A stretch of DNA of 64,000 nucleotides from an uncultured Spirochaetota bacterium (lineage in GTDB: Bacteria; Spirochaetota; UBA4802; UBA5550), in NCBI GenBank assembly GCA_937872225.1, contig CALMRZ010000064.1, forward strand, positions 1 to 64,000, written 5' to 3'. How positions within the stretch are numbered: position 1 is the stretch's first letter; each line of letters starts with the position of its first letter. Of the stretch, positions 1-64,000 are shown piece by piece. Made by a program: the position numbers and the translations under genes. Below the pieces are notes generated by a model, which was not told the DNA's origin, ran no database searches, and was given only the letters and a program-made list of their open reading frames with translations.

Positions 1-2165
1 GGCTCGATCCATTTCTTCTTCTTCAGCTCCTCCTCGCGGCCGTACCAGATCGAATGGATATCGGCGATGCCGTCGATGGCCTTGACCAGATGCTCCTTTC
101 TCCACCCCGACACGTCGCCGGCGGTGTCCATCAGCACCATGTTGTTCAGGAGCTCCTGTATGATAATGTACCCCTCGCGGTCATCGTTCCGGTAGAGGCC
201 GTACACGGCCGGCACGTGCCTGGTGAAGCGCGGGTCCGTCTCTTCGTATATCGATATTTCACGGATGTGGCAATTTTTAAACCCGGTACCGCCCTCGGTC
301 TTCTTGAGCTCTGCGCCGAGGCGGGCGTCCGAGAGGGTGGCGATGCCGTTCATCATGTGGATGACTTCGCTGTCCGTGGGCTTCACCTTGATCATGACGT
401 CGATGCTCTTTTCCTCGCGGTTCTCCCCGAAGTAATGCATCCGGTACGGGAGGTGGCCCAGCAGCTTCCGCGACTTCTGCGCCGTCAGCTCGGTGATGAT
501 GCTGCTTCCCATGTTGTCATGGTCGAGCGGTTCCAGGCGCGAAATCGCTATGTCTTCGTCGCCGAGGGTGCGGCGGACGATCTTGTTTACGAAGGCCGTG
601 TTGATGTCGTCGACGGTTACGTAGCGCACCGGGCGGTTCCTGCCGAGGCGCTCGTGGGCGCCTGCGAACTGTCCGCTGGCTATGGCGCTGCTGGTGGAGA
701 GGTCCAGGGCCAGGCAGAAGGAGACGATTATCTCGGCGAGGCGGTAGGCGCGGTCAGGGCCGGCGCAGTCGATCAGTTCGAGGCATTCCCGCTGCTGCGG
801 CAGGTTTGTCCCGCCGCCCACGGTGCCGACCACCAGGCTCGGCAGGGTCATGCTGGCGTAGAGCCCCTCGTCGTTGGGCTCGAGATGGTAATACCCCACC
901 GAAGATTCATGGACGCAGGCGATGTCCTGCCCGGTGGCGGTGAAAATCGCGGCGATGACATTGGCGATGTTGACGTTCAGCCCGAGGGTGCCCGACTGTA
1001 TGGCGCCGTTCACGCCGGCCTGGTAGCAGGAATAGATCTGCCACGGCGTCACCTTCAGGACCTGCTGCAGAATTTCCGCGGGAATGAAGGTCTCGGCGAT
1101 TACGCGAATGCCGCGCCCCTTGATGTAGGACTGGTAACTGACCTTCTTGTCGTTGGACAGGTTCCCGTCCACCAGGAAGTTCTCGAAGCGGATGCTCTTG
1201 AAGAACTCCATCTGTTTGAGGATCCAGAGGCTGGCGTGCCAGGTGCAGGTGGTGGTCATGTTCTGTCCCGAAGCGTCTCCGGTCTCATATACGAACTGCA
1301 CGTGCACCGATTTGCCGACGACAAGGGTCTCGATCTCCCTGAGTTCGGCATGCTGCGAGTATTTCTTGGTCTCTTCTTTAATATCAAGAAAATGGTCCTT
1401 AACCCAGGACGCGAAGAATAGCGCCGCGTGGATATTTTCCAGCACGAAGAGGGGCACGCGCATCATGCGCTGGCCCAGCACGTGGGCCGTGACGCCGCCG
1501 CTCCTGGTGATCGCCATGGCGCCGCGGGTGGCCGACGCCACCAGGGCCCCCTCGGTCGTGGCCATGGGCGCGTAATAGTACCCGCGGGCGTTCGCCCCGT
1601 TGATCCAGAGCGGACCGGCTATGCCGACCGGCACCTCGACGGAGCCGATGAAGCCCTCGATATTGCCCGTGAGCTTCTGGGCGTCAAGGGAGGTGTTGCC
1701 CACGCCATCGAGGGAGGCGCCGGTCTTTTCGCGGATGTAGTCAAGGCGTTCGATGCGGGCCTTTTCGGTATACAGTCCCCGCCCCGGCACGCGGGGAAGG
1801 TTGTCGCGGTCGAGGCCGACCTGCGGCGTCCCCATCTGCGGCGACATGTGATGATACATGATTTCCCAGAGCTTGTAGGCTGACTTTTTATCGGCGACAT
1901 CGGCAATGTTGAGAAAGACTTCCTCCTCAAGGGTCTTGAGCTGCATTTTTTCATTGATAATGATATTGATGGTGCCCCAGGGCCTGTTGTTCATGAAGAT
2001 TTCGACATCGTTCATCGGTGTCGCTTCGGGGACCAGCGAATTCAGGCGTTCATCCATAAGTACGCTCAGGGACGATTCGGATATATCGATGATCTGTACG
2101 AAGTATTCCGCGCCGTTAATCAACAGACGTAAATGTCCATCAAAGCCTGCGATGGTGGTCGGCAT
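1..2165 (-). CDS. HMG-CoA reductase fused to a C-terminal APH-like kinase domain (3' end beyond window)
   Basis: Class I-like 3-hydroxy-3-methylglutaryl-CoA reductase, which makes mevalonate for isoprenoids. I see 721 codons; the frame is still open at the window edge. Residues 1-90 form a beta-rich PilZ-like region with DIS near 28, but no RxxxR is seen. The reductase core spans about 165-510: GNIEGFIGSVEVPVGIAGPL from 167, MATTEG (Glu205), DASGQNM, DKK (Lys340), GQD (Asp414), GTVGGGT, and AGAHERLGRN (His504). All four catalytic residues are present. From about 550 the sequence resembles the N-lobe and hinge of aminoglycoside-phosphotransferase-fold kinases (DVMIKVKP, REISIYED, YIIIQELL); the catalytic loop would lie outside the window. 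The start is set by AGGAG 9 bases upstream. The reductase call is firm; the kinase call is moderate and the PilZ call weak. Confidence 0.9.
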   Translation of the reverse strand, partial: MPTTIAGFDGHLRLLINGAEYFVQIIDISESSLSVLMDERLNSLVPEATPMNDVEIFMNNRPWGTINIIINEKMQLKTLEEEVFLNIADVADKKSAYKLWEIMYHHMSPQMGTPQVGLDRDNLPRVPGRGLYTEKARIERLDYIREKTGASLDGVGNTSLDAQKLTGNIEGFIGSVEVPVGIAGPLWINGANARGYYYAPMATTEGALVASATRGAMAITRSGGVTAHVLGQRMMRVPLFVLENIHAALFFASWVKDHFLDIKEETKKYSQHAELREIETLVVGKSVHVQFVYETGDASGQNMTTTCTWHASLWILKQMEFFKSIRFENFLVDGNLSNDKKVSYQSYIKGRGIRVIAETFIPAEILQQVLKVTPWQIYSCYQAGVNGAIQSGTLGLNVNIANVIAAIFTATGQDIACVHESSVGYYHLEPNDEGLYASMTLPSLVVGTVGGGTNLPQQRECLELIDCAGPDRAYRLAEIIVSFCLALDLSTSSAIASGQFAGAHERLGRNRPVRYVTVDDINTAFVNKIVRRTLGDEDIAISRLEPLDHDNMGSSIITELTAQKSRKLLGHLPYRMHYFGENREEKSIDVMIKVKPTDSEVIHMMNGIATLSDARLGAELKKTEGGTGFKNCHIREISIYEETDPRFTRHVPAVYGLYRNDDREGYIIIQELLNNMVLMDTAGDVSGWRKEHLVKAIDGIADIHSIWYGREEELKKKKWIE

Positions 2166-3046
2166 TTGATATTTCTCCTGGTTCTTTATCATTGACCGTT
2201 ACTCCTCTCTACGGGCGCCTTCAGCAGCCTATCAGCCCCGGCAAAAACCTTCATCTGTGCGTATCATTGTTTTTCTGCAGTAACCAAACAATAATTCACA
2301 CTATTATCCGGATCTGTCCTCTCATAATCAGTTAATCTCCAATAATAAGAAGAATCAGCCTCTTATTATTATTCTGCTGAATCTGGTCAATATCCCGTGA
2401 TACATTGAATTATTGTATTCAAGAATACGGTATACAATTCAAGCCCAATCAGGCTGATTTTTTTAAAATGCTAAAAAAAGAATATGTCATAAAGACCCTG
2501 AAAGATCTTCATGTTATATTCTTCACTTTTTTGAGACTGTTTTATGGAGTGTACAGCGATGCAATAAGCGATGTTTTTATCTAAAACCAAGACCGGCTTA
2601 ACAACACTCTCGGAAAGCAAGGTAGTTATTTGAAGATACCATGTCTTGCCAATTACAGATCGATCCAAATCTGTCTCGATTTTTTACGGACTGGGCCATT
2701 AAAAGACCGAAATTCGTTTTACGTTAATGCCCGGAAATCAACTATTGCTCTGACACCTGTTATCCTTTGATAAAACCGTCGCGTCGGTATTTTTTTTGAT
2801 ACCAGGTCAATCCTCAATTTGTCGTTCTTCATTATCATGCACTATCTGTATTTAGTTAATCCCGGCTCAGTTTTCTGCGCAAGCCGGCTTAATGAACATA
2901 CAACAACTGCACCCTGAAATATTTCAGACCACAAACCAAGACGCGGCAGAGTTATCAATGAATTATCGCAAAATCCAGGCTTTTTCCCCCAACAATGAAG
3001 CAGCTCAGCCATCTGCCGATTCCGGATAAGCAAAGTTCGTTATTAA
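2166..3046. other. AT-rich intergenic region
   Basis: About 880 bases of clearly lower GC than the flanking genes. Two short minus-strand open frames (2471-2668, 2842-3033) have no recognisable motif or ribosome site, so I do not call them genes. It holds the inverted repeat at 2341-2370, an imperfect inverted repeat at 2405-2442 (TTGAAT ... ATTCAA with an inner GTATTC AA GAATAC), and a small stem AATCA/TGATT at 2447-2459 followed by a T run. It serves as the upstream region of the HMG-CoA reductase gene and lies downstream of the radical SAM gene. Confidence 0.5.
2341..2370. promoter_or_regulatory. 10-bp perfect inverted repeat upstream of the HMG-CoA reductase gene
   Basis: AATAATAAGA and its exact complement TCTTATTATT are separated by 10 bases. 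It lies about 175 bases upstream of the start codon. It could be an operator or an RNA hairpin in the leader. No T run follows on the minus strand, so a terminator is unlikely. Role is inferred from position only. Confidence 0.35.
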
Positions 3047-4402
3047 CTATTCGATTGTCACATTGGCATAGGATTTTCTGGACTTGTAATTGAGCACCAT
3101 GATTATCACGGCCCATTTCAGGTCGCCGGTGTCTTTAAAGAAACGCCACGCGCGCTTGAGTATGTTTTTAAAATTGTAGAATTCAAGTCCCGTTTCCACC
3201 GCCCAGGTGCGTAGTTCGCGGGCGTTCAGGTTTTTCAACTGGAAATTAACGCCCATGATGAAATCCTTCTCCGCCTTTTTCCAGTCTTCGGGAAAATTTT
3301 TCAGGAACAGCCGCCCCTCCTTCTCCAGGTTCGCGTACAGCTTCGTCCCGGGGAGGGGCTGAAGCAGTTGGAGCCGCAGGATGTCAAGATTGCTGCCCGC
3401 AAGAAATTTCCTGGTCTCCTCGAGCACTGCCGCATCGTCCGAATCGTTGCCCACGATAAACTCGCCCACCACGGCGATCTTGCGGCGGTGCGCCTTGTCG
3501 ATAAGCCTGCCGTACGATTCCGGCCCGTACTTCAGGTTCAGGGCCTTGTTCATGTCCTTCAGCGACGCGGGATTGATCGATTCAAACCCGACAAACAGCG
3601 CGCTGCAGCCCGCCTGCGACGCCAGGTCAAGGAGCTCGTCGTCATCGAGGGCGTTCACGGAGGCGTAGCCCATGAAGGCGCGGGCGCGGAAGCGACCGGC
3701 CTTTTTTTCCTCTATGATACGGCGGCACAGTTCCTTGAACCGCTTCACGTCATTGGCCGAGTATCCCACCATGTTGCCGTCGGTGAAGAAGATCACATAT
3801 CCCTTTCCCGGAAGTTCCCGCAGTTCCCGGATAACGTCTTCGACCTCCCGCTTCCGGTACTTCCCCTGGTAGAACTCGTTGATGACGCAGAAATGGCATG
3901 AAAAGGGACATCCCCGGCTCGTGTTGACCGGCATGAAGGTGTACCCTTTCTTGAAGATGTCGCGCCGCGGCGGCTTCAGGCCCGTCAGGGGCCCCAGTTC
4001 CCCGGTGTATTTCTTCTTCAGCTTTCCCTTCTCGAAGTCCTCGAGGATCCTGACGATGGCCTGTTCCCCGTCGCCGATGCACACGGCATCGCAGAACCGT
4101 ATGGCCTCGTCCGGGAGCATGGACGCATGGACCCCGCCGATGATGACCGTGACGCCCCGCTTCCGGAACTCGCCGGCTATTTCATAGGCCCGGTTGGCCG
4201 TCAGGATGGTCGTGGTCAGGCCCACCATGTCCGCCTTCAGGTTGAAATCTATTTTTTCGAGCTGCTCGTCGATAATTTCCACGTCCCACCGGGGGGGCAC
4301 ATGTGAAGCCAGGTATCCCAGGCCAAGGGGATACACGGTCTTGATGTTCCGGTCCACTTCGCTGTGACCGAAACGGGGCTGAATAAGAACTAATTTGGGC
4401 AT
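3047..4402 (-). CDS. B12-binding-domain radical SAM protein
   Basis: 451 aa. Residues 1-120 form a cobalamin-binding-like Rossmann domain (YPLGLGYLAS near 25, GLTTTILTAN near 61, GGVHASMLPDEA near 89, GDGEQA near 110). The radical SAM core starts with C165-x3-C169-x2-C172, the [4Fe-4S] ligand motif that activates S-adenosylmethionine, followed by FFTDGN and the family-typical GFES motif. The order B12 domain then radical SAM core is that of the large class often assigned to methylation or rearrangement of lipids, hopanoids or antibiotics; the substrate cannot be read here. GGAGG sits 5 bases before the ATG. It stands alone, with gaps on both sides. Confidence 0.85.
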   Translation of the reverse strand: MPKLVLIQPRFGHSEVDRNIKTVYPLGLGYLASHVPPRWDVEIIDEQLEKIDFNLKADMVGLTTTILTANRAYEIAGEFRKRGVTVIIGGVHASMLPDEAIRFCDAVCIGDGEQAIVRILEDFEKGKLKKKYTGELGPLTGLKPPRRDIFKKGYTFMPVNTSRGCPFSCHFCVINEFYQGKYRKREVEDVIRELRELPGKGYVIFFTDGNMVGYSANDVKRFKELCRRIIEEKKAGRFRARAFMGYASVNALDDDELLDLASQAGCSALFVGFESINPASLKDMNKALNLKYGPESYGRLIDKAHRRKIAVVGEFIVGNDSDDAAVLEETRKFLAGSNLDILRLQLLQPLPGTKLYANLEKEGRLFLKNFPEDWKKAEKDFIMGVNFQLKNLNARELRTWAVETGLEFYNFKNILKRAWRFFKDTGDLKWAVIIMVLNYKSRKSYANVTIE

Positions 4403-4460
4403 TGATCCTCCGAAAAATTTGGTCCCCCCTGTTCGCCCGCGGGGGCATGCTGCATGGTAT

Positions 4461-4480
4461 GCGCGGTCACGTGACCGCGC
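4461..4480. repeat. Perfect 20-bp GC-rich palindrome
   Basis: GCGCGGTCAC followed directly by its complement GTGACCGCGC, a 20-base perfect palindrome in the 230-base gap between the radical SAM gene and plsC. With no loop it fits a dimeric-repressor operator or a cruciform better than a terminator. It lies 59 bases upstream of the radical SAM start, so it may control that gene. Confidence 0.4.
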
Positions 4481-4634
4481 CTGACAGATGGCTCCCCCGC
4501 AGGAGATCGGAGGGGCATCGCTACAATTCAGCCGGCATGTGACAATACCGGCGCTTATTTGTCATGTCAATTTTGGACTGATCTGGAAATGTCTGTGCTG
4601 CAGGATATTGGGAGATACAAGGGCACTATGATTA

Positions 4635-5357
4635 TCAGTCCAGCTCCAGGTTGGACTGTATAATCCCGCGGGTTTTCGCCATGAGCTGATCCATGGTATC
4701 ATGGGTATACCCGTTGGTGTCAATCGGATCGCCGACGACGACCTGTATGCGGCCCGGCCTGAACACGATGCTCCCCTTGGGAAGGACGTTCCTGCTTCCG
4801 TTCACGGTTATGGGCAGGATGGGGAAGTTCCTCTCAAGGGCGACGACGAAGCCGCCCTTTTTGAAGTCACGGAGCCTGCCGTCATGGGAACGGGTTCCCT
4901 CGGCGAAGAATATCACGCTCACTCCGGCGGGAAGCCGGTCAAGGCCCTTGCGGATGCTCGCGCGGGCGCGTTCCGGGTTGCTCCGGTCGATGAAGATGTT
5001 GCGCGACGCGTACAGGGCGTGGCCGAAGAGCGGTATTTTGAGCACTTCCTTCTTGATGGTCCAGCGGTACTGGATGCCCAGGGAGGTAACGATGGCCAGG
5101 ATGTCGAAGACCGACTGGTGGTTCGATATTATGACGTAGGACTGGCCCTTTTTGATTTTGTCTTTCCCGATAATTTCAACGCGGGCATTGGAGGCCATGA
5201 GCATGACCCGCGCCCATATCTTGGAAATCGAAAATGCCAGGTTACCGGTCGCGCTCAGGAGAGACGCCAGCACCATCGGAATGAAAAGGAGCAGGGTCAT
5301 GGTGACCGCCCAGAAGTAGATCCATATGATTTTTATGCACCGGATGAGAGCGCTCAT
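4635..5357 (-). CDS. plsC: 1-acyl-sn-glycerol-3-phosphate acyltransferase
   Basis: About 240 aa. PlsC-family acyltransferase that acylates lysophosphatidic acid to phosphatidic acid at the inner membrane. Numbering from the in-frame TTG one codon upstream, it has an N-terminal membrane segment (10-35), the NHQSVFD form of the catalytic H-x4-D motif (His81/Asp86) and the phosphate-binding EGTR motif (154-157). Length is normal for the family. The ATG at 5357 is preferred over the TTG at 5360 because AGGAG lies 7 bases before it. It is 11 bases downstream of the membrane-protein gene 5369-5848 and probably co-transcribed with it. Confidence 0.9.
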   Translation of the reverse strand: MSALIRCIKIIWIYFWAVTMTLLLFIPMVLASLLSATGNLAFSISKIWARVMLMASNARVEIIGKDKIKKGQSYVIISNHQSVFDILAIVTSLGIQYRWTIKKEVLKIPLFGHALYASRNIFIDRSNPERARASIRKGLDRLPAGVSVIFFAEGTRSHDGRLRDFKKGGFVVALERNFPILPITVNGSRNVLPKGSIVFRPGRIQVVVGDPIDTNGYTHDTMDQLMAKTRGIIQSNLELD

Positions 5358-5368
5358 CAATCCTCTCC

Positions 5369-5848
5369 TTATTCCCGCCGCGCCTTCCTGAATTCCTCTT
5401 CCCGCTTAAGCCTTTCCTCCTCGAGCTTACGCATGCGGCAGAAATGGTCCCATTCGCCCTCGTCGACGACCTTCCAGATCCCCTTGCCGCGCTCCCGCAT
5501 GACGAAATCATGCTTCAGCCTTCGGGTCACGGCCGGCACCCCCAGGACAACCCAGAGCAGGAAAAAGAGCGCCACAGCCGTAAGGACGAATATCGTCCCG
5601 GCGCTGCCCGCGCCCAGGTCTACCTTCATTCCGATGACCAGGAGCCCGTAGGCCAGGGCCGAGACCAGGGCGACAGCCATGAGGGACATGAAAAAGCTGG
5701 GGATCCATGCCGGGCAGAGAAGGAATTTCGCCGCGCCGATATTCATGTCATGGTCGCGCACGGCATTCATATCATATGAGAATTTCTTTGCGTCACCCGA
5801 GGGATCGGGGACCATGGGGAGGCTTTTAAGCCTGTAGGTCCGTTTCAT
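5369..5848 (-). CDS. Uncharacterised two-helix membrane protein
   Basis: 159 aa, family not recognised. Two hydrophobic segments (roughly 45-70 and 80-105, the second ending FLLWVVLGVP) are followed by a charged tail rich in Glu, Arg and Lys with coiled-coil character (RKLEEERLKREEEF). I chose ATG 5848 (MKRTYRL) rather than one seven codons earlier because GGAGG lies 9-10 bases before it. It is the first gene of a probable two-gene unit with plsC; a link to phospholipid synthesis is only suggested by position. Confidence 0.7.
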   Translation of the reverse strand: MKRTYRLKSLPMVPDPSGDAKKFSYDMNAVRDHDMNIGAAKFLLCPAWIPSFFMSLMAVALVSALAYGLLVIGMKVDLGAGSAGTIFVLTAVALFFLLWVVLGVPAVTRRLKHDFVMRERGKGIWKVVDEGEWDHFCRMRKLEEERLKREEEFRKARRE

Positions 5849-6070
5849 GAAAATTGCTCCTCCAAGCAATTGTGTTCAATACAAATACCGCCAAACAGAT
5901 AATATGTCCAATACTTTTTATTCCGGCAGGTATAATCGTTGCAGCCGTGGCGTCATCAATGGTATAATGGAAGCCGGCGTTCGGTCCATACCCGGCGGGA
6001 CCGGCCCCGACGGTCAAAAAAAATCAGAAAACGATGCAATAAAAAACAACAGGAATCCGTCTTACATACC

Positions 6071-6613
6071 ATGAAGGATGAAACAAGAAGCGGCACCATA
6101 GCCCGGTTCTTTGCCACAGAGCGGTCGCGCCTGGTGGCCTACGTGCGGCGGCTCATAGACGACGCTGCCGACCGGGACGGCGAGGACATCGTCCAGGACG
6201 TGATGATGAACCTCTTCAACATGGCAGACGTTACCATGCCGGTGGAGGACCTGGCCGCCTACGCGTACCGGTCAATACGGAACAGGGTGATCGATATCAT
6301 GAGAAAACGCGATCCGGACGAGGTGTCGCTGGACGCGGACGGCGCCGGCGCCGTTTCCCTCGGGGACATCCTGGGCGACAGCCGCTATGACACGGCCACG
6401 GAGTCGGATAAAAACGAGACGAGGGATGCCCTCTACCGGGCCATCGATTCCCTCGATGATGATCACAGGGCAATCATAATTATGACGGAATTTGAAGGAC
6501 GGTCTTTCAGGGAAATTTCAGATGCATGGGGTGTTCCCATCGGCACCCTGCTCTCGCGCAAGTCGCGGGCCATGGCGAAGATCCGGGAACAGCTTGTCCA
6601 TCAAGTCAGATAA
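6071..6613 (+). CDS. ECF-type RNA polymerase sigma factor
   Basis: 180 aa, sigma-70 group 4. The region 2-like part contains EDIVQDVMMNLF and AYRSIRNRVIDIMRKR; the region 4-like part has the helix-turn-helix GRSFREISDAWGVPIGTLLSRKSRA near the C terminus. The linker is acidic and variable. The ribosome site is weak. TAA is followed within 12 bases by the next gene's ATG, with AAGGAGG in between, so the two are surely co-transcribed. The membrane partner may act as regulator or target; no zinc anti-sigma HxxxCxxC motif is visible in it. Confidence 0.88.
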   Translation: MKDETRSGTIARFFATERSRLVAYVRRLIDDAADRDGEDIVQDVMMNLFNMADVTMPVEDLAAYAYRSIRNRVIDIMRKRDPDEVSLDADGAGAVSLGDILGDSRYDTATESDKNETRDALYRAIDSLDDDHRAIIIMTEFEGRSFREISDAWGVPIGTLLSRKSRAMAKIREQLVHQVR

Positions 6614-6624
6614 GGAGGATTCAG

Positions 6625-7029
6625 ATGAACAATTCGGAACGCACATCACGGCGCGGAAAGCGGATACTCAAGATCATCGGCATGGTGCTGGCCGGCGTGG
6701 CCTTCGCCGTTCTATTCGCCCTTGTATTTGGTCTCATCGTGCAGTACCTGTGGAACTGGGTAATGCCTGACCTATTCGGGCTCAAGGCCATCACCTACTG
6801 GCAGGCCTTTGCCCTGGTGATACTGGCCAAGATCTTCTTCGGAAGCTTCGGCAGACACCATGGCGGTCACGGCCCGCGCTGCGGCCCCCGGCCGTGGCCC
6901 GGCCACCGGCACGGAGATCTTTCGCGGTTCGAAAAGAAGCATTTCCACCGTTACTGGGAGGAGGAAGGCCGGGCCGCCTTCGAGGAATACATGAAGCGCG
7001 TTGATTCCGGAAAGGCGGGCAAGGAATAG
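6625..7029 (+). CDS. Small His-rich membrane protein paired with the ECF sigma factor
   Basis: 134 aa. Two transmembrane segments (about 15-40 and 55-70), then a short stretch very rich in His, Gly, Pro and Arg (GRHHGGHGPRCGPRPWPGHRHG near 77-98), then a charged helical tail (FEKKHFHRYWEEEGRAAFEEYMKR). The His/Cys-rich segment could bind metal. Sigma gene plus small membrane protein is a recurrent layout for envelope or metal stress circuits, so a sensing or anti-sigma role is plausible but not shown. The downstream hairpin at 7055-7095 probably ends the transcript. Confidence 0.75.
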   Translation: MNNSERTSRRGKRILKIIGMVLAGVAFAVLFALVFGLIVQYLWNWVMPDLFGLKAITYWQAFALVILAKIFFGSFGRHHGGHGPRCGPRPWPGHRHGDLSRFEKKHFHRYWEEEGRAAFEEYMKRVDSGKAGKE

Positions 7030-7054
7030 ACGTAAATCCGTTACAGCCGATTTT

Positions 7055-7095
7055 CACAACAAGAAACCCTGACATGGTCAGGGTTTCCTGTTGTG
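7055..7095. terminator. Very strong hairpin between the sigma operon and tRNA-Thr, probably bidirectional
   Basis: Arms of 19 bases with a single mismatch around the loop ATG: CACAACAaGAAACCCTGAC and GTCAGGGTTTCcTGTTGTG. It begins 26 bases after the membrane-protein stop and ends at the base next to the mature 3' end of the minus-strand tRNA. On the minus strand the descending arm is T-rich. It likely terminates both converging transcripts and may help define the tRNA 3' trailer. Confidence 0.7.
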
Positions 7096-7168
7096 AGCCA
7101 GCAGCCAGAGTCGAACTGGCGACCCCGTCATTACGAGTGACGTGCTCTACCGACTGAGCTATGCTGGC
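7096..7168 (-). tRNA. tRNA-Thr (anticodon CGT)
   Basis: 73-nt cloverleaf read on the minus strand: acceptor GCCAGCA/TGCTGGC, D-arm GCTC/GAGC, anticodon stem CGTCA/TGACG with loop CTCGTAA (anticodon CGT, decoding ACG), five-base variable loop, and T-arm GCCAG-TTCGACT-CTGGC. The discriminator is T and the CCA end is not encoded. Confidence 0.95.
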
Positions 7169-7604
7169 GGTTTAAAATCGTTGTTAAAATGCGTACGATT
7201 GCAAAAACTGTCAAGTTTTTAAGCTTATAAATGGGATTTTTTTTATCACGGCTGCAGGTCTGCCTTCATCCGGGAATACCGCAAACCGGCATCCTTTTTT
7301 ATTCCCCGCCTCTTCAATCTTTCGTATATTCTTTAGCGCAAGGCCCGTGCTCCATATCACCCGGCACGTTGAAGCGGTGACGGTATTCTTTTGGTCTTAT
7401 CCTAATTCATAGAGAACATTTTTGAGAATTCTTATAAAATTGACACCCCCAGTTAAGATAGAAAATATCTTGCTTTTAATCATCTGTGCATAATGTATGA
7501 TATTCGATCAGAACTATAAGTAAAAAATAAAAAAACCTATAAACGCAATGGAAGATATTTTCAGGAAACTTCTGGGTGCTGTTGAAATTATTCAATGACA
7601 CAAG
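7169..7604. other. AT-rich gap
   Basis: 436 bases between tRNA-Thr and the MacB-like remnant. Apart from the tRNA promoter I see no gene, hairpin or repeat. Base composition drops towards 7400-7600 and continues low through the remnant, suggesting foreign or decaying DNA. Confidence 0.4.
7186..7214 (-). promoter_or_regulatory. Probable sigma-70 promoter of tRNA-Thr
   Basis: On the minus strand TTGACA (7209-7214) is followed after 17 bases by CATTTT (7186-7191), 18 bases before the tRNA 5' end. The -35 box is a perfect match; the -10 box is poor. Confidence 0.4.
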
Positions 7605-7619
7605 TTGCATAACATCATC

Positions 7620-8187
7620 ATGATCGAACTATCGGACATTTCAAAAATATATACAACCGGCAAAATAAAGATTCACGCCCTGGATAATGTTTCTTTCCAT
7701 ATAGATAAAGATGAATTTGTTGCGATTGTTGGTCATTCGGGATCAGGGAAATCGACGCTGTTAAACATACTCGGCTGCCTTGACAAGCCCAGCAGTGGAC
7801 AACAATAAGACATTTAAACAGAACCATTATAACAACGAACATTCGTCATTTTTAAAACTCGCTTTTAAGGATTATTTTTCACAGGCAATAAAATCGATTA
7901 CTGCCAACAAATTGCGCTCATTTTTATCATTACTGGGAATTCTAATCGGCGTCTCAACAGTAATAACCATGATAGCAGTTGGTGAGGGAGCCAAAACCGA
8001 CATAAACACAAAATTATCAACGTTAGGTTCAAATCTGCCAATTGTTCATCCGGGTTATTATAGCAAAAAAAGTGTAGCCATTGCACCTGGAAAAATATCA
8101 CGACTAACGATACATAATTCTTTGAAAAAGCTAAATCTTGTTAAATATTCCTCTCCGATTGTTGTCGGTCATTATTTAGGCACTTGA
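7620..8187 (+). pseudogene. Collapsed MacB-like ABC transporter (ATPase start joined to permease start)
   Basis: Positions 7620-7808 encode the first 60 or so residues of a MacB/LolD-type ATPase, including the Walker A region GHSGSGKST, then stop just after GCLDKPSSG. In another frame, 7780-8187 encodes the first transmembrane part of a MacB permease (ITANKLRSFLSLLGILIGVS, then MIAVGEGAK) and stops in the early periplasmic domain. Signature, Walker B and the C-terminal helices are missing. The layout implies an internal deletion with a frame change plus a 3' truncation. The region is AT-rich compared with neighbouring genes. Confidence 0.8.
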
Positions 8188-8228
8188 TTTGTTAAATGAC
8201 TTATTAATCATTATCATAGGAGTTTATT

Positions 8229-8345
8229 ATGAAAAAAGTACTGTTTTATCTGGCTCTGATGGCTTCAATATTTTCTTTTAACGCATGTGATATACCCGGT
8301 ATCGGGTCATTAAGCGGCGTTTCAGAGATAGTGGAATCGCAATAA
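8229..8345 (+). pseudogene. Truncated lipoprotein, signal peptide only
   Basis: 38 codons: a type II signal peptide (MKKVLFYLALMASIFSFNAC with the lipobox Cys at 20) and 18 more residues before a stop. AGGAG lies about 6 bases before the ATG, so it could still be translated as a tiny lipopeptide. Its place right after the collapsed MacB gene and its AT-rich composition point to a leftover gene start. Confidence 0.5.
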
Positions 8346-8476
8346 TTCTTTCAGTTCCTCAAACCACTCCTGTTCCCTATCCGAATACAGGAAATCAGCC
8401 CTGCCCTTCAGGTGATTGCCCTGTAAACGTTGGACCTGCAACTGCCTCTGTTCGCTAAAACCAATTTTTCGCCATT

Positions 8477-8532
8477 TTTCCCATAGATTTATAGGCTATT
8501 GTTATATTCTACAGCCATAAATCTATGGGAAA
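8477..8532. repeat. 20-bp stem hairpin
   Basis: TTTCCCATAGATTTAT-a-GGCT (8477-8497) pairs with AGCCATAAATCTATGGGAAA (8513-8532), with one bulged base and a 15-base loop. No T run follows on either strand. It lies 24 bases beyond the stop of the minus-strand gene 8556-8864. It may be an end of a lost element, or it may stabilise or terminate that transcript. Confidence 0.45.
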
Positions 8533-8555
8533 TTATCGCAGCATCCCCGAAGCAC

Positions 8556-8864
8556 TCAATGAGGACGGCGCGACGAGCGCCGGTCCAGGGTTTCGGCAAG
8601 TATCGGGATAAGGAGCATGCCGAAGGGAAGGCAGAAAATAATCAACACCGGTATGTACATCGACAGGTGTTTGAGATGCCGCTTCAGTTCGGCCTTCTCG
8701 TCCTTCGTCCACTTTTCATCGGTGTTGACCTGCTTCATCAGGAGCCTCATGAAACCGTGTATCTGCGAAGCCTCGTTGAGGATCAATGCCCTGTGGGTGC
8801 CGATAATGTGTTTGATCAGGCTCTTCATCGGAAATACTACTGCGTCTTCATCCGCTGCCGTCAT
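8556..8864 (-). CDS. Small LETM1-like membrane protein
   Basis: 102 aa. The segment KRHLKHLSMYIPVLIIFCLP followed by FGMLLIPILAETLDRR matches the hydrophobic core of LETM1-like proteins (short bacterial versions carry a similar L-P-G/F-x-L-L-P-I-L pattern). The N-terminal half is helical and polar. AAGGG lies 5 bases before the chosen ATG; an internal ATG at residue 13 is possible. GC is back to the level of the main genes, unlike the debris to its left. Function in bacteria is not established. Confidence 0.65.
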   Translation of the reverse strand: MTAADEDAVVFPMKSLIKHIIGTHRALILNEASQIHGFMRLLMKQVNTDEKWTKDEKAELKRHLKHLSMYIPVLIIFCLPFGMLLIPILAETLDRRSSRRPH

Positions 8865-9318
8865 GTATACCCTTATATCATCATGATAGTATTATACAAT
8901 CATTTTTCGTGTAGTTAAATTCATATTTCAGACATCGCCTTTTTCAGGGCGACGAAACAGAATACAACTAAACGACCGGGCATAAGCCCTGTCATTTCGA
9001 CACGTCCCGTTTCCGCGGAATGATGCGCCCGTCCGCCCCCGGATTGAGCCGCAAAAAAAATTATTTTGATATATTATTTGACAAAAAGCGGCATTCCCAC
9101 CCTTGTGTCCGGAACGGTGGATATTCCCATGGATCCATGCATCGGCATATCTTGAATAACCCCACCATGTAAGACTTGTTTCTTTATACTATTTGATAAT
9201 ATTCGACTTGATCATATTCGACCCCGCCATTAGGCGGCAGGGACAGATATGAATAATCAAATCAAGAAACAATTCTGAGTTAATGAATAATACTAAATCA
9301 TAATAACAGGAGTATCGA
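8865..9318. other. Intergenic region upstream of the SLOG gene
   Basis: 454 bases with no convincing gene. A small stem TCGCC/GGCGA occurs near 8935-8953. The last 130 bases are AT-rich and should hold the promoter of the plus-strand gene 9319, but I cannot fix good -35/-10 boxes. Confidence 0.4.
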
Positions 9319-9873
9319 ATGGCAGACGTATCTGGATTTACTTTGTACAGCGGCGGTCACAAGGGGACCGAGGCCGAATTCGGCAGACAGGCCGAGAAAT
9401 ACGGAATGAAGGAGGTCAATTTCTCCTTTGAAGGCCACAAGATGGAACGAACCCGCGGGATACAGGTCCTGGGCCCGAAGGAGCTAGCCGAAGGCAATGT
9501 GAGCATGGAAATAGTATCCATGCGGATGGGCAGGAACTTTTCAGAAGTTGAAATGATCCGCAAGGTCATACAGTCGATCTTTCACATGGTCAACAAGGGC
9601 TTTCAGGTCTTTTCCGTGGGCTGGATCAACGATGACAACACGGTGAAAGGCGGCACCGGCTGGGGCGTCGAGCTTGCCAAGCTCTTCAACCGGCCCGTGA
9701 GCGTCTATGACCAGGACAAGAAATCATGGTTCACCTGGAACAACAACGCATGGGAGAAGGACAGCCCGGTCATATCGCACAAAACCTTCTGCGGAACCGG
9801 CACCAGGAACCTCACCGACGACGCCCGGAAGGCAATCGAGGACCTCTTCGACCGGTCTTTTTCTGCCAGGTAA
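9319..9873 (+). CDS. SLOG-fold (LOG/DprA-like Rossmann) protein
   Basis: 184 aa. The N-terminal YSGGHKGTEAEFGRQAEKYG resembles the glycine-rich nucleotide- or ligand-binding motif of the SLOG superfamily (GGxxGxE), and GGTGWGVELAKLFNRPVSVY resembles its second conserved strand-helix. A C-terminal FCGTGTRNLTDDAR may be part of the site. SLOG proteins include cytokinin-activating LOG enzymes, DprA and predicted sensors of nucleotide-derived signals; which applies here is unknown. AGGAG lies 7 bases before the ATG. It is a single-gene unit. Confidence 0.6.
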   Translation: MADVSGFTLYSGGHKGTEAEFGRQAEKYGMKEVNFSFEGHKMERTRGIQVLGPKELAEGNVSMEIVSMRMGRNFSEVEMIRKVIQSIFHMVNKGFQVFSVGWINDDNTVKGGTGWGVELAKLFNRPVSVYDQDKKSWFTWNNNAWEKDSPVISHKTFCGTGTRNLTDDARKAIEDLFDRSFSAR

Positions 9874-9958
9874 TACGATCAAGATTCACCATTCAATGAG
9901 CTAATGCTCCTGCATAATAATACGGGGGGGCGAATTGCTCACAACCACAGGGAACAGG

Positions 9959-10026
9959 GCCGCGCAGGGACTTCCTGTCCTGCGCGGCATACAACACATC
10001 CTGTGTTTAATGTTCCTTCTTTTTTT
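9959..10026 (+). terminator. Probable terminator region of the SLOG gene
   Basis: GCCGCGCAGGGAC/GTCCTGCGCGGC (9959-9988, one bulge, loop TTCCT) is followed by a small stem ACACA/TGTGT (9994-10006) and then, after 13 bases, a T7 run at 10020-10026. Spacing from the strong stem to the T run is long, so efficiency is uncertain. Confidence 0.4.
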
Positions 10027-10105
10027 AAGGACAGGATGTCCTATTTGGGCGGGTGGGTGTGAATGGTTCGCGAACCGTATTAGTAAAATGCGGTTTGATA
10101 TTAGA

Positions 10106-11239
10106 TTATTTCACATGGATGATCTTCGCGCCGTCAAACCCGTTAAACCTGGTCGTCGAGGCGGTGCTGTAGGCACCGATGTTGGTCGTGTAGAGATAGT
10201 CGCCGATCTCGAGGTTCCCCGGCAGGTGCACCGAGAGGGAAATCTTGTCGAAGCTGTCGCAGGTGGGCCCGACAACGGCGCACACCTCGCCATTCCCCCG
10301 CTTGAAGGCGGCAAAATTGGGTATCCAGTGGTCGTACACGACGCCTGAAAAGGTATGGTACACCCCGTCATTGATGTGGTAGAAGAGCTTGCCGTCCCGC
10401 CGCGCCTTACCGATTATCTCCGTGACCAGGGTGGCGGCGGTGGCGACCATGAACCTTCCCGGCTCCGCGAGGATCTCGATGTCCTCCGGGAACAGGCGGG
10501 TGAACTCCGTGTTGAGCACCCTGGCGAGCCTGTCGAAGCGCGGCGCCTGGGCGTCATAGGGCACGGGAAACCCGCCCCCGATATCGATGATGTTCAGCCC
10601 GTGTCCCTTCTTTCTGGCACCGTGGAATATCTCGGACGTTATCTCCAGGGCGGCGGTATAGTTATCGAAATTGACGCACTGGCTCCCGACATGGAAGCTC
10701 AGGCCCTCGACCTCGAGGCCCATGTCGGCGGCGCGGCTGATCAGGCCCAGGGCCTCACCCGGCTCCGCGCCGAACTTCGAGCTCATCTCCACCTGGGAGC
10801 CTATATCCGGCACCTTGAGGCGCAGCACCAGGCCGGCGGTGTCGCAGTAGTCCCGTATCTTTTTGATTTCATCGTAATTATCAAAGGTGACCAGCGGCCG
10901 GTACCGCCGTATCTTTTTCAGCGTGTCCCGGTCTTTGATGGTGTTCGAGAAAATGATCTTGTCCCAGACGTAGTGCTCCTTCTCCTTCTTATTAAAGTTC
11001 TTAACATACTCATAGACCTGCATGAACTCGTTGTAGGAAGCCACGTCGAAACTCGCCCCCTCGTTGAAGAGGGTCTTGATGATCTCCTGGTTGGAGTTGG
11101 CCTTGACCGCGTAATAACACTGGACCCGCGGGAGGTTCTTCTTGAACGCCCGGTAGTTCTCCCGTATCTTCTTATGATCGAGAATAAAGAGCGGGGTCCC
11201 GTGCTTCCGGACCAGGGGAAGCATGTCTTGTATCATCAT
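10106..11239 (-). CDS. Fold-III (alanine-racemase-like) ornithine/lysine decarboxylase
   Basis: 377 aa, PLP-dependent group IV decarboxylase. Lys46 in YYAVKAN is the PLP lysine; SFHVGSQ, GGGFP and AEPGR bind the cofactor phosphate and ring, and GPTCDSFD places the catalytic Cys327 of the ornithine decarboxylase active site. Size fits eukaryote-like ODC and the related ornithine/lysine decarboxylases. Product would be putrescine or cadaverine. Its start lies 20 bases after the stop of the deoxyhypusine-synthase-like gene, with AGGAA about 7 bases before the ATG, so the two form a polyamine operon. Ornithine versus lysine preference is not decidable by eye. Confidence 0.9.
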   Translation of the reverse strand: MMIQDMLPLVRKHGTPLFILDHKKIRENYRAFKKNLPRVQCYYAVKANSNQEIIKTLFNEGASFDVASYNEFMQVYEYVKNFNKKEKEHYVWDKIIFSNTIKDRDTLKKIRRYRPLVTFDNYDEIKKIRDYCDTAGLVLRLKVPDIGSQVEMSSKFGAEPGEALGLISRAADMGLEVEGLSFHVGSQCVNFDNYTAALEITSEIFHGARKKGHGLNIIDIGGGFPVPYDAQAPRFDRLARVLNTEFTRLFPEDIEILAEPGRFMVATAATLVTEIIGKARRDGKLFYHINDGVYHTFSGVVYDHWIPNFAAFKRGNGEVCAVVGPTCDSFDKISLSVHLPGNLEIGDYLYTTNIGAYSTASTTRFNGFDGAKIIHVK

Positions 11240-11259
11240 GCGCCGTTCCTGTAAAGGGA

Positions 11260-12444
11260 TTAAGCCAGCAGACCGGCCATGAGCTTTTTCAGCTCTTCCA
11301 CTTCCTTGTTGTTCTCAAGATAGGACTTGATCAGCTTCTGATGCAGCTCCTCTCCCCGGTCGTAGAGCCGCTTCAGCTTCTTCGGCTTCGCCGCCCGGCA
11401 GACGTAGGCGACCATGAGGGGCACCGCCACGGTCACGTCGAGGTAGGCCGTCACGGTCTCGTCCAGCTTGGTCGGGTCGATCTTGCCCCAGCTTGCCGCC
11501 TCGCTGGGGGGCGCCCCGGACAGTCCGCCGGTGTCGGGCCGGGCGTCGGTGATGTTGATGTCGTAGTCCTGCCCCACTTCGGGTATCATCAGCACTTCCT
11601 GTATCTGGGGCTCCGTCTGGAGCATGAAGTTCTTCGGGCTGCCGCCGCCGACCAGGATGACGCCGGTCTTGCCCTTCTCGTAGTTCTTCGCGTTCAGGAT
11701 GATGGCGGTCGAGTCATTGACGTCGATGCTCGGGTTGATCTTCAGCCTGAACTTGTCCGCGAGCCCGGCCGCCTCGGCAAGGAGCTCGAGGCCGGCCACG
11801 TTCATGCCTATCGTCGAGTCCCCCGGCGAGGAGGTGAAAACGGGGATGCCGTTCCGGTAGGCGGCCGCGAGGATGCTCACTTCGCCCAGTCCGTTCTTCT
11901 TCTCATGATCGTCCAGCACCTTGCCCAGGTGGTGATAGAATTCCCGGGTACCCATCTCCTTCTGGAACTCGGGCCGGAGCATGATGCGCCGCAGTATCCG
12001 GTCGGTCTCCATGAGGACGTCCTCGTAATCGAAAAGGATGTCGTAGATGCGGGTCACGCCCTTGTCGCGCAGGTCCGTGTCGTCAACGGTGTGGCTCCCC
12101 CGGTACATCGGCAGGTTGAAGGCGAAATGCAGGTCATGGTACATATTGGCGCCGGTGGCCACGATCCAGTCGACATACCCGTGGTTCATGAGAGGTATGA
12201 TCGCCGAGGGCCCCAGGCCGGCCGGCGTCAGGGCGCCGGCAAGGCTCAGGCCCACGGTGACGTCGTCCTGCGAGTAGCGGTCTTTCAGGAGCTGGCAGGC
12301 GGCGCGGAGGCGGCCGCCGTTGTAGGCGTCCATATTGTCAATCAGCGTCACGATATCGGTGTCTTTCGATATGGGCTTCGGAAGAATGCGTTTTCCCGAA
12401 AGATAGCGTTCCTTGCCGGGACAGCTGTTTTTGTCGTGTTTCAT
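11260..12444 (-). CDS. Deoxyhypusine-synthase-family enzyme (probably homospermidine- or polyamine-forming)
   Basis: 394 aa. NAD-dependent aminobutyl transferase family. Features: TVGLSLAGALTPAGLG near 64, DWIVATGANMYHD near 93, and VGGGSPKN with Lys271 at the place of the lysine that carries the aminobutyl group in eukaryotic enzymes. DARPDTGGLSGAPPSEAASWGK matches the NAD-site region with an insert also known in bacterial homologues. Bacteria lack eIF5A, so the acceptor is more likely putrescine or another amine; the adjacent decarboxylase gene supports that. I use ATG 12444 because GAGG sits 7 bases before it; in-frame starts at 12447 and 12462 exist. Confidence 0.85.
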   Translation of the reverse strand: MKHDKNSCPGKERYLSGKRILPKPISKDTDIVTLIDNMDAYNGGRLRAACQLLKDRYSQDDVTVGLSLAGALTPAGLGPSAIIPLMNHGYVDWIVATGANMYHDLHFAFNLPMYRGSHTVDDTDLRDKGVTRIYDILFDYEDVLMETDRILRRIMLRPEFQKEMGTREFYHHLGKVLDDHEKKNGLGEVSILAAAYRNGIPVFTSSPGDSTIGMNVAGLELLAEAAGLADKFRLKINPSIDVNDSTAIILNAKNYEKGKTGVILVGGGSPKNFMLQTEPQIQEVLMIPEVGQDYDINITDARPDTGGLSGAPPSEAASWGKIDPTKLDETVTAYLDVTVAVPLMVAYVCRAAKPKKLKRLYDRGEELHQKLIKSYLENNKEVEELKKLMAGLLA

Positions 12445-12553
12445 CATGCATCCTCTATTCAATAATTATTGATATATGCCTATAAAAAGCCTTATACAGT
12501 GTCAAGAACATATGGTGAATGAACGGATGAAAAAACAACAAGCAATGTTACAA

Positions 12554-12652
12554 GGCCGGCGGCTATCGCCGCGAGAAGGCGACAAGGATGTCGCCGATTC
12601 CGCCGAGTCAACAGGATGTTATACGAGGCGGACGAGCGGGATAGCCCCGGCC
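12554..12652. repeat. Nested-hairpin intergenic element, copy 1
   Basis: Outer arms GGCCGG-c-GGCTATC (12554-12567) and GATAGCCCCGGCC (12640-12652) enclose a stem GGCGACA/TGTCGCC (12578-12595) and a longer stem TCCGCC/GGCGGA (12599-12632) that itself contains AACA/TGTT (12610-12620). The right half from 12592 recurs at 20932-20995. This is either a REP-like palindromic element or the gene for a structured RNA. It lies in the 240-base gap between the divergent-facing ends of the polyamine operon promoter and the barrel gene. Confidence 0.6.
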
Positions 12653-12683
12653 ATAAAAATCGAAACTACTTAAGTGCGAGTTT

Positions 12684-14231
12684 TTAAAACACCAGCTTTA
12701 CCGAAACCTCGGTGGTGAAGTAGTTCCCGTACACCGTGTACTCCCTGTTCGTCTTGCCCACGAACCCGTTGACCATAAGGTTCAGGGTCATGTCGTAAAA
12801 GGGAGCGTAGGTTATCATGCCCGATATGATGGACGACTGGTCCTGGATGTTCACGACGCAGTTGACCATGGAGGAGAGATCCTCCACGAACATCTGCCGA
12901 ATGGTGATGAAAAGACCGGCATAGTATTTACCGTAGTAGTTCGGCGCGTACAGTCCGCCGGACAGGAAATAACCCGTGGTCAGGATGTCCCTTTCGAACA
13001 TGTTACGGTCGTAACCGGCATGATTGTAGAAAACCTCCGCGTCGAAGCGTATCCGGTCCTTGACGTCAAGCACCTCGAAGCCCCTGCCGAAGCCGAAGCT
13101 CGCCTTCCCGATCCATTTTCCACGGACCCGGTAATCCATCACGTTGCTGCCGGGCGTCGTGACCAGGTAGAGCATCTCGGCCGGAAGCGACGGAAAAAGG
13201 CCGGTTATGTACCAGGGATAGACCCTGAGACGCCGCACATTGTCGCCGTAGGAGAGGCTCGCCTCGCCGTGGACGTCCAGGGTGAAAACGCGGGAGGTGA
13301 AATCGAAGCCGTAGACCGGCACGTTGTGGTTTTTAAGCAGCACTGAAAGGGCCATCTCGGTGTTCAGGAACAGCACTTCCACCTTGTTGGCCATGCTGAT
13401 GTCGCTCAGGTGGCGGGCCTTGTTCATGTTGATGAAGGAATAGATATTGGCCCTGGTGCCGAAGGGAACATGGACCTTCAGCCCATAGGTCCCCTGCCGC
13501 ACCTGAGACGAGTCAAGGATGTTTTTTTTATCGATGTTGATCAGGTCCGTCGGCGTCCAGAGGTACCCGACGCCCCACTTCACCACCTGTTTCCCAAGGC
13601 GGAAATAGACGCGCCTCGCGATGTTCACATCGAGGAAAATCTCGTTTATGTCAAAGACCGCGTTGACCTTCTCCGCGACCATCATGTCCGCCTTGGTGAA
13701 ATAGGCCGGTATCCCCAGGTATGCCAGGGGCACCTGCACTATGCGGGATTTCGGCATGCCTGCCGGATAGTAATCGGCGGAAAGGTTCACATAGCCCCTG
13801 ATACCCTTGAGGAGACGGACATCAAGGCCGAAATTGCCCTGGAAATAGGAAAGAAAATTGCTGGTATCGATCACCTGGAGGTCCCGGAGCATGCTGGCAC
13901 GTTTGTAATTGACGCTGGTCCGGGAATTGAGGAAACCGTTGAAGCTGACCGATTTCTTTTCCATTGTCTCGGAAAGGGTGTCGTCCTTTACCCTGTCGCT
14001 CGGCGTGACCGTGTCCCCGCCGCTGAAAATGTCATCCTCCTGGCTTTTGGCGCCGTCTTTATCCTTCTGGGCGACCTTACGGCGCCCCTCGTCTCCCGGG
14101 GCCTCAAGGAAATACTCGCCGTCGGTCATGATGGCGGCGGCATGGCGAACGCCAATTGCCGTAAACCCGCATACTGCCAGGACCGTGAGAGCGAACACCC
14201 ATTGTTTCCGCATGACCATTGCCGTGACCAT
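12684..14231 (-). CDS. Outer-membrane beta-barrel protein ending the Lol-like export operon
   Basis: 515 aa. Signal peptide in the first 33 residues, a charged low-complexity linker to about 85, then many alternating amphipathic strands and a C-terminal VSVKLVF, a typical barrel-assembly end with terminal Phe. The motif FRLGKQVVKWGVGYLWTPTD resembles porin-like proteins that often sit beside LolA-like genes. It starts 4 bases after the LolA-like stop and is the last of five genes. The ATG at 14231 is used; ATGs at 14219 and 14213 are possible. Probable outer-membrane receiver or exit of the system; substrate unknown. Confidence 0.75.
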   Translation of the reverse strand: MVTAMVMRKQWVFALTVLAVCGFTAIGVRHAAAIMTDGEYFLEAPGDEGRRKVAQKDKDGAKSQEDDIFSGGDTVTPSDRVKDDTLSETMEKKSVSFNGFLNSRTSVNYKRASMLRDLQVIDTSNFLSYFQGNFGLDVRLLKGIRGYVNLSADYYPAGMPKSRIVQVPLAYLGIPAYFTKADMMVAEKVNAVFDINEIFLDVNIARRVYFRLGKQVVKWGVGYLWTPTDLINIDKKNILDSSQVRQGTYGLKVHVPFGTRANIYSFINMNKARHLSDISMANKVEVLFLNTEMALSVLLKNHNVPVYGFDFTSRVFTLDVHGEASLSYGDNVRRLRVYPWYITGLFPSLPAEMLYLVTTPGSNVMDYRVRGKWIGKASFGFGRGFEVLDVKDRIRFDAEVFYNHAGYDRNMFERDILTTGYFLSGGLYAPNYYGKYYAGLFITIRQMFVEDLSSMVNCVVNIQDQSSIISGMITYAPFYDMTLNLMVNGFVGKTNREYTVYGNYFTTEVSVKLVF

Positions 14232-14235
14232 CCCC

Positions 14236-15003
14236 CTACTTGCTCAGGTTCTCGAGGTACGCCTTGGTGAAGATCCTCGGATCGAGCTTCTGCGTCGAGA
14301 TGCCGGAAAGCTCCACGATGCTTTTATTGCCTTTTTCGAATTCATCGATGTATATGTGCTGGATCGGGATGTACTTGCCGTCGATCTGGGTCCATTTCGG
14401 ATAATAGGCCGTCTGCATCAGCGTTCCCGACAGGGAGTAGGACTGGACCTTCAGCATGAGGAAGTTGTCCCGCTGGACCCAGTAGACCTGTTTCGGATAG
14501 GTCACGTCATTGACCTTCGCCAGGAGGGTGAACTTGTACACCGGCTTCTTGCCGAGCACTTCCTCCTCGACGATTTCAGCGCCGTTTGCCCCGGTGAGTG
14601 GCCGGTACAGGTCCACCAGCTTCCGCTTTTCGAAGTCGCCGCCCTTGGCGTCGGTGCCCATGATGCTCTCGTCGCGGCTGATATGCTGGAAGGTACGCGT
14701 GTTCTGCCGGTACATCCAGAAGTTTTCGCCGACGCGGAGGTAGCCGTTCCCCTTTTCCGTGTCCGGTTCGAGGACAACAATGAGGAACTCGTCGGTCACG
14801 TCACGCCTGAAATAGAGAAAGGCGTAATTCTTGATCCCCTGCCGGGCCTTGTTCTGCACGATCGTCGCCTTGACCGATATGTCGCCGATCTGCTCCATCA
14901 TGTCGTCCATCTTCTTCATGATATCGCTGGCTCTCGGCGCCGCCTGGACGCCTGTCACGGCCAGGAGCATGATAAAAAACGGCGCGCAACTCTTCCATCT
15001 CAT
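14236..15003 (-). CDS. LolA-like periplasmic outer-membrane lipoprotein-sorting protein
   Basis: 255 aa. A signal peptide (ending VQA-AP) is followed by the half-barrel fold of the lipoprotein-sorting LolA/LolB-like superfamily: DISVKATIVQ, the conserved YLRVGENFWMYRQNTRTFQ near 90, and a late VYWVQRDNFLMLKVQSYS. Such proteins ferry hydrophobic cargo between membranes. An ATG at 15021 overlaps the upstream stop as TAATG, but GGGAG lies 7 bases before the ATG at 15003, which I prefer. It lies between an FtsX-like permease and a barrel, so cargo hand-over from inner to outer membrane is the natural reading. Confidence 0.82.
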   Translation of the reverse strand: MRWKSCAPFFIMLLAVTGVQAAPRASDIMKKMDDMMEQIGDISVKATIVQNKARQGIKNYAFLYFRRDVTDEFLIVVLEPDTEKGNGYLRVGENFWMYRQNTRTFQHISRDESIMGTDAKGGDFEKRKLVDLYRPLTGANGAEIVEEEVLGKKPVYKFTLLAKVNDVTYPKQVYWVQRDNFLMLKVQSYSLSGTLMQTAYYPKWTQIDGKYIPIQHIYIDEFEKGNKSIVELSGISTQKLDPRIFTKAYLENLSK

Positions 15004-15020
15004 GACTTTCTCCCTGATCA

Positions 15021-16772
15021 TTATTCGAAATGCCCCAGGGCCTCTACCGCGGAAAGATTTGAGGCCCTCCTGGCCGGGAAATACGCCGTCAGACCGGCCA
15101 GGATGATTATAACCGCGAAGCTCCGTATGATTGAAAACGCGGTCGGGTAAAAATAAAGCCGCTGGTTAACCAGGAGTATCGACAGCACGCTGTCGGTGTT
15201 TATGGTGAAAAGACCCAGGACCCACATCATGATAAAGGCCATGATGATCCCGGCAAGGCACGCGAAGGCGGTGAGCAGAACGATCTCAGTTATAAACAGG
15301 TACTTGACGTCGGCCCTCTGCATGCCGATGGCGCGCACGGTGCCGATCTCCCGGGTCCGCTCCCGGATCGTCATGCGCAGGGTGTTGAGCACGCCGATCA
15401 GGATGATGAAAAACAGGATAAGGCCGGCGACCACCGCCACCATGTTCAGGGCTCCCTCCAACTGGAGGATCTGATCCGCGGTTTCGTACATGGTGTTAAT
15501 GTCAAGCCAGGGCCCCTTCCATTTCGTCTTGGTCATCTTCGAGAGCTTCTTCTGCATGTCCTCGTGCGTCGCGGTCCTGGGAAGGAGCCTCCATTCCGGC
15601 GCAAACACCTTCGCAAGGGCCGATTTCCCGTCGGGAATATAGGCGTCCCTGATATCCTTCGGGTCCCCGGGGAGGTTCTCCCGATACGTCTTGTAGAAGG
15701 TCTTCTCGTTCATGAGGACGATGTTCTTCGCCGGCATGGCGCCGGAGCCGAAAACGCCGGTCACCGTGTAGTTGTTCTCGGTCACGATGCCGCCGAACTT
15801 GTTTTTATACCGGTACCTTACGGGGTCCCCTTTTTTCAGTCCGAGCGACGACGCGAGGCTTTTGCTGACGACGACGCCCTTCTCGCTTTTTTCTTCCGGA
15901 AGGGCGCCGGAGAGGATTGGTACGTGCTTATCCATCACCGATACGGCCTCTCTGTTCCTTGAATATCCAAGGGCCGTCGCCGGCGCGGTCTTTTTTTTAA
16001 ATACCATTTCTCCGTATATGACGGCAACTCCGGGCTGCAGGGCCGCATGCAGTTTGTCGGCCGCCTTTATCGCAATGGCAGGATTGTTGAGCTTTTTGAA
16101 ACTGACGTAGAGCGCTCCGGTCTCGTGGTCCCTGTACCCGAGGAGCGCCTTTATATCCTTCTGCTTGAGAAACATGACCATCTCTTCGAACATGTTGCTC
16201 GACCTGATGATGGCGGCCACCGTCAGCCGCGCGCTCTGCTGCTGCCCCGAAATGGTCTGCATCCGCGCCTTGATGACGTCGCCGCACTTCACACCGAGGC
16301 TCTTCGCCTTTGATGAGTAGACCAGCACCGGGTTCTCGAGCCTGTCGCCGGTGAAGTCCCTGATGTTGCCCTCCACAATATTCTGTCCGAAGTAATCATA
16401 AAACTCCTGGTCTATTTCCGTGTTGACGATGATGGCGTTGTCGCCCTTGGCGTTTCCGATGACCCGGGAAAAGACCCCGATGGCCTCCCAGACCTTGTCG
16501 ATGCCCTCGACGTTCGCCTTGATCAGCCCGATGAAACGGTCCTTGTCCCGGATCACCCGCTTCTGCTTGTTGCTTTCTTCCATCGCGGTCAGGTTCATGT
16601 GGCCGGCCATGTACACGATCAGCCTGTTGAAGAGCGTGTCCGATATGCCGTAGGAGAAGGCGTTGGCCATGACGAGGATCATCATGCCGAAGCCGATGGC
16701 GATCCCGAGAAAGGCGTTCCTTCTCTTCTGCCGCAGCAGGTTCCTCAGGCTCAATGACAGTATCAGTTTCAT
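15021..16772 (-). CDS. FtsX/LolE-like ABC transporter permease (second)
   Basis: 583 aa. One N-terminal transmembrane helix after SLRNLLRQKRRNAFLGIAIG, a large periplasmic domain of about 370 residues, then three C-terminal helices containing LRMTIRERTREIGTVRAIGM, the coupling-helix motif typical of the MacB/LolC/LolE family, and a final RRASNLSAVEALGHFE. It is longer than most LolC/E proteins. It starts 9 bases after the first permease's stop and probably pairs with it as a heterodimer driven by the LolD-like ATPase. Confidence 0.88.
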   Translation of the reverse strand: MKLILSLSLRNLLRQKRRNAFLGIAIGFGMMILVMANAFSYGISDTLFNRLIVYMAGHMNLTAMEESNKQKRVIRDKDRFIGLIKANVEGIDKVWEAIGVFSRVIGNAKGDNAIIVNTEIDQEFYDYFGQNIVEGNIRDFTGDRLENPVLVYSSKAKSLGVKCGDVIKARMQTISGQQQSARLTVAAIIRSSNMFEEMVMFLKQKDIKALLGYRDHETGALYVSFKKLNNPAIAIKAADKLHAALQPGVAVIYGEMVFKKKTAPATALGYSRNREAVSVMDKHVPILSGALPEEKSEKGVVVSKSLASSLGLKKGDPVRYRYKNKFGGIVTENNYTVTGVFGSGAMPAKNIVLMNEKTFYKTYRENLPGDPKDIRDAYIPDGKSALAKVFAPEWRLLPRTATHEDMQKKLSKMTKTKWKGPWLDINTMYETADQILQLEGALNMVAVVAGLILFFIILIGVLNTLRMTIRERTREIGTVRAIGMQRADVKYLFITEIVLLTAFACLAGIIMAFIMMWVLGLFTINTDSVLSILLVNQRLYFYPTAFSIIRSFAVIIILAGLTAYFPARRASNLSAVEALGHFE

Positions 16773-16781
16773 GGCGGCCTC

Positions 16782-18299
16782 CTAGTCCCTCATGATGGCG
16801 TCGAGGGGGGTGATCCTCCGGGCCACCTTCAGGGGATAGAGCGTGGCCAGGACCGTGACCAGGGCGAGCTCGACGACCCCGATAACGATGTCCATGCCGT
16901 CAAGGGCCGGCCTGAATACGTCACCCCCGAAGAGGAGCTGCAGGATATGGTTCTCCGAGGTTATGCCGAGGGAATTCAGGACGGCGACGGTCACGGCCCC
17001 CGCGATAATGCCGGCGCCGCCGGAAACGAAGGATATGATCGCCGTTTCGGCCAGGAACATGCCGGCTATAAAAGACTTCTGGGCCCCTACGGCCCTCATC
17101 ATGCCGATCTCGCTGACACGCTCCAGGGCCGCCATGCTCAGGGTGTTCATGATGATTATGATGGCCACGAAGAAGATCAGCATGACGAAGCCGATCGTGG
17201 CGCCCCGCATGATCATGGCGATGTCGCCGAGCTGCCCGATGGCCTTCTTCCAGGGCACCGCCCTCGCCTCGGCGCCGGCGGCAGCGAAGGCGCGGTTGAG
17301 CTTTTCCGCCGACGAATTGATGGCGCCGGGGTCCTTCAGCTTGACGAAGATCAGGTTGTAAGCGCCGGAATCGACGCTGACCTTTTTGCGGACCACCCGC
17401 CTGCCCATCAGCTTCGAGACATCGTAGTTTTTCGTCCCGGTATCGACCTTCTCCACCACGCTGTCGCCGAACAGGCTGTCGAAATTGTCACGATCGAGGA
17501 GCTTCTGCTTGTCCTTGGGCACTTCCGTGACCACGTCGTTTGCGGTGACGTAGTTGAAGACCTCGCGGAAGGACTCGATGTCCATTAAATTGAAATTTTT
17601 CCAGAATTCGTTAAGGTATGAATACCTGATTATGCCGGTGACATTCATTCTGATGTCCATGGTGGTGTTTTCCTGGCTGGTCCCCATCATGACAATGCTG
17701 TTCCTCACGTCCAGGCGGCCTTTATTCGCCAGTGCCTCCGGCGTAAGGGTTTTCTCGTCTAGGGGGACCCCTTCCGGCTGGAGCCAGAAATCCTGCTCGT
17801 CATAGACCCGTTTCCTGCTCCCTGATGAGACCAGTATCCCCCGGTCTTCGTTCCCGAGGAGCTTCCCCTCCACGAGCTGTATGTTGTTCTTGAACATCTT
17901 CTGATAGTCTTCGAACCTGACGCCGAGGACCAGGGCGTAGCCCACGTCGCCGTTGTCGTTCAGTATCAGGGTGAGGCCCTTGCCCACCGGCAGGAACTTC
18001 GCGATGCAGTCCTGGGACGAGAGAACCTTTTTCACCTTATCGAATCCGGCTATGACCTCCACGTCCTTGCCCAGGGGCGTGAAGATTACGTTGTCCTGCT
18101 CCTGCCTGGAGGACATGACCACGATCTGGCCGGTGAAGCGGTTCATGATGTTTTCCTTGAGCCCCTTCTCCATAGCCGACACGACGCCGTTCCCGATGGT
18201 CATGACCATGGCCCCCAGGAAGAGGATGATCCCGACGACCAAGCTCTTGCCGCGGTGCCTCTGGATGTTGCGCCAGGCTATCTTGATGATGAGGCCCAT
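16782..18299 (-). CDS. FtsX/LolC-like ABC transporter permease (first)
   Basis: 505 aa, same topology as the next gene: helix after IAWRNIQRHRGKSLVVG, periplasmic domain, three helices, and the coupling motif AALERVSEIGMMRAVGAQ, ending RRITPLDAIMRD. The ATG follows the ATPase stop directly (TAGATG), so translation is probably coupled. The presence of two different permeases follows the LolC/LolE pattern rather than the MacB homodimer. Confidence 0.88.
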   Translation of the reverse strand: MGLIIKIAWRNIQRHRGKSLVVGIILFLGAMVMTIGNGVVSAMEKGLKENIMNRFTGQIVVMSSRQEQDNVIFTPLGKDVEVIAGFDKVKKVLSSQDCIAKFLPVGKGLTLILNDNGDVGYALVLGVRFEDYQKMFKNNIQLVEGKLLGNEDRGILVSSGSRKRVYDEQDFWLQPEGVPLDEKTLTPEALANKGRLDVRNSIVMMGTSQENTTMDIRMNVTGIIRYSYLNEFWKNFNLMDIESFREVFNYVTANDVVTEVPKDKQKLLDRDNFDSLFGDSVVEKVDTGTKNYDVSKLMGRRVVRKKVSVDSGAYNLIFVKLKDPGAINSSAEKLNRAFAAAGAEARAVPWKKAIGQLGDIAMIMRGATIGFVMLIFFVAIIIIMNTLSMAALERVSEIGMMRAVGAQKSFIAGMFLAETAIISFVSGGAGIIAGAVTVAVLNSLGITSENHILQLLFGGDVFRPALDGMDIVIGVVELALVTVLATLYPLKVARRITPLDAIMRD

Positions 18300-19070
18300 C
18301 TATTTTCTCCTTCCCGCCGGAGACGCGGCCTTCGCGGGGCCGGGCTTCTTTCTGACGCCGCTCTGCCTGAGGTATTTCGAGCTGTCCGTCTTGTCGACGA
18401 TGAGGCCGTCCCTGATCTTGACCACATCGGTCGCGTACTTGAGTACGTCCGGGTCGTGGGTCGAGAAAATAAAGGTGGTCTTCTCTGTCTTATTCAGCTG
18501 CTTCATGAGGGTCAGGATGGATGCGCCGGTTTCCGAATCAAGGTTCGCCGTCGGCTCGTCGGCAAGGACTATCTGCGGCTTTGTCACCAGGGCCCGGGCT
18601 ATGGCCACGCGCTGCCGCTGGCCCCCGGACAGCTCCGCGGGGCGGTGGTCGATGAACTCCTTCAGACCGACCTCCTCGACGCATTGCCTGGCGCGCTCGC
18701 GGATCTCTTCTTTTGTAAGCCGGTTTTCCTTCATCAGCAGGAGGGGAAACTCCACGTTTTCAATGAGGTTCAGCACCGGGATCAGGTTGAAGGTCTGAAA
18801 GATGAAACCGACCTTGAACAGGCGGATATTGGTGAGGTCCGTGTCATCCAGGGTTGTTATTTCCTCGCCCCCGATCTTGACGCTTCCCTCCGTGGGCGTG
18901 TCAATGCACCCGATAAGGTTCAGCAGGGTCGTCTTGCCGCTGCCGGAGGGGCCCACGATGGAAATGAAACCGCCCTCCTCGACCGAGAGATCGATGCCCC
19001 GCAGGGCGTGAACCACGGTTTCACCGAGGGGATAATCCTTTTTGATGTTCTTCATTTCTATTATATTCAT
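18300..19070 (-). CDS. LolD/MacB-type ABC transporter ATP-binding protein
   Basis: 256 aa. Walker A GPSGSGKTT, Q-loop FIFQTFNLIP, signature LSGGQRQRVAIARAL, Walker B ADEPTANLDS, H-loop STHD. A 35-residue basic tail (KKPGPAKAASPAGRRK end) is longer than in usual LolD. AAGGTG sits 6 bases before ATG 19070, so I reject the ATG twelve codons upstream. First gene of the operon that continues to 12684; the promoter should lie in 19071-19353. Confidence 0.92.
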   Translation of the reverse strand: MNIIEMKNIKKDYPLGETVVHALRGIDLSVEEGGFISIVGPSGSGKTTLLNLIGCIDTPTEGSVKIGGEEITTLDDTDLTNIRLFKVGFIFQTFNLIPVLNLIENVEFPLLLMKENRLTKEEIRERARQCVEEVGLKEFIDHRPAELSGGQRQRVAIARALVTKPQIVLADEPTANLDSETGASILTLMKQLNKTEKTTFIFSTHDPDVLKYATDVVKIRDGLIVDKTDSSKYLRQSGVRKKPGPAKAASPAGRRK

Positions 19071-19353
19071 AGGTGCACCTTCCCATTGATACTGTAACAC
19101 CGGCAACGACCAATCGTGTCACAGCATCGGCGTAAAAAAATATCAGGAGCTGGACTATTGCAGAAAGAACCGTGCCGATGCCCAGCTATACTCCTTCAGA
19201 ATACTGGATTGTCAATACAATATAACAACGGAAAAGGTAATTTCAGGTATTTTTCCAAAATTTCTCCTGCGCGCGCAAAAGCCCGGGCAGGAGGTCTTTA
19301 AAACCCCATTTCGACTTCCCGGCAGCAGGCCCCATGAAATTTCTACCGGTCGT

Positions 19354-19875
19354 TTACACCCGGGATATCAGCGACGAAAAATCGTTGTTCACGCCGATCA
19401 TGTCAAGCATGACGGAGATGTTTCCCCGGTGATGGGTCTGGTGGAGAAACCAGTGGAGCAGGACCTGCCACAGGAGCTTCTCCATCTGTTCGCCCCTGAT
19501 GTTTTTGTACTGTATGGCCCTGATGAAGTCCCGGTCGTTGATTTCATGGATGAATTCCTCGATGAGCGCGTCCAGGCGCTTCCTGATCTCGAAGATGTTC
19601 CGGAAGTCGCTTTCGGCGTTCTTCCTGATCTGCCCGTCATCCAGGGCAAGGAAGGCGTTTCCCCTGAGGCACTTGATGTTCGGGTAAATCCCCTCGAAAC
19701 GCCGGAGCCATATCAGGTCAGTGTTCAGGTTGTGCATGAACGTCTCGAAAAGTGAATGAAAAAAGGCCTTCATGTCCGTCATGACCTGATCCCTCGACAG
19801 TCCTCCGAGAAGGTCCATGACATGCTGGTTGACGCTCCGGTTATACATGGCCAGGGTCTGGAATATGTTCCTCAT
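19354..19875 (-). CDS. DinB-family protein
   Basis: 173 aa, DinB/YfiT-like four-helix bundle. MHNLNTDLIWL carries the first His and LHWFLHQTHHRGNISVML carries the later His pair of the usual three-His metal site. The family includes metal-dependent thiol transferases, but most members are uncharacterised. AAAGGAGG lies 7 bases before the ATG. It lies 24 bases downstream of the TPR gene's stop and may be co-transcribed with it. Confidence 0.82.
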   Translation of the reverse strand: MRNIFQTLAMYNRSVNQHVMDLLGGLSRDQVMTDMKAFFHSLFETFMHNLNTDLIWLRRFEGIYPNIKCLRGNAFLALDDGQIRKNAESDFRNIFEIRKRLDALIEEFIHEINDRDFIRAIQYKNIRGEQMEKLLWQVLLHWFLHQTHHRGNISVMLDMIGVNNDFSSLISRV

Positions 19876-19899
19876 GGCGGCGCCTCCTTTGAGCGTTTT

Positions 19900-20907
19900 C
19901 TAGCGTTTGCGTCCCTTGATCACAAGGCTCTTCTTGAGCCAGATGCGGGACTCTTCCTCCCTCCCCGTTTCCTTCATGATCAGGGCCAGGTTGTTGTAGG
20001 GGACGTAGTTGTCCGGATCAAGCTCTATGGCGGCACGGTACTGTTTTTCGGCCTGACCGTAATCCTTCATGTCCAGGTAAACGTCGGCAAGGGTGGTTCT
20101 GGTGCTGGCCCTGTTGGGATCGAGGTCTGCGGCGGCACGAAGGTCATCGAGGGCGTCCCTCAGGCGGTTTGCCGCATAGAGGGCCGTTCCCCGGTTGTGA
20201 TAGGCCGATGAGAATATCGGATAACACCGCAGGGCCGTGTTAAAATAGGGAACCGCTTCGGAGAATTTCTTCGCCGCCAAAAGGTATGCCCCGATAGTAT
20301 TGTACTCGACGCCGATGAATTCTTTCCGGCCGAGGGTCTTCAGGTACACGCCCCGCTTCAGCGAACCGTCCGATATCCGGAGGACCTTTATGTAGTAATC
20401 ATCGTCATAGGAAGTGTTCTTGGTCGTTTCCCAGTTGATATAATTGCCGTCATCAAGGTAAAAACGCAGAAAACTGTGGTTCGGGGCGTACACGGGGACG
20501 ATGGGGATCTTCAGGACCTCCGCAATGGCAATGTAGAGGGTGCAGTAATTATCGCAGTCGATTATCCTGCTGTCGATCCCCTTGCACAGAAGCAGGTTGT
20601 CCTTGAAGACAAAACCCTCGCCACGGAGGAGTGAATCAACGCCCTTCAGCACAGCAAAGGCCTCGTCACGGCCGTAGGACGACCTGAGGGGGAGCCTTGT
20701 TTTCGCCTTCTGTATCAAGCCGGCCACATACTCATAATGCTTTTTACCGGCGCCGAAGGGTTTCTCCAGGTCAAGAAAATCATAGGCTATGTTCTGCGGC
20801 TCGACCGGGCCCTGCTTTGCCGCAGCCCCCCATCCGACATCAAATCCCCCGCCAGCGCTGATGATGACAATCAGCCATGCGACAAGCACTATTTGTTTAA
20901 TATTCAT
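19900..20907 (-). CDS. Secreted transglutaminase-like/TPR protein
   Basis: 335 aa. Signal peptide (KQIVLVAWLIVIISAGGG), then a SirB1/transglutaminase-like domain at about 40-190 with the Cys in CDNYCTLYIAIAEVLKIP, the His in APNHSFLRF and an acidic residue in YINWETTKN, followed by at least three TPR units at about 200-325 (GAYLLAAKKFSEAVPYF, AYHNRGTALYAANRLRDAL, PYNNLALIMKETGREEES). GGGGG lies 4-5 bases before ATG 20907. Likely a periplasmic or lipid-anchored scaffold or peptidase. Substrate unknown. Confidence 0.78.
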   Translation of the reverse strand: MNIKQIVLVAWLIVIISAGGGFDVGWGAAAKQGPVEPQNIAYDFLDLEKPFGAGKKHYEYVAGLIQKAKTRLPLRSSYGRDEAFAVLKGVDSLLRGEGFVFKDNLLLCKGIDSRIIDCDNYCTLYIAIAEVLKIPIVPVYAPNHSFLRFYLDDGNYINWETTKNTSYDDDYYIKVLRISDGSLKRGVYLKTLGRKEFIGVEYNTIGAYLLAAKKFSEAVPYFNTALRCYPIFSSAYHNRGTALYAANRLRDALDDLRAAADLDPNRASTRTTLADVYLDMKDYGQAEKQYRAAIELDPDNYVPYNNLALIMKETGREEESRIWLKKSLVIKGRKR

Positions 20908-20931
20908 ATCGCCCCCTTTACGCACACCTTA

Positions 20932-20995
20932 TCGCCGATTCCGCCGAGTCCACATGGACGTTATACGAGGCGGACGGGCGGGACAGCTCCCGCCA
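20932..20995. repeat. Nested-hairpin intergenic element, copy 2 (right half)
   Basis: Closely repeats the right part of 12554-12652: the blocks CGCCGATTCCGCCGAGTC and GTTATACGAGGCGGACG are identical in both copies. Stems seen are TCCGCC/GGCGGA enclosing GTCC/GGAC, then GGCGGGA/TCCCGCC. Base changes between the copies keep pairing, which suggests selection on structure or repeated mobility. It fills the space between the MORN gene and the TPR gene. Confidence 0.6.
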
Positions 20996-21000
20996 GGCAA

Positions 21001-21897
21001 TCATTTCCCCACGAACTCGCCCTCGACCCACTTTCCCTGGAATTCCAGCTTGCCTTTCGCGTTATAGGAAGCGCCGAAGCCGTGGGGCTTGCCGTCCTTC
21101 CAGTCCCCCTTGTACATCCTTCCTGAAGGCTGGACATGGACACCCTTCCCGTGGGGCTTGCCGTCCTTCCACTGCCCCGTATGCTTTTCGCCCAGGGAAC
21201 TGGAAAAGGTCCCGAACCCTTCATAATTGCCGTCCTTCCAATTGCCGGAATACCTGCTTCCGTCAGGATACCTCATGACCCCCTGTCCGTTGTACTTGCC
21301 ATCTTTCCAGAGGCCGGTATAGACGCTGCCGTCCCCCGACTCCATGGTGCCCCTGCCGTGGCACCGGTCGTCCTTCCACTGCCCGGTATAGGTGAAGCCT
21401 CCCCGGGTCGTGAAGGTCCCCCTGCCTTCCCGCTTTCCGTCCCTCCATTCCCCCTCATATCTGGAGCCGTCAGGATAGTCCATGGTGCCTTTCCCGCCGA
21501 TTCCGCGGTTCCTCCACTGTCCCTCGTACCGGGTCCCATCCGGGAAGGTTATGACCACGTTCCCCTGGACCAGCTTGTCGTCCCTCCAGAGGCCGGAAAG
21601 CCTGTCGTCATTGGGATTCGACAGGGTCCCCAGGCCGTTCTTGAGGCCGTTCTTCCACAGGCCTGCGTACCGGGAGCCGTCAGGAAGGGTTATGACGCCC
21701 CGACCGTCAGGGCTGGCGTTTTTCCATTGCCCTTCATAGAGCTTCCCGTCCGCATACTGGAACACGCCGGTGCCGTTGAGGCAATTTCCCTTCACGCACC
21801 GGTCCTTGCCGCCGTCCTGGCCGTTTTTCACAGCCCGGCCCGAACAGCTTAAGGCGACCGCCGCAACCAATATAAGCACCAAGCGGGTTTTATCCAT
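21001..21897 (-). CDS. MORN-repeat lipoprotein
   Basis: 298 aa. Lipoprotein signal (lipobox ALSC near residue 18), then about eleven MORN repeats of roughly 23 residues with the pattern Y-x-G-x-W-K-D-G-K-x-x-G-x-G (YEGQWKN, YTGLWKDG, YSGNWKDG and so on) reaching the C terminus. MORN arrays form extended beta-hairpin ribbons that bind lipids or proteins; in bacteria the role is mostly unknown. GAGAGG lies 3-4 bases before ATG 21897; an in-frame start 13 codons upstream would hide the lipobox. The repeats are regular and uninterrupted. Confidence 0.88.
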   Translation of the reverse strand: MDKTRLVLILVAAVALSCSGRAVKNGQDGGKDRCVKGNCLNGTGVFQYADGKLYEGQWKNASPDGRGVITLPDGSRYAGLWKNGLKNGLGTLSNPNDDRLSGLWRDDKLVQGNVVITFPDGTRYEGQWRNRGIGGKGTMDYPDGSRYEGEWRDGKREGRGTFTTRGGFTYTGQWKDDRCHGRGTMESGDGSVYTGLWKDGKYNGQGVMRYPDGSRYSGNWKDGNYEGFGTFSSSLGEKHTGQWKDGKPHGKGVHVQPSGRMYKGDWKDGKPHGFGASYNAKGKLEFQGKWVEGEFVGK

Positions 21898-22105
21898 GGA
21901 CCTCTCACACAGGGAACAGCATCCGAAGGCATTCACATGACAGTAAAGTAAGAAATTTCCCCCTATCTTTCAACCACTATTTTCAGTCATTATCGCATTA
22001 TCGCGGCTATGTTTATAAAAATCATTTGACGATTATCATAAATAAGATATCATTACCATCAATGCCTGTATATGGCCGCATCAACTCTTCCTCAGGGTGA
22101 ACATC

Positions 22106-24637
22106 ATGACCGAAGCAGATGACAGAATCGCGCAATACAACAAGATCCTCAAACGGCTGTTTTTCCTGACAGAGGGAGTAAGCAATATATTTCTCGTGCC
22201 GATAACGACCGCCATTCTCCTGTTCCATCTCGGCATGGGACTGACAAGCAACCTCATATTCCTGGCGGTGCTGGTGGTGGCCTCGTCAGGAAACCTGGTG
22301 CTGTCGTATTTTATATTCAAACGCGACACCCGCATAATAACAACCGCCTTTGCCAAGTGGGCCCGGGGAACCGAGCTGCCCGATGACGAATACCTCGCTG
22401 CAAGGAACACCCTCTTCGGCTTTCCGTTGAAGCAAAGCCTCATGGTAATCGTGCGGTGGCTGATAGTCATGCCGGCATTCATAATCTTCGTCCACATTCT
22501 CACCGACATAACCTTCCTGCAGGAATTCAACATGTGGGCCCTTCTGCTGTTAAATATCGTGCTTTCCAGCATTATTTACTTCCGCATGACAGAACGGGCC
22601 GTGGAGTCCATCGCAAGACTCGGGGCCGTCAACCGGGATGTCGAGTCAACCGGGGGCAGGAAAAGGCACCTCTCCTTTTCGCTCACCTACACGGTGCTCT
22701 CATACATCGTACTTACCCTGATATTCATCACGGGGGCCGTCATCAACCTTAACCACAGCCTCATCAAGTCCATGTTCCTGGATTACCTGAAGACCAGTTC
22801 GACCCTGGTCGATCAAAACGTTGAAAAACTCCTGGACGACAAGGCGTCGGAAGTGAAGCTCATTGCCGCGGACGAAGGCGTGGCCCGCGCCAGGGGCATC
22901 GGGGCCCACAACAATCTCATGAGAAAGCTCGCCAGCGAGGCTGAATATTACGATTACGCCTTTGTCGCAACTGCCGGCGCTGCGCCGGTCATGACAAGCA
23001 GTTCCGCCCCGGCCCTGACCGGAGTCGCGGTGAAGCAGCCGGATATTGCCGACACCATAGCCGAGGCCAGGAAAGGAGAAACGGCCCTGAGCGGCGTCCA
23101 CACCTCGCCCCTGAACGGAAAACCGGCCATGGTCCTGTGCGTTCCCATCAGGGAAGGGAACGCGGTGACCGCAGTGGTAGGAATCTCCTACAACCTTGAA
23201 GCTGCGACCGGGCGTCTCATCGGCACCAACACGATAGGGGAAACAGGGTACACCTACCTTGTCGACCGCGACCTCACAGGAATGGCCCACCCGAAACCCA
23301 AGTATCTCATGACCGATGTTAAAAAATTTGAATGGGGGCGAAATCTCATGAAACTGCCCGACGGCGAGGTCCTGGTATATCCCTGGGAGGGCAAATTCAA
23401 AATCCTTTTCAACAAAATAAATAAACGCTACGGGTTCCGCGCCCTTTCAGCCATCAACCTCTCCGACATTGATGGAAGGCTCATCGGCTCCGGTATCTTG
23501 ATGATAGCGGTATCGATTGTCGGCCTGCTCCTTGTCGCGGTGTCGATGTTCATCCTTATAAACAGGAAGATCGAGCCCATTGAGGAGTCCGCCCGCGTGA
23601 TTGAAAAAATAGCCCAGGGCGACCTGAACCAGCGCCTGACGGTCTACTCCGACGACGAAATAGGCAGGATGTCGATAAAGCTCATATCCTTCATGCGGCG
23701 CCTGCGCAGCTCCATACGGAACATCAAGACCATATCCGACGAGATGGCCTCATCATCCACGGAGATGTCGGCCACGGTCACGAGCTTTTCCGACAATGCC
23801 CAGAACCAGGCATCGTCAGCTGAAGAGGTCACCGCCACGGTCGAGGAAATGGCCGCCGGCATGGACAGCGTCGTCAACGGCGCTCTGATACAGTTCGAGA
23901 GCATGGAATCCCTGCGCACGCAGCTGGCCGACCTCTCGGGCAAGATCGACGAGATGAACGTCCAGATACAGAACGCCTTCACCATCGCCGACAGGGTCGC
24001 CGGCAGGGCCCGGGACGGCGAGCAGCTCCTGAAGGAGATGAGCGGCAGCATGTCCAAGATTATCGCGAGCTCCAATGAAATGACCAATATCCTCAGCATC
24101 ATAACCGGGATATCGGAGCAGATCAACCTCCTGTCGCTGAACGCCTCCATCGAGGCCGCCCGTGCCGGCGACGCGGGCCGCGGCTTCGCCGTCGTCGCCG
24201 ACGAGGTCTCCAAACTGGCCGACCAGACCGCCATCTCCATCAAGGACATCGACCGCCACATAAAGAACAACGCCGAGGAGACGGCCCGCGGCATTGAAAA
24301 TTCGCAGAAGACCGTCGAGACCATCAGCATGATCATCGAGGGCGTCACGACCATGCGAACCATGATGAACACGATCATGGAATTCATGCAGTCCCAGACC
24401 GAGATAAATAAAAACGTCAACAAGAAGGCCGAGTACTCGGGGAGCCTCTCCAACGACATCCGGGTGGCGACGGAGGAGCAGAAAAACGCGGTGAACGAAA
24501 TCGTGCGTTCGGTCTCCAACATAAACGAGCTGACCCAGGCGAACGCCTCCGGGTCAGAGCAGCTGTCCGGCACGTCTGAAAACCTGGCTGCCATGGCCGA
24601 ATCGCTGAAACAGGCGGTGGACTACTTCAAAGTATAG
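22106..24637 (+). CDS. Methyl-accepting chemotaxis protein with multi-pass N terminus
   Basis: 843 aa. Four to five hydrophobic segments in the first 200 residues, then a further helix, a periplasmic dCache-like domain (about 225-455, with [20 protein letters not shown]), a helix near 465-490, a HAMP domain ([20 protein letters not shown]), and a long signalling helix pair. The highly conserved tip reads [20 protein letters not shown] then [15 protein letters not shown]. The extra N-terminal membrane module is unlike classic two-helix receptors. AGGG lies 8-9 bases before ATG 22106; a GTG three codons earlier is possible. The gene stands alone. Confidence 0.92.
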
Positions 24638-24674
24638 CACGGCACGGGGGGGCTTCGCGGCTTCCGATAAACTA

Positions 24675-24703
24675 TTGACATTTCATCGACGGTCTGCTCT
24701 ACT
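24675..24703 (+). promoter_or_regulatory. Sigma-70-like promoter of the small secreted protein gene
   Basis: TTGACA at 24675-24680 and TCTACT at 24698-24703 with 17 bases between, 28 bases upstream of the ATG. The sequence AAACTATTGACA also occurs upstream of the flavodoxin-ferredoxin gene. Confidence 0.55.
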
Positions 24704-24730
24704 TATCAAAAATAACCGGAGGTATAAAGC

Positions 24731-24976
24731 ATGAAAAAAATCATCGTATTTGCAACCCTCGTGATCCTGTCGGTTTTTACGATCACGACATCCTCAGTCC
24801 GGGTGGACGCCGGCGCCGGTCTCTGCTATAACTGCGGATCCGGCAGCTCCTGCGACCAGTGCCCGTCAGCATCGGGCAACGACACCTTCGATGACAGGAA
24901 AGCCTGCGAAAAGAAAGGGTGCAAGGTGACCGGAACGTCATCATGCTCGACAGCCGCAAACGTCAAAAAATGCTGA
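24731..24976 (+). CDS. Small secreted Cys-rich protein
   Basis: 81 aa. A signal peptide (MKKIIVFATLVILSVFTITT) is followed by a mature part of about 55 residues with seven cysteines, including CYNC and CDQC pairs and a later C-x4-C. This could form disulfides or bind metal. Family not recognised. GGAGG lies 8 bases before the ATG, a promoter lies upstream and a perfect terminator lies just after the stop, so it is a real single-gene unit in spite of its size. Confidence 0.72.
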   Translation: MKKIIVFATLVILSVFTITTSSVRVDAGAGLCYNCGSGSSCDQCPSASGNDTFDDRKACEKKGCKVTGTSSCSTAANVKKC

Positions 24977-24995
24977 CCGCACTCATCAGTACCGG

Positions 24996-25025
24996 AAAAA
25001 AGGGCCTGTAAAAGGCCCTTTTTTT
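24996..25025. terminator. Rho-independent terminator
   Basis: AAAAAAGGGCC, loop TGTAAA, then GGCCC followed by a T7 run ending at 25025. The A run before the stem makes it symmetric, so it could also work on the minus strand. It lies 20 bases after the stop of 24731-24976. Confidence 0.88.
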
Positions 25026-25092
25026 ATTAATCCTGCCCTTTATGAGAACTTCCCCCGGGGCCCCGTTGTCTCATGTGCAAAAGATAATCCGG

Positions 25093-25118
25093 TTCCCCGC
25101 CGCTTTGCCGGCGGGGAA
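25093..25118 (+). promoter_or_regulatory. 10-bp GC-rich leader hairpin
   Basis: TTCCCCGCCG and CGGCGGGGAA pair around the loop CTTTGC, 28 bases upstream of the start at 25147. No T run follows. It may stabilise the mRNA 5' end or modulate translation of that gene. Confidence 0.4.
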
Positions 25119-25146
25119 AACAACAGAGAAACAGGAGATTGCAACC

Positions 25147-25950
25147 ATGAAAACCGGGATAGCATCGCTCATTCTAGCGTTAATGGCCGTCCTGCCCGCC
25201 GCAGGGCATTCACTCAAACCGGCGCCGGATCTCGTGGACGTGCGCGTCTACTCGGATAACGGCGGCGAGCTGCCCCGCTACCGGGCATATCCGCGCGCCT
25301 GCCAGAGCGGCGCCTATTATTATATGGAAGCGGTGAAGGGCGAACGCTACTCCATAGAGGTGACGAACAGGTCCGACCGGCGCATAGCCGTGGTGGTCGC
25401 CGTCGACGGCAGGAACATCATAAGCGGCGCGAAATCATACCTGAAAAACAGCGAGAGGATGTATATCATCGAGCCCTATTCGTCAAGCACCTTCAACGGC
25501 TGGCGCACCGGCATGGACCGGACCAACCGGTTCTATTTCACCGAGCCCTCGGATTCGTACGCCGAGCGGGTGTTCGCCGACGCCTCGGCCATGGGCACCA
25601 TAGCCGTCGCGGTCTACCGGGAAAAACAGCACGCGGTGACGCCGCTCAGGCCGCCCTACCGCGATGATTACCGTTCCGGGGCGCGGGGCGAAAGCAGAAA
25701 ATCGTCTTCCGAAAAGCAGCGGAGCGAAAGCGCCGACAGGGAGGCCGGGACCGGTTTCGGCGAAACGACTTATTCGCCGGCCCGGGAGGTCGCCTTTGAA
25801 CCCGAGAGCGCCATGGCAGGCAGGATCGTGCTTAAATATGAATGGCGGCGGGAGCTCTGCCGGAAAGGGATCGTATCCTGCGAACCGGAAAACAGGTTCT
25901 GGCCCGTCAGCAACGGATTTGCCCCGGTGCCGCGCGATTTCAGGGAGTGA
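25147..25950 (+). CDS. Secreted protein with a conserved periplasmic beta-domain
   Basis: 267 aa. Signal peptide ending near AAGHS. Residues 30-165 form a beta-rich domain with YYYMEAVKGERYSIEVTNRS, VAVDGRNIISG, IIEPYSSSTFNGWRT and FYFTEPSDSYAER; I know this pattern from uncharacterised secreted proteins of several diderm phyla, without an assigned function. A polar linker rich in Ser, Arg and Glu (180-225) follows, then a short tail with two Cys. AGGAG lies 9 bases before the ATG at 25147. The 3' end overlaps the converging nitroreductase gene by 11 bases. Confidence 0.75.
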   Translation: MKTGIASLILALMAVLPAAGHSLKPAPDLVDVRVYSDNGGELPRYRAYPRACQSGAYYYMEAVKGERYSIEVTNRSDRRIAVVVAVDGRNIISGAKSYLKNSERMYIIEPYSSSTFNGWRTGMDRTNRFYFTEPSDSYAERVFADASAMGTIAVAVYREKQHAVTPLRPPYRDDYRSGARGESRKSSSEKQRSESADREAGTGFGETTYSPAREVAFEPESAMAGRIVLKYEWRRELCRKGIVSCEPENRFWPVSNGFAPVPRDFRE

Positions 25951-26509
25951 TGACCTTCAGGATGACCGGCTCCTCCCGCTTCGGCGCTGGAGGGATGCTC
26001 CGGGGATAACCGATGATTATCGGCGCGACAATGGCCAGGTCCGGGGTGATCCCCAGCTCTTCCAGGAGCGCGGGATCCTGGATGACGGCACCGAGGTTTA
26101 CCCAGCAGGTGCCGAGGCCGCGGGCGGCGGCCCCGTTCATGAAATAGGATGCGCAGAGGGCGCAGTCGACCAGAAGGTTCTTGTAATCGCGCGGCCCCAG
26201 CAGGAGTACCAGGGCCGGGGCATTGTAAAAAACATTATAGCTTTCATTGCGCAGGATGTTCTCATACCGCTTGGCGTAATCTTCGGGATTCGCATCGATC
26301 CTCGCGACCAGGTTCTTCTTGCTTTCATCGGATATGCGCTTCATCATCTCCCTGTTATTTACAATGACGAATCTCCATACCTGGTTATTGCCCGAGTTGG
26401 GGGCCAGGGTGCTTTCCTTTATAATTTCCCTCAGCAGATCTGTCGGGACCCCTTTCTCCATGAACGCGCGGACCGACCGCCGTTTTTCAAGTAATTCGCC
26501 GTAGTCCAT
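25940..26509 (-). CDS. Nitroreductase-family FMN oxidoreductase
   Basis: 189 aa. N-terminal EKRRSVRAF is the usual FMN phosphate-binding start of the family; APNSGNNQVWRFVIV provides the next cofactor contacts, and GLGTCWVNLGA then APIIIGYP closes the site. Length is normal for a compact nitroreductase. Substrate may be nitroaromatics, quinones or flavins and cannot be told. GGAGG lies 6 bases before the ATG. Diverges from the lipoprotein gene at 26644. Confidence 0.9.
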   Translation of the reverse strand: MDYGELLEKRRSVRAFMEKGVPTDLLREIIKESTLAPNSGNNQVWRFVIVNNREMMKRISDESKKNLVARIDANPEDYAKRYENILRNESYNVFYNAPALVLLLGPRDYKNLLVDCALCASYFMNGAAARGLGTCWVNLGAVIQDPALLEELGITPDLAIVAPIIIGYPRSIPPAPKREEPVILKVITP

Positions 26510-26543
26510 GAATTTCCTCCGCGAGACTATATGGATATTTTAA

Positions 26544-26572
26544 TTGACTCATTTTAACGGATTTCATATCTT
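26544..26572 (+). promoter_or_regulatory. Probable promoter of the lipoprotein gene 26644
   Basis: TTGACT (26544-26549), a 17-base spacer and TATCTT (26567-26572), about 70 bases upstream of the start. It lies in the divergent gap shared with the nitroreductase gene. Confidence 0.4.
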
Positions 26573-26643
26573 AATCATGCGCAGAGGACGCTGTTAGCTA
26601 CCGCGCACTATAACCATAGGATTTAACTGTATAAAAACGCGAT

Positions 26644-27054
26644 ATGAAATCAAGTAGAAAAATCAGAACAACCGCAGTGCCGATCCTATTATTATACAGC
26701 ATCATATTTGCCGCCGGATGCGATGAAGACAAGGCATGGGAAACTGCGGATTCAAAGGCGAACCAGTCCATAATGAGGCTCTATATAATGGACAAGCTCA
26801 TGACTTATACTGTCGGCGGAACGGTTACCCTTAACGTCGGCGTCAGCTCCGTGGTGCTTCAGAATAACGGCACCGATGACATTACGATAAATGCAAGTGG
26901 GGCATCTAGATTTACGTTTGCCACGCGACTGCACAGAAATGCGGCATACAGCGTTTCCGCCACACCGGACACCGGTTCCTGTACTCTAACAAATGAAACC
27001 GGCACTATCACATATAGTAATATAACAAATATCTCGGTAGTTTGTGGCCCCTGA
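26644..27054 (+). CDS. Lipoprotein with one beta-sandwich repeat unit
   Basis: 136 aa. Type II signal peptide with Cys near 27 (SIIFAAGCDE), then one copy of a beta-rich unit starting YTVGGTVTLNVGVSSVVLQN and ending NITNISVVC. In larger secreted proteins this unit, with VGGTV, LQNNG and a late C-x-V-x-N pair, occurs as long tandem arrays; here there is only one. No clear ribosome site. It may bind partners at the outer membrane; function unknown. Confidence 0.7.
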   Translation: MKSSRKIRTTAVPILLLYSIIFAAGCDEDKAWETADSKANQSIMRLYIMDKLMTYTVGGTVTLNVGVSSVVLQNNGTDDITINASGASRFTFATRLHRNAAYSVSATPDTGSCTLTNETGTITYSNITNISVVCGP

Positions 27055-27107
27055 ATGCCGACATCAATCCCGATATAAATTTATTCAAGTATTGCACTGT
27101 TTGCCTA

Positions 27108-28157
27108 TCACAGCCGGATGCCAAGCCGAAGGAAGGGGTATACCGTGGACAGCGCTTCGCCGCTGAAAAGTACTGACTGTAACCCGCATCCCGTTTCAAT
27201 GAAGAAATAACCACCATACACGAACCTAAAACTGAGCTGCGGATCGTAGTAGACTTTTGTTATCAAGTTATTCTTCGGGAACAGGCCCCTGACCTCCTGT
27301 TGTGAAAAGGATGGGCCAGTAAAAAAGGCCAAGCGCAGGTCAAAGGCCCATTTGCTGACCAGACCAAGCTTAAAATCATAGAAAACTCCAAAACCGGGAG
27401 AAAAGACCATAAGGTTCATTTTGTTCCCGTTCCTCGTTTCCCCGGTGAAGGGGACAACGCTGAACTGAAGAGCCAGCCCGAAGTTCGAAAGCACGGGTGT
27501 GTTCTTTACCGCTTCGATCCCGGACAGCCGATAGGAAAGCATCAGGTGTCCCCCGGGGGAAAAGCGCAGGTAGCGACTCCACCTGGTGACGGGGAAATGG
27601 CAGCTGCCTCCCGGGGCGATATCCAGGGGCCCAAGGCCGGCCATGCCCCGGGGATATCCTGCGGCCCTTCTGCGCGCCTGCTCCTCTTTGCGGAGTGCTT
27701 CTTCCTTTTTCCTGGCCTCTTCCCTTTGAATCTCTTCCTCCTTTTTAAGGGCCTCCTCTCTCTTCAGTGCCTCTTCTTGTAACGCGTCCTGCTGGTCCTT
27801 CCCGAGTTTGCCTATCTGGGCCAGGGAATCCCCCTCGGGCTCTTCTTTAGGTGTTTCCTTCTTCTTCACCGCCAGGTCCGTCCAGCCTGAATTGCTTCCC
27901 GGCTTGAGGAAAACATTCAGCGCCGTGATCCGGATCTTATAGGCGCCGGGGGCCACATCCATCACCGCGTAGCTGGTCGTGACGGTTTTCCTGAGCAGTT
28001 CGCGGCCTTCCTGGTTTTTCACTTCCACGATATAGCCATGGGCCCCCCTGACCGCCTCCCATTCGATGCGGACCTGTCTTGTTTCGGCGGCGGCCGCCCG
28101 AAGGGCCGCGGCCATGAGTATGATGAAAACCGCGTATTTCACAATCCTGTTTTTCAT
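27108..28157 (-). CDS. Envelope protein: Fn3-like domain, charged coiled coil, C-terminal barrel
   Basis: 349 aa. A signal peptide (ending AAAAET) is followed by a fibronectin-III-like domain (25-95), then about 50 residues of Lys/Glu-rich coiled coil (KREEALKKEEEIQREEARKK), then about 160 residues of amphipathic strands ending FLRLGIRL that look like a small outer-membrane barrel. The coiled coil could span the periplasm or bind peptidoglycan-linked partners. It starts 4 bases after the FecR-protein stop and is the last gene of the cyclase operon. Confidence 0.75.
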   Translation of the reverse strand: MKNRIVKYAVFIILMAAALRAAAAETRQVRIEWEAVRGAHGYIVEVKNQEGRELLRKTVTTSYAVMDVAPGAYKIRITALNVFLKPGSNSGWTDLAVKKKETPKEEPEGDSLAQIGKLGKDQQDALQEEALKREEALKKEEEIQREEARKKEEALRKEEQARRRAAGYPRGMAGLGPLDIAPGGSCHFPVTRWSRYLRFSPGGHLMLSYRLSGIEAVKNTPVLSNFGLALQFSVVPFTGETRNGNKMNLMVFSPGFGVFYDFKLGLVSKWAFDLRLAFFTGPSFSQQEVRGLFPKNNLITKVYYDPQLSFRFVYGGYFFIETGCGLQSVLFSGEALSTVYPFLRLGIRL

Positions 28158-28161
28158 ATGC

Positions 28162-30264
28162 CTATTCTACGTAAATAACATCAGATTTGAGCTTCGGCGC
28201 CTTGAGCTGTTTCCCCAGCCTGATTGAGAAATAATTTCTTCCGGGCGCGCTCTGGGCCGTTACGGCATCGCCCTTCTGCCTGAGGGCCGATATCTCCCAC
28301 ACGAACGAGCCCACGTCAAGGAGCTCGATTTTTTTCAGCTTGTAGCGCGTCGCATCGACCCTGGTCGCGAGGAGCGTCCGTTCCTTCCCGCCGGCCACCC
28401 GCTGCTTCAGGGTAAACCGGTACTGCGTGGCGCCCTCCACTTCCTTCCACTTGAAGACCAGGCCGCCCCGGTCGTCAACGGACACGACCTCGTTGTTTAC
28501 CGGGTACACCCCGGCCGGGGAGCCGATCATCTCGGACACGGTGAACCGGCGCACGGCGCTGGCCGATACCGCGCCGCCGTCTTCATCCACCAGCCTGACG
28601 CGCCAGAAATAGACGCCGGGCGCCGGCATGGGAACGCTGTGCGACGCCTCCGGGACCGTATCGCTTCTCACCAGTTTTTTAAACTCGCGGTCACGGGAAA
28701 GCTCGAAGCGATACCGCTGCGCCCCGCCGACGCCGCTCCACCGGAAGGTCATCGTCTTCATCCCTATGGCGTTAACCGAGGCGTCCGCATCCGGCCCGAG
28801 CAGGCCGGGGGGCTGGGCCCCGACGACCGCGAAGGCCCGCTGCGGCGAACGGGGCGACGACACGCCGGCCGCCGTCACGCCGCTGACAGACCAATAATAG
28901 GTCCCCTTCGCCAGGGCAAGCTTCGGCTTGTGGTAATTGACGCCGATCTTCTTCTGGTATATGATGTTTTTGAATTCCCTGTCCCGGGCTATGCGGAAGT
29001 CATACCCGGTGAAATCACGGCTGCCCTGCCAGTTGAACAGCGCGCTGCCGGATGTAAACGACAGGTCCGAAAGGGCGTCGCCCTCTTTGGGGAGTAGCTG
29101 TTCCGGCGCCGAAAGCGCGGCGGCCGGCGCTATGGTGAACTGCTGGGCCTGGCTCACCAGCTCGGCGTCCGGGTTGAAGCCGTAGAGGCTGCGGACGCGC
29201 CAGTAATAGGTGCCCGCCGCGAGCGCGTCCGTGGCGATCGAGTCCTTGTCGCTGGCAAGGGACAACACCCGGTCTTTGAAGGCAGGGTCCCTGCTTACAT
29301 CGACCGCATAGGATGTCGCGGCCCCCGATCCCTTCCACCTGAACACGATGAAGGGCCTTTTCTCTCTAAAAGCGAACTGCTGCCCCCCGAGGGGCGAAAG
29401 CTGAAGCGCCGGCCGGTCTGCAACGACCGTGAATTTCCTTGCCGGGCCCGGCTTTCCCTTCCCGTCGGTAAGGCGCCAGTAATAGGAACCGGCCGGCAGG
29501 GTCACGACCGCGCCGGTGCCGGCGCTGGATGCCTTTCCCACTATTGTTTCAAAGGCGCTGTCCTTCGCCACCTGAAGGAGCACCCGCTGCTGTCCCTCGG
29601 CCTCCCAGGTGAAGTTCACCGCCTGTTCCTTCGCCGCGGTGACATAGTAGTGGTTGATATCCGGGGAAACCTGACGGACCGTGATCCTGTCGACCGTCAC
29701 CCTGTCCCCGGTTACCCGGGCATTTTTACCCGGGTCCACCCGCTCTTTTTTGCCTTCGACGGTAAGGTCCGCCCTGCCGGAAGAGACGGAAAGGTTGACC
29801 CCTTCCTTCGATTTGTTCACGCTCAGGACGCCCTTTTTCATGTTGATGGACGCGTTGCCGGAGGTGATCCTCATCTCACGGCCGCCGGCCGTCCTCCGCG
29901 CGGCAATGGAGCCCTTGTCCAGGCCTATCTGGACGCCCTGGTCAGAATAGCAGACCAGAACAAGGGTGTTTTCCCCGATCTCGATCCTGGAATTGTCCTT
30001 CAGGTTGACGACGGCGCCGGAACCGTCCATGGTGCGCAGGTAGTCGCAGTTGTAGACCGTGGCGTTGCGATCGATCTTCTCCCACAGCACCTCCTCGGCG
30101 AAACGGCGCTCGGCTATCTTTTTCTTGTAGGTGAGCACGCCGATCTCCGAGGCACGCGACCGCGTGAAGGTGCTGGTAAAGTCGACGTAGAGCATGAAGG
30201 AGAAAAGGACTATCAGGCCTATCGTTACGAGCGGAATGATTCTGTCAGTCTTCAATAATTTCAT
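28162..30264 (-). CDS. Membrane-anchored FecR-domain protein with five Fn3-like repeats
   Basis: 700 aa. One N-terminal membrane helix (8-27), a FecR-like beta-helix domain (about 75-190: SRIEIGENTLVLVCYSDQ, IGLDKGSIAARR, MRITSGNASINMKKG), then five fibronectin-III-like units of about 95 residues, each with a late motif G-x-Y-Y/F-W-R/S-V (GSYYWRL, GTYYWRV, GTYYWSV, GVYFWRV, GSFVWEI). It is exposed to the periplasm. Its start lies inside the last codons of the cyclase gene (20-base overlap), so translation is coupled. FecR proteins often relay envelope signals; here the partner is a cyclase, not a sigma factor. Confidence 0.85.
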   Translation of the reverse strand: MKLLKTDRIIPLVTIGLIVLFSFMLYVDFTSTFTRSRASEIGVLTYKKKIAERRFAEEVLWEKIDRNATVYNCDYLRTMDGSGAVVNLKDNSRIEIGENTLVLVCYSDQGVQIGLDKGSIAARRTAGGREMRITSGNASINMKKGVLSVNKSKEGVNLSVSSGRADLTVEGKKERVDPGKNARVTGDRVTVDRITVRQVSPDINHYYVTAAKEQAVNFTWEAEGQQRVLLQVAKDSAFETIVGKASSAGTGAVVTLPAGSYYWRLTDGKGKPGPARKFTVVADRPALQLSPLGGQQFAFREKRPFIVFRWKGSGAATSYAVDVSRDPAFKDRVLSLASDKDSIATDALAAGTYYWRVRSLYGFNPDAELVSQAQQFTIAPAAALSAPEQLLPKEGDALSDLSFTSGSALFNWQGSRDFTGYDFRIARDREFKNIIYQKKIGVNYHKPKLALAKGTYYWSVSGVTAAGVSSPRSPQRAFAVVGAQPPGLLGPDADASVNAIGMKTMTFRWSGVGGAQRYRFELSRDREFKKLVRSDTVPEASHSVPMPAPGVYFWRVRLVDEDGGAVSASAVRRFTVSEMIGSPAGVYPVNNEVVSVDDRGGLVFKWKEVEGATQYRFTLKQRVAGGKERTLLATRVDATRYKLKKIELLDVGSFVWEISALRQKGDAVTAQSAPGRNYFSIRLGKQLKAPKLKSDVIYVE

Positions 30265-32173
30265 ATTTCTCTTCTTTCTGGTTCGGGTCGAAATTCTTCA
30301 GTGATGGCGTCTTGATCCCCAGCATTTTCCTGAGGACCGCGATCGTTTTCGGCGCCCGCGGGTCGTCCTTCCTGCCCAGGACCGCGTAAATCTGCTGGGG
30401 CTTGCTCTTGCCCTTGATCATGATCTTCTGCATCGCCACGGTGTTGTATATTCCCTCAACCAGCTTGTACGAGTCCTGCGATATCAGTATGTCGGTGCCG
30501 AAGGGCTTGTTGAGGGACTCGATGCGGGAGGCCACGTTGACCGTGTCCCCGATGACCGTGTACTCCATCCGCTCGTGGGAGCCTATCTGCCCCGCGATGA
30601 CGGGGCCGGTGTTGATGCCGCACCCGATCTGGATCACCGGTTTTTTAGCGCTGCCGCGCCCGGCATTGTACTCCATCAGGGTCTGGCGCATCATGAGGGC
30701 GCAGTTGACGGCGCTCTCGGTGTCGTTCCCCGTTGACACGGGAGTTCCCCAGATGGCCATGATGGCGTCGCCGATGAACTTGTCCACCACGCCGCCGGTC
30801 CTGTTGACGCAATCCACCATCCGCGTCATGTATTCGTTGAGGAACTCGACCACTTCCTCCGGGTCCATCTTTTCCGAAATCGCGGTGAAATAGCGTATGT
30901 CCGAAAAGAACACCGGGGCCGTGATCCGCTCGCCCCCGAGCTTCAGCTCGCCCCGGAGGACCTTGTCCGCCAGGTCCTTGTTCACGAACTTGCCGAAGGC
31001 GTCCTTGATGCGTTCGCGCTCACCCAGGCCGATGCCCATCTTGACGAAGGAATCGGTGAGGTCCCCGACCTCGTCGCTGCTGGTACGCTTGATGTCAACG
31101 TGGAAGTTCCCCTTCTCGATCTCCTGGGTCGCGCTCACGAGGCGCTTGATGGGCCTCGTGAGGGTCTTCGAGAAGAAGTACACGATCAGAATGCCGGCAT
31201 TGAGCACGATGAGCGTAATCAGGATGTTCCGCCACCGGATCCGGTAGAGCGCCTCGAAGGCCTTGCCTTCGGGGGCCGTCGAGATGATGCCCGTATCGCC
31301 GAAGCCGGTCTTGTAGTAGGCGCCCAGATAATAATTGCCGTCCGCGTCGGCATAGCGGAGCAGTCCGTTGTCGGCCTTGCTCTTGAGCATGGCGGCGACG
31401 ATGGGGAGGTTGACGAAATTGGTCTTCGCCCTGACCAAAGAGCTGTCATGGTGCGCCAGGACGTCCCCGAAGCCGTTGACGATCATGCTCTTGGTGATGC
31501 CCGTGGACCTGACCGATTCAAGGAACGGCGTCATGGGCACGTATACAACCAGTATCGTTGACGCCTTTGACGGGGCGCTGTACCGGTACGGGATGCCGAT
31601 GCTGATGATGGGTATCTTGAAGAACAGCGAGGCATTGTTGACGATGGTATCGCCGTTGAAGACATTCATAAGGGAGCTTTTTTCGTTTTTTATGGCGTTG
31701 AAAAAATCATCATCCGAAAGGCTGTTCTGCTCCAGGAATTTCCTGTGGGAGGCGTGGATGTCCGTCGAAAACACGTCGCCCGCCCTGGAAACCAGGGCCA
31801 CGAAAACGATGCTGTTGTCCTCGCCGAAGACATGCTCCTTGAGGGTGGCCTTTTCATGGTCCCCGCTCTGCCTGTCCTCCAGGACGGACGCCAGGTAATC
31901 CGCCTGGCCGACTATGGCGTTAAAATCGGACCTCACCTTGAGGGCTATGGCATGGGCAACCTCGTGGCTGTTCTCCTTGATGCGGAGCTCGTAATCTTCC
32001 TTGAAGAAATAGGTTGCCAGGAACGTTATGCCGAACAGGGCCGACGCGATGATCAGCGATATGATGGTGATCATCTTGAACCCGATGGTAAACTTGAACC
32101 TGCCGGACAGCAACGGTTTTCTTGTTTTGCTCTTCTTCGTTGTGGTTTCCTGCTTTTTTTTTGCCATGACCAT
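30245..32173 (-). CDS. Membrane adenylate/guanylate cyclase (class III) with Cache-like sensor and HAMP
   Basis: 642 aa. A basic N-terminal tail, helix (35-55), extracytoplasmic Cache-like domain (60-315), second helix (320-340), HAMP (RPIKRLVSATQEIEKGNF), then a class III cyclase domain (410-600): PVFFSDIRYFTAISEK holds the first metal Asp, KFIGDAIMAIWG the second, and YTVIGDTVNVASRIES the conserved Asn/Arg region. It probably makes cAMP from ATP in response to an envelope cue. Starts at 32176 (GTG), 32173 and 32167 are possible; no strong ribosome site separates them. First gene of a three-gene operon. Confidence 0.9.
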   Translation of the reverse strand: MVMAKKKQETTTKKSKTRKPLLSGRFKFTIGFKMITIISLIIASALFGITFLATYFFKEDYELRIKENSHEVAHAIALKVRSDFNAIVGQADYLASVLEDRQSGDHEKATLKEHVFGEDNSIVFVALVSRAGDVFSTDIHASHRKFLEQNSLSDDDFFNAIKNEKSSLMNVFNGDTIVNNASLFFKIPIISIGIPYRYSAPSKASTILVVYVPMTPFLESVRSTGITKSMIVNGFGDVLAHHDSSLVRAKTNFVNLPIVAAMLKSKADNGLLRYADADGNYYLGAYYKTGFGDTGIISTAPEGKAFEALYRIRWRNILITLIVLNAGILIVYFFSKTLTRPIKRLVSATQEIEKGNFHVDIKRTSSDEVGDLTDSFVKMGIGLGERERIKDAFGKFVNKDLADKVLRGELKLGGERITAPVFFSDIRYFTAISEKMDPEEVVEFLNEYMTRMVDCVNRTGGVVDKFIGDAIMAIWGTPVSTGNDTESAVNCALMMRQTLMEYNAGRGSAKKPVIQIGCGINTGPVIAGQIGSHERMEYTVIGDTVNVASRIESLNKPFGTDILISQDSYKLVEGIYNTVAMQKIMIKGKSKPQQIYAVLGRKDDPRAPKTIAVLRKMLGIKTPSLKNFDPNQKEEKYEIIED

Positions 32174-32495
32174 CACTTTTAATAGTAAAATATCAATATG
32201 GTAACACTATCGGACCCCGTCTCCCGTCGCCGCAGGCGAAGTTGGCGGACAATAAAATCAGGCACAGTTTAACGGCCCGTATAGAATCATCAACAATGAT
32301 TTGGGTATACTATGCCTTTTATTTCAATTAATTATCGAAGGATACTTTCCACTGACCGTCGGGGAACCATAGGAGCTCCCCGCCTTTTGTACGGCGAGGC
32401 CTCCCATATTATAAAGCAAGAAACAAGCAGCGGGTCGAATGGAATCAACGCATCCGGTTACGCGACAGAATGCGCCTCCGTGTTCAATCCGCGCC
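32174..32495. other. Intergenic region upstream of the cyclase operon
   Basis: About 320 bases without a convincing gene. A GC-rich segment at 32219-32250 contains CGCC GCA GGCG and then TTGGCGGAC, a small hairpin-forming block unlike the AT-rich surroundings and possibly a fragment of a dispersed repeat. The cyclase promoter should be here, but I cannot assign boxes with confidence. Confidence 0.35.
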
Positions 32496-33068
32496 TTAAA
32501 ATTTCCTGGCAAAGGGATTTTCCCGCCTCATGCGTATCGCCAGCATCAGCGGGACCAGCTTGTACGGCAGGTTGTATGCCAGGAATTTGACCGTATCCTG
32601 CACCCTCAGGTCCTGGTTCAGGCCCGCTTTCGCAAGCTCCTCTGCGCCCTTCACCCCGCTCTGGCACATCTGGCTGAAAAGAGCTGCTTCACCGGCGAAT
32701 TCCACGTAGAGAATGACGATCATGCTTTCGATGATCATGCCTGCATAGAAGAGGGCAAAGGGCCTGATCCAGTTTTTCCCCCTGATGAAGGAATACACCA
32801 GCACGATGTAGAAGGGCCCGAAGACGAAGGCCGAGAGGAAGCACATGGCCCGCAGCCAAGACGGGTTGGCAATCAGGAGGGGATCATTGTTGACCGCGTA
32901 CAGGTCATAGACCGCCCGGGCCCAGAAATAGCCGCTGTCGGGCGACGGACGCATCACGCCGTTGACCAGGTCCGCCGCGAAAGACGAGAACACGAAGAAA
33001 GAAAAAAAGGCGATGAAAATCCAGTCCCCCTTGCGCTCCCGCAGGGGAAGTACCGTTACTTCAGACAT
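32496..33068 (-). CDS. EXPERA-domain membrane protein (sterol isomerase-like)
   Basis: 190 aa, four transmembrane helices. GDWIFIAFFSFFVFSSFAADL opens the EXPERA fold of emopamil-binding protein (sterol delta8-delta7 isomerase) and TMEM97; later segments are NDPLLIANPSWLRAMCFLSA, FALFYAGMIIESMIVILYVE with its membrane Glu, and NLPYKLVPLMLAIRM. It follows the sterol reductase gene by 82 bases on the same strand, which strengthens a sterol or other polycyclic-lipid link. GGAGG lies 7 bases before ATG 33068. The family call is moderate to good; enzyme activity is inferred. Confidence 0.7.
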   Translation of the reverse strand: MSEVTVLPLRERKGDWIFIAFFSFFVFSSFAADLVNGVMRPSPDSGYFWARAVYDLYAVNNDPLLIANPSWLRAMCFLSAFVFGPFYIVLVYSFIRGKNWIRPFALFYAGMIIESMIVILYVEFAGEAALFSQMCQSGVKGAEELAKAGLNQDLRVQDTVKFLAYNLPYKLVPLMLAIRMRRENPFARKF

Positions 33069-33150
33069 GACAAATCCTCCGTTTTTTTGTGTATATTTCA
33101 TGAAGGCGGTGAATCACGGCACCGTCTTCGTTCAACCAGTATTAATATTG

Positions 33151-34416
33151 TTAATAGACCCCCGGCAGTATCCGCCAGCGGACCCGTTTACGGTATTCGT
33201 CCCAGTCCCTGCCGTATTTTTCAGCGCATTTCCTGTCGTCCCGCCTCTCCCGGTGCACCAGGAGGACCGTGAAATAGATGACGTAGAAATACGGCAGGGG
33301 CGATTCAAAAAGGCACGGCAGGCACCAGGCAAGGGCCATCATGATGTCGCCGACGTAATTGAAATGGCGCGACCAGCCCCAGAAACCCGAGACCAGGAGC
33401 CGGTTTCCCTGCGCCGTCTGGATATAGTCCGGCTTTCTGCCCCGGATGCGGTACTCCGGATCGGTCCGGAAGCGGTGCTTCTGGATGTTCACGGCCCGGA
33501 ACAGGTAATAGCCGGTCATGTTCAGAACCACCATCAGGATGATGCCCCAGGCAGGCAGTTCATGGGGATGCTCTATGAGATAGAAGGCCTGGAGGGAATA
33601 GGTCAGCGGGACCCAGGCAAGGTCCCCGAAGGCGAGCATGAAGCCGAACCGGTCGTTGACGATGTCGGTGGTGGTGAGTATCGCCTCCTCGTGCAGGAAA
33701 TAATCCGCGACATAGAGGAACTGGAAGGCGACCACGAGGACCATCGCCGCGGTGACGTATCCGTGCTTCAGGTATTGCACGCCCATGAACGAAGCGCTCA
33801 CCGCGAGCCACCCTATGAGGCCGGGCCGGGCCTCGCAGAAGAACTTGAGATCAAAGCCGGTCACCGGCGGGATGCGTGGATTGAGGGCAACGCCCATGAA
33901 GAAGTCATGGATCCTGCTGCCGGAAGGAGCATCAGCCTGCCCGGTGATGGTGCCGTACCAGTACAGAAAAAAGCTGAAAACAACCACACAGATGACAGCC
34001 ACGCTGACAAGGGCCCCGAAGTTGTTATAGATGACGTCCATGCCGATCAGCCCGGTACCGGCCAGCACCCCGAGGAGCACCAGGGAGATGATGAAGGACG
34101 CCGGCCCGTTCATTTTATAATAAAGGCGGCTTCCGTCCTTCAGCCGTACGCCCCGGACTGACTTTCCCGGCAACAGAGCCTGAAGGAGCGCCTGGAACAG
34201 AACCCATGAGCCGAAGATAAGCGCCGCCTGCCACGTGGGCGCGATGCTGTCAATGAAGCCGGCAAACGGAGCGTAATCAATGCTCACCCGGGGAAGTATA
34301 TCCCCATGGTTGAACCTGACGCAAAAATAGAGATAATAGACCAGGGCGGGCAGTCCGGCCATTATGGCCACGTTTCCCGCGGGCCCGCCGAATTCACGGT
34401 CCAGTTTCGTCTTCAT
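33151..34416 (-). CDS. ERG4/ERG24-family sterol reductase (C14- or C7-type)
   Basis: 421 aa, about ten membrane helices. Diagnostic motifs of the sterol reductase family: FFMGVALNPRI, FDLKFFCEARPGLIGW, YSLQAFYL, LLVSGFWGWSRHFNYVGDI and a C-terminal HRERRDDRKCAEKYGRDWDEY ending RWRILPGVY. These match NADPH-dependent delta14 and delta7 sterol reductases of eukaryotes and the few bacterial homologues. AAGGAG lies 6 bases before the ATG. The next gene encodes an EXPERA protein. No squalene cyclase or C14-demethylase is in the window, so the substrate could be made elsewhere in the genome or taken up. Confidence 0.88.
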   Translation of the reverse strand: MKTKLDREFGGPAGNVAIMAGLPALVYYLYFCVRFNHGDILPRVSIDYAPFAGFIDSIAPTWQAALIFGSWVLFQALLQALLPGKSVRGVRLKDGSRLYYKMNGPASFIISLVLLGVLAGTGLIGMDVIYNNFGALVSVAVICVVVFSFFLYWYGTITGQADAPSGSRIHDFFMGVALNPRIPPVTGFDLKFFCEARPGLIGWLAVSASFMGVQYLKHGYVTAAMVLVVAFQFLYVADYFLHEEAILTTTDIVNDRFGFMLAFGDLAWVPLTYSLQAFYLIEHPHELPAWGIILMVVLNMTGYYLFRAVNIQKHRFRTDPEYRIRGRKPDYIQTAQGNRLLVSGFWGWSRHFNYVGDIMMALAWCLPCLFESPLPYFYVIYFTVLLVHRERRDDRKCAEKYGRDWDEYRKRVRWRILPGVY

Positions 34417-34485
34417 ATCCGACTCCTTATCACTTGCATGCGGCCTGCACTGTCCGTGCGGAACGGAGCAAGCCGGCCCTGCGCG

Positions 34486-35958
34486 TCACTGGGCCTCATA
34501 GGATTTCCTGAGAACGGCGTGGTAGTCATTGAACGCCTTTTCATCACCAAGCTGGTATTTCTCGAGAATGCTTTCGTAACAATAGTGGTACTCATATTTT
34601 CTCGATTCAATGCCGCAGAACATGTTCGCGAGGTACACGGTGCCCACGACCGCCTCGGTTGCCGGTGAGGCCTTCAGGGGATCATGGTGGCACCGTATCG
34701 CCTCGACCAGGTATTCCGGGAAGTTCCATCCTTCCGCGACCATGCCGCCGATGGTGGAGTGGCTTATGCCTATGGCTATCTCCTCCATGAAGGTCTCGGT
34801 GATCAGCAACCTGTTTTTGGACTCTTCCCGGATCTTCCTCGCCGTCGCCGGCTCCGCGGATATGAGAATGATTTTCCCCAGGTCGTGGAGGAGCCCCGCG
34901 AGGGACGCGCGCTCAACGACGCCGGCCCCGTGGTATTTCTGCCCGATGTGCCTGGCATAGCAGGCGACGCGGTTGCAGTGCTCCCATATCTCCTCGTACC
35001 GGGCATACCGCTGTTCCATGATGTGGCGCGCGCCGCTTGCCATGACCATGGACCTGACGTTCTTCATGCCCAGGACCCTGACCGCGTCATACACGCTCTC
35101 GATCCGCTTGCCCGATATGAAGGCCGCGGAATTCGACAGCTTGAGGACGCTGGCGGTTAGGGCCGGGTCAGACATGACGCCCCCGGCTATGACATCAAAA
35201 GAGGAATTCGGGTCATCGCAGAGTTCCATGATACGCACGATGTTCGCGGGGAACGGCGGCAGTTCGGTAATGTCCTTGATTATCCGGTCCTTGACCATGG
35301 AAACGATCGAACCGGGTTTGATTTCACCCGGTATCCGCAGGGTCACCGTGGTGGCATTGCCGTCGCTGTCAATCGTAAAGAGCGACGGGTCAATGCCGAT
35401 ATTTTTGAGGGTGATGATGACCAGCGCTATCCCGAGGCCGGCGCCCTCGGTGCCGTCCTCGATATCGTTGTACGCTTCCAGGAGGTTTTTATATATCCCC
35501 GCTTTTTCTATACGGTGTCTGATGCGCTCCATTTCCCGGGGGAGGACAGGGGCGTTGTTCCTGACGCTTATTGAAAGTCCCCGGTCATTGATGCTGAAAT
35601 CTATCGAGACGGTAAAATCGCTCTTCATCAGGAGGGCGCTCATTTCATCGGGCTTCTGCATGAAATGGGTCTTGAACGTCTTCATGCCTTTCTTGTAATC
35701 CTCGGGCCTGTTTATATCAAGACCGCTGCCGGTAAAATAGACCCTCTTGGCATTTGCCTTCTGCGCGTTGGCCACCACCTCCCTCATGATGGATATTACC
35801 GAATTGAGGACATAGAGCTGGTCATTGAGGGTCAGCAGCCGGGCGTAGATGCCGTCGATGAACATGGTCAATTCGCGGTCGGCGAATTTGAAGCTGATGG
35901 AAAAGGGCTGGCGGCTGGCAATGCTGTCGTAGACTGCTTTTTTATCGATGGCGGCCAT
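34486..35958 (-). CDS. GHKL-ATPase-like plus HDOD signalling protein
   Basis: 490 aa. The first 215 residues resemble a GHKL (histidine-kinase-type) ATPase fold: REVVANAQKANAKRVYF looks like the N-box helix and GTEGAGLGIALVIITLKNIG like the glycine-rich lid. The rest is an HDOD domain (about 230-440) with LPPFPANIVRIMELCDDP, SDPALTASVLKLSNSAAF and LAGLLHDLGKIILIS. HDOD proteins integrate signals, often with cyclic dinucleotides. No HisKA phospho-His domain is seen. ATG 35958 is used; an upstream TTG is possible. Follows the cNMP-binding gene 36001-36402. Confidence 0.8.
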   Translation of the reverse strand: MAAIDKKAVYDSIASRQPFSISFKFADRELTMFIDGIYARLLTLNDQLYVLNSVISIMREVVANAQKANAKRVYFTGSGLDINRPEDYKKGMKTFKTHFMQKPDEMSALLMKSDFTVSIDFSINDRGLSISVRNNAPVLPREMERIRHRIEKAGIYKNLLEAYNDIEDGTEGAGLGIALVIITLKNIGIDPSLFTIDSDGNATTVTLRIPGEIKPGSIVSMVKDRIIKDITELPPFPANIVRIMELCDDPNSSFDVIAGGVMSDPALTASVLKLSNSAAFISGKRIESVYDAVRVLGMKNVRSMVMASGARHIMEQRYARYEEIWEHCNRVACYARHIGQKYHGAGVVERASLAGLLHDLGKIILISAEPATARKIREESKNRLLITETFMEEIAIGISHSTIGGMVAEGWNFPEYLVEAIRCHHDPLKASPATEAVVGTVYLANMFCGIESRKYEYHYCYESILEKYQLGDEKAFNDYHAVLRKSYEAQ

Positions 35959-36000
35959 ACATGCTCTCAATTGACATACAAGCGGTTCGAACGCGTCGTA

Positions 36001-36402
36001 TCAGGTCCGGCGCATATTGCCCCGGGCTTCATCCAGCGCGTTATCCAGCTCAACCATCCGTGTTATGGCGGACTTCAGGAGGGCATAAAGAAACTCGGGG
36101 CTGTTTTTCGCCAGCTTGTAGAATATGGGCTCGTCGATGAGCCCCAGTTTGGCTTCATGAGACGTAACCCGCACCGTTGCGGCCCTCGGTTCGGAGCTGA
36201 TGAGGGCCATCTCGCCGAAAAACTCCCCGGCATGCATCCGGCGTACCTCGTGCTCCGCTTTATTGAGCAGCTTGATGATGGCGACCTCTCCGGAAAAAAT
36301 GAAGTAGAGGTTTCCGTTGCACTGGTCGCCCTGGGAAAAGATCGTGTCCCCCGACTTGAATTGCCGGGTCTGAACATTATGCACGAAATCGAATATGTTC
36401 AT
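36001..36402 (-). CDS. Stand-alone cyclic-nucleotide-binding protein
   Basis: 133 aa. A Crp-type cNMP-binding domain fills the protein: QFKSGDTIFSQGDQCNGNLYFI, the phosphate-binding cassette GEFFGEMALISSEPRAATVR with the Glu and Arg that contact the ribose and phosphate, then a C-helix. No DNA-binding domain follows. It lies 42 bases upstream of the HDOD gene on the same strand and probably feeds a cAMP signal (a cyclase gene lies 4 kb away) into it. The open frame continues upstream, but residues before MNIFDFV look unlike coding sequence; the ribosome site is weak. Confidence 0.85.
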   Translation of the reverse strand: MNIFDFVHNVQTRQFKSGDTIFSQGDQCNGNLYFIFSGEVAIIKLLNKAEHEVRRMHAGEFFGEMALISSEPRAATVRVTSHEAKLGLIDEPIFYKLAKNSPEFLYALLKSAITRMVELDNALDEARGNMRRT

Positions 36403-36553
36403 GGCGCGTACGCATCCACCGGCGGGAAATACCCCGCATCGCATGTTTATTATAGCCGGGACATCGCCACTGTCAAGAAATATTATTACCAATATCGGCC
36501 CTGGGTCACTCTCCCCCCGTCGCGTTCGGCTTTCTCCGCTGGTTAATAAACTA

Positions 36554-36583
36554 TTGACAAGTGGATCACGGGATGGGAAATAT
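36554..36583 (+). promoter_or_regulatory. Possible promoter of the flavodoxin-ferredoxin gene
   Basis: TTGACA (36554-36559) in the context AAACTATTGACA, also seen at 24675. AAATAT follows after 18 bases (36578-36583). The -10 box is weak. Confidence 0.35.
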
Positions 36584-36611
36584 CCCTCATTCCGAACAAG
36601 GAGATAAATGC

Positions 36612-37565
36612 ATGGAAACACGCCGGGGCTTCCTGGCTACAAGCGCCGTGGCGGCCACACTTTCAGCCCTTCCCGGCTGCGCAGAAGAATCGATCAAAGC
36701 CGGGGACAGGAAAATGAAGACAACGAAACCGAAAAGGGCCCTGGTCCTCTGGTACAGCCAGGCGGGCCATACCGGGCGCAACGGCCGTCTCATGGCCAGG
36801 ACCCTGGAAAAGCTCGGCCTGTCCGTTACGGCCCTCGATATTCGGGAATGCGACGATTCCGTCATGGCCGCATTCGATCTCATCATCATGGGCACGCCCG
36901 TCTATTACCTTGACGTGCCGGGAAATGTCAGGACATGGCTCGAAGCCATCCCCTCGATCGAAGGGATCCCCGTGGCCGCTTTTTCCACCTTCGGAGGTCC
37001 GGGCGACAACCAGTATAATACCGCGTGGTACCTCCTTGAGCTGATGGCTGAAAAAGGAGGAATCCCCGTCGGAATCGCCACCTTCGGCAACATGTCAACC
37101 TTTGCCCCGACATGGTCCATGGGCAATGAAAAGCGTATACTCAAGTACCGGGACCTGCCGAACGAGGAGGTTTATGAACAGGTGCGGGAATTCGCACGAC
37201 GGGTCCTCCGGACGGTGCGCGGCGGGACACCCCCCGCCATCAAGAAGGAATTTTACGCCGGAGAATTTCTCAAGGGATCGTTCCAGGTCAAGCTGACCAA
37301 AGTCATGATCTCCCGGCATGGCATAAACAGGGAACGCTGCACAACATGCGGCACCTGTGTTGATACATGTCCGGTGGGGGCCATCGATATCGTCAATTAT
37401 GCCGTGGACAGAAAAGCCTGCATAGCCTGCATGGGGTGCGTCAACAACTGTCCGTCCCAGGCCGTGGACATGACCTTTCTCGGATCCCGGGTGTACGGGT
37501 TCAAGGATTTCTTGAAGAAACAGGGCATCACCATCCAGGAACCGGCGGAACTTAAGAGAAACTAA
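36612..37565 (+). CDS. Exported flavodoxin-ferredoxin fusion (EFR1-like)
   Basis: 317 aa. The N terminus METRRGFLATSA resembles a twin-arginine signal, followed by a lipobox-like LPGC with Cys23. A flavodoxin domain (about 40-200) has the FMN phosphate loop WYSQAGHTGRN and MGTPVYY; a ferredoxin domain (about 235-290) carries two C-x2-C-x2-C-x3-C motifs (CTTCGTCVDTCP, CIACMGCVNNCP) for two [4Fe-4S] clusters. Cofactor-loaded Tat export and lipidation would place an electron carrier outside the cytoplasm, unusual for this family. AAGGAG lies 8 bases before ATG 36612. Confidence 0.85.
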   Translation: METRRGFLATSAVAATLSALPGCAEESIKAGDRKMKTTKPKRALVLWYSQAGHTGRNGRLMARTLEKLGLSVTALDIRECDDSVMAAFDLIIMGTPVYYLDVPGNVRTWLEAIPSIEGIPVAAFSTFGGPGDNQYNTAWYLLELMAEKGGIPVGIATFGNMSTFAPTWSMGNEKRILKYRDLPNEEVYEQVREFARRVLRTVRGGTPPAIKKEFYAGEFLKGSFQVKLTKVMISRHGINRERCTTCGTCVDTCPVGAIDIVNYAVDRKACIACMGCVNNCPSQAVDMTFLGSRVYGFKDFLKKQGITIQEPAELKRN

Positions 37566-37952
37566 ACACAGCCGCCTCACGCGGGAAAATACCGCTCCGG
37601 GCAGGTGAAGGGCGATGGCCCCTGTGACACCCTGGACCCGATATTTTGTATACAATTATTCTTCGGTAGTACGGCGCAGGCAGCTCCGGCCATGATGTCC
37701 GTGGCTATCTCCTCAAAAAAAATGTTGCACAAATCGACTTTGCGATTATTATACTAAGCATGAAAACATGCGACAGCATGGCTAATTATTCATTATAAAA
37801 TAAAAAATGTTGTTGAATGAATTCTGTATTCTGATAAATGTAATGCTGTCATCCCGATCCGGTGCATTCAGAAGCACATAATCGGCGGCGACGCCATAAT
37901 CAATATCTTACAAAGAGAGCGTGATCCAGCAGGGCACGCCAGAGAGACCGTT
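37566..37952. other. Intergenic region upstream of gene 37953
   Basis: 387 bases. The part from about 37720 to 37850 is AT-rich and likely carries the promoter of the GHKL-like gene. I see no gene, tRNA or strong terminator in it. Confidence 0.4.
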
Positions 37953-39077
37953 ATGAACATAGAAATCAACCACCTGTTTCTCAAGGTGTTGACGAATTCC
38001 CTTGATACCGGCCAGACCAATTATCTCGGCGAGCGCCTTGACTCGAAATTCAATATCTACCGCGTATCGGGTTTTCATGATAACGCGCCCCTCCCCCGGA
38101 GGACCGCCGCAGAGGTCCTGATCAATTACTTCAAAACTGAAGAAAACATAGTGCGGCTCTTCACCATCATGATCGAGAACGAGGGAAAGCGCTTCTACAA
38201 CGCGGTGCTCAAGGTATGGGGCAAACAGGACTTCATAAACCTCCTGCTGAAAAACAAGTGGATATACGACCCCGAGGTCAAGCGCTTCCTGCTGGATCCC
38301 TTTTACGAGCACGAGATCAATTTCCTGAAAAAAATACGCATCCTTGACCTGCGCCACGAGGCCGACATCCCGGCCATCATCAAGGAAATAAAGAGCGCCA
38401 GCGCCACCTTGAGCGTCAAAGACCTCGAGTGGCGGATAACGATCCGCCTCTATGACATGGAGCCCCAGATCGGGGAACTCATACGGAAGATACTGGACAT
38501 GCTGCTGGCGCGGCAAAATCTGCAAAACTACACCCACGAACTGTACGCGTGCCTGAAGGAGCTGGCCATTAATGCCAGCAAGGCGAACTACAAGATACTT
38601 TTCGAAAAGTACGTCGCCCGGCCCCAGAAGGTAACCCAGGAGCGGGATTACTTCCGTTTCCTGCGGATGTTCCAGGAAGAGATCGAGGAAAACGGGAACC
38701 GGCGCCTGATCGAACTGGCGAGACAGGAGGACCGGTTCATCAACATAACCTTCCAGTCATCCCTTGATTCAATCGCGATCTGGGTCACCAACAGCCAGAG
38801 CATATCGCTCATAGAAAAGCAGGCCCTCCTGAAAAAACTGAAGAAAGGCGAATTCAAGAACAAGGATTCCTTCGGCGAAGAGCCCGAATATGCCGAGGGC
38901 GCCGGTTTCGGGCTGAACCTGATACTGAGCATCCTGAAGAACTACACGAAGGACGAGGAGCCCCTCAAGGTGGTGTTCTATCCCGACTTCATCAAAATAG
39001 GGTTTGAGCTCACCAGGAATGAATTGATGTCAAAAATCGTAAAAACACCCGGACCGGGGGCTGAGAGCGGCGCCTGA
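37953..39077 (+). CDS. GHKL-ATPase-like regulatory protein
   Basis: 374 aa. The first 150 residues are helical without a recognised domain. From about 200 the sequence resembles a GHKL ATPase: ELYACLKELAINASKANYKI (N-box-like) and EYAEGAGFGLNLILSILKNY (lid-like), with IAIWVTNSQSIS in the usual D-x-G-x-G region but lacking the glycines. It shares this pattern with the N-terminal part of the HDOD protein at 34486-35958. No HisKA or receiver domain is present, so it may be a sensor-type or anti-sigma-type ATPase, possibly inactive. The leader has AGAGAG before the ATG. Confidence 0.7.
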   Translation: MNIEINHLFLKVLTNSLDTGQTNYLGERLDSKFNIYRVSGFHDNAPLPRRTAAEVLINYFKTEENIVRLFTIMIENEGKRFYNAVLKVWGKQDFINLLLKNKWIYDPEVKRFLLDPFYEHEINFLKKIRILDLRHEADIPAIIKEIKSASATLSVKDLEWRITIRLYDMEPQIGELIRKILDMLLARQNLQNYTHELYACLKELAINASKANYKILFEKYVARPQKVTQERDYFRFLRMFQEEIEENGNRRLIELARQEDRFINITFQSSLDSIAIWVTNSQSISLIEKQALLKKLKKGEFKNKDSFGEEPEYAEGAGFGLNLILSILKNYTKDEEPLKVVFYPDFIKIGFELTRNELMSKIVKTPGPGAESGA

Positions 39078-39099
39078 TCCGTCATACGAATCCCCGGTG

Positions 39100-39597
39100 A
39101 TTGACCGCAGAACCGGAACATCAGAACAGTTTCCCATCGAACACCGGTTTCTCAACGGCTCCTGCTGCATAGCGGCCGTCTTTTCCCTGGCCGTTCCTGG
39201 TCAACAACCTGCTCCGCGGCCTTGACCCGGTATTGAACCTGATAGCGGGACTCCGCTCTCTGCTTTTCGGCATACGGTACTACTTCGCCAGGTTCGGGAG
39301 GAGTTTCATCTTCCCCACATGGGCGCCCATGGTCTTCACGTCCCTGGGCATTTTCTCCGGTCCGGCGTCATTGAATTCGGCTGTCGCGTGGCCGCCGGCG
39401 GCCGCCTTGTCTTTCGCGCATCGGACACCGGTATCGGCATCGCCCAATCGGGGAACGCCTGCGAAACGGACCGGGCCGAAAGCGCCAGGTCCGGGTGCAA
39501 TGACTTCATCACGAATCCGGTCCAGTCGGAAAAACTCCCGACAGTCCTTGAACGATACCTGAGCCAACCGCTGTTGCGCTTGACATTTCCGCCATGA
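39100..39597 (+). pseudogene. Remnant of a hybrid sensor histidine kinase
   Basis: Three pieces in order but in different frames: an N-terminal membrane segment (FPIEHRFLNGSCC, then after a frameshift LVNNLLRGLDPVLNL and GLRSLLFGIRYYFARFG), a fragment of the ATPase G1 box (RASDTGIGIAQ), and the end of a receiver domain (NDFITNPVQSEKLPTVLERY). Everything between is missing. Order and spacing fit a long spirochaete-type membrane kinase with a C-terminal receiver that lost most of its length by several deletions. GC remains like that of intact genes, so decay is probably recent. Confidence 0.7.
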
Positions 39598-39743
39598 TGC
39601 GGTCTGATATGTCATCGAGAGCTAAGCGGCGCGTTTCTTATGCCCCCTGTCCCCCCGAGGGGGAGAGGGGGGCTATAAACATATACCATATCGCCGCTTC
39701 GATCTTCGCATTGACAATGTATATCTGATGCCGGCTAATCATC

Positions 39744-40169
39744 ATGATTGCAATTAATAACCGAATTTCCATTCCCGAAGACGAACTAACCATCACGGCA
39801 TCCCGTTCATCGGGACCCGGCGGTCAGAACGTGAACAAGGTCTCGACCAGGGTGACCCTGCGCTTCAGCATCGCGGAAACCGGCTCCCTTTCGGATCAGC
39901 AGAAAAAACGGGCCCGGGAAAAGCTGAAGAACATCATCAACCGCGACGGCTGCCTCGTCATACACGAGGAATCGCAGCGCTCCCAGGCGGCCAACCGCAG
40001 GCTTATCATTGAGAAATTCGCCTCACTTATGAGGCGCTCCCTGGCGGTTCCGAAAAAACGCATCCCCACCAGCGTGAGCGCGGCGCAGAAGAGAAAAAGG
40101 CTTGAAGAGAAGAGAATCCAGAGCAGGAAAAAGAAAAGCCGGCGCAATGAAGAGATCAATCAACAATGA
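39744..40169 (+). CDS. arfB: Peptidyl-tRNA hydrolase ArfB-like ribosome-rescue factor
   Basis: 141 aa. ASRSSGPGGQNVNKVST contains the GGQ motif that hydrolyses peptidyl-tRNA, and the C-terminal tail is very basic (RKRLEEKRIQSRKKKSRRNEE), as needed to enter the empty mRNA channel of stalled ribosomes. Size fits ArfB (YaeJ) rather than RF1/RF2. The 3' end overlaps the lnt start by 23 bases, giving translational coupling. An RF-H type function is less likely because no RF2-like upstream domain is present. Confidence 0.9.
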   Translation: MIAINNRISIPEDELTITASRSSGPGGQNVNKVSTRVTLRFSIAETGSLSDQQKKRAREKLKNIINRDGCLVIHEESQRSQAANRRLIIEKFASLMRRSLAVPKKRIPTSVSAAQKRKRLEEKRIQSRKKKSRRNEEINQQ

Positions 40170-41985
40170 TGCGATGGCGATACTGTCCCTGGGCCTTCTC
40201 CAGGGACTGCTGACCGCGCTGTCCATAGAGCCGTTCAACGCTCCCCTTGCCGCCTGGGTCATGCCATGGCCCCTGTTCCATTTCGCCGGCCGCTTCAGGA
40301 ATTCCCTCACGAGGCTCCTCGTTGCCGGCGCGGCCTGCTCGATTTCTTTCTGCGCCTTCGCCTTTTACTGGATCATGCACCTGTTGAAGAATTTCGCCGG
40401 CCTGGGACCGCTGGAGTCGCTCATCGCCTTTGTCCCCTTCGCCGTTTTTTTCAACCTGCAGATACCGGCCTTCGTGCTGCTTTTCGGCGTGTCCCTCAGG
40501 AAAAAATACAGGAGATATCTCCATCCCCGGTGGCTGACGGCCGGCCTGCTGGCCCTTGGGGCGGACTACTTCATTCCCAAACTGTTTCCCTACAGCTGGG
40601 GAAACTTCATTGCCGGGAACCGGCTCATGGTGCAGGTTACGGACCTTGTCGGCGTCTACGGACTGACGCCGGTACTCTTCGGTATAAGCTATTTCGGCTA
40701 TCGGACGTTCCTCGCCGTCAAGCGGGCCTTTTCGGAAGGAGGCGCCGCATCGGCAGCGGCCTCGCTCAGGATGATGACCCGGCCCTATGCCCTGAAGCGG
40801 CTCTGGCCCATGCCCCTCCTCCTGGCGCTGTGCCTTGGCTACGGCGCGATACGCCTGCGCCAGGTCACGGCCTTCCAGAAATCACTGCCCACGGTCCGGG
40901 TCGCCATCATCAATCCCAACGCCCCGCCGGAGGATGAAAGCCGCGTCAATGATCGGATACTGCATGACCTGATGTTCAACACCATTCCCGGACTCACGGC
41001 CGGGGCGGCCCGGGCCGCCGCCGGGACCCTCGACCTGGCGGTGCTCCCCGAGTCCGCGGTGCCCTTCATCTGCGCCGAAGACACCGCCGTCACCAGGCGC
41101 CTGAAGACCTATTCCCCCGACGCGGAGCTCATGGTCCAACTCATGGCCTATAACTGGAATATCGACGTGTTCATGAACGAAGCGGGATACGGCTACGTCA
41201 CCGGGAAACAGGGCAGAAAGGAATTGAAGATGTACAATTCCTCGGTCCTCTACTCCCGCGACGGGAAGAGGCGCGACACCTATCAGAAGAGGAGGCTCCT
41301 GGCCTTCGGCGAATACATGCCGGGGGAAGAGCTTTTAGGGCGACTGGGACTTGCCAATGCGGCCCGGGAGATCATCGGCGCGTCCCGCTTCGCCAGCGGG
41401 CCCGCATCGAACCTGATACCCTACGGCATACGGAACAGGGAGAAACCCTTCCGGGAGAAACAGCTCCTCGGCTACGATGACGTAAAAGGAGTGAAGCCCC
41501 GCGACTTCGAGAAGAAATTCCCGGCCGACCGTGTTTTTAAGGCGGACGGCTACTTTCTCCCCCTTATCTGCTACGAGTCGCTGCTGCCGGACCATGTGCG
41601 CTCCTTCTTCACGAACCCCGAAATGCGCAACCCCGATTTCATCGTGAACATAACCCAGGACGGATGGTACGGGAAGACCGTCGAAACCTACCAGCACTTC
41701 GAACTGGCCCGGGTCCGCGCGGTGGAGACCCGGCGGGCCCTGGCGCGCTCCGTGAACAACGGCGCCGCCGGTTTCGTGGACCTTGCCGGCAGATACGTCA
41801 GGCCCCTTGCCGGCCCGGTCATGACCGCGCCTGAGTCCACGGGTTTCCAGGTCTGGGACGTGCCGATCAACCGCGAGATGACCACTGTCTACACAAGGTT
41901 CGGCGATTGGTGGATGATTATTCCGGCCGCGTTTATGATACTGTTGGTTATTAAAAGAATGCTTGCCTACAGACAAAAGCATTGA
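40147..41985 (+). CDS. lnt: Apolipoprotein N-acyltransferase
   Basis: 612 aa. Adds the third acyl chain to lipoproteins in the inner membrane. About seven to eight helices, with a nitrilase-like catalytic domain (about 250-570): Glu302 in LPESAVPF, Lys381 in YQKRRLLAFGEY and Cys475 in LICYESLL form the triad. It is longer than E. coli Lnt, mainly in the region between Lys381 and Cys475. ATG 40147 lies within the arfB 3' end. The many lipoproteins in the window are expected clients. Confidence 0.93.
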   Translation: MKRSINNDAMAILSLGLLQGLLTALSIEPFNAPLAAWVMPWPLFHFAGRFRNSLTRLLVAGAACSISFCAFAFYWIMHLLKNFAGLGPLESLIAFVPFAVFFNLQIPAFVLLFGVSLRKKYRRYLHPRWLTAGLLALGADYFIPKLFPYSWGNFIAGNRLMVQVTDLVGVYGLTPVLFGISYFGYRTFLAVKRAFSEGGAASAAASLRMMTRPYALKRLWPMPLLLALCLGYGAIRLRQVTAFQKSLPTVRVAIINPNAPPEDESRVNDRILHDLMFNTIPGLTAGAARAAAGTLDLAVLPESAVPFICAEDTAVTRRLKTYSPDAELMVQLMAYNWNIDVFMNEAGYGYVTGKQGRKELKMYNSSVLYSRDGKRRDTYQKRRLLAFGEYMPGEELLGRLGLANAAREIIGASRFASGPASNLIPYGIRNREKPFREKQLLGYDDVKGVKPRDFEKKFPADRVFKADGYFLPLICYESLLPDHVRSFFTNPEMRNPDFIVNITQDGWYGKTVETYQHFELARVRAVETRRALARSVNNGAAGFVDLAGRYVRPLAGPVMTAPESTGFQVWDVPINREMTTVYTRFGDWWMIIPAAFMILLVIKRMLAYRQKH

Positions 41986-42045
41986 TGTTATTTGCATTTT
42001 AAATTATTAATATGCGGAATGCAATTAATGTTAGTTGTGCAAAAG

Positions 42046-42135
42046 GCGGAGCATAACCGCTCCGCTCCCCGGCCCGGACCCGCGGCACGGAGGCCGCGGG
42101 AGGCGTTCGTCCGCAGGAGGCCGCATACGAACGCC
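42046..42135. repeat. Three successive GC-rich hairpins downstream of lnt
   Basis: GCGGAGC/GCTCCGC (42046-42065), CCGCGG/CCGCGG (42080-42099) and GGCGTTCGT/ACGAACGCC (42102-42135) lie in the 357-base gap 41986-42342. None has a T run. They may end or stabilise the lnt transcript, or be a palindromic repeat of the kind seen at 12554. The remaining gap up to 42342 holds low-complexity G/C runs and no clear promoter. Confidence 0.5.
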
Positions 42136-42342
42136 GAGCAGAGTAAGATATTATCTTAAAGTTAAGCCCGGCCCGCCGCAGGCGCGGGGGTGAGGGGGAG
42201 CGCGAAGGGGGAGAGGGAAAGGCACCCCTCTTCCCCTCGCAACAATGCAGACCGGCTCACGGTCACTACCCCTGCCCCGGTTCGGGACACTCGCAGCGCT
42301 GGAACCGGCTGCAATAGGAATAAACCCGGTTTGGTAAAAACT

Positions 42343-43626
42343 ATGAATAAAACCAGATCCGCATTCGAAAACCTCGCAGAGCGAATAAACCGCTTCCCCC
42401 AGGGGGCGCCCCCCACGGAGCTCCTGTTCGAAATCCTCAAAATCCTGTTCACCGAACGGGAGGCCTCCCTGGCGGCACAGCTGCCGATTAAGCCCTTCAC
42501 CGTGGAAAAGGCCGCGTCAATCTGGAAAACCGATATCTCCACGGCGCGGAAGAACCTCGACGCCCTGGCCGCCAAGGCACTTATCGTTGACCTGGAGATG
42601 GATGGAAGAAAGGAATACGCCCTGCCGCCTCCCATGGCCGGCTTCTTTGAATTTTCACTGATGCGTACCCGGAACGACATAGACCAGAAAACCCTGGCCG
42701 AGCTGTTTTACCGGTACATGAATGTCGAGGAGGACTTCATCCGGGAGCTCTTTGTCGAGGGTGAGACCAAGATGGTAAAGGTCTTCGTCAACGAGTCGGT
42801 GCTCCCGGAGGAACGGGGTGTTGAAATACTCGATTACGAGCGGGCCAGCGAGACCATAAAAACCGCCTCCCACCGGGGCATCGGCCTCTGCTACTGCAGG
42901 CACAAGATGCAGCACAACGGCCGGGCCTGCAACGCGCCCCTCGACATCTGCATGACCTTCGGCAGGACCGCGGCCTCCCTGATCAAGAACGGCTTCGCCC
43001 GGGAGGTCGGCGTCAGCGAGGGCCTGTACCAGCTGGCCCGGGCCCATGATCTCAACCTGGTGCAGTGCGCGGAAAACGTGAAGAACGACGCGGCCTTCAT
43101 ATGCAACTGCTGCGGGTGCTGCTGCGAGGCCCTTATCGCGGCCCGCAAATTCGCTTTCCTGAGGCCCGTCAGCACCACGAACTTCATGCCGGACATCGAG
43201 CGGCAGAAATGCAGCGGCTGCGGTACATGCGTCGATGTCTGCCCGGTCGAGGCCATGGCCCTGGTGTCAGCCAATGACCCTGCCAGGCCAAAAGCAAAAG
43301 TTGCCCTGCTGAACGGGGAGATATGCCTCGGGTGCGGCGTCTGCGCGAAAGTATGCCCCTCCCGGTCGATAGCCATGCTGCACCGGGAACGGAGAGTCAT
43401 AACCCCGGCGTCAACGGCGCACCGGAGCGTGCTCATGGCCATCGAGCGCGGGAAGCTCCAGGACCTTATCTTCGACAACCGGGCCCTGTTCAGCCACCGG
43501 GCTCTTGCGGCGGTGCTGGGCGTGATACTGAAGCTCCCGCCGGTCAAGCAGGTTATGGCCAGCAGGCAGATGAAGTCGGTTTTTCTCGACCGGCTGCTGG
43601 AACGCTATACCGGCAGCACAGAATAA
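42343..43626 (+). CDS. Winged-helix/ferredoxin protein with C-x-C-C-x-C-C-C motif (4Fe-4S binding)
   Basis: 427 aa. Residues 30-100 resemble a winged helix (FTVEKAASIWKTDISTARKN then LDALAAKALIVDLEMDG). A Cys-rich middle domain has C183-x-C185, C196, C203 and the cluster C254NCCGCCC261. Two classical 4Fe-4S motifs follow (C290/293/296/300 and C328/331/334/338). A C-terminal helical part ends the protein. I have seen this architecture in anaerobe and spirochaete genomes as an uncharacterised ferredoxin-like family. A redox regulator or electron-transfer scaffold is plausible. It lies 9 bases upstream of a second protein with the same Cys pattern. Confidence 0.82.
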   Translation: MNKTRSAFENLAERINRFPQGAPPTELLFEILKILFTEREASLAAQLPIKPFTVEKAASIWKTDISTARKNLDALAAKALIVDLEMDGRKEYALPPPMAGFFEFSLMRTRNDIDQKTLAELFYRYMNVEEDFIRELFVEGETKMVKVFVNESVLPEERGVEILDYERASETIKTASHRGIGLCYCRHKMQHNGRACNAPLDICMTFGRTAASLIKNGFAREVGVSEGLYQLARAHDLNLVQCAENVKNDAAFICNCCGCCCEALIAARKFAFLRPVSTTNFMPDIERQKCSGCGTCVDVCPVEAMALVSANDPARPKAKVALLNGEICLGCGVCAKVCPSRSIAMLHRERRVITPASTAHRSVLMAIERGKLQDLIFDNRALFSHRALAAVLGVILKLPPVKQVMASRQMKSVFLDRLLERYTGSTE

Positions 43627-43635
43627 AACGAAGGC

Positions 43636-44463
43636 ATGTATCAGGATATGAAAGCAAAAAAAAGATTCCTCCGCTGGCTGTACCGCCGGGGCCCCGTCAT
43701 GCGTCCCGGCATGAAGGGGCTCGAACTTATCTTCCGTCTCGGAAAGATACCCCTGGTGCGTCGCCTTAATCCGTGGCTGGACCCGGGAAAAAACGAGATG
43801 AGCTACCTCCCCATCAACCGGAGCCTGAACGCAGCCTCGACCATCCTGCCGCATCAGATCATCCATGAATTCATAGACATGACCCCGTACCATGTCGTGA
43901 GCGAAACCTGCGGGTGCCGCCTGGCGCAGCGCTGCGAACACTTCCCCGATTCCATCGGATGCCTCTTCATGGGCGCCACGGCGCCGGGGCTGTCGCCCGG
44001 GACCATGAAAAGGATCGACCGCGACGGGGCGCACCGTCATGTCGAGACTGTCATAGCGGCCGGACTGACGCCGGTAATAGGCAAGATACGGGTGGACAAT
44101 TTCATCTTCCTCGAGCGGGACCGGGAACGGCTCCTCAGCGTCTGCTTCTGCTGTCACTGCTGCTGCATGATGGGCTACTTCAGCCACATCCCGGCCCAGA
44201 ACCTCGATGAGGTCATGCGCCCCATCGAAGGCCTCTCGATACGGGTCACCGGCGCCTGCACCGGCTGCGGCACCTGCGTTGACTATTGCCGTTTCGGCGC
44301 CATAACCATACGGGGCGGCAGGGCGGTCCACGGCGACCGGTGCCGGGGATGCGGCAGGTGCGAACGCTACTGTCCCAACGGAGCGATATCCATCACCCTG
44401 GATAATCCGCGCTTCAAGGATGAAGTCATCCGGAGGATCAGCGCCCATGTTGACGTGACCTAG
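43636..44463 (+). CDS. Second ferredoxin-like protein with C-x-C-C-x-C-C-C motif
   Basis: 275 aa. Same plan as its upstream neighbour but without the winged helix: C92-x-C94, C100, C109, the cluster C170FCCHCCC177, then two 4Fe-4S motifs (C208/211/214/218 and C236/239/242/246). It starts 9 bases after the neighbour's stop, so the two are co-expressed and may act as one complex. The N terminus is basic (KKRFLRWLYRRGP) and could lie against the membrane. Start ATG 43636 has only a poor ribosome site; an ATG four codons later is possible. Confidence 0.8.
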   Translation: MYQDMKAKKRFLRWLYRRGPVMRPGMKGLELIFRLGKIPLVRRLNPWLDPGKNEMSYLPINRSLNAASTILPHQIIHEFIDMTPYHVVSETCGCRLAQRCEHFPDSIGCLFMGATAPGLSPGTMKRIDRDGAHRHVETVIAAGLTPVIGKIRVDNFIFLERDRERLLSVCFCCHCCCMMGYFSHIPAQNLDEVMRPIEGLSIRVTGACTGCGTCVDYCRFGAITIRGGRAVHGDRCRGCGRCERYCPNGAISITLDNPRFKDEVIRRISAHVDVT

Positions 44464-44570
44464 GCCCCACGACCCCGGCCGGACAATCCCTGATGCATCA
44501 GATTTTTACTGGACTTGGCACCGCCCATGTTGTACAAGAACCCGTTTCACACCGCAGGGGGGGGGCTTCT

Positions 44571-45776
44571 ATGCAAACAAAAAAAACAGTGATCATCCTG
44601 CTGGCCATGGCGGCCGTCTCGACCCAGTGCTGCACGTACCATAAGAAAAACAAAAGCGGGCCCCTGGCCGCGGCGCTGGCATTGAGCCGGTACGCATCGC
44701 TCCAGGAGGCGGCCGATGCCGCCAGGGCCAAGGCCGGCACCAGGAGCATTTCCGTGGCGGTTATCCGCCATGACGGCACCATGGAAACTGCGGTCTCCAA
44801 CGCGCCGGGCGGCCCCAATCCCGTGGCGTCCGACACGCGCTTCAGCATAGGAAGCTGCACGAAGACATTCATTGCCGCGTCAATCTTCAAGCTGATAGAG
44901 GCAAAAAAGCTGGGCCTGGACGACACCCTCCAGGAGCTCCTGTATGACACCCTGGTCCTTGACGAATCGATGAAACCCAGGATCGACCCCGCCATACGGA
45001 TACGGGACCTGCTTGATCACCGGACCGGCATTGACGATTACCTGGGAGCGTCTTATTATTCCGCCATTTACGGGAGTCCGGACGAAATCTGGGACTACAA
45101 CAAGACACTGTCCCATGTTGATTCGCCGGTTTACACCTTTGACGGCGCCAATCGGGCGAACAACAAATTTGACTATTCAAACACGAACTATATCATCCTC
45201 GGCATCATACTGGAGCGCGTCACGGGGAAAAAAGCGCTGGACTACATCAGCCAGAACTTCCTGACGCCCCTCGGCCTGGGCAGCACCTTCATGGCGGGCG
45301 TGGAGCCCTACCTGGGCCTGACATCGATCCCCGGAACCATGGCGGTGGGATACGAAAATGTCCTCGGCAGCTGGGTCAAGTCAAGCACCTACATCTCCCC
45401 GGACGCCGTTGCCGTGTATTCATCGACGTGGACGTGCGGGAATATGGTCTCGACCGCGGCTGACATGGCTAAATGGATACGGCATTACTACAACCTGCAG
45501 CGCGGCTACGGCTACCTGGCCGGCACATACTTCAGCCCGGCACCCCTGTCAACCGGGTATTTCACTGAAAAGAGTTTCGGCTTCGGCATTGAGCGGGTCA
45601 GGCACGTCAGCGGCTGCGAGCTGTGGGGACATACCGGCACCATCATCGGGTTCAACAGCCTGGTGTTCTACATCCCTTCCCGGGACGTCAGCCTGGCCGT
45701 GCTGATCAACGACCACAGGCCGGAGCGCTGGAAAATACTCCACGTTTTCATGGAATACCTCATGGCACCCCAGTAA
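44571..45776 (+). CDS. Serine hydrolase lipoprotein (class C beta-lactamase/D-Ala-D-Ala peptidase fold)
   Basis: 401 aa. A type II signal (AAVSTQC, Cys20) is followed by a penicillin-binding fold: S95-x-x-K98 in GSCTKTF, Y202-S203-N204 in DYSNTNY, and HTG in LWGHTGTIIG as the third motif. The family covers carboxypeptidases, esterases and beta-lactamases; the HTG form is common in esterase- or peptidase-like members. It would act at the periplasmic face of a membrane. The start was set at the ATG that gives the signal peptide; an upstream in-frame ATG at 44493 lacks one. Confidence 0.87.
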   Translation: MQTKKTVIILLAMAAVSTQCCTYHKKNKSGPLAAALALSRYASLQEAADAARAKAGTRSISVAVIRHDGTMETAVSNAPGGPNPVASDTRFSIGSCTKTFIAASIFKLIEAKKLGLDDTLQELLYDTLVLDESMKPRIDPAIRIRDLLDHRTGIDDYLGASYYSAIYGSPDEIWDYNKTLSHVDSPVYTFDGANRANNKFDYSNTNYIILGIILERVTGKKALDYISQNFLTPLGLGSTFMAGVEPYLGLTSIPGTMAVGYENVLGSWVKSSTYISPDAVAVYSSTWTCGNMVSTAADMAKWIRHYYNLQRGYGYLAGTYFSPAPLSTGYFTEKSFGFGIERVRHVSGCELWGHTGTIIGFNSLVFYIPSRDVSLAVLINDHRPERWKILHVFMEYLMAPQ

Positions 45777-45807
45777 CTGCCTGAAACGGCGACGGGCACC
45801 GTGGTGA

Positions 45808-46371
45808 TCACCCCCTTTTCATCGCCATGTCGCGGAATAAACGCGACGACCCGCGCCTGTCGAGACGAACCGCGGCGAGGGCAAGAACAAGGTCCATGTA
45901 CAGCAGCGCCACAGGGCAGGCCACGGATGTCATCAGGTAGTACCGGTACACCATGCTGGACATCGTGAGGTAGAGCCGCACAAGCCGTTCATCGGTCCCG
46001 GAGTTTCCCAGAAAGGCCCTATCGCGGTACAGCTTCTCGAAGATCTCTCCGAGGGACAACAGGGTCGATTTTTCCCCCAGGTGCGCCCTGACAACGCCCC
46101 GGAGGCCGGGGGAACCCCGCATATCATCCCGGAACTGACGGTCGAGGACCATGAGCATTGCATAGGCCAGCTCGCGGCTCCTGTCATTGACGCCGGGGTC
46201 ATTGCGCATCGCCGCAAGGTGGAACCGGTGGTAATCGGCGGCGCGGCCGATGATTTCTCGCCACGCCGTTCTCCTTTTGATGAAATACAGAAAGCCCAGA
46301 AGCGCCATGGCCGCGAGTAACGCCGCCTTCGGCAGCCAGGTTAGATCCGATAGGTGTAACACGCCAAACAA
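45808..46371 (-). CDS. Uncharacterised membrane-anchored protein
   Basis: 187 aa, family not recognised. Hydrophobic segment at 14-33, a helical cytosolic middle (35-140) and a second hydrophobic region near 145-170 (YLMTSVACPVALLYMDLVLAL). The start appears to be TTG at 46371, directly after the DUF3795 gene stop, with AAGGG 4 bases before it; GTG 46362 is an alternative. The two are probably co-transcribed. Confidence 0.6.
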   Translation of the reverse strand: MFGVLHLSDLTWLPKAALLAAMALLGFLYFIKRRTAWREIIGRAADYHRFHLAAMRNDPGVNDRSRELAYAMLMVLDRQFRDDMRGSPGLRGVVRAHLGEKSTLLSLGEIFEKLYRDRAFLGNSGTDERLVRLYLTMSSMVYRYYLMTSVACPVALLYMDLVLALAAVRLDRRGSSRLFRDMAMKRG

Positions 46372-46899
46372 TCATCCCTTTAACGAACCGTCAAGCTCAT
46401 CGGCAACGGATTTGCCGCAGGCCCTGCACCGCTGGGCGCCCCTGAAAAGGGGCCTCCCGCATGACGGGCAATGGTACCTCTCGCATTCGGACCGGGCCCA
46501 CTCTACGCTCCCCTTCTCGTCGCCGAGCTTGGCGACCTTTTCCCGCCAGATCGGGATCGACCGTTTCATGACCCTGACCCCGGTCACGAACCCGAAATCG
46601 TTTATCATCCGGCACGGCCACTCCGCGCACTGGTGGCATGAATAATAATTCCTGGACCTGACGCACTGGCGAATGGTGCAAATTCTGCAGAAGCCGTATA
46701 TTTTTTCCGGCGGTTCCGGCTGCATGCACCCCCTGCACTCCGTCTGTTCGAGGGAGGTGCCGTAGAGCTTACCCATGACGCTTTTGAACTTCTCGTTATT
46801 GTCCCTTGTCGCGATGTACACACCGCAGACGCCGCAGTACAGGCCGCACGGAGCCATCAGGTTCCTGTTTTCAAACTCGCTGTCATCCCATCCTTCCAT
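46372..46899 (-). CDS. DUF3795 Cys-rich protein
   Basis: 175 aa. N-terminal MAPCGLYCGVCGVY, then CRGCM, CRICTIRQCV and YYSCHQCAEWPCRMI, the Cys pattern of DUF3795. A C-terminal zinc ribbon (YHCPSCGRPLF, RCRACGKS) is added, which is less usual. It probably binds zinc or an iron-sulfur cluster. GGGGG lies 6 bases before ATG 46899. Function of the family is not established. Confidence 0.85.
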   Translation of the reverse strand: MEGWDDSEFENRNLMAPCGLYCGVCGVYIATRDNNEKFKSVMGKLYGTSLEQTECRGCMQPEPPEKIYGFCRICTIRQCVRSRNYYSCHQCAEWPCRMINDFGFVTGVRVMKRSIPIWREKVAKLGDEKGSVEWARSECERYHCPSCGRPLFRGAQRCRACGKSVADELDGSLKG

Positions 46900-47217
46900 A
46901 CGAATCCCCCTTCGCTGAAAGTACCCCATTGTGTTTCATCATGGATATCATGCGTACCCACCTTGATATTCGGCACTATTGAAGAAATGTCAACAAGTTT
47001 ATCCTGCCTGAACCGCGCCGGGCCCGTTAAATAGACAGGGTGTTCATTTTTTGCTTGCGCAGATTAATGATTTCTTTCTATAAAGTCTTATAGCGGCTTA
47101 CGGACACCATAGACAGCGGGGCGGGGAACCGTCTTTCCCATGGCAGACAATCATGGTCCGCGCCCGGTCCCGCCAGGAACCAGAAAGAGCAACCGGACCA
47201 GAGAGGAGGTTTTTGCG
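46900..47217. other. Divergent intergenic region
   Basis: 318 bases between the divergent DUF3795 gene and gene 47218. It carries the candidate promoter at 47055-47084 and the ribosome site GGAGG for gene 47218. No other feature is seen. Confidence 0.4.
47055..47084 (+). promoter_or_regulatory. Possible promoter of gene 47218
   Basis: TTGCGC (47055-47060), 18 bases, TATAAA (47079-47084). The -10 box is good and the -35 box partial. The start codon is 133 bases downstream. Confidence 0.35.
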
Positions 47218-47751
47218 ATGCTTTTTACGATCACCATGTACCGGCGGACATTTCTCAAGGTAAAAGCCGAATTGATGCAGGAGATACAATTCCGGCTCGA
47301 CTTCGACTTCACTGACAAAGAGATAAAGGACATCAAGGACGCCATCCGGGCATGGCTCTCGCAGAACCAGGGTAACCTGTATAAAATAAACATCAATTAC
47401 GATTACACGGTCAACGGGGCCAGCACGGAGACCCAGGAATGCGTCGTGACCATCCGCGACGCGGCCCAGGACCTGGCATTCAAATTTGAAAACGGCATAA
47501 TCCTGAACCTGATCATCGCGAAATATCTGAAGCACATCGTGAAAATGGACAACGACCAGGCCTATAACAACGATGCCGCGAAAAAACTCATCCAGGAGAA
47601 GTACAGGATCAAGAACTATCTTACCCTTGTGTCATCGAAGTTTACGGACAATCTGACCAGCATCATCTTTGAAGACAAGAAAACCAAAAAGACCTATGAG
47701 TTTAAAAACGAAAAGGGCATACTCCTGCTCAGGTCATATACCATAAAATAA
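47218..47751 (+). CDS. Uncharacterised cytosolic protein
   Basis: 177 aa, no family recognised. It begins MLFTITMYRRTF and has no signal peptide or membrane segment. A mixed alpha/beta composition with many Lys and Asp/Asn residues; the middle (NLYKININYDYTVNG) looks like beta strands and the end (IIFEDKKTKKTYEFKNEKG) like a beta hairpin. GGAGG lies 8 bases before ATG 47218, which decides against an ATG 26 codons upstream. Single gene. Confidence 0.65.
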   Translation: MLFTITMYRRTFLKVKAELMQEIQFRLDFDFTDKEIKDIKDAIRAWLSQNQGNLYKININYDYTVNGASTETQECVVTIRDAAQDLAFKFENGIILNLIIAKYLKHIVKMDNDQAYNNDAAKKLIQEKYRIKNYLTLVSSKFTDNLTSIIFEDKKTKKTYEFKNEKGILLLRSYTIK

Positions 47752-48057
47752 CGGCGGCTCTTCGCTCGTGCGTCCCGGTTTTCTTCAGCATATCAATCGC
47801 CTGCCTGAAATGCGAAAAATGACTCACCGATAGCACCGATTCCGGTCAGGCCCAGCGATCATTCGTATTATCCTCTTTGCTGGCTCCTGAAACCCGGCAT
47901 GCCCGGTCATCCGGCATTGCCTGAACCGCGCAAAATCCATGATCAAATACAATTCGATTGTGTTTTGGAAAGACAAAGACGGACAGCTCTGATAGTATTA
48001 ATATGAAACACAAGGTGTGTCGCCACCCCATCACATCAATGGTGAGACCATGGGAAC
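47752..48057. other. Intergenic region upstream of the STAS gene
   Basis: 306 bases without a recognisable gene, terminator or repeat. GC is somewhat below that of the genes. The STAS promoter presumably lies within the last 100 bases. Confidence 0.35.
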
Positions 48058-48453
48058 ATGAAAACACTGCCGTGGGAAGACATCAACGGCGCCGCGGTAA
48101 TCCGCGTGAGCGGTTCCTTTACGGCGAGCGTCCTGCCGAAACTGGAACACACGGTGCACGCCCTGGCCGGCAGGGCGCCGGCGCTCATCGTCCTGGATTG
48201 CGTCCTGATCAGCGATGTGGACGCGGCCGTTATCGCCTTTTTGCTGAGGTCCAGTAACCGGCTCAAAAAACGCAACATCACCTTCGCTCTCTGCAATCCG
48301 AGCCGTGAAATAATGCGCAAATTAGAGATATTAAATGTGTGCAAATGCCTCACCATACTTGCAGACAAGGCAATCAGTGATTTCGGCGGGACGCCCCGTG
48401 AGTCGCGGCCCACTCGGAAATTCATGCCCGCAGAGCAAGCCCGCATGAATTGA
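48058..48453 (+). CDS. STAS-domain protein lacking the phosphoacceptor serine
   Basis: 131 aa. STAS fold as in SpoIIAA/RsbV anti-anti-sigma factors: AAVIRVSGSFTA, ALIVLDCVLISDVD, IAFLLRSSNRLKKRNITF. At the loop where SpoIIAA has D-S-S-G with the phosphorylated Ser, this protein has D55-A56-A57-V58, so it cannot be switched off by a Ser kinase in the usual way. A 25-residue polar tail is added. No kinase or phosphatase gene is adjacent; a SpoIIE-type phosphatase lies at the right end of the window. Confidence 0.8.
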   Translation: MKTLPWEDINGAAVIRVSGSFTASVLPKLEHTVHALAGRAPALIVLDCVLISDVDAAVIAFLLRSSNRLKKRNITFALCNPSREIMRKLEILNVCKCLTILADKAISDFGGTPRESRPTRKFMPAEQARMN

Positions 48454-48525
48454 AGGCGCTCCAGGTGATCAACCGCAAACCGGCGGGGTCCGCGGGGACG
48501 GGACCGCCGCCGGTGCGGATGCATA

Positions 48526-50118
48526 TCATCCGCCGTTCTTTTGGAGTTTGATCGTCATGCCCGGGTCTTCGGTTTTGGCCGGTGCGCCGAAAAGCTTCAG
48601 CGTAAAGCCGATGGCGACGCTCATTCTCTTTTCGTCAAAGCTCTTTGCTATCGCATGGTAAGTGGGGCCGCTCACGTTGGAATACTCGTAGCCGTAGACG
48701 CGCTCTTTCATGTAGATCATATACATGCCGCCGAGGGAGATGTCAAGCCAGTCGGAAACGCCGAAGAGGAAGCCCCCGCCGATGCTGTGACTCCGCAGGA
48801 GCGGATCCACCTCGTTCCGCGCTTCGGGTTTGACGCCGAAATCATTGAAGGCGTACCCGAGGCTCACCGCCGCCTTCGGCAGGAAGGCCCACTCCAGGCA
48901 TCCGCCGACCCGGTAGCCGACGGCCTTGAAGTTCTTTTCCCTGCCGTCAAGGTCCCGCAGGTTGCGGAGCTGGATCTCCGCGGACACTTCGGTCCTGATA
49001 CCCTTCCAGATTTTCACCGATGCGCCCATTGACAGGGTCTGCGGATAGGTGACCTTCAGCTCCGGCTTCACCTCTTTCCTTAAGCGCGACAGGGCCTCGG
49101 GCGTTATCTTGGAGATATCATAGCCGCTCGGGTCATAGAGATATTCCCCGATGATCGGCGCCGGTCCGTCCAGGAATATATTGAGATTGCCCGACGACGC
49201 GACCACGCCGGGAGCGAAAAACTTGTTCGTCTTCTTTTTCAGGATCATGGGAGGATAATATTCGTACTTCAGACCTATATCGAGGATGCCCAGGGGCCGG
49301 AAGTGCAGCCCCGCGATGACACCGGCTCCGCTCCCTTTGACGTCGACATCTATCAGCCACGGCAGGGTATTGCTGACATCATACCCGCCGGCAGTCTCCG
49401 TGGCGATACCGGCGTATTTGACCGTGATGTTCTGGTTTCCCATGGCGTATATATATCGGACGCCCAGGGCCGCGGACATCCAGTCAACGAACCGGTACAC
49501 GCCGCCCACCGTGCCGGCGATATAGTACTCTGTCCGCACCGCTTTTGCGTCGCGCCACACTCCCAGGATGTTGTTTGAAACCCCGCCGGTGCCTGCATAT
49601 GTTGTCTCGAACGGCGCCATGATTCCCCAGTCGATAACGGCAAGGCCCTGAGGAAAGGTCATTCCCGGCGCGGCCTGGGTCACGGCCACATCGAGGTACA
49701 CGGCCCAGGCATCGTCTTTCCATATGAGTTCGAAGCCCGGCAGGACGGGGGCCACGGTCTCTGCCGTGTATTCCTTCGGCTTGCCGCTGGCGGGGTTCAG
49801 GAAATTCGAGGTGGGGATCATCGGGTTGGCACCGAACTTGATGCCGTAGTAATCCATGGCATGGAGCCTTTTGACGTGAAAGGTCTGGGTGCTGAAATGC
49901 ACCGTCAACCCCTTGTAGTCAAGAAACCCAAGGCCCGCGGGGTTGTAGAAGGCAGCGTCCGCTGACGTTGAGGCGCTCCGATTGAGGGTGCGCACAAAGT
50001 CCGCGCTATGATTCGGCATTATCCCGTCCTCCTGGTTGAGGCGTGAAGCGCGGGATGAAAGCGGAATGGCCATGAATGCCAGTGCGACAACAACTTGCAG
50101 CGCCCCGATCTTTCTCAT
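48526..50118 (-). CDS. FadL/TodX-family outer-membrane transport protein
   Basis: 530 aa. After a signal peptide (ending SSRAS) comes the family hallmark NRSASTSADAAFYNPAGLGF (the NPA hatch motif), then a 14-strand-type barrel. FadL proteins let long-chain fatty acids or hydrophobic compounds diffuse laterally through the outer membrane. The last 25 residues (PAKTEDPGMTIKLQKNGG) extend past the final strand, so the usual terminal Phe is absent. GGAGG lies 10 bases before the ATG. Confidence 0.85.
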   Translation of the reverse strand: MRKIGALQVVVALAFMAIPLSSRASRLNQEDGIMPNHSADFVRTLNRSASTSADAAFYNPAGLGFLDYKGLTVHFSTQTFHVKRLHAMDYYGIKFGANPMIPTSNFLNPASGKPKEYTAETVAPVLPGFELIWKDDAWAVYLDVAVTQAAPGMTFPQGLAVIDWGIMAPFETTYAGTGGVSNNILGVWRDAKAVRTEYYIAGTVGGVYRFVDWMSAALGVRYIYAMGNQNITVKYAGIATETAGGYDVSNTLPWLIDVDVKGSGAGVIAGLHFRPLGILDIGLKYEYYPPMILKKKTNKFFAPGVVASSGNLNIFLDGPAPIIGEYLYDPSGYDISKITPEALSRLRKEVKPELKVTYPQTLSMGASVKIWKGIRTEVSAEIQLRNLRDLDGREKNFKAVGYRVGGCLEWAFLPKAAVSLGYAFNDFGVKPEARNEVDPLLRSHSIGGGFLFGVSDWLDISLGGMYMIYMKERVYGYEYSNVSGPTYHAIAKSFDEKRMSVAIGFTLKLFGAPAKTEDPGMTIKLQKNGG

Positions 50119-50261
50119 TACGATAATTCCTCCACAGTTGTCATGGTTTCAAGTTTATAAAACGGCCCCACCCCTGATGCGGGGGGGCCGCCAATCCCGA
50201 ATTTCAAGGATCTCGGAATAGTATTCACCGACCGGGACAAATTGCATCCTGACACGCACCA

Positions 50262-51437
50262 TCACGTCTTGACTGTTATCCAATACGTTTTCACCGTTGT
50301 GCCGTCAGCCGCAGTTACATCGATGTACACGTATGTCGTCTTGCCATCGCCGCCGCTGCCGACCGTACCCGTGTATACTCCGCTCGCGTCAGGGCCGGAG
50401 AAGGAGAATGTCCCCGACGAGCCGCCGACAATCTGATAGCGTCCCGCAATGCTCGTCACTCCGGCAATCGGCTTGACCCTGAATTGCAGCGTTATGGAAG
50501 AAACAACCCAGGTCTGGCTGACCGCGTAATTGAACACGGAGAGGAGGTTTTCCGCCGTCGCGTTCGGCAGCAATGAAACGTCGGAATACGTGACTCCCCA
50601 GTATGTGTAATCGAATATCAGCGAGCTCAAGCGCGCCTCGTTTGACGGAGCCGCATCCATAATGATCCTTATGATATAATTCACCGATGTACTCTTGTCC
50701 TGCGATGTCACTGTCACGGCAATGTCTTTTGTTCGCTGGGCAAGCGTACCGGTTGTCGGCGGAAGATTGGCGATAGGGACGGAATATCCGTAATTCTCCG
50801 CGGACCATCCATCAACCATGGCCTTCATGGTAGAACTCTGCAGCGACAGGTTGACCGATATGCTTGTCGCCCAGTAATTGAGGGTTACCGTGTGCACGGT
50901 CCCGCTTGCTTCTGACGGGCTGAACGCCGGCGTGAAGGCGGTTTTTATCAGGCCATCACCCGCGCTGACCGACAGGCCGGCAAGGCCCGCATCGCTGCTC
51001 AAATAGTAGACCCGCAGGGTATACACTGTCGTTGTCAGCGTATCTTCTGAAACCACGGCGATTTCCATGTCATTTTCCTGTAATGTTTCGTCCAGCGTTA
51101 CCGTCACCGTGTAGTCGGGCACTGCGGCGGGAACCGGCGTTCCGCCGTTTATCGCAACGGTCACAGCGGCGCCATCGGGACCTATGGCCTGTATCGTCAG
51201 CGACGGCGTTGTCGCCTTTGTGACGCAAAGACTGTATTCCAGGACCGATGGGTCAAAGGCCGGGGCAATTTCATGATCCTGCACCGAAAGCCCCTTCAGC
51301 GCCGCATCGTCGTTAACCGGAACCGCCGGATTGTTGTAGGGAATTATTTGCTTCCCCTTTTTGTCAACAAACTCACAACCGCCCGAAACCAGGATTGCCA
51401 CAACCATACTCATTATGATGTACGCGCCTTTTTTCAT
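50262..51437 (-). CDS. Lipoprotein with cadherin-like beta-sandwich domains
   Basis: 391 aa. Lipobox VSGGC near residue 21. Three or so beta-sandwich units with the pattern L-x-x-L-S-V followed by F-x-P-x-x-x-x-Y-x-V and a closing Y-x-x-R-V/I (DAALKGLSVQDHEIAPAFDP; DAGLAGLSVSAGDG; EARLSSLIFDY), the hallmark of cadherin-like domains of bacterial surface lipoproteins. AAGGA lies 7 bases before ATG 51437. It follows a second, larger protein of the same kind, 83 bases upstream on the same strand. Confidence 0.8.
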   Translation of the reverse strand: MKKGAYIIMSMVVAILVSGGCEFVDKKGKQIIPYNNPAVPVNDDAALKGLSVQDHEIAPAFDPSVLEYSLCVTKATTPSLTIQAIGPDGAAVTVAINGGTPVPAAVPDYTVTVTLDETLQENDMEIAVVSEDTLTTTVYTLRVYYLSSDAGLAGLSVSAGDGLIKTAFTPAFSPSEASGTVHTVTLNYWATSISVNLSLQSSTMKAMVDGWSAENYGYSVPIANLPPTTGTLAQRTKDIAVTVTSQDKSTSVNYIIRIIMDAAPSNEARLSSLIFDYTYWGVTYSDVSLLPNATAENLLSVFNYAVSQTWVVSSITLQFRVKPIAGVTSIAGRYQIVGGSSGTFSFSGPDASGVYTGTVGSGGDGKTTYVYIDVTAADGTTVKTYWITVKT

Positions 51438-51520
51438 GATGCGATCCTTCCTTTTCATAGTATTGGGGTCCGATTATTGCGGTTTATCATAAAACCGACA
51501 CATGACTTCGTCATTTCACA

Positions 51521-53209
51521 TCACGGATGCCAGAAATCGTCCCTTGACCAAGGCACGTTCGGGTCCCAGCCGTCCGCCAGACTCTGATGATACGGGTTAG
51601 AGTCATAATAGAGCACCACCCCGGTCTGCCCCATATAGTCCACCGTCGTATAAGACGTGGAATCGCGGGATACGGCGTCCTTGTTCTGTATCCTCAAATG
51701 GATATGCTGTATCGCGACCGCGTCTCCTTCAGGCGTCCGCATGACGATGTCGCCTGTCTGAGGACCGTCAGTCTGGTTACCCGAAGTGTTGACAACAACG
51801 GACATGGTCCCGGTCAAACTGAAACCGCCATTGCTTCCCACGAAGACAACGCCCCTGTTCCCGTTATTGTAATTTGTGTACACCATCTGGTTTCTCACTG
51901 TGCTGAGTGTCGTCACCCATGACAGTGTCCAGACCATGGTTCCACTGATGCCGCCATTGAAGGTCTTGCTCCAGCTTGGCGTCCCCGGCGAACCCCATGA
52001 AGCCTTATTTGACCTACCGACGGGGCCGTACAGCCCGTAGTAAAACTCGTAGATATTGAGAAGGCGCAATTTTAGCGAGTAATGCTGGGTTATTGATCCA
52101 TCGGATGATACGACTTCGATCGCCATGGGTTTAACCGAGAAGTCACCTTCCGGCCAGACGACATCGACCTGTAATTTTCCGTCCAGCATGGAACTTTTCA
52201 TTTCCACACCATTGATCTTGATACTTGATACCGCGGGGTCTTCCGGCTCGATTGTCGTCTTCACGGTTGAAAAGCCGAAAACCACGCAGGAATAATCGAA
52301 CACCGTTTTGCTGAAACCGGACTCGTTATCGGGGAAGAAATCATCGTTGCTGTCCTGGTAAAGCTGCCGCGCCGAATCATTGATCCCCATGGTCACTTTA
52401 ATGGACGACAGGTATGCCGTGTTACCGCTGACGACCGGCGCGTTCAGCCGCGAAGCTTCAAATGTGTATGTCGACACAGTGCCGCTACTCGAAGAAGAAG
52501 TGACCGTGATCGTCTGGCTCGTTTTCGTGTCCCCCACCGGTATACCCGACAGTATTACGATGTCCTTTTCGCCGGATGCTATCTTTTTCCCGTTAATCTT
52601 AATGGTAGCCGTCGAGCTGATTGACGTGGCCCTGACTTTAACATAGTAACTGTTCCATGCGACATGGAGCTTGTACGACACGCTGTCGGGATCAAATGCC
52701 GGAGAAAGAAGAAGGGCCTGACTGTTCTCATCAAAAAACTCAAAATTCAAAAGACGGCTTTCATCCAGACCGACGCCGCGCGTAATATTGATGCGGGTTA
52801 TCTTCTGGGTCACCGTATCAGGGGCCGTCACCTCGACTTCAACCGTTGACGAATCTTCGCTGATCGGGATAGTCCGGCTGGTGCCTTTGGATGTGTTTAT
52901 CGCAACCGTCGAACGCTCGTCGTCTGCCACCGCAATAACCGTAATGTCTGTCACGAGTGGATCAATAGATACCTGGTAATTATAGGATTTCGCGTTGAAA
53001 GCCGGAGACAGCGCAAGGGCTCTCTTTATGCCAGTCGAGTTTTCATAGGAAGAGATTTGTAGAATTTTCAGATCAGTATTGGATATATTGCCGCTGTATT
53101 GCATATTCGGCAGAAATAATGATCCTGTCTCACCGGTAAAACAGCTCATGGATGCCATTGAAAAAGCCAGCATGAGAAATAAGCCTATAGCAACTTTTTT
53201 AATTATCAT
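51521..53209 (-). CDS. Large lipoprotein with cadherin-like domains and a novel C-terminal region
   Basis: 562 aa. Signal peptide with Cys near 23 (SMASMSCF). Three cadherin-like beta-sandwich units (starting about 45, 150 and 265: ALALSPAFNAKSYNYQVSID; LLLSPAFDPDSVSYKLHV; GFSKTVFDYSCVVFGF), then a Gly/Ser/Trp-rich domain of about 170 residues (FYYGLYGPVGRSNKASWGSP onwards) ending DDFWHP that I do not recognise. The GTG one codon earlier is rejected for ATG 53209, which has GGGGG before it. Probably surface exposed. Confidence 0.75.
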   Translation of the reverse strand: MIIKKVAIGLFLMLAFSMASMSCFTGETGSLFLPNMQYSGNISNTDLKILQISSYENSTGIKRALALSPAFNAKSYNYQVSIDPLVTDITVIAVADDERSTVAINTSKGTSRTIPISEDSSTVEVEVTAPDTVTQKITRINITRGVGLDESRLLNFEFFDENSQALLLSPAFDPDSVSYKLHVAWNSYYVKVRATSISSTATIKINGKKIASGEKDIVILSGIPVGDTKTSQTITVTSSSSSGTVSTYTFEASRLNAPVVSGNTAYLSSIKVTMGINDSARQLYQDSNDDFFPDNESGFSKTVFDYSCVVFGFSTVKTTIEPEDPAVSSIKINGVEMKSSMLDGKLQVDVVWPEGDFSVKPMAIEVVSSDGSITQHYSLKLRLLNIYEFYYGLYGPVGRSNKASWGSPGTPSWSKTFNGGISGTMVWTLSWVTTLSTVRNQMVYTNYNNGNRGVVFVGSNGGFSLTGTMSVVVNTSGNQTDGPQTGDIVMRTPEGDAVAIQHIHLRIQNKDAVSRDSTSYTTVDYMGQTGVVLYYDSNPYHQSLADGWDPNVPWSRDDFWHP

Positions 53210-53696
53210 CACAATCCCCCCTTTTGGAGAACATATAATTCCATTAAAATAAAAACCTTAAAATTATCACATTATTTAAATTAACCGTCTGGACGGTATT
53301 GATATAAAATCATTTTTTTTCTTGGTGTTTTCACAATAAAATAGATTAAAAAAATCATTAAGTCCTATCAAAATGAATTTAAATTGAAAATGATATATTC
53401 AAAAAAAGATGATATAATTTTGACAAGTGACCTGCTAAAAACAGTCTTGTCAGGCATATGACCGGGGTTAATAAGATATAATAAATGCTCGGTTTTAATT
53501 TTTGGCATACAATCGCTAAAAATAACTGTAATTCATTAAAATACTTGCATAATTTTAAATTTTTCCCTGCCTTTATTATTGCTGATTTCTGTCCAGTCGG
53601 CAAAACTGTCAACGGGGATACCCGGATGGCAGACTGATACTGCAGGGACAGGAATGCCTGGTCAATGTCCAGCCACAATGTAAGAGGTGTGAATTG
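53210..53696. other. AT-rich divergent intergenic region
   Basis: 487 bases between the divergent cadherin-like lipoprotein gene and the 7TMR-DISM regulator gene, strongly AT-rich. A short minus-strand open frame (53379-53678) has no motif or ribosome site and is not called. The palindrome at 53284-53297 is the only clear element. Confidence 0.45.
53284..53297. promoter_or_regulatory. Operator-like palindrome ACCGTC TG GACGGT
   Basis: Six-base perfect arms around a 2-base centre, the only GC-rich patch in an AT-rich gap. It lies 75 bases upstream of the cadherin-like lipoprotein start and 400 bases upstream of the AraC-type regulator. It could be a binding site for that regulator, though AraC sites are usually direct repeats. 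Confidence 0.35.
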
Positions 53697-55868
53697 ATGG
53701 GAGTAATCCGGACTTTTATCGCCGCAGCAGGAATACTCACGCTCGTATCATCGGTCCAATCAGCCCCGATCAGGCTCAATGAGTCCCTGGACCAGATACC
53801 GATCGGATTACATATCGAATTCCTCAAAGACGTGGGGGGAGCACTGTCCATTGACGATGTATCAAGCCCGGCTTTTGCCGGCACATGGTTCCCATCCGGC
53901 GAAACCTATCCCGGCTTCGGCTTTACCGGGGCCGTTTACTGGGCCCGCTTCACTCTGGTCAATACAACCGGGAAGGAGATCCCCTTCTACCTCGAACAGG
54001 CCTACCCGCTTATCCACGACCTGCAGCTGTATGTGCCGAACGGCCACAACGCTTTCCGGAAAATAGAAACCGGGACCCGGTTCAATTTTTCGAACCGTCC
54101 CTGCATACACCGGACCTTTGTATTCCCTCTTTCCATAGAAGCCAATTCGTCAAAGACCTACTACATCAGGCAAAAGACCCCGAGCTCGATGTACTTTCCC
54201 CTGACGATATGGTCGCCGTCTCATTTCACGGCATCGTCCGTCATCGAGGACCGGCTCCTGATGTTTTATTACGGCATGATGATCATCATGGCGTTCAATT
54301 ATCTGTTCATTTATTTCCTGATACGGCACCTCAGTTATCTGAACTTTACCCTTTTCATACTTTCGATTCTTCTTTTTATCATGTCCCAGATCGGGGTCAC
54401 CTTTCAGCTGCTGATGCCGAACAGCCCGGACCTTGCGGGAATCTGTCCGCCCCTGTTCCTGTGCCTTGCCAATTTAACCAGCAACCGCTTTATCCTGGTT
54501 TTTCTCCAGCTGAAGAAAAACGCCCCGGTTTTCAAAAAGGCTCTCGATGGCCAGGCAATCATCCAGCTCCTGGCCACATGCTCGGCGATCACCATCCCCT
54601 TTTTCGACACGTACAAGCTCGTCATGCCCGTGACCGCATTCATGACCGTCGTCTCGATCATTACCGCCTTCTGCGCGGGCATCTACCTCGTATGGCGGCG
54701 GCAGAGGAGCGCCTATATCTTCGCCCCCATCAGCATGGGCTTCCTCGCGGGATCCATCCTCTACGTGCTCAGGAGCTTCGGACTGATCGCCGGCAGCTTC
54801 CTCACGACCTGGTCGATCGTGATCGGGTCCGCCACCTTCCTCGTCACCATGTCCATTGCCATGGTCGACCGCATAAACGTCATGCGCAAAGGCCTCAAGC
54901 TGGTCTCGCAGAAGCTCGAGGAAGAAATCAAGGAGCGGAGCATTGAGCTTCTCCTGAGCGAAATCGTGTCCAAGATCACCGAGGACAGGGGCAAAAAGGC
55001 CCCGGCCGCCGGCGGGATTTCCGCGTACGCGCCGTCCATCAGGACCATCCTGGACAACCAGCGGGACCTCGCCATAACGAAACTGAGCCGGGACATCAGC
55101 ATCATATCGAACATGGACGAGCTCAGGGAAAAAACCATCCGGAAGGCAAAGGAGCTGACCCAGGCCAGGAAGGTCTATTTCTTCACCATCGACGAGTATA
55201 ACGACATGGAGCTCCGGACATTCATCGACGATCTCGAGGGAAAGCGCAACGGCTATTGCGCCGATATCGTCGAGGAGGTCCTGGACAACGGTGCGCCGGT
55301 CATCACCTCCTCCGGCAGCGGACAGGAATCGCCGTCAGTCATGTGCATCCCCATCAAATCCGCAGACCGCACCATCGGCATCTGCTACTTCGAGAAAGCG
55401 GCCGCGGACTTCGGGTTCACCGAAAAGGATTCCCTCCTGCTCATGGCGTTCGCCGACAACATCGTCGGCGTGTTTGAAAACGCCCTCCAGTACCGGAGAA
55501 AGATGTCCAGGGAGGATGCCGCCAGGACCTATTCCATAACGTCCGTCACCAAAGAGAAGATAAACAAGGCCATCGAGTACATCAACGCGAATTACACCTG
55601 CGACATATCCCGTGAGGGCCTTGCGGCGTCACTGGACATCAGCCCCAACCACCTGGGCAAATTCTTCAAGGTCCAGACGGGAAAGAAGATCAACGAATAC
55701 ATCAACGAACTGAGGATACGGGACGCGGCGAAAAAGCTCCGGGAACAGAAACAGGAGACGATCATCAATATCGCCTTCAGCGTCGGTTTTGAAAGCCTGA
55801 GCACCTTCAACCGGACGTTTCTCAAGATCATGGGCATCACACCCTCTGAATACAAGGACCGGCAATAG
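53697..55868 (+). CDS. 7TMR-DISM membrane sensor fused to GAF and AraC-type DNA-binding domain
   Basis: 723 aa. Signal peptide, then a periplasmic 7TMR-DISMED2-like carbohydrate-binding-type domain (45-175; VYWARFTLVN, FYLEQAYPLIHDLQLY), seven membrane helices (195-395), a short coiled coil, a GAF-like domain (about 455-610; VMCIPIKSADRTIGICYFEK) and a C-terminal AraC helix-turn-helix pair (615-720; NYTCDISREGLAASLDISPN, INIAFSVGFESLSTFNR). DNA binding from a membrane-bound one-component regulator is implied. GAGGTG lies 8 bases before ATG 53697. Confidence 0.88.
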   Translation: MGVIRTFIAAAGILTLVSSVQSAPIRLNESLDQIPIGLHIEFLKDVGGALSIDDVSSPAFAGTWFPSGETYPGFGFTGAVYWARFTLVNTTGKEIPFYLEQAYPLIHDLQLYVPNGHNAFRKIETGTRFNFSNRPCIHRTFVFPLSIEANSSKTYYIRQKTPSSMYFPLTIWSPSHFTASSVIEDRLLMFYYGMMIIMAFNYLFIYFLIRHLSYLNFTLFILSILLFIMSQIGVTFQLLMPNSPDLAGICPPLFLCLANLTSNRFILVFLQLKKNAPVFKKALDGQAIIQLLATCSAITIPFFDTYKLVMPVTAFMTVVSIITAFCAGIYLVWRRQRSAYIFAPISMGFLAGSILYVLRSFGLIAGSFLTTWSIVIGSATFLVTMSIAMVDRINVMRKGLKLVSQKLEEEIKERSIELLLSEIVSKITEDRGKKAPAAGGISAYAPSIRTILDNQRDLAITKLSRDISIISNMDELREKTIRKAKELTQARKVYFFTIDEYNDMELRTFIDDLEGKRNGYCADIVEEVLDNGAPVITSSGSGQESPSVMCIPIKSADRTIGICYFEKAAADFGFTEKDSLLLMAFADNIVGVFENALQYRRKMSREDAARTYSITSVTKEKINKAIEYINANYTCDISREGLAASLDISPNHLGKFFKVQTGKKINEYINELRIRDAAKKLREQKQETIINIAFSVGFESLSTFNRTFLKIMGITPSEYKDRQ

Positions 55869-56055
55869 TCCCACTTACCGCCCCGCCGGGGCCTTATGCG
55901 GGAATCTTTTATGAAAATTATAAAAAAAATCAACTTCCCCGGTGACATGTTGTCAAATTAATGGTGTTACATACATCAAGAGAACGGCTGATTTGAATTT
56001 GTCACCGATTCGAATATTTTTAAAACAGTAAGGACATTAACGAGAGGGGGTCATC

Positions 56056-57303
56056 ATGAAAAAACTCATTATTGCCGTGCTGGCGCTCTGTGCCGCCCGG
56101 GCCGTCTATGCCGATGAAATCATCCTGAAGGACGGCACGGTCCTCAAAGGAACCGTCATACAGGTCACCGATAGCGCCGTCGAATACGATCCGGAAGGCC
56201 CGGCGCCTTTTGACACGGTGTCACGGGAGCGCATATCGAAGATCATCTATCCCGGCGGCAGGGAACAGCATTTCCTGCTGGATTCCATTACCCTGACCGG
56301 CGGCGCAACCATCAGGTGCTCCATCGTAAGGGTCACCAAAGACAGCATCGTCTACCGGAAGGACGGGGTCGGCGAAGAAATAACGCTGGGCCGGGACGGC
56401 GTCGCCCGGATTGACTTCAGCGACGGCAGGAGCGTGGAAATCGCCGGGAAGGAGGTTCCCGTTGCCCCGGACCAGCCGGCCCAGAAGCCCGCCGGGGGCT
56501 ATCACTCCTCCATCTTCAGGATGTCGCTGTTCGGCGGCGGCGGCCTGATTGACGGCGGGACCATCCACAAGGAGCGCCGGGTGTTCAGGTCCTACCGGAC
56601 CGACCTCATGGTCGCCACCATGAACATATTCGACCATGACCAGTATGCCGGCTTCGGCACCGGCGGCGTCGAGATGGAGTTCATGCCGCCCGCCATCAGG
56701 TTTTCCCAGGAGCGGGCCTTTGACTTCACCGGCATCAAGTTCGGCATACGCGGCCGCTATGGATACGAACAGGTCATGAGCGTCATCACAACGGATGCCA
56801 TCCATGATCACTATGACGGTCCCGATGACATTTACACGGGCAGGCTGATGAAGTACCACTACTGGACCGCCGGTCCGGTGATCAATTTCATCTTCAGCCC
56901 CCGGAGCAATGTCGCCAACTTCATGCTGAGCCTGTACGGGATGGCCGGCCAGGTCTTCGGCGGCAACCTCAACCCCATGTCCTCCCTGCGCCAGTCGAAA
57001 AACCTGACGGCGTACCTGGCCGGGGTCTGGAGCTCGACGGGATTGCAGCCCCTGATGGGCTGGGCCAACCTGTATTCACTGAGCTCGCTCAACAAGACGA
57101 CCGTCCGCGGCCACACCATCCGGTGCGGTTTCGGACCCGAGTTCAGCCTGAACAGGCACTTCCCGCTGGTGATCGGTCTCCACGTGACCTACGCGTACAC
57201 GAGCCTGACCTACGGCAGGGCCCCGCTCATCTACATGGACGGCAACAAAAAGGCCGCCCATCATGAACTGGGCGGAGAGGTTTCGGTAGGCATCCATATG
57301 TAA
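56056..57303 (+). CDS. Outer-membrane protein: N-terminal beta repeats plus barrel shared with the caspase protein
   Basis: 415 aa. Signal peptide (ending VYA-DE), then two or more small beta units (DEIILKDGTVLKGTVIQVTD; a second at SITLTGGATIRCSIVRVTKD) that resemble each other, a Pro-rich hinge near 140-155 and a C-terminal barrel of about 255 residues. The barrel matches the C-terminal part of the caspase protein at 58665-60614: SIFRMSLFGG, MPPAIRF, FGIRGRYGYE, HYWTAGP, FGPEFSLN, KKAAHHELGGEVS. GAGGGGG lies 5-6 bases before the ATG. It is followed after 64 bases by the sigma/anti-sigma/caspase genes on the same strand. Confidence 0.85.
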   Translation: MKKLIIAVLALCAARAVYADEIILKDGTVLKGTVIQVTDSAVEYDPEGPAPFDTVSRERISKIIYPGGREQHFLLDSITLTGGATIRCSIVRVTKDSIVYRKDGVGEEITLGRDGVARIDFSDGRSVEIAGKEVPVAPDQPAQKPAGGYHSSIFRMSLFGGGGLIDGGTIHKERRVFRSYRTDLMVATMNIFDHDQYAGFGTGGVEMEFMPPAIRFSQERAFDFTGIKFGIRGRYGYEQVMSVITTDAIHDHYDGPDDIYTGRLMKYHYWTAGPVINFIFSPRSNVANFMLSLYGMAGQVFGGNLNPMSSLRQSKNLTAYLAGVWSSTGLQPLMGWANLYSLSSLNKTTVRGHTIRCGFGPEFSLNRHFPLVIGLHVTYAYTSLTYGRAPLIYMDGNKKAAHHELGGEVSVGIHM

Positions 57304-57367
57304 CGGGGCATGGCGGCAGCGCCCCGCGCCGTTGCACCGGGGCCGTCCGTCCCTGTCGGTGCTGTTA

Positions 57368-57859
57368 ATGAGCATAGATATAGAGGACTATTACCGGCGA
57401 TACGGGCCGATGGTGATGAGAAGGTGCCGCCGCCTCCTCGGCGACGAGGACCGGGCCCTGGACGCGATGCAGGAGGTATTTGTGAGCCTGATCAGAAACA
57501 GCGGGAAGCTTACCGGCGCGTACCCGTCAAGCCTCCTTTACCGGATGGCGACCAACGTCTGCCTGAACATGATCAGGGAGGACAAACGGAAGCCGGTGAC
57601 GCATGATACCGATTCACTCGCAATGATAGCCCGCTTTGACGAGGCGGAGGAGCGGACTGATGCCGGCGACCTTCTTGACCGCATCTTCGAGCGCGGCGCC
57701 GCATCGTCGCGGGAGATCGCCGTCATGCGCTACGTCGACGGGATGACCCTGGAGGAAGTCGCCCGTGAGGCCGGCCTCTCCGTGTCGGGCGTCCGCAAAA
57801 GACTCAGGAAGCTCCAGGAGACGGCGCGGAGCCTTGTTTCCGGGGAGGCATTGCCATGA
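57368..57859 (+). CDS. ECF-type sigma factor
   Basis: 163 aa. Region 2: RRLLGDEDRALDAMQEVFVS and LLYRMATNVCLNMIREDKRK; region 4 helix-turn-helix: MRYVDGMTLEEVAREAGLSV then SGVRKRLRK. Starts at ATG 57368 with a weak ribosome site; an in-frame TTG lies 12 codons earlier. Its last four bases overlap the next start (ATGA), so sigma and the following membrane protein are made together. It probably drives its own operon. Confidence 0.9.
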   Translation: MSIDIEDYYRRYGPMVMRRCRRLLGDEDRALDAMQEVFVSLIRNSGKLTGAYPSSLLYRMATNVCLNMIREDKRKPVTHDTDSLAMIARFDEAEERTDAGDLLDRIFERGAASSREIAVMRYVDGMTLEEVAREAGLSVSGVRKRLRKLQETARSLVSGEALP

Positions 57860-58659
57860 ACGCGCCTCAAATACCCGATATAACCCTGGAGCGCTATGTC
57901 CTTAATGAACTCCCGGCTGAACGGATGAAGGAGATCGGGAAACTGGTCGCGGCCGACCCGTCGCTGCGGAAGCGCGTCGACGAAATCAGCGAATCCAGCC
58001 GCGCCATCCTGAAGCGCTATGCGCCCGAATCCATGGCGCCCCTGATACTTCGCCGCGCGGTCCTCGCGGGACGCACCGCCGGACGGACCGCCGAGAAACG
58101 GTCCCCATGGAGACTCTTCCTCATTCCGTCCCTGGCGGCGGCCGCTGTCGTGACCCTCGTCATATTCGTCCCGCTTTTCAGGTCCGGATACGACTCCATC
58201 CTTGATCCCTCTATAACCGACGTCACCCGCGTCAAGGGGGCCCCGGCGAAGATATTCATATACCGAAAAACAGGCGGCAGCGCCGAGCTCCTTGCCAACA
58301 ACCGCAGGGTCCGGGAAAAGGACCTCCTCCAGATCGCCTACTACTCGGCGGAGGACACCCACGGCATCGTCCTGTCCCTGGACGGCCGCGGCACCGTCAC
58401 CCTGCACTACCCGACTCCGCCGTCAACCGTTACCGCCATCGAGAAGAACAGGCAGATACTCCTTCCCAACTCCTACGAGCTGGATGACGCCCCCGGGTTC
58501 GAGCGCTTCATACTCATAACGTCCCGGAAGCCCCTGGACGTGCGGTCGGTCTTACGCGCCGCGCAAAGGCTGGCAAAAAAACCGGTCAGCGCGAAAAAGG
58601 ACGATTTAACTATTGACACTCCGTGCCGGCAGACATCACTGGTGCTTCTCAAGGATTGA
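57856..58659 (+). CDS. Probable anti-sigma factor with single membrane helix and periplasmic domain
   Basis: 267 aa. Cytosolic part (1-85) begins ITLERYVLNELPAERMKEIG, typical of anti-sigma N-terminal helices (no zinc-binding HxxxCxxC); one helix at 88-108; then a periplasmic beta-rich domain (110-260: AKIFIYRKTGGSAELLANNR, GIVLSLDGRGTVTLHYP) that resembles DUF4384-like sensor modules, which are often found next to caspase proteins. It overlaps the sigma gene by four bases, and its stop is 5 bases before the caspase gene. Likely holds the sigma factor until an envelope cue arrives. Confidence 0.8.
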   Translation: MNAPQIPDITLERYVLNELPAERMKEIGKLVAADPSLRKRVDEISESSRAILKRYAPESMAPLILRRAVLAGRTAGRTAEKRSPWRLFLIPSLAAAAVVTLVIFVPLFRSGYDSILDPSITDVTRVKGAPAKIFIYRKTGGSAELLANNRRVREKDLLQIAYYSAEDTHGIVLSLDGRGTVTLHYPTPPSTVTAIEKNRQILLPNSYELDDAPGFERFILITSRKPLDVRSVLRAAQRLAKKPVSAKKDDLTIDTPCRQTSLVLLKD

Positions 58660-58664
58660 CAGCC

Positions 58665-60614
58665 ATGCGGTACATCCAGGTCATATCTGCACTAATAATT
58701 TCAACGCTGGCCTTCGCGGCCGGGACCGGCCACGCGGCGCGCCAGGACGTGCTGAAGCGCTACGCCGTAATCATCGGGTCGAACAACGGCGGCCCCGACC
58801 GGGTGAAGCTCCGCTACGCCGTTTCCGACGCGAAAGCGGTCATGGAAGTCCTCAGGAAGCTCGGCGGCGTCGAGCAGGACAGCGGCGTGCTCCTCGTCGA
58901 GCCGCGGAAGGAGCGTCTCATTGATTCGATCTCGGAAATCCGGAGCCGGGTCATAACCGCGAAAAAAACCTATGCCCGGGTCGAGCTGATATTCTACTAT
59001 TCAGGCCACTCCGACGAGGAAGGCATCATCCCGGGCGGCGAGAAGATCTATTATCGTGACATCAAGCAGGCGGTCATCAACATCCCCGCCGACGTCCGCA
59101 TCGCGATCCTCGATTCCTGCTCCTCCGGGGCCTTCACCAGCGTCAAGGGCGGCAGGATGCGCTCTCCCTTCCTGGTGGACCGGTCCCACTCCATGAAGGG
59201 CTTCGCCTTCATGACATCGAGCTCATCGGACGAGGCGTCCCAGGAATCCGACCGCATCAGGGGGTCCTTCTTCACGCACTCCCTCCTCACCGGCCTCCGC
59301 GGGGCCGCTGACCAGATCGGCGACGGGAGAATAACCCTGAACGAGGCGTACCAGTACGCCTACGCGGAGACGCTGGCACGCACCGAGAAGACCCTGCGCG
59401 GGCCCCAGCACCCGAACTACTACATCACCATGTCCGGCTCCGGCGATGTTGTCCTGACGGAGATACGGAGGAGCTCCAGCACGCTGGTCCTTTCCAAGCC
59501 GATAAACGGCAGGGTGTTCCTCCGCGACGGAAGGAAGGCCCTGGTGGCCGAGCTGAACAAGGGCGCGGGACGCGCGGTGACCCTGGGCCTTGAAAGCGGC
59601 GCCTACACGGTCGTGAACGAAAGGGAGGGAAAGCTCTACGAAGCCAGCGTGACCCTTGCCGCCGGCGGCAGCCAGACCCTCACCTACAGCGGCTTTGCCG
59701 TGGTGGACAGGGAATCGACAAGGTCCCGCGGCGACGGCAGCGGCGAATCCGCGGACGGCGGCGCCGCGGAGCACCAGGGGAGCGCCGCCACCGAGGTTGC
59801 GGTCCAGCCCGGCGGCTTCATAGACTCCATCGTCAGGATATCCCTCTACGGCGGCATCGGCGTCTGGCAGGGGGGCGTTGCGGGCAAGGAAAAACGCCGC
59901 GTCGACGCCTTCAAACCGTACCTTACCATTGCCTACCTCAAGCAGATGGACTATACCATGGGCCCGCTGTTCCTGTGCATGGGACCGGAAATCGATATCA
60001 TGGCGCCGGCAATCAGGTTCGCGGGAAAGAAACGGTTCGACCTGAAGGGGATCAAGTTCGGCGTAAAGGCCCGGTACGGATACGAGGTGTCCGAAACCAT
60101 ACTTGTCGATACCGCGAACCAGGGAAAGGAGGAACAGAACAATATCCTCCAGGGCAGGCTCGCGACCTACCATTACTGGAGCGCCGGCCCGACAATGAAT
60201 ATTGTCTTAAGTCCCCGCAGCAACATCTTCAACGTTATTGTGAATTGCTATATCACGGGGGGACAGGTTTTTAACGGCAGGCTCACCGGCGGGTCAGTGC
60301 TGCGGGGCTCGTCCCGTTTATGGCTGCTGACCGCCGGGTACTTCGGGGTCCCCGGTGCGACGCTGCCCCCGGCCTTACTCGCGCTGCAGGCCGGAGAGTT
60401 CAACGCTACCCGGATAAAGGGCTACACCATACGGGGAGGCTTCGGGCCGGAGATATGCCTGAACAAGTGGGTGCCGCTGATATTCGGGATACACCTGACC
60501 TACTCCTACACCAGCCTTACCCTGTCAAGGCCGCTCCCGGTCTATTTTGACGCGGACCGGAAGGCCGCCCACCATGAACTCGGAGCGGAGCTGTCGCTGG
60601 GATTCCATTTCTAG
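58665..60614 (+). CDS. Secreted caspase-like (peptidase C14) protein with outer-membrane barrel
   Basis: 649 aa. Signal peptide (ending GHA-AR), a caspase-like domain (30-260) with His115 in YYSGHSDEEG and Cys152 in LDSCSSGAF, the two catalytic residues of clan CD, a beta-rich linker (280-360), an Ala/Gly/Ser-rich stretch, then a C-terminal barrel of about 260 residues homologous to that of 56056-57303, ending LGFHF with a terminal Phe. Such a protein would anchor in the outer membrane with the protease in the periplasm or at the surface. AAGGA lies 9 bases before ATG 58665. It is the target gene of the sigma/anti-sigma operon. Confidence 0.88.
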   Translation: MRYIQVISALIISTLAFAAGTGHAARQDVLKRYAVIIGSNNGGPDRVKLRYAVSDAKAVMEVLRKLGGVEQDSGVLLVEPRKERLIDSISEIRSRVITAKKTYARVELIFYYSGHSDEEGIIPGGEKIYYRDIKQAVINIPADVRIAILDSCSSGAFTSVKGGRMRSPFLVDRSHSMKGFAFMTSSSSDEASQESDRIRGSFFTHSLLTGLRGAADQIGDGRITLNEAYQYAYAETLARTEKTLRGPQHPNYYITMSGSGDVVLTEIRRSSSTLVLSKPINGRVFLRDGRKALVAELNKGAGRAVTLGLESGAYTVVNEREGKLYEASVTLAAGGSQTLTYSGFAVVDRESTRSRGDGSGESADGGAAEHQGSAATEVAVQPGGFIDSIVRISLYGGIGVWQGGVAGKEKRRVDAFKPYLTIAYLKQMDYTMGPLFLCMGPEIDIMAPAIRFAGKKRFDLKGIKFGVKARYGYEVSETILVDTANQGKEEQNNILQGRLATYHYWSAGPTMNIVLSPRSNIFNVIVNCYITGGQVFNGRLTGGSVLRGSSRLWLLTAGYFGVPGATLPPALLALQAGEFNATRIKGYTIRGGFGPEICLNKWVPLIFGIHLTYSYTSLTLSRPLPVYFDADRKAAHHELGAELSLGFHF

Positions 60615-60660
60615 GCGCGGGCACGGAAAATCCCGCTCCCGCCCATCATACATGTCACAG

Positions 60661-61404
60661 CTATATTTGCGCTTCCTGGCCGCCTGATTCCGGCTTCTCG
60701 TTGAACCGGTACATCACCCCGATAGCGGCATAGCCTTCCGGTCCCATGACATTAAAAAGTTTTTTATGAATCCCATCTTTACTCTCTTTTTTAAAATCGG
60801 TATAAATATGGAACCTGAATCCTCCCTCCAGCGGTATTGTGACAGACGAACTGATATTGATATTAAAGCCCAGGGTCATACCGATATGAAAATTGGCTGT
60901 GCTAAAACTCAAGGTTTCCCAGTAGGAATTATCTCCAAGTGAATAGCTGCTGTTATAATCCGGATTAATATACCTGTTGCTCCCCCACAGATAACCGAAT
61001 CCCACATGGGGGCCGACCCATAAACGCACAGTATCATCGGAGTATATACCGGCACCAACAATATGCGTCATGCTAACGCGATGGAGCATTTTTATATCAA
61101 CATTATCCGATTTCTGATAATCATACCCCACACTGAAGCGATAATTGAAAACTGATTTTTTTCCGAGGTTGGTGTCAGCCACGAACCCGCACCCCACGGT
61201 CATGGTGGTCCCGATAGAATTCTTATTTGATAATATCAATTCTGATTGTTCATATAAAAAACCGCCGCCCCCCGTGATAAACTGGACACCAACCCCGGAA
61301 GCCGAAGACGGTGTCCCTTTTATTATCACAATACTTACCGCGGCCAGGACGGATAAGAACGACCATGCAAAGCTGTTAATAATTTTTATGAAATTCGTCA
61401 TCAT
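60661..61404 (-). CDS. Outer-membrane barrel protein, downstream member of a coupled pair
   Basis: 247 aa. Signal peptide followed by amphipathic strands; conserved pieces VFNYRFSVGYDYQ, VRLWVGPHVGFGYLWG, MTLGFNINISSSVTIPLEGG and GYAAIGVMYRFNEK. It is a paralogue of the protein encoded by 61401-62149. The ATG overlaps the stop of that gene (ATGA), so it is translated only after ribosomes finish the upstream frame, which is now broken by a frameshift. GC is lower than that of most genes here. A 10-residue polar tail follows the last strand. Confidence 0.75.
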   Translation of the reverse strand: MMTNFIKIINSFAWSFLSVLAAVSIVIIKGTPSSASGVGVQFITGGGGFLYEQSELILSNKNSIGTTMTVGCGFVADTNLGKKSVFNYRFSVGYDYQKSDNVDIKMLHRVSMTHIVGAGIYSDDTVRLWVGPHVGFGYLWGSNRYINPDYNSSYSLGDNSYWETLSFSTANFHIGMTLGFNINISSSVTIPLEGGFRFHIYTDFKKESKDGIHKKLFNVMGPEGYAAIGVMYRFNEKPESGGQEAQI

Positions 61405-62149
61405 TTTTGTCCGCCTGTATTGTTTTCAACAACGCCTGCTCCCGGTTCTCCCATCCTGTACATGATCCCAAGGGACAGATACAGGCCATCCGCGTACCCG
61501 TTTACCATCTTACTGATAGTAACTTTCTCAAAACCCATAAAGTATTCCCTTCGAAACATACCATAATACACATCATATCTCCAGGAGCCTTCTATCATCA
61601 TCGTTATATTTTTTTTAAAATTTACATTCATACCCAGAGCAAGGCCGAAGGTGCCTCCGATCATTGAATAGTGGAGCCTGTCAATATAATTCAGATTAAT
61701 AGAAATCCAATTACCATATACTGCCAGCATATTTTTCCGGCTTCCCCGGTAGATCCCGTCGAGCGCCGCAAAACCGACCTGGGGTCCCATCCATAACCTG
61801 AAATCTTCACGGCGGATGATGCCCAACCCGAAGGTGTTGACAACCTGCGCCCTTGTTGTCATATTTGGTATGGCGCTTTCTCGCTTTACGGTATCAAAAG
61901 CACGCGCCCCCCCAGCGCAATACGGTAATTGAAAATGCCCGGACCCGAGCAGTTCGCATCGATAACCAGCCCTCCACCGGCAATATAATTGCCGTATTTC
62001 CTGTAAAACAGCAATGGCTTGATATTTTTATCCAGGGCCGTCGTCCCGTACCCGAACATGCCGTAGCCGCCGATGCCGGCGGAACGCGCTTCAATGGAGA
62101 TGAACAAAAGAAAAATGCACAGCAATGGCGCAAATAATATGTTTCTCAT
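61401..62149 (-). pseudogene. Outer-membrane barrel protein interrupted at a G7 run (phase-variable or frameshifted)
   Basis: From ATG 62149 a signal peptide and first strands (MRNILFAPLLC, IFNYRIALGG) are read until a stop at 61886. The rest lies one frame over: ARAFDTVKRESAIPNMTTRA, FRLWMGPQVGFAALDG, GLALGMNVNFKKNITMMIEG, LYLSLGIMYRMGEP. Eight instead of seven G (C7 at 61907-61913 on the plus strand) would join both parts into one protein that aligns along its whole length with the 60661-61404 product. This is either slipped-strand phase variation, a recent mutation or a sequencing error. Confidence 0.72.
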
Positions 62150-62307
62150 TAAACCACATCCCCTGCTGATTAAAAAATGGCGATCAGGCTTGTTCCATAA
62201 CTGCCTGTACCACTCCGTCTTCCGCGGCGGGGGCACATTCAGTTTTATATCAATTAATAATAGGTGTCGGATTATTACTGTAAACGACAAAATTTGTCCC
62301 GGCGGGG

Positions 62308-64000
62308 TTAATTCACGCCGCCGGCAGTCACGTAATCGTCCGCGATGTCCATCACGATGATGGTCAGGTCGTCTTCGAAGCGCCTTCCCTGCTGGCTCCA
62401 TTCGGACAGGCGCCTGAGGATGTAATCGGAAAAGTCCCTCGGGGCAAGGTCCTGCTTTTCTTTGACGAGCTGGAGAAACCGTTCGTACCCGAAGAGCTCC
62501 CCTTCCCGGTTCCTCGACTCGATGATGCCGTCGGTGAAAAGTATGATGCGGTCCCCGGCCCGGAGGGGAAACTCCTCCTCGGACAGCTTGATGTCCTGCT
62601 GAAGGCCGATGGCCCACCCGCGGGGCATGAACTCGTGTATCGCCCGCTCCGCCCTGCGGAATATTATGATGGGAAAATGCCCCGCGTTCGACCCGCGGAG
62701 CATGCCGGTCTTCAGGTCCAGGTACGCGTAGATAGCGGTGATCATCTGCTTCCCGTACCGTCCGCGGAGGATCTGGTTTATTTCTTTCAATACGTCCATC
62801 GGCTCGTGGGCGATCGACTTCTGCAGCGAAAAGGCGACCTTCATCATGGCCGCTATGATCGCCGAGGGCACGCCGTGCCCGGACACATCGGCTATGAGCA
62901 CGCCGATGCGGTCGCTGTCAACGACATGGAAGTCGTAGAAATCGCCCCCCACCTGGTCCATCGGGTGATAGTGGGCGTGGATGCGGAGGTCCTTCATCTC
63001 CGGCATCGTGTCGGGAAGTATCGACTGGAGGATGCGGTTCGCGATCTCCAGCTCCTTCTGGAGGGCGATAAGGGAGTTGTTCTTGTCGATGGCCTCCTTG
63101 AGGGAGATGAGGGTGTTGACCCGGGCGATCATCTCCCGCTTGTCGAAGGGCTTGGCCAGGTAATCGTTGGCCCCGGCCTCGAACCCGGCGATGATGTCGG
63201 TGAGCTGGTTCTTGGCCGTGAGCATGAGGATCGGCAGCCGGTGGAGACTGTAGCTTTCCCTGAGCCTCCGGCACACTTCGAGGCCCGACATGCGCGGCAT
63301 CATGATGTCGAGGATCATCAGGTCCGGGAGGTGGTCGTTGACGATGCGGATGGCGTCCTCGCCGTTTGTCGCGATCAACACGGAATACCGTTCGAGGGAG
63401 AGCTGGTTGGTGAGGACCTGCAGGTTGATCGGCTCGTCGTCGACCACCAGGATCCTGGTCCCGCCGGCGGCCGGCAGCGCCGGCAGTGGCACCGCCATTG
63501 ACATCACTTCATCGGCGTCGGCAGCGCCGGCGCCCTCATCGGCAAGGGTGGACTGGTTCACGGACACCGGCAGGGTGAAAATGAACCGGGAGCCCTTCCC
63601 GGGGTCGGATTCCGCCCTGATCTCCCCGCCGTGGAGCTCAATGAGCTTCTTTGTTATGGACAGGCCCAGGCCGGTGCCGCCGTACTCCCGCGATATTGAC
63701 GCGTCAACCTGTTCGAAGGACCTGAATATCTCCTTCAGCTTATTGGAAGGGATCCCGATGCCCGTGTCCTCCACGGTTATTTCAACCATGCCGGGGGTCT
63801 GATCGGGCCCCGGGGGCCGCGCGGTGATCCTCACGTAACCGCGATCGGTGAACTTGACGGCGTTCCCCACCAGGTTGATGAAGATCTGCTGGAGCCTGTT
63901 CTCGTCTGCGTTCACCAGGGGCAGACCCACCGGCACCTCGTTCAGGAGCTGTATCCGCTTGCCGTGGAGGAGCATGTTGGCCATGATGTAGACCAGGTCC
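62308..64000 (-). CDS. Histidine-kinase/receiver/SpoIIE phosphatase hybrid (5' end beyond window)
   Basis: The frame is open at the window edge; 563 codons are visible. Order (numbering from the visible MANMLL): GHKL ATPase with N-box NRLQQIFINLVGNAVKF, G1 VEDTGIGIP and G2 GGTGLGLSI; a receiver domain (about 175-290) with phospho-Asp in DLMILDIMMPRMSG and Lys in YLAKPFDK; a coiled coil; then a PP2C/SpoIIE phosphatase domain (about 340-550) with GGDFYDF, ADVSGHG and FEDDLTIIVMD metal residues. The HisKA part lies outside. It probably turns a sensed cue into dephosphorylation of a STAS anti-anti-sigma factor. Confidence 0.92.
   Translation of the reverse strand, partial: DLVYIMANMLLHGKRIQLLNEVPVGLPLVNADENRLQQIFINLVGNAVKFTDRGYVRITARPPGPDQTPGMVEITVEDTGIGIPSNKLKEIFRSFEQVDASISREYGGTGLGLSITKKLIELHGGEIRAESDPGKGSRFIFTLPVSVNQSTLADEGAGAADADEVMSMAVPLPALPAAGGTRILVVDDEPINLQVLTNQLSLERYSVLIATNGEDAIRIVNDHLPDLMILDIMMPRMSGLEVCRRLRESYSLHRLPILMLTAKNQLTDIIAGFEAGANDYLAKPFDKREMIARVNTLISLKEAIDKNNSLIALQKELEIANRILQSILPDTMPEMKDLRIHAHYHPMDQVGGDFYDFHVVDSDRIGVLIADVSGHGVPSAIIAAMMKVAFSLQKSIAHEPMDVLKEINQILRGRYGKQMITAIYAYLDLKTGMLRGSNAGHFPIIIFRRAERAIHEFMPRGWAIGLQQDIKLSEEEFPLRAGDRIILFTDGIIESRNREGELFGYERFLQLVKEKQDLAPRDFSDYILRRLSEWSQQGRRFEDDLTIIVMDIADDYVTAGGVN

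Follow-up and report, generated by a model that had tools for sequence, protein, structure and literature searches.

In the DegS/RseA/RpoE system, and likewise with RsiW/SigW, a periplasmic protease, a one-helix anti-sigma factor, an ECF sigma factor and envelope targets occur together. Of these proteins, DegS is a serine protease of the inner membrane that carries a PDZ domain. In type III-E CRISPR systems, cleavage of Csx30 by the caspase-like protease Csx29 releases an ECF sigma factor, and this is the nearest mechanistic precedent for the locus described here (PMC10028731). Operons of a sigma-70 factor and a metacaspase were noted in 2012 for Myxococcus xanthus, Anaeromyxobacter, Haliangium, Sorangium, Ralstonia and Fibrobacter (PMC3501461).

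The role of secreted bacterial caspase homologs is almost unknown. The module analysed here encodes such a homolog directly behind a sigma/anti-sigma pair, and it is found in many phyla, both uncultured and cultured.

Organization of the locus

The operon lies near the right end of the window, which is the whole stretch of 64,000 nt of spirochaete DNA that was analysed. Its features are:

56056–57303, plus strand: stand-alone secreted paralog of the caspase C-terminal domain, 415 aa, probable first operon gene
57368–57859, plus strand: ECF sigma factor, from Pfam, TIGR02937 and identity to the relatives' sigma factors
57856–58659, plus strand: predicted one-helix anti-sigma factor with a DUF4384-like periplasmic domain and no zinc motif
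58228–58239, plus strand: R125-V-K127-G128 of the anti-sigma factor, predicted cleavage motif, from an alignment of 68
58665–60614, plus strand: secreted caspase, 649 aa, with signal peptide, caspase domain, beta-sandwich and probable outer-membrane barrel
58755–59450, plus strand: caspase domain, about residues 31–262, with H115 (59007–59009), D150 and C152 (59118–59120)
59139–59150, plus strand: S159-V-K161-G162 loop, predicted self-processing motif, nine residues after the catalytic Cys
59451–59714, plus strand: beta-sandwich, residues 263–350, conserved together with the caspase domain
59796–60611, plus strand: C-terminal domain, residues 378–649, probable outer-membrane barrel, from alignment A5, the beta-signal end and strand scores

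The sigma, anti-sigma and caspase ORFs are placed as in the original prediction, with a 4-nt overlap between the first two and a 5-nt gap between anti-sigma and caspase. The ORF at 56056–57303 had been overlooked. It is 39% identical to the C-terminal part of the caspase over 354 aa, and it is probably gene one of the operon, because a promoter sits in front of it and the gene order is the same in the congener G004 (7TM/AraC regulator, paralog, sigma, anti-sigma, caspase). The regulator, whose gene at 53694–55868 lies immediately before the operon and keeps this position in G004, is a 7TMR-DISM receptor fused to GAF and an AraC-type HTH; it is a possible second regulator. Directly 3′ of the caspase are two more OMP-like ORFs, convergent to it (60661–61404 and 61401–61862, minus strand).

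The sigma factor matches Sigma70_r2 (E 9e-13), Sigma70_r4 and TIGR02937 (E 2e-20; 73.4 bits, cut-off 42.9). Having regions 2 and 4 only, with TIGR02937 above its cut-off, it is an ECF sigma factor, and it shares 38–61% identity with the sigma factors of the relatives' loci. The next ORF has a single membrane helix and lacks the zinc motif. It scores 35.7 bits for NF052375, under the cut-off of 100; the layout and the membrane helix of a membrane-type anti-sigma factor are present, and on these two grounds it is predicted to be one. Its periplasmic part, first described as DUF4384-like, does form one highly conserved family in the alignment of relatives, but membership of DUF4384 itself does not hold, as the Pfam score of 18.6 bits is under the 27-bit cut-off. 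Divergent relatives in Myxococcus score 27 bits for DUF4384.

Promoter and predicted targets

Spaced words were counted blind in front of the family sigma genes, and GTGAC/TGTT came out in 26 of the loci tested, with 6 or fewer in shuffles. The pattern GTRACA-N14..16-KGTGTT is present at 29 of 70 loci, where 0.02 are expected, and is centred 60 nt before the start. The operon promoter consensus is GTRACA-N15-GGTGTT. GAAC-type ECF promoters upstream of the family sigma genes were not above shuffles. Two matches to the motif are found in the window, against 0.01 expected by chance, and one of them precedes a second operon:

55942–55968, plus strand: predicted sigma promoter GTGACA-N15-GGTGTT, 87 nt 5′ of the first gene
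19096–19122, minus strand: another promoter predicted for this sigma factor, 26 nt before the ATG of the LolD-like gene
12684–19070, minus strand: predicted target operon, with a LolD-like ABC ATPase, two FtsX/MacB-like permeases, a LolA-like protein and a 515-aa OMP-like protein

The first site precedes the free paralog and not the sigma gene, and it has the same place in G004. The second is also kept in G004, at 27 nt from the LolD-like gene. The target operon matches ABC_tran, FtsX, MacB_PCD and LolA_like (E 2e-40). From these sites, the sigma factor is predicted to drive its own operon and the LolD/FtsX/LolA-like operon, a regulon of two sites. Two more motif matches in the source genome (contigs C10 and C66) were dropped, with no clear gene start behind them. 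Below the LolA-like operon, at 10106–12462 on the minus strand, a deoxyhypusine synthase-like gene (E 3e-68) lies beside a decarboxylase-like gene.

The caspase domain

Peptidase_C14 (PF00656) matches residues 31–217 of the 649-aa protein with an E value of 1.6e-11, above the cut-off, and this is the sole PF00656 match in the source genome. H115, C152 and Asp150 are invariant across 70 relatives. The signal peptide, recognised by eye, is MRYIQVISALIISTLAFAAGTGHAA, and 69 of the 70 caspases have a signal-peptide-like start. A profile built from the relatives retrieves metacaspases in the PDB, and the predicted structure of one relative, L058, resembles metacaspase-4 (Z 20.4, rmsd 2.7, 205 residues). 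The protein thus combines a caspase fold with a His-Cys dyad and belongs to peptidase family C14. The caspase domain with His115 and Cys152 that had been read from this locus is borne out by profile comparison, and by structure comparison for the relative L058.

The nearest named caspase model is that of the EACC1-associated caspases (NF047832). The window caspase scores 60.1 bits against it (E 2e-16), far under the 140-bit cut-off, and is not a member. No EACC1 partner was recognised in the window operon.

A motif shared by the caspase and the anti-sigma factor

Apart from the caspases, all C14 proteases that have been characterised cleave behind Arg or Lys, and C14 proteases outside animals need such a basic residue at P1 (PMC5756287). 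Asp150, which sits two residues N-terminal of Cys152 in all 70 caspases, bears on an acidic S1 pocket for such a P1.

In the anti-sigma alignment (n = 68), Lys127-Gly128 is found in 68/68 sequences and Arg125 in 58/68. This R-x-K-G follows the membrane helix at a distance of some 20 residues, on the periplasmic side. In the caspase alignment (n = 70), Lys161-Gly162 is found in 70/70 and Arg159 in 63/70; the window caspase has Ser159. The K-G region starts the sole long disordered loop in the L058 caspase model. Of the strongly conserved patterns of such a shape, 11 in the caspase and 3 in the anti-sigma factor, R.KG is the only one that both proteins have. In two sister lineages Leu replaces Arg in both proteins, and covariation at P3 between caspase and anti-sigma is weak (P 0.019, with shared ancestry ignored). 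The divergent zinc-type anti-sigma factors linked to caspases in Myxococcus keep the Lys-Gly, and it is absent from two DUF4384 proteins that have no caspase.

The shared R-x-K-G, taken with the basic P1 of non-caspase C14 proteases, suggests that the caspase may cut itself and the anti-sigma factor at the common motif. Type I metacaspases show no self-processing between p20 and p10, which counts against a self-processing loop (PMC5756287), as does the Ser that the window caspase has in place of Arg, and the invariant Lys-Gly could be structural instead. The motif of the anti-sigma factor might also be a docking or inhibitory element that keeps the caspase inactive, so that release of the caspase, and not cleavage, would be the key event. 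Lys-Gly in 68/68 would be expected of an inhibitor no less than of a substrate; however, the caspase repeats the motif in its own disordered loop, which fits processing better, and we consider the inhibitory role improbable.

Three unrelated spirochaete caspases (L022, L023 and L027) have Arg-Arg-Gly at a nearly equal distance after the catalytic Cys, which is perhaps another self-processing loop.

Conservation of the triad

Profile searches for the family caspase and anti-sigma factor were made in 296 Spirochaetota genomes. They identified 50 caspases, each with the anti-sigma gene directly upstream (50/50), and 52 anti-sigma factors, with the caspase next in 50; both remaining anti-sigma genes are close to where a contig ends (about 200 nt or less). 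The triads looked for in other spirochaetes are present, and the linkage is complete from caspase to anti-sigma factor and nearly so in the other direction. Caspase profile scores drop from above 320 to below 65 bits, showing a discrete family, except for one fragment at a contig edge. Most spirochaetes that carry the family have one caspase per genome. In four other genomes of the genus a paralog is present, and no anti-sigma factor or caspase of the family was found.

A first scan of genome contigs with a single caspase sequence as query gave no relatives. The broader scan gave 365, and among the best 80 of these 365 the full triad is found in 70, the loci that lack it being mostly at contig edges. 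According to the labels of the MAG records, the hosts include Spirochaetota, Aminicenantes, Myxococcota, Latescibacteria, Goldiibacteriota, FCPU426 and Fibrobacter, with single records labelled Acidobacteria and Gemmatimonadota. The original prediction of a secreted caspase governed by an ECF circuit of its own is strongly supported, and the arrangement is conserved across phyla.

Two loci of Latescibacteria (L118 and L125) have a tandem pair of family caspases behind a single sigma/anti-sigma pair. In a Myxococcus sp. (G296), with 12 matches in the genome, the divergent caspases of L163 and L167 lie behind zinc-type, DUF4384-like anti-sigma factors.

The linkage bears on whether the caspase is only an output of the circuit. 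The anti-sigma factor would then sense through its DUF4384-like domain or through another protease, and the caspase would act on envelope or surface proteins. The position of the operon under the promoter of its own sigma factor agrees with this, and the periplasmic domain of the anti-sigma factor is highly conserved, as for a sensor. A mere target gene, however, should sometimes separate or be replaced, and here the linkage is 50/50; moreover, the shared R-x-K-G is left unexplained. We therefore regard an output-only caspase as possible but rather unlikely. The strict one-to-one linkage and the common motif make the caspase at least as likely to be the activating protease of the circuit as its target, the part given to it in the original prediction.

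Exchangeable C-terminal domains

The first 350 residues of the caspase are mostly 43–58% identical among relatives within the order. The C-terminal types that follow are mutually unrelated. LA_2272 surface repeats (NF047436) form the C-terminal part of 47/70 relatives and are absent from the window caspase; OMP_b-brl is found in 4/70. Mapped on the caspase tree, the types require 8 changes, and shuffled types 18.7. They are thus clustered on the tree, yet have been exchanged more than once. An outer-membrane-type terminus is present in 49/69 complete family caspases, as opposed to 21/366 neighbouring ORFs.

The AF2 model of L058, made from 50 sequences (pLDDT 88), predicts a caspase domain, an OmpA-like barrel and a beta-helix that aligns to 3p4g (Z 20.4). 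The barrel matches NspA, OprF, OmpA, OmpX and Ail with Foldseek probabilities of 0.99–1.00 and modest E values of 0.004–0.011. Among the relatives, an outer-membrane beta-barrel is thus seen in the confident model of one, L058. The caspases are secreted proteins and, taken over the whole family, are coupled to domains of the outer membrane or the surface. At L062:8616-10745, two short downstream ORFs encode the sandwich and C-terminal part only, without the caspase domain.

The C-terminal domain of the window caspase is common to the ORF at 56056 and to genus-level paralogs, an 11-member family (A5). Its end, ELGAELSLGFHF, is beta-signal-like, with hydrophobic residues at −1, −3, −5 and −7. 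The amphipathic-strand score is in the top 6% of controls; strand density by itself does not set barrels apart, the same value being reached by 16% of controls. Searches of viral contigs gave no further homologs, and no homology to the short-barrel class was detected (hhalign probability 0.1). An AF2 model from the single sequence was discarded (pLDDT 30). The barrel that had been predicted for this C-terminus gave no match in Pfam, PDB or profile searches, but the beta-signal-like end, the strand score and the rule seen across the family make it probable.

Surface exposure raises the question of a death or fratricide enzyme produced under stress. Such a role was proposed for extracellular bacterial metacaspases by Asplund-Samuelsson and co-workers, and the surface repeats of the 47 relatives would suit it. 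Against it, neither an immunity gene nor a toxin delivery gene was recognised in the operon, and most spirochaetes with the family have a single copy; this role appears very unlikely.

The window is one of several loci with a free copy of the C-terminal domain. In at least 11 others (L054, L058, L061, L063, L065, L073, L077, L079, L084, L099 and L100), a stand-alone secreted homolog of the locus's own caspase C-terminus is encoded within a few kb, as at 56056–57303, and several unrelated types are represented. The same promoter precedes the free copy in 3 of these other loci. We know of no precedent for free copies of the anchor beside a caspase. They would suit an anchor or bait that the cell also produces separately from the protease.

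Proposed mechanism

We propose a self-contained module for sensing the envelope, in which an envelope-tethered metacaspase acts as the site-1 protease of its own anti-sigma factor, a reading drawn from sequence to which we give a little under an even chance. Beyond the linkage and the shared motif, it is favoured because both partners are periplasmic, to judge from the signal-peptide-like starts and the one-helix anti-sigma factor, because of the promoter and the envelope target operon, and because Csx29/Csx30 provides a precedent.

In the resting state, the anti-sigma factor would hold the sigma factor at the inner membrane. The caspase domain would become free or active in the periplasm when a signal reaches the surface or when its outer-membrane domain fails to assemble. 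The active caspase would process itself at the R/S-x-K-G that follows the catalytic Cys, and would cut the anti-sigma factor at the R-x-K-G located some 20 residues outside the membrane. Next, a site-2 protease would release the sigma factor, which would transcribe both the operon that encodes it (with free barrel, sigma, anti-sigma and caspase) and the LolD/FtsX/LolA-like envelope operon. Here we infer the outer-membrane anchoring of the window protein, the cleavage, the direction of signalling and the inducing stress. The link to the envelope made in the original prediction is supported by the outer-membrane and surface C-termini, and by the promoter before the LolD/FtsX/LolA-like operon in two species; envelope damage may be the trigger.

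A doubtful but more specific version is that the caspase is an assembly sentinel. The outer-membrane domain would serve as bait for the barrel-assembly route. Successful assembly would fix the protease at the outer membrane, out of reach of the anti-sigma factor, and failed assembly would leave it near the inner membrane, where it would process itself and cut the anti-sigma factor at the common R-x-K-G. This would explain the freely swapped outer-membrane domain, the free copy often encoded alongside, and the LolA/LolD-like target operon. If true, it would to our knowledge be the first metacaspase acting as an envelope-stress site-1 protease.

If the site-1 protease reading is right, bacterial caspases gain a defined signalling role outside cell death, anti-sigma proteases gain a member of a new kind, and an envelope-stress circuit is defined for spirochaetes and related bacteria. 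The promoter motif would then permit regulon prediction. The enzyme and its predicted substrate motif are encoded side by side, which makes the prediction concrete and cheap.

Comparison with known systems

No description of the outer-membrane-anchored form of the caspase was found in the open-access literature. The view that caspases of this kind are unusual has to be given up, as sigma-70/metacaspase operons had already been noted in 2012 in myxobacteria and others. These operons have the sigma factor and the caspase homolog in one operon, as here, and the myxobacterial and Fibrobacter relatives are probably among them. The accessible text of the 2012 report does not mention the anti-sigma partner, the outer-membrane or surface C-termini, the shared motif, the promoter or the regulon (PMC3501461).

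Csx29, Csx30 and CASP-sigma also place a caspase-like protease beside an ECF sigma factor and its inhibitor, and there the protease cuts the inhibitor. However, Csx29 is a cytoplasmic, RNA-activated CHAT protease, and the layout of Csx30 is unrelated to that of the window anti-sigma factor (PMC10028731).

The proposed module is like DegS/RseA/RpoE and RsiW/SigW in the order of its parts, from periplasmic protease to envelope targets. It differs from DegS in that the protease is a metacaspase fused to an outer-membrane-type domain and encoded together with the sigma/anti-sigma pair.
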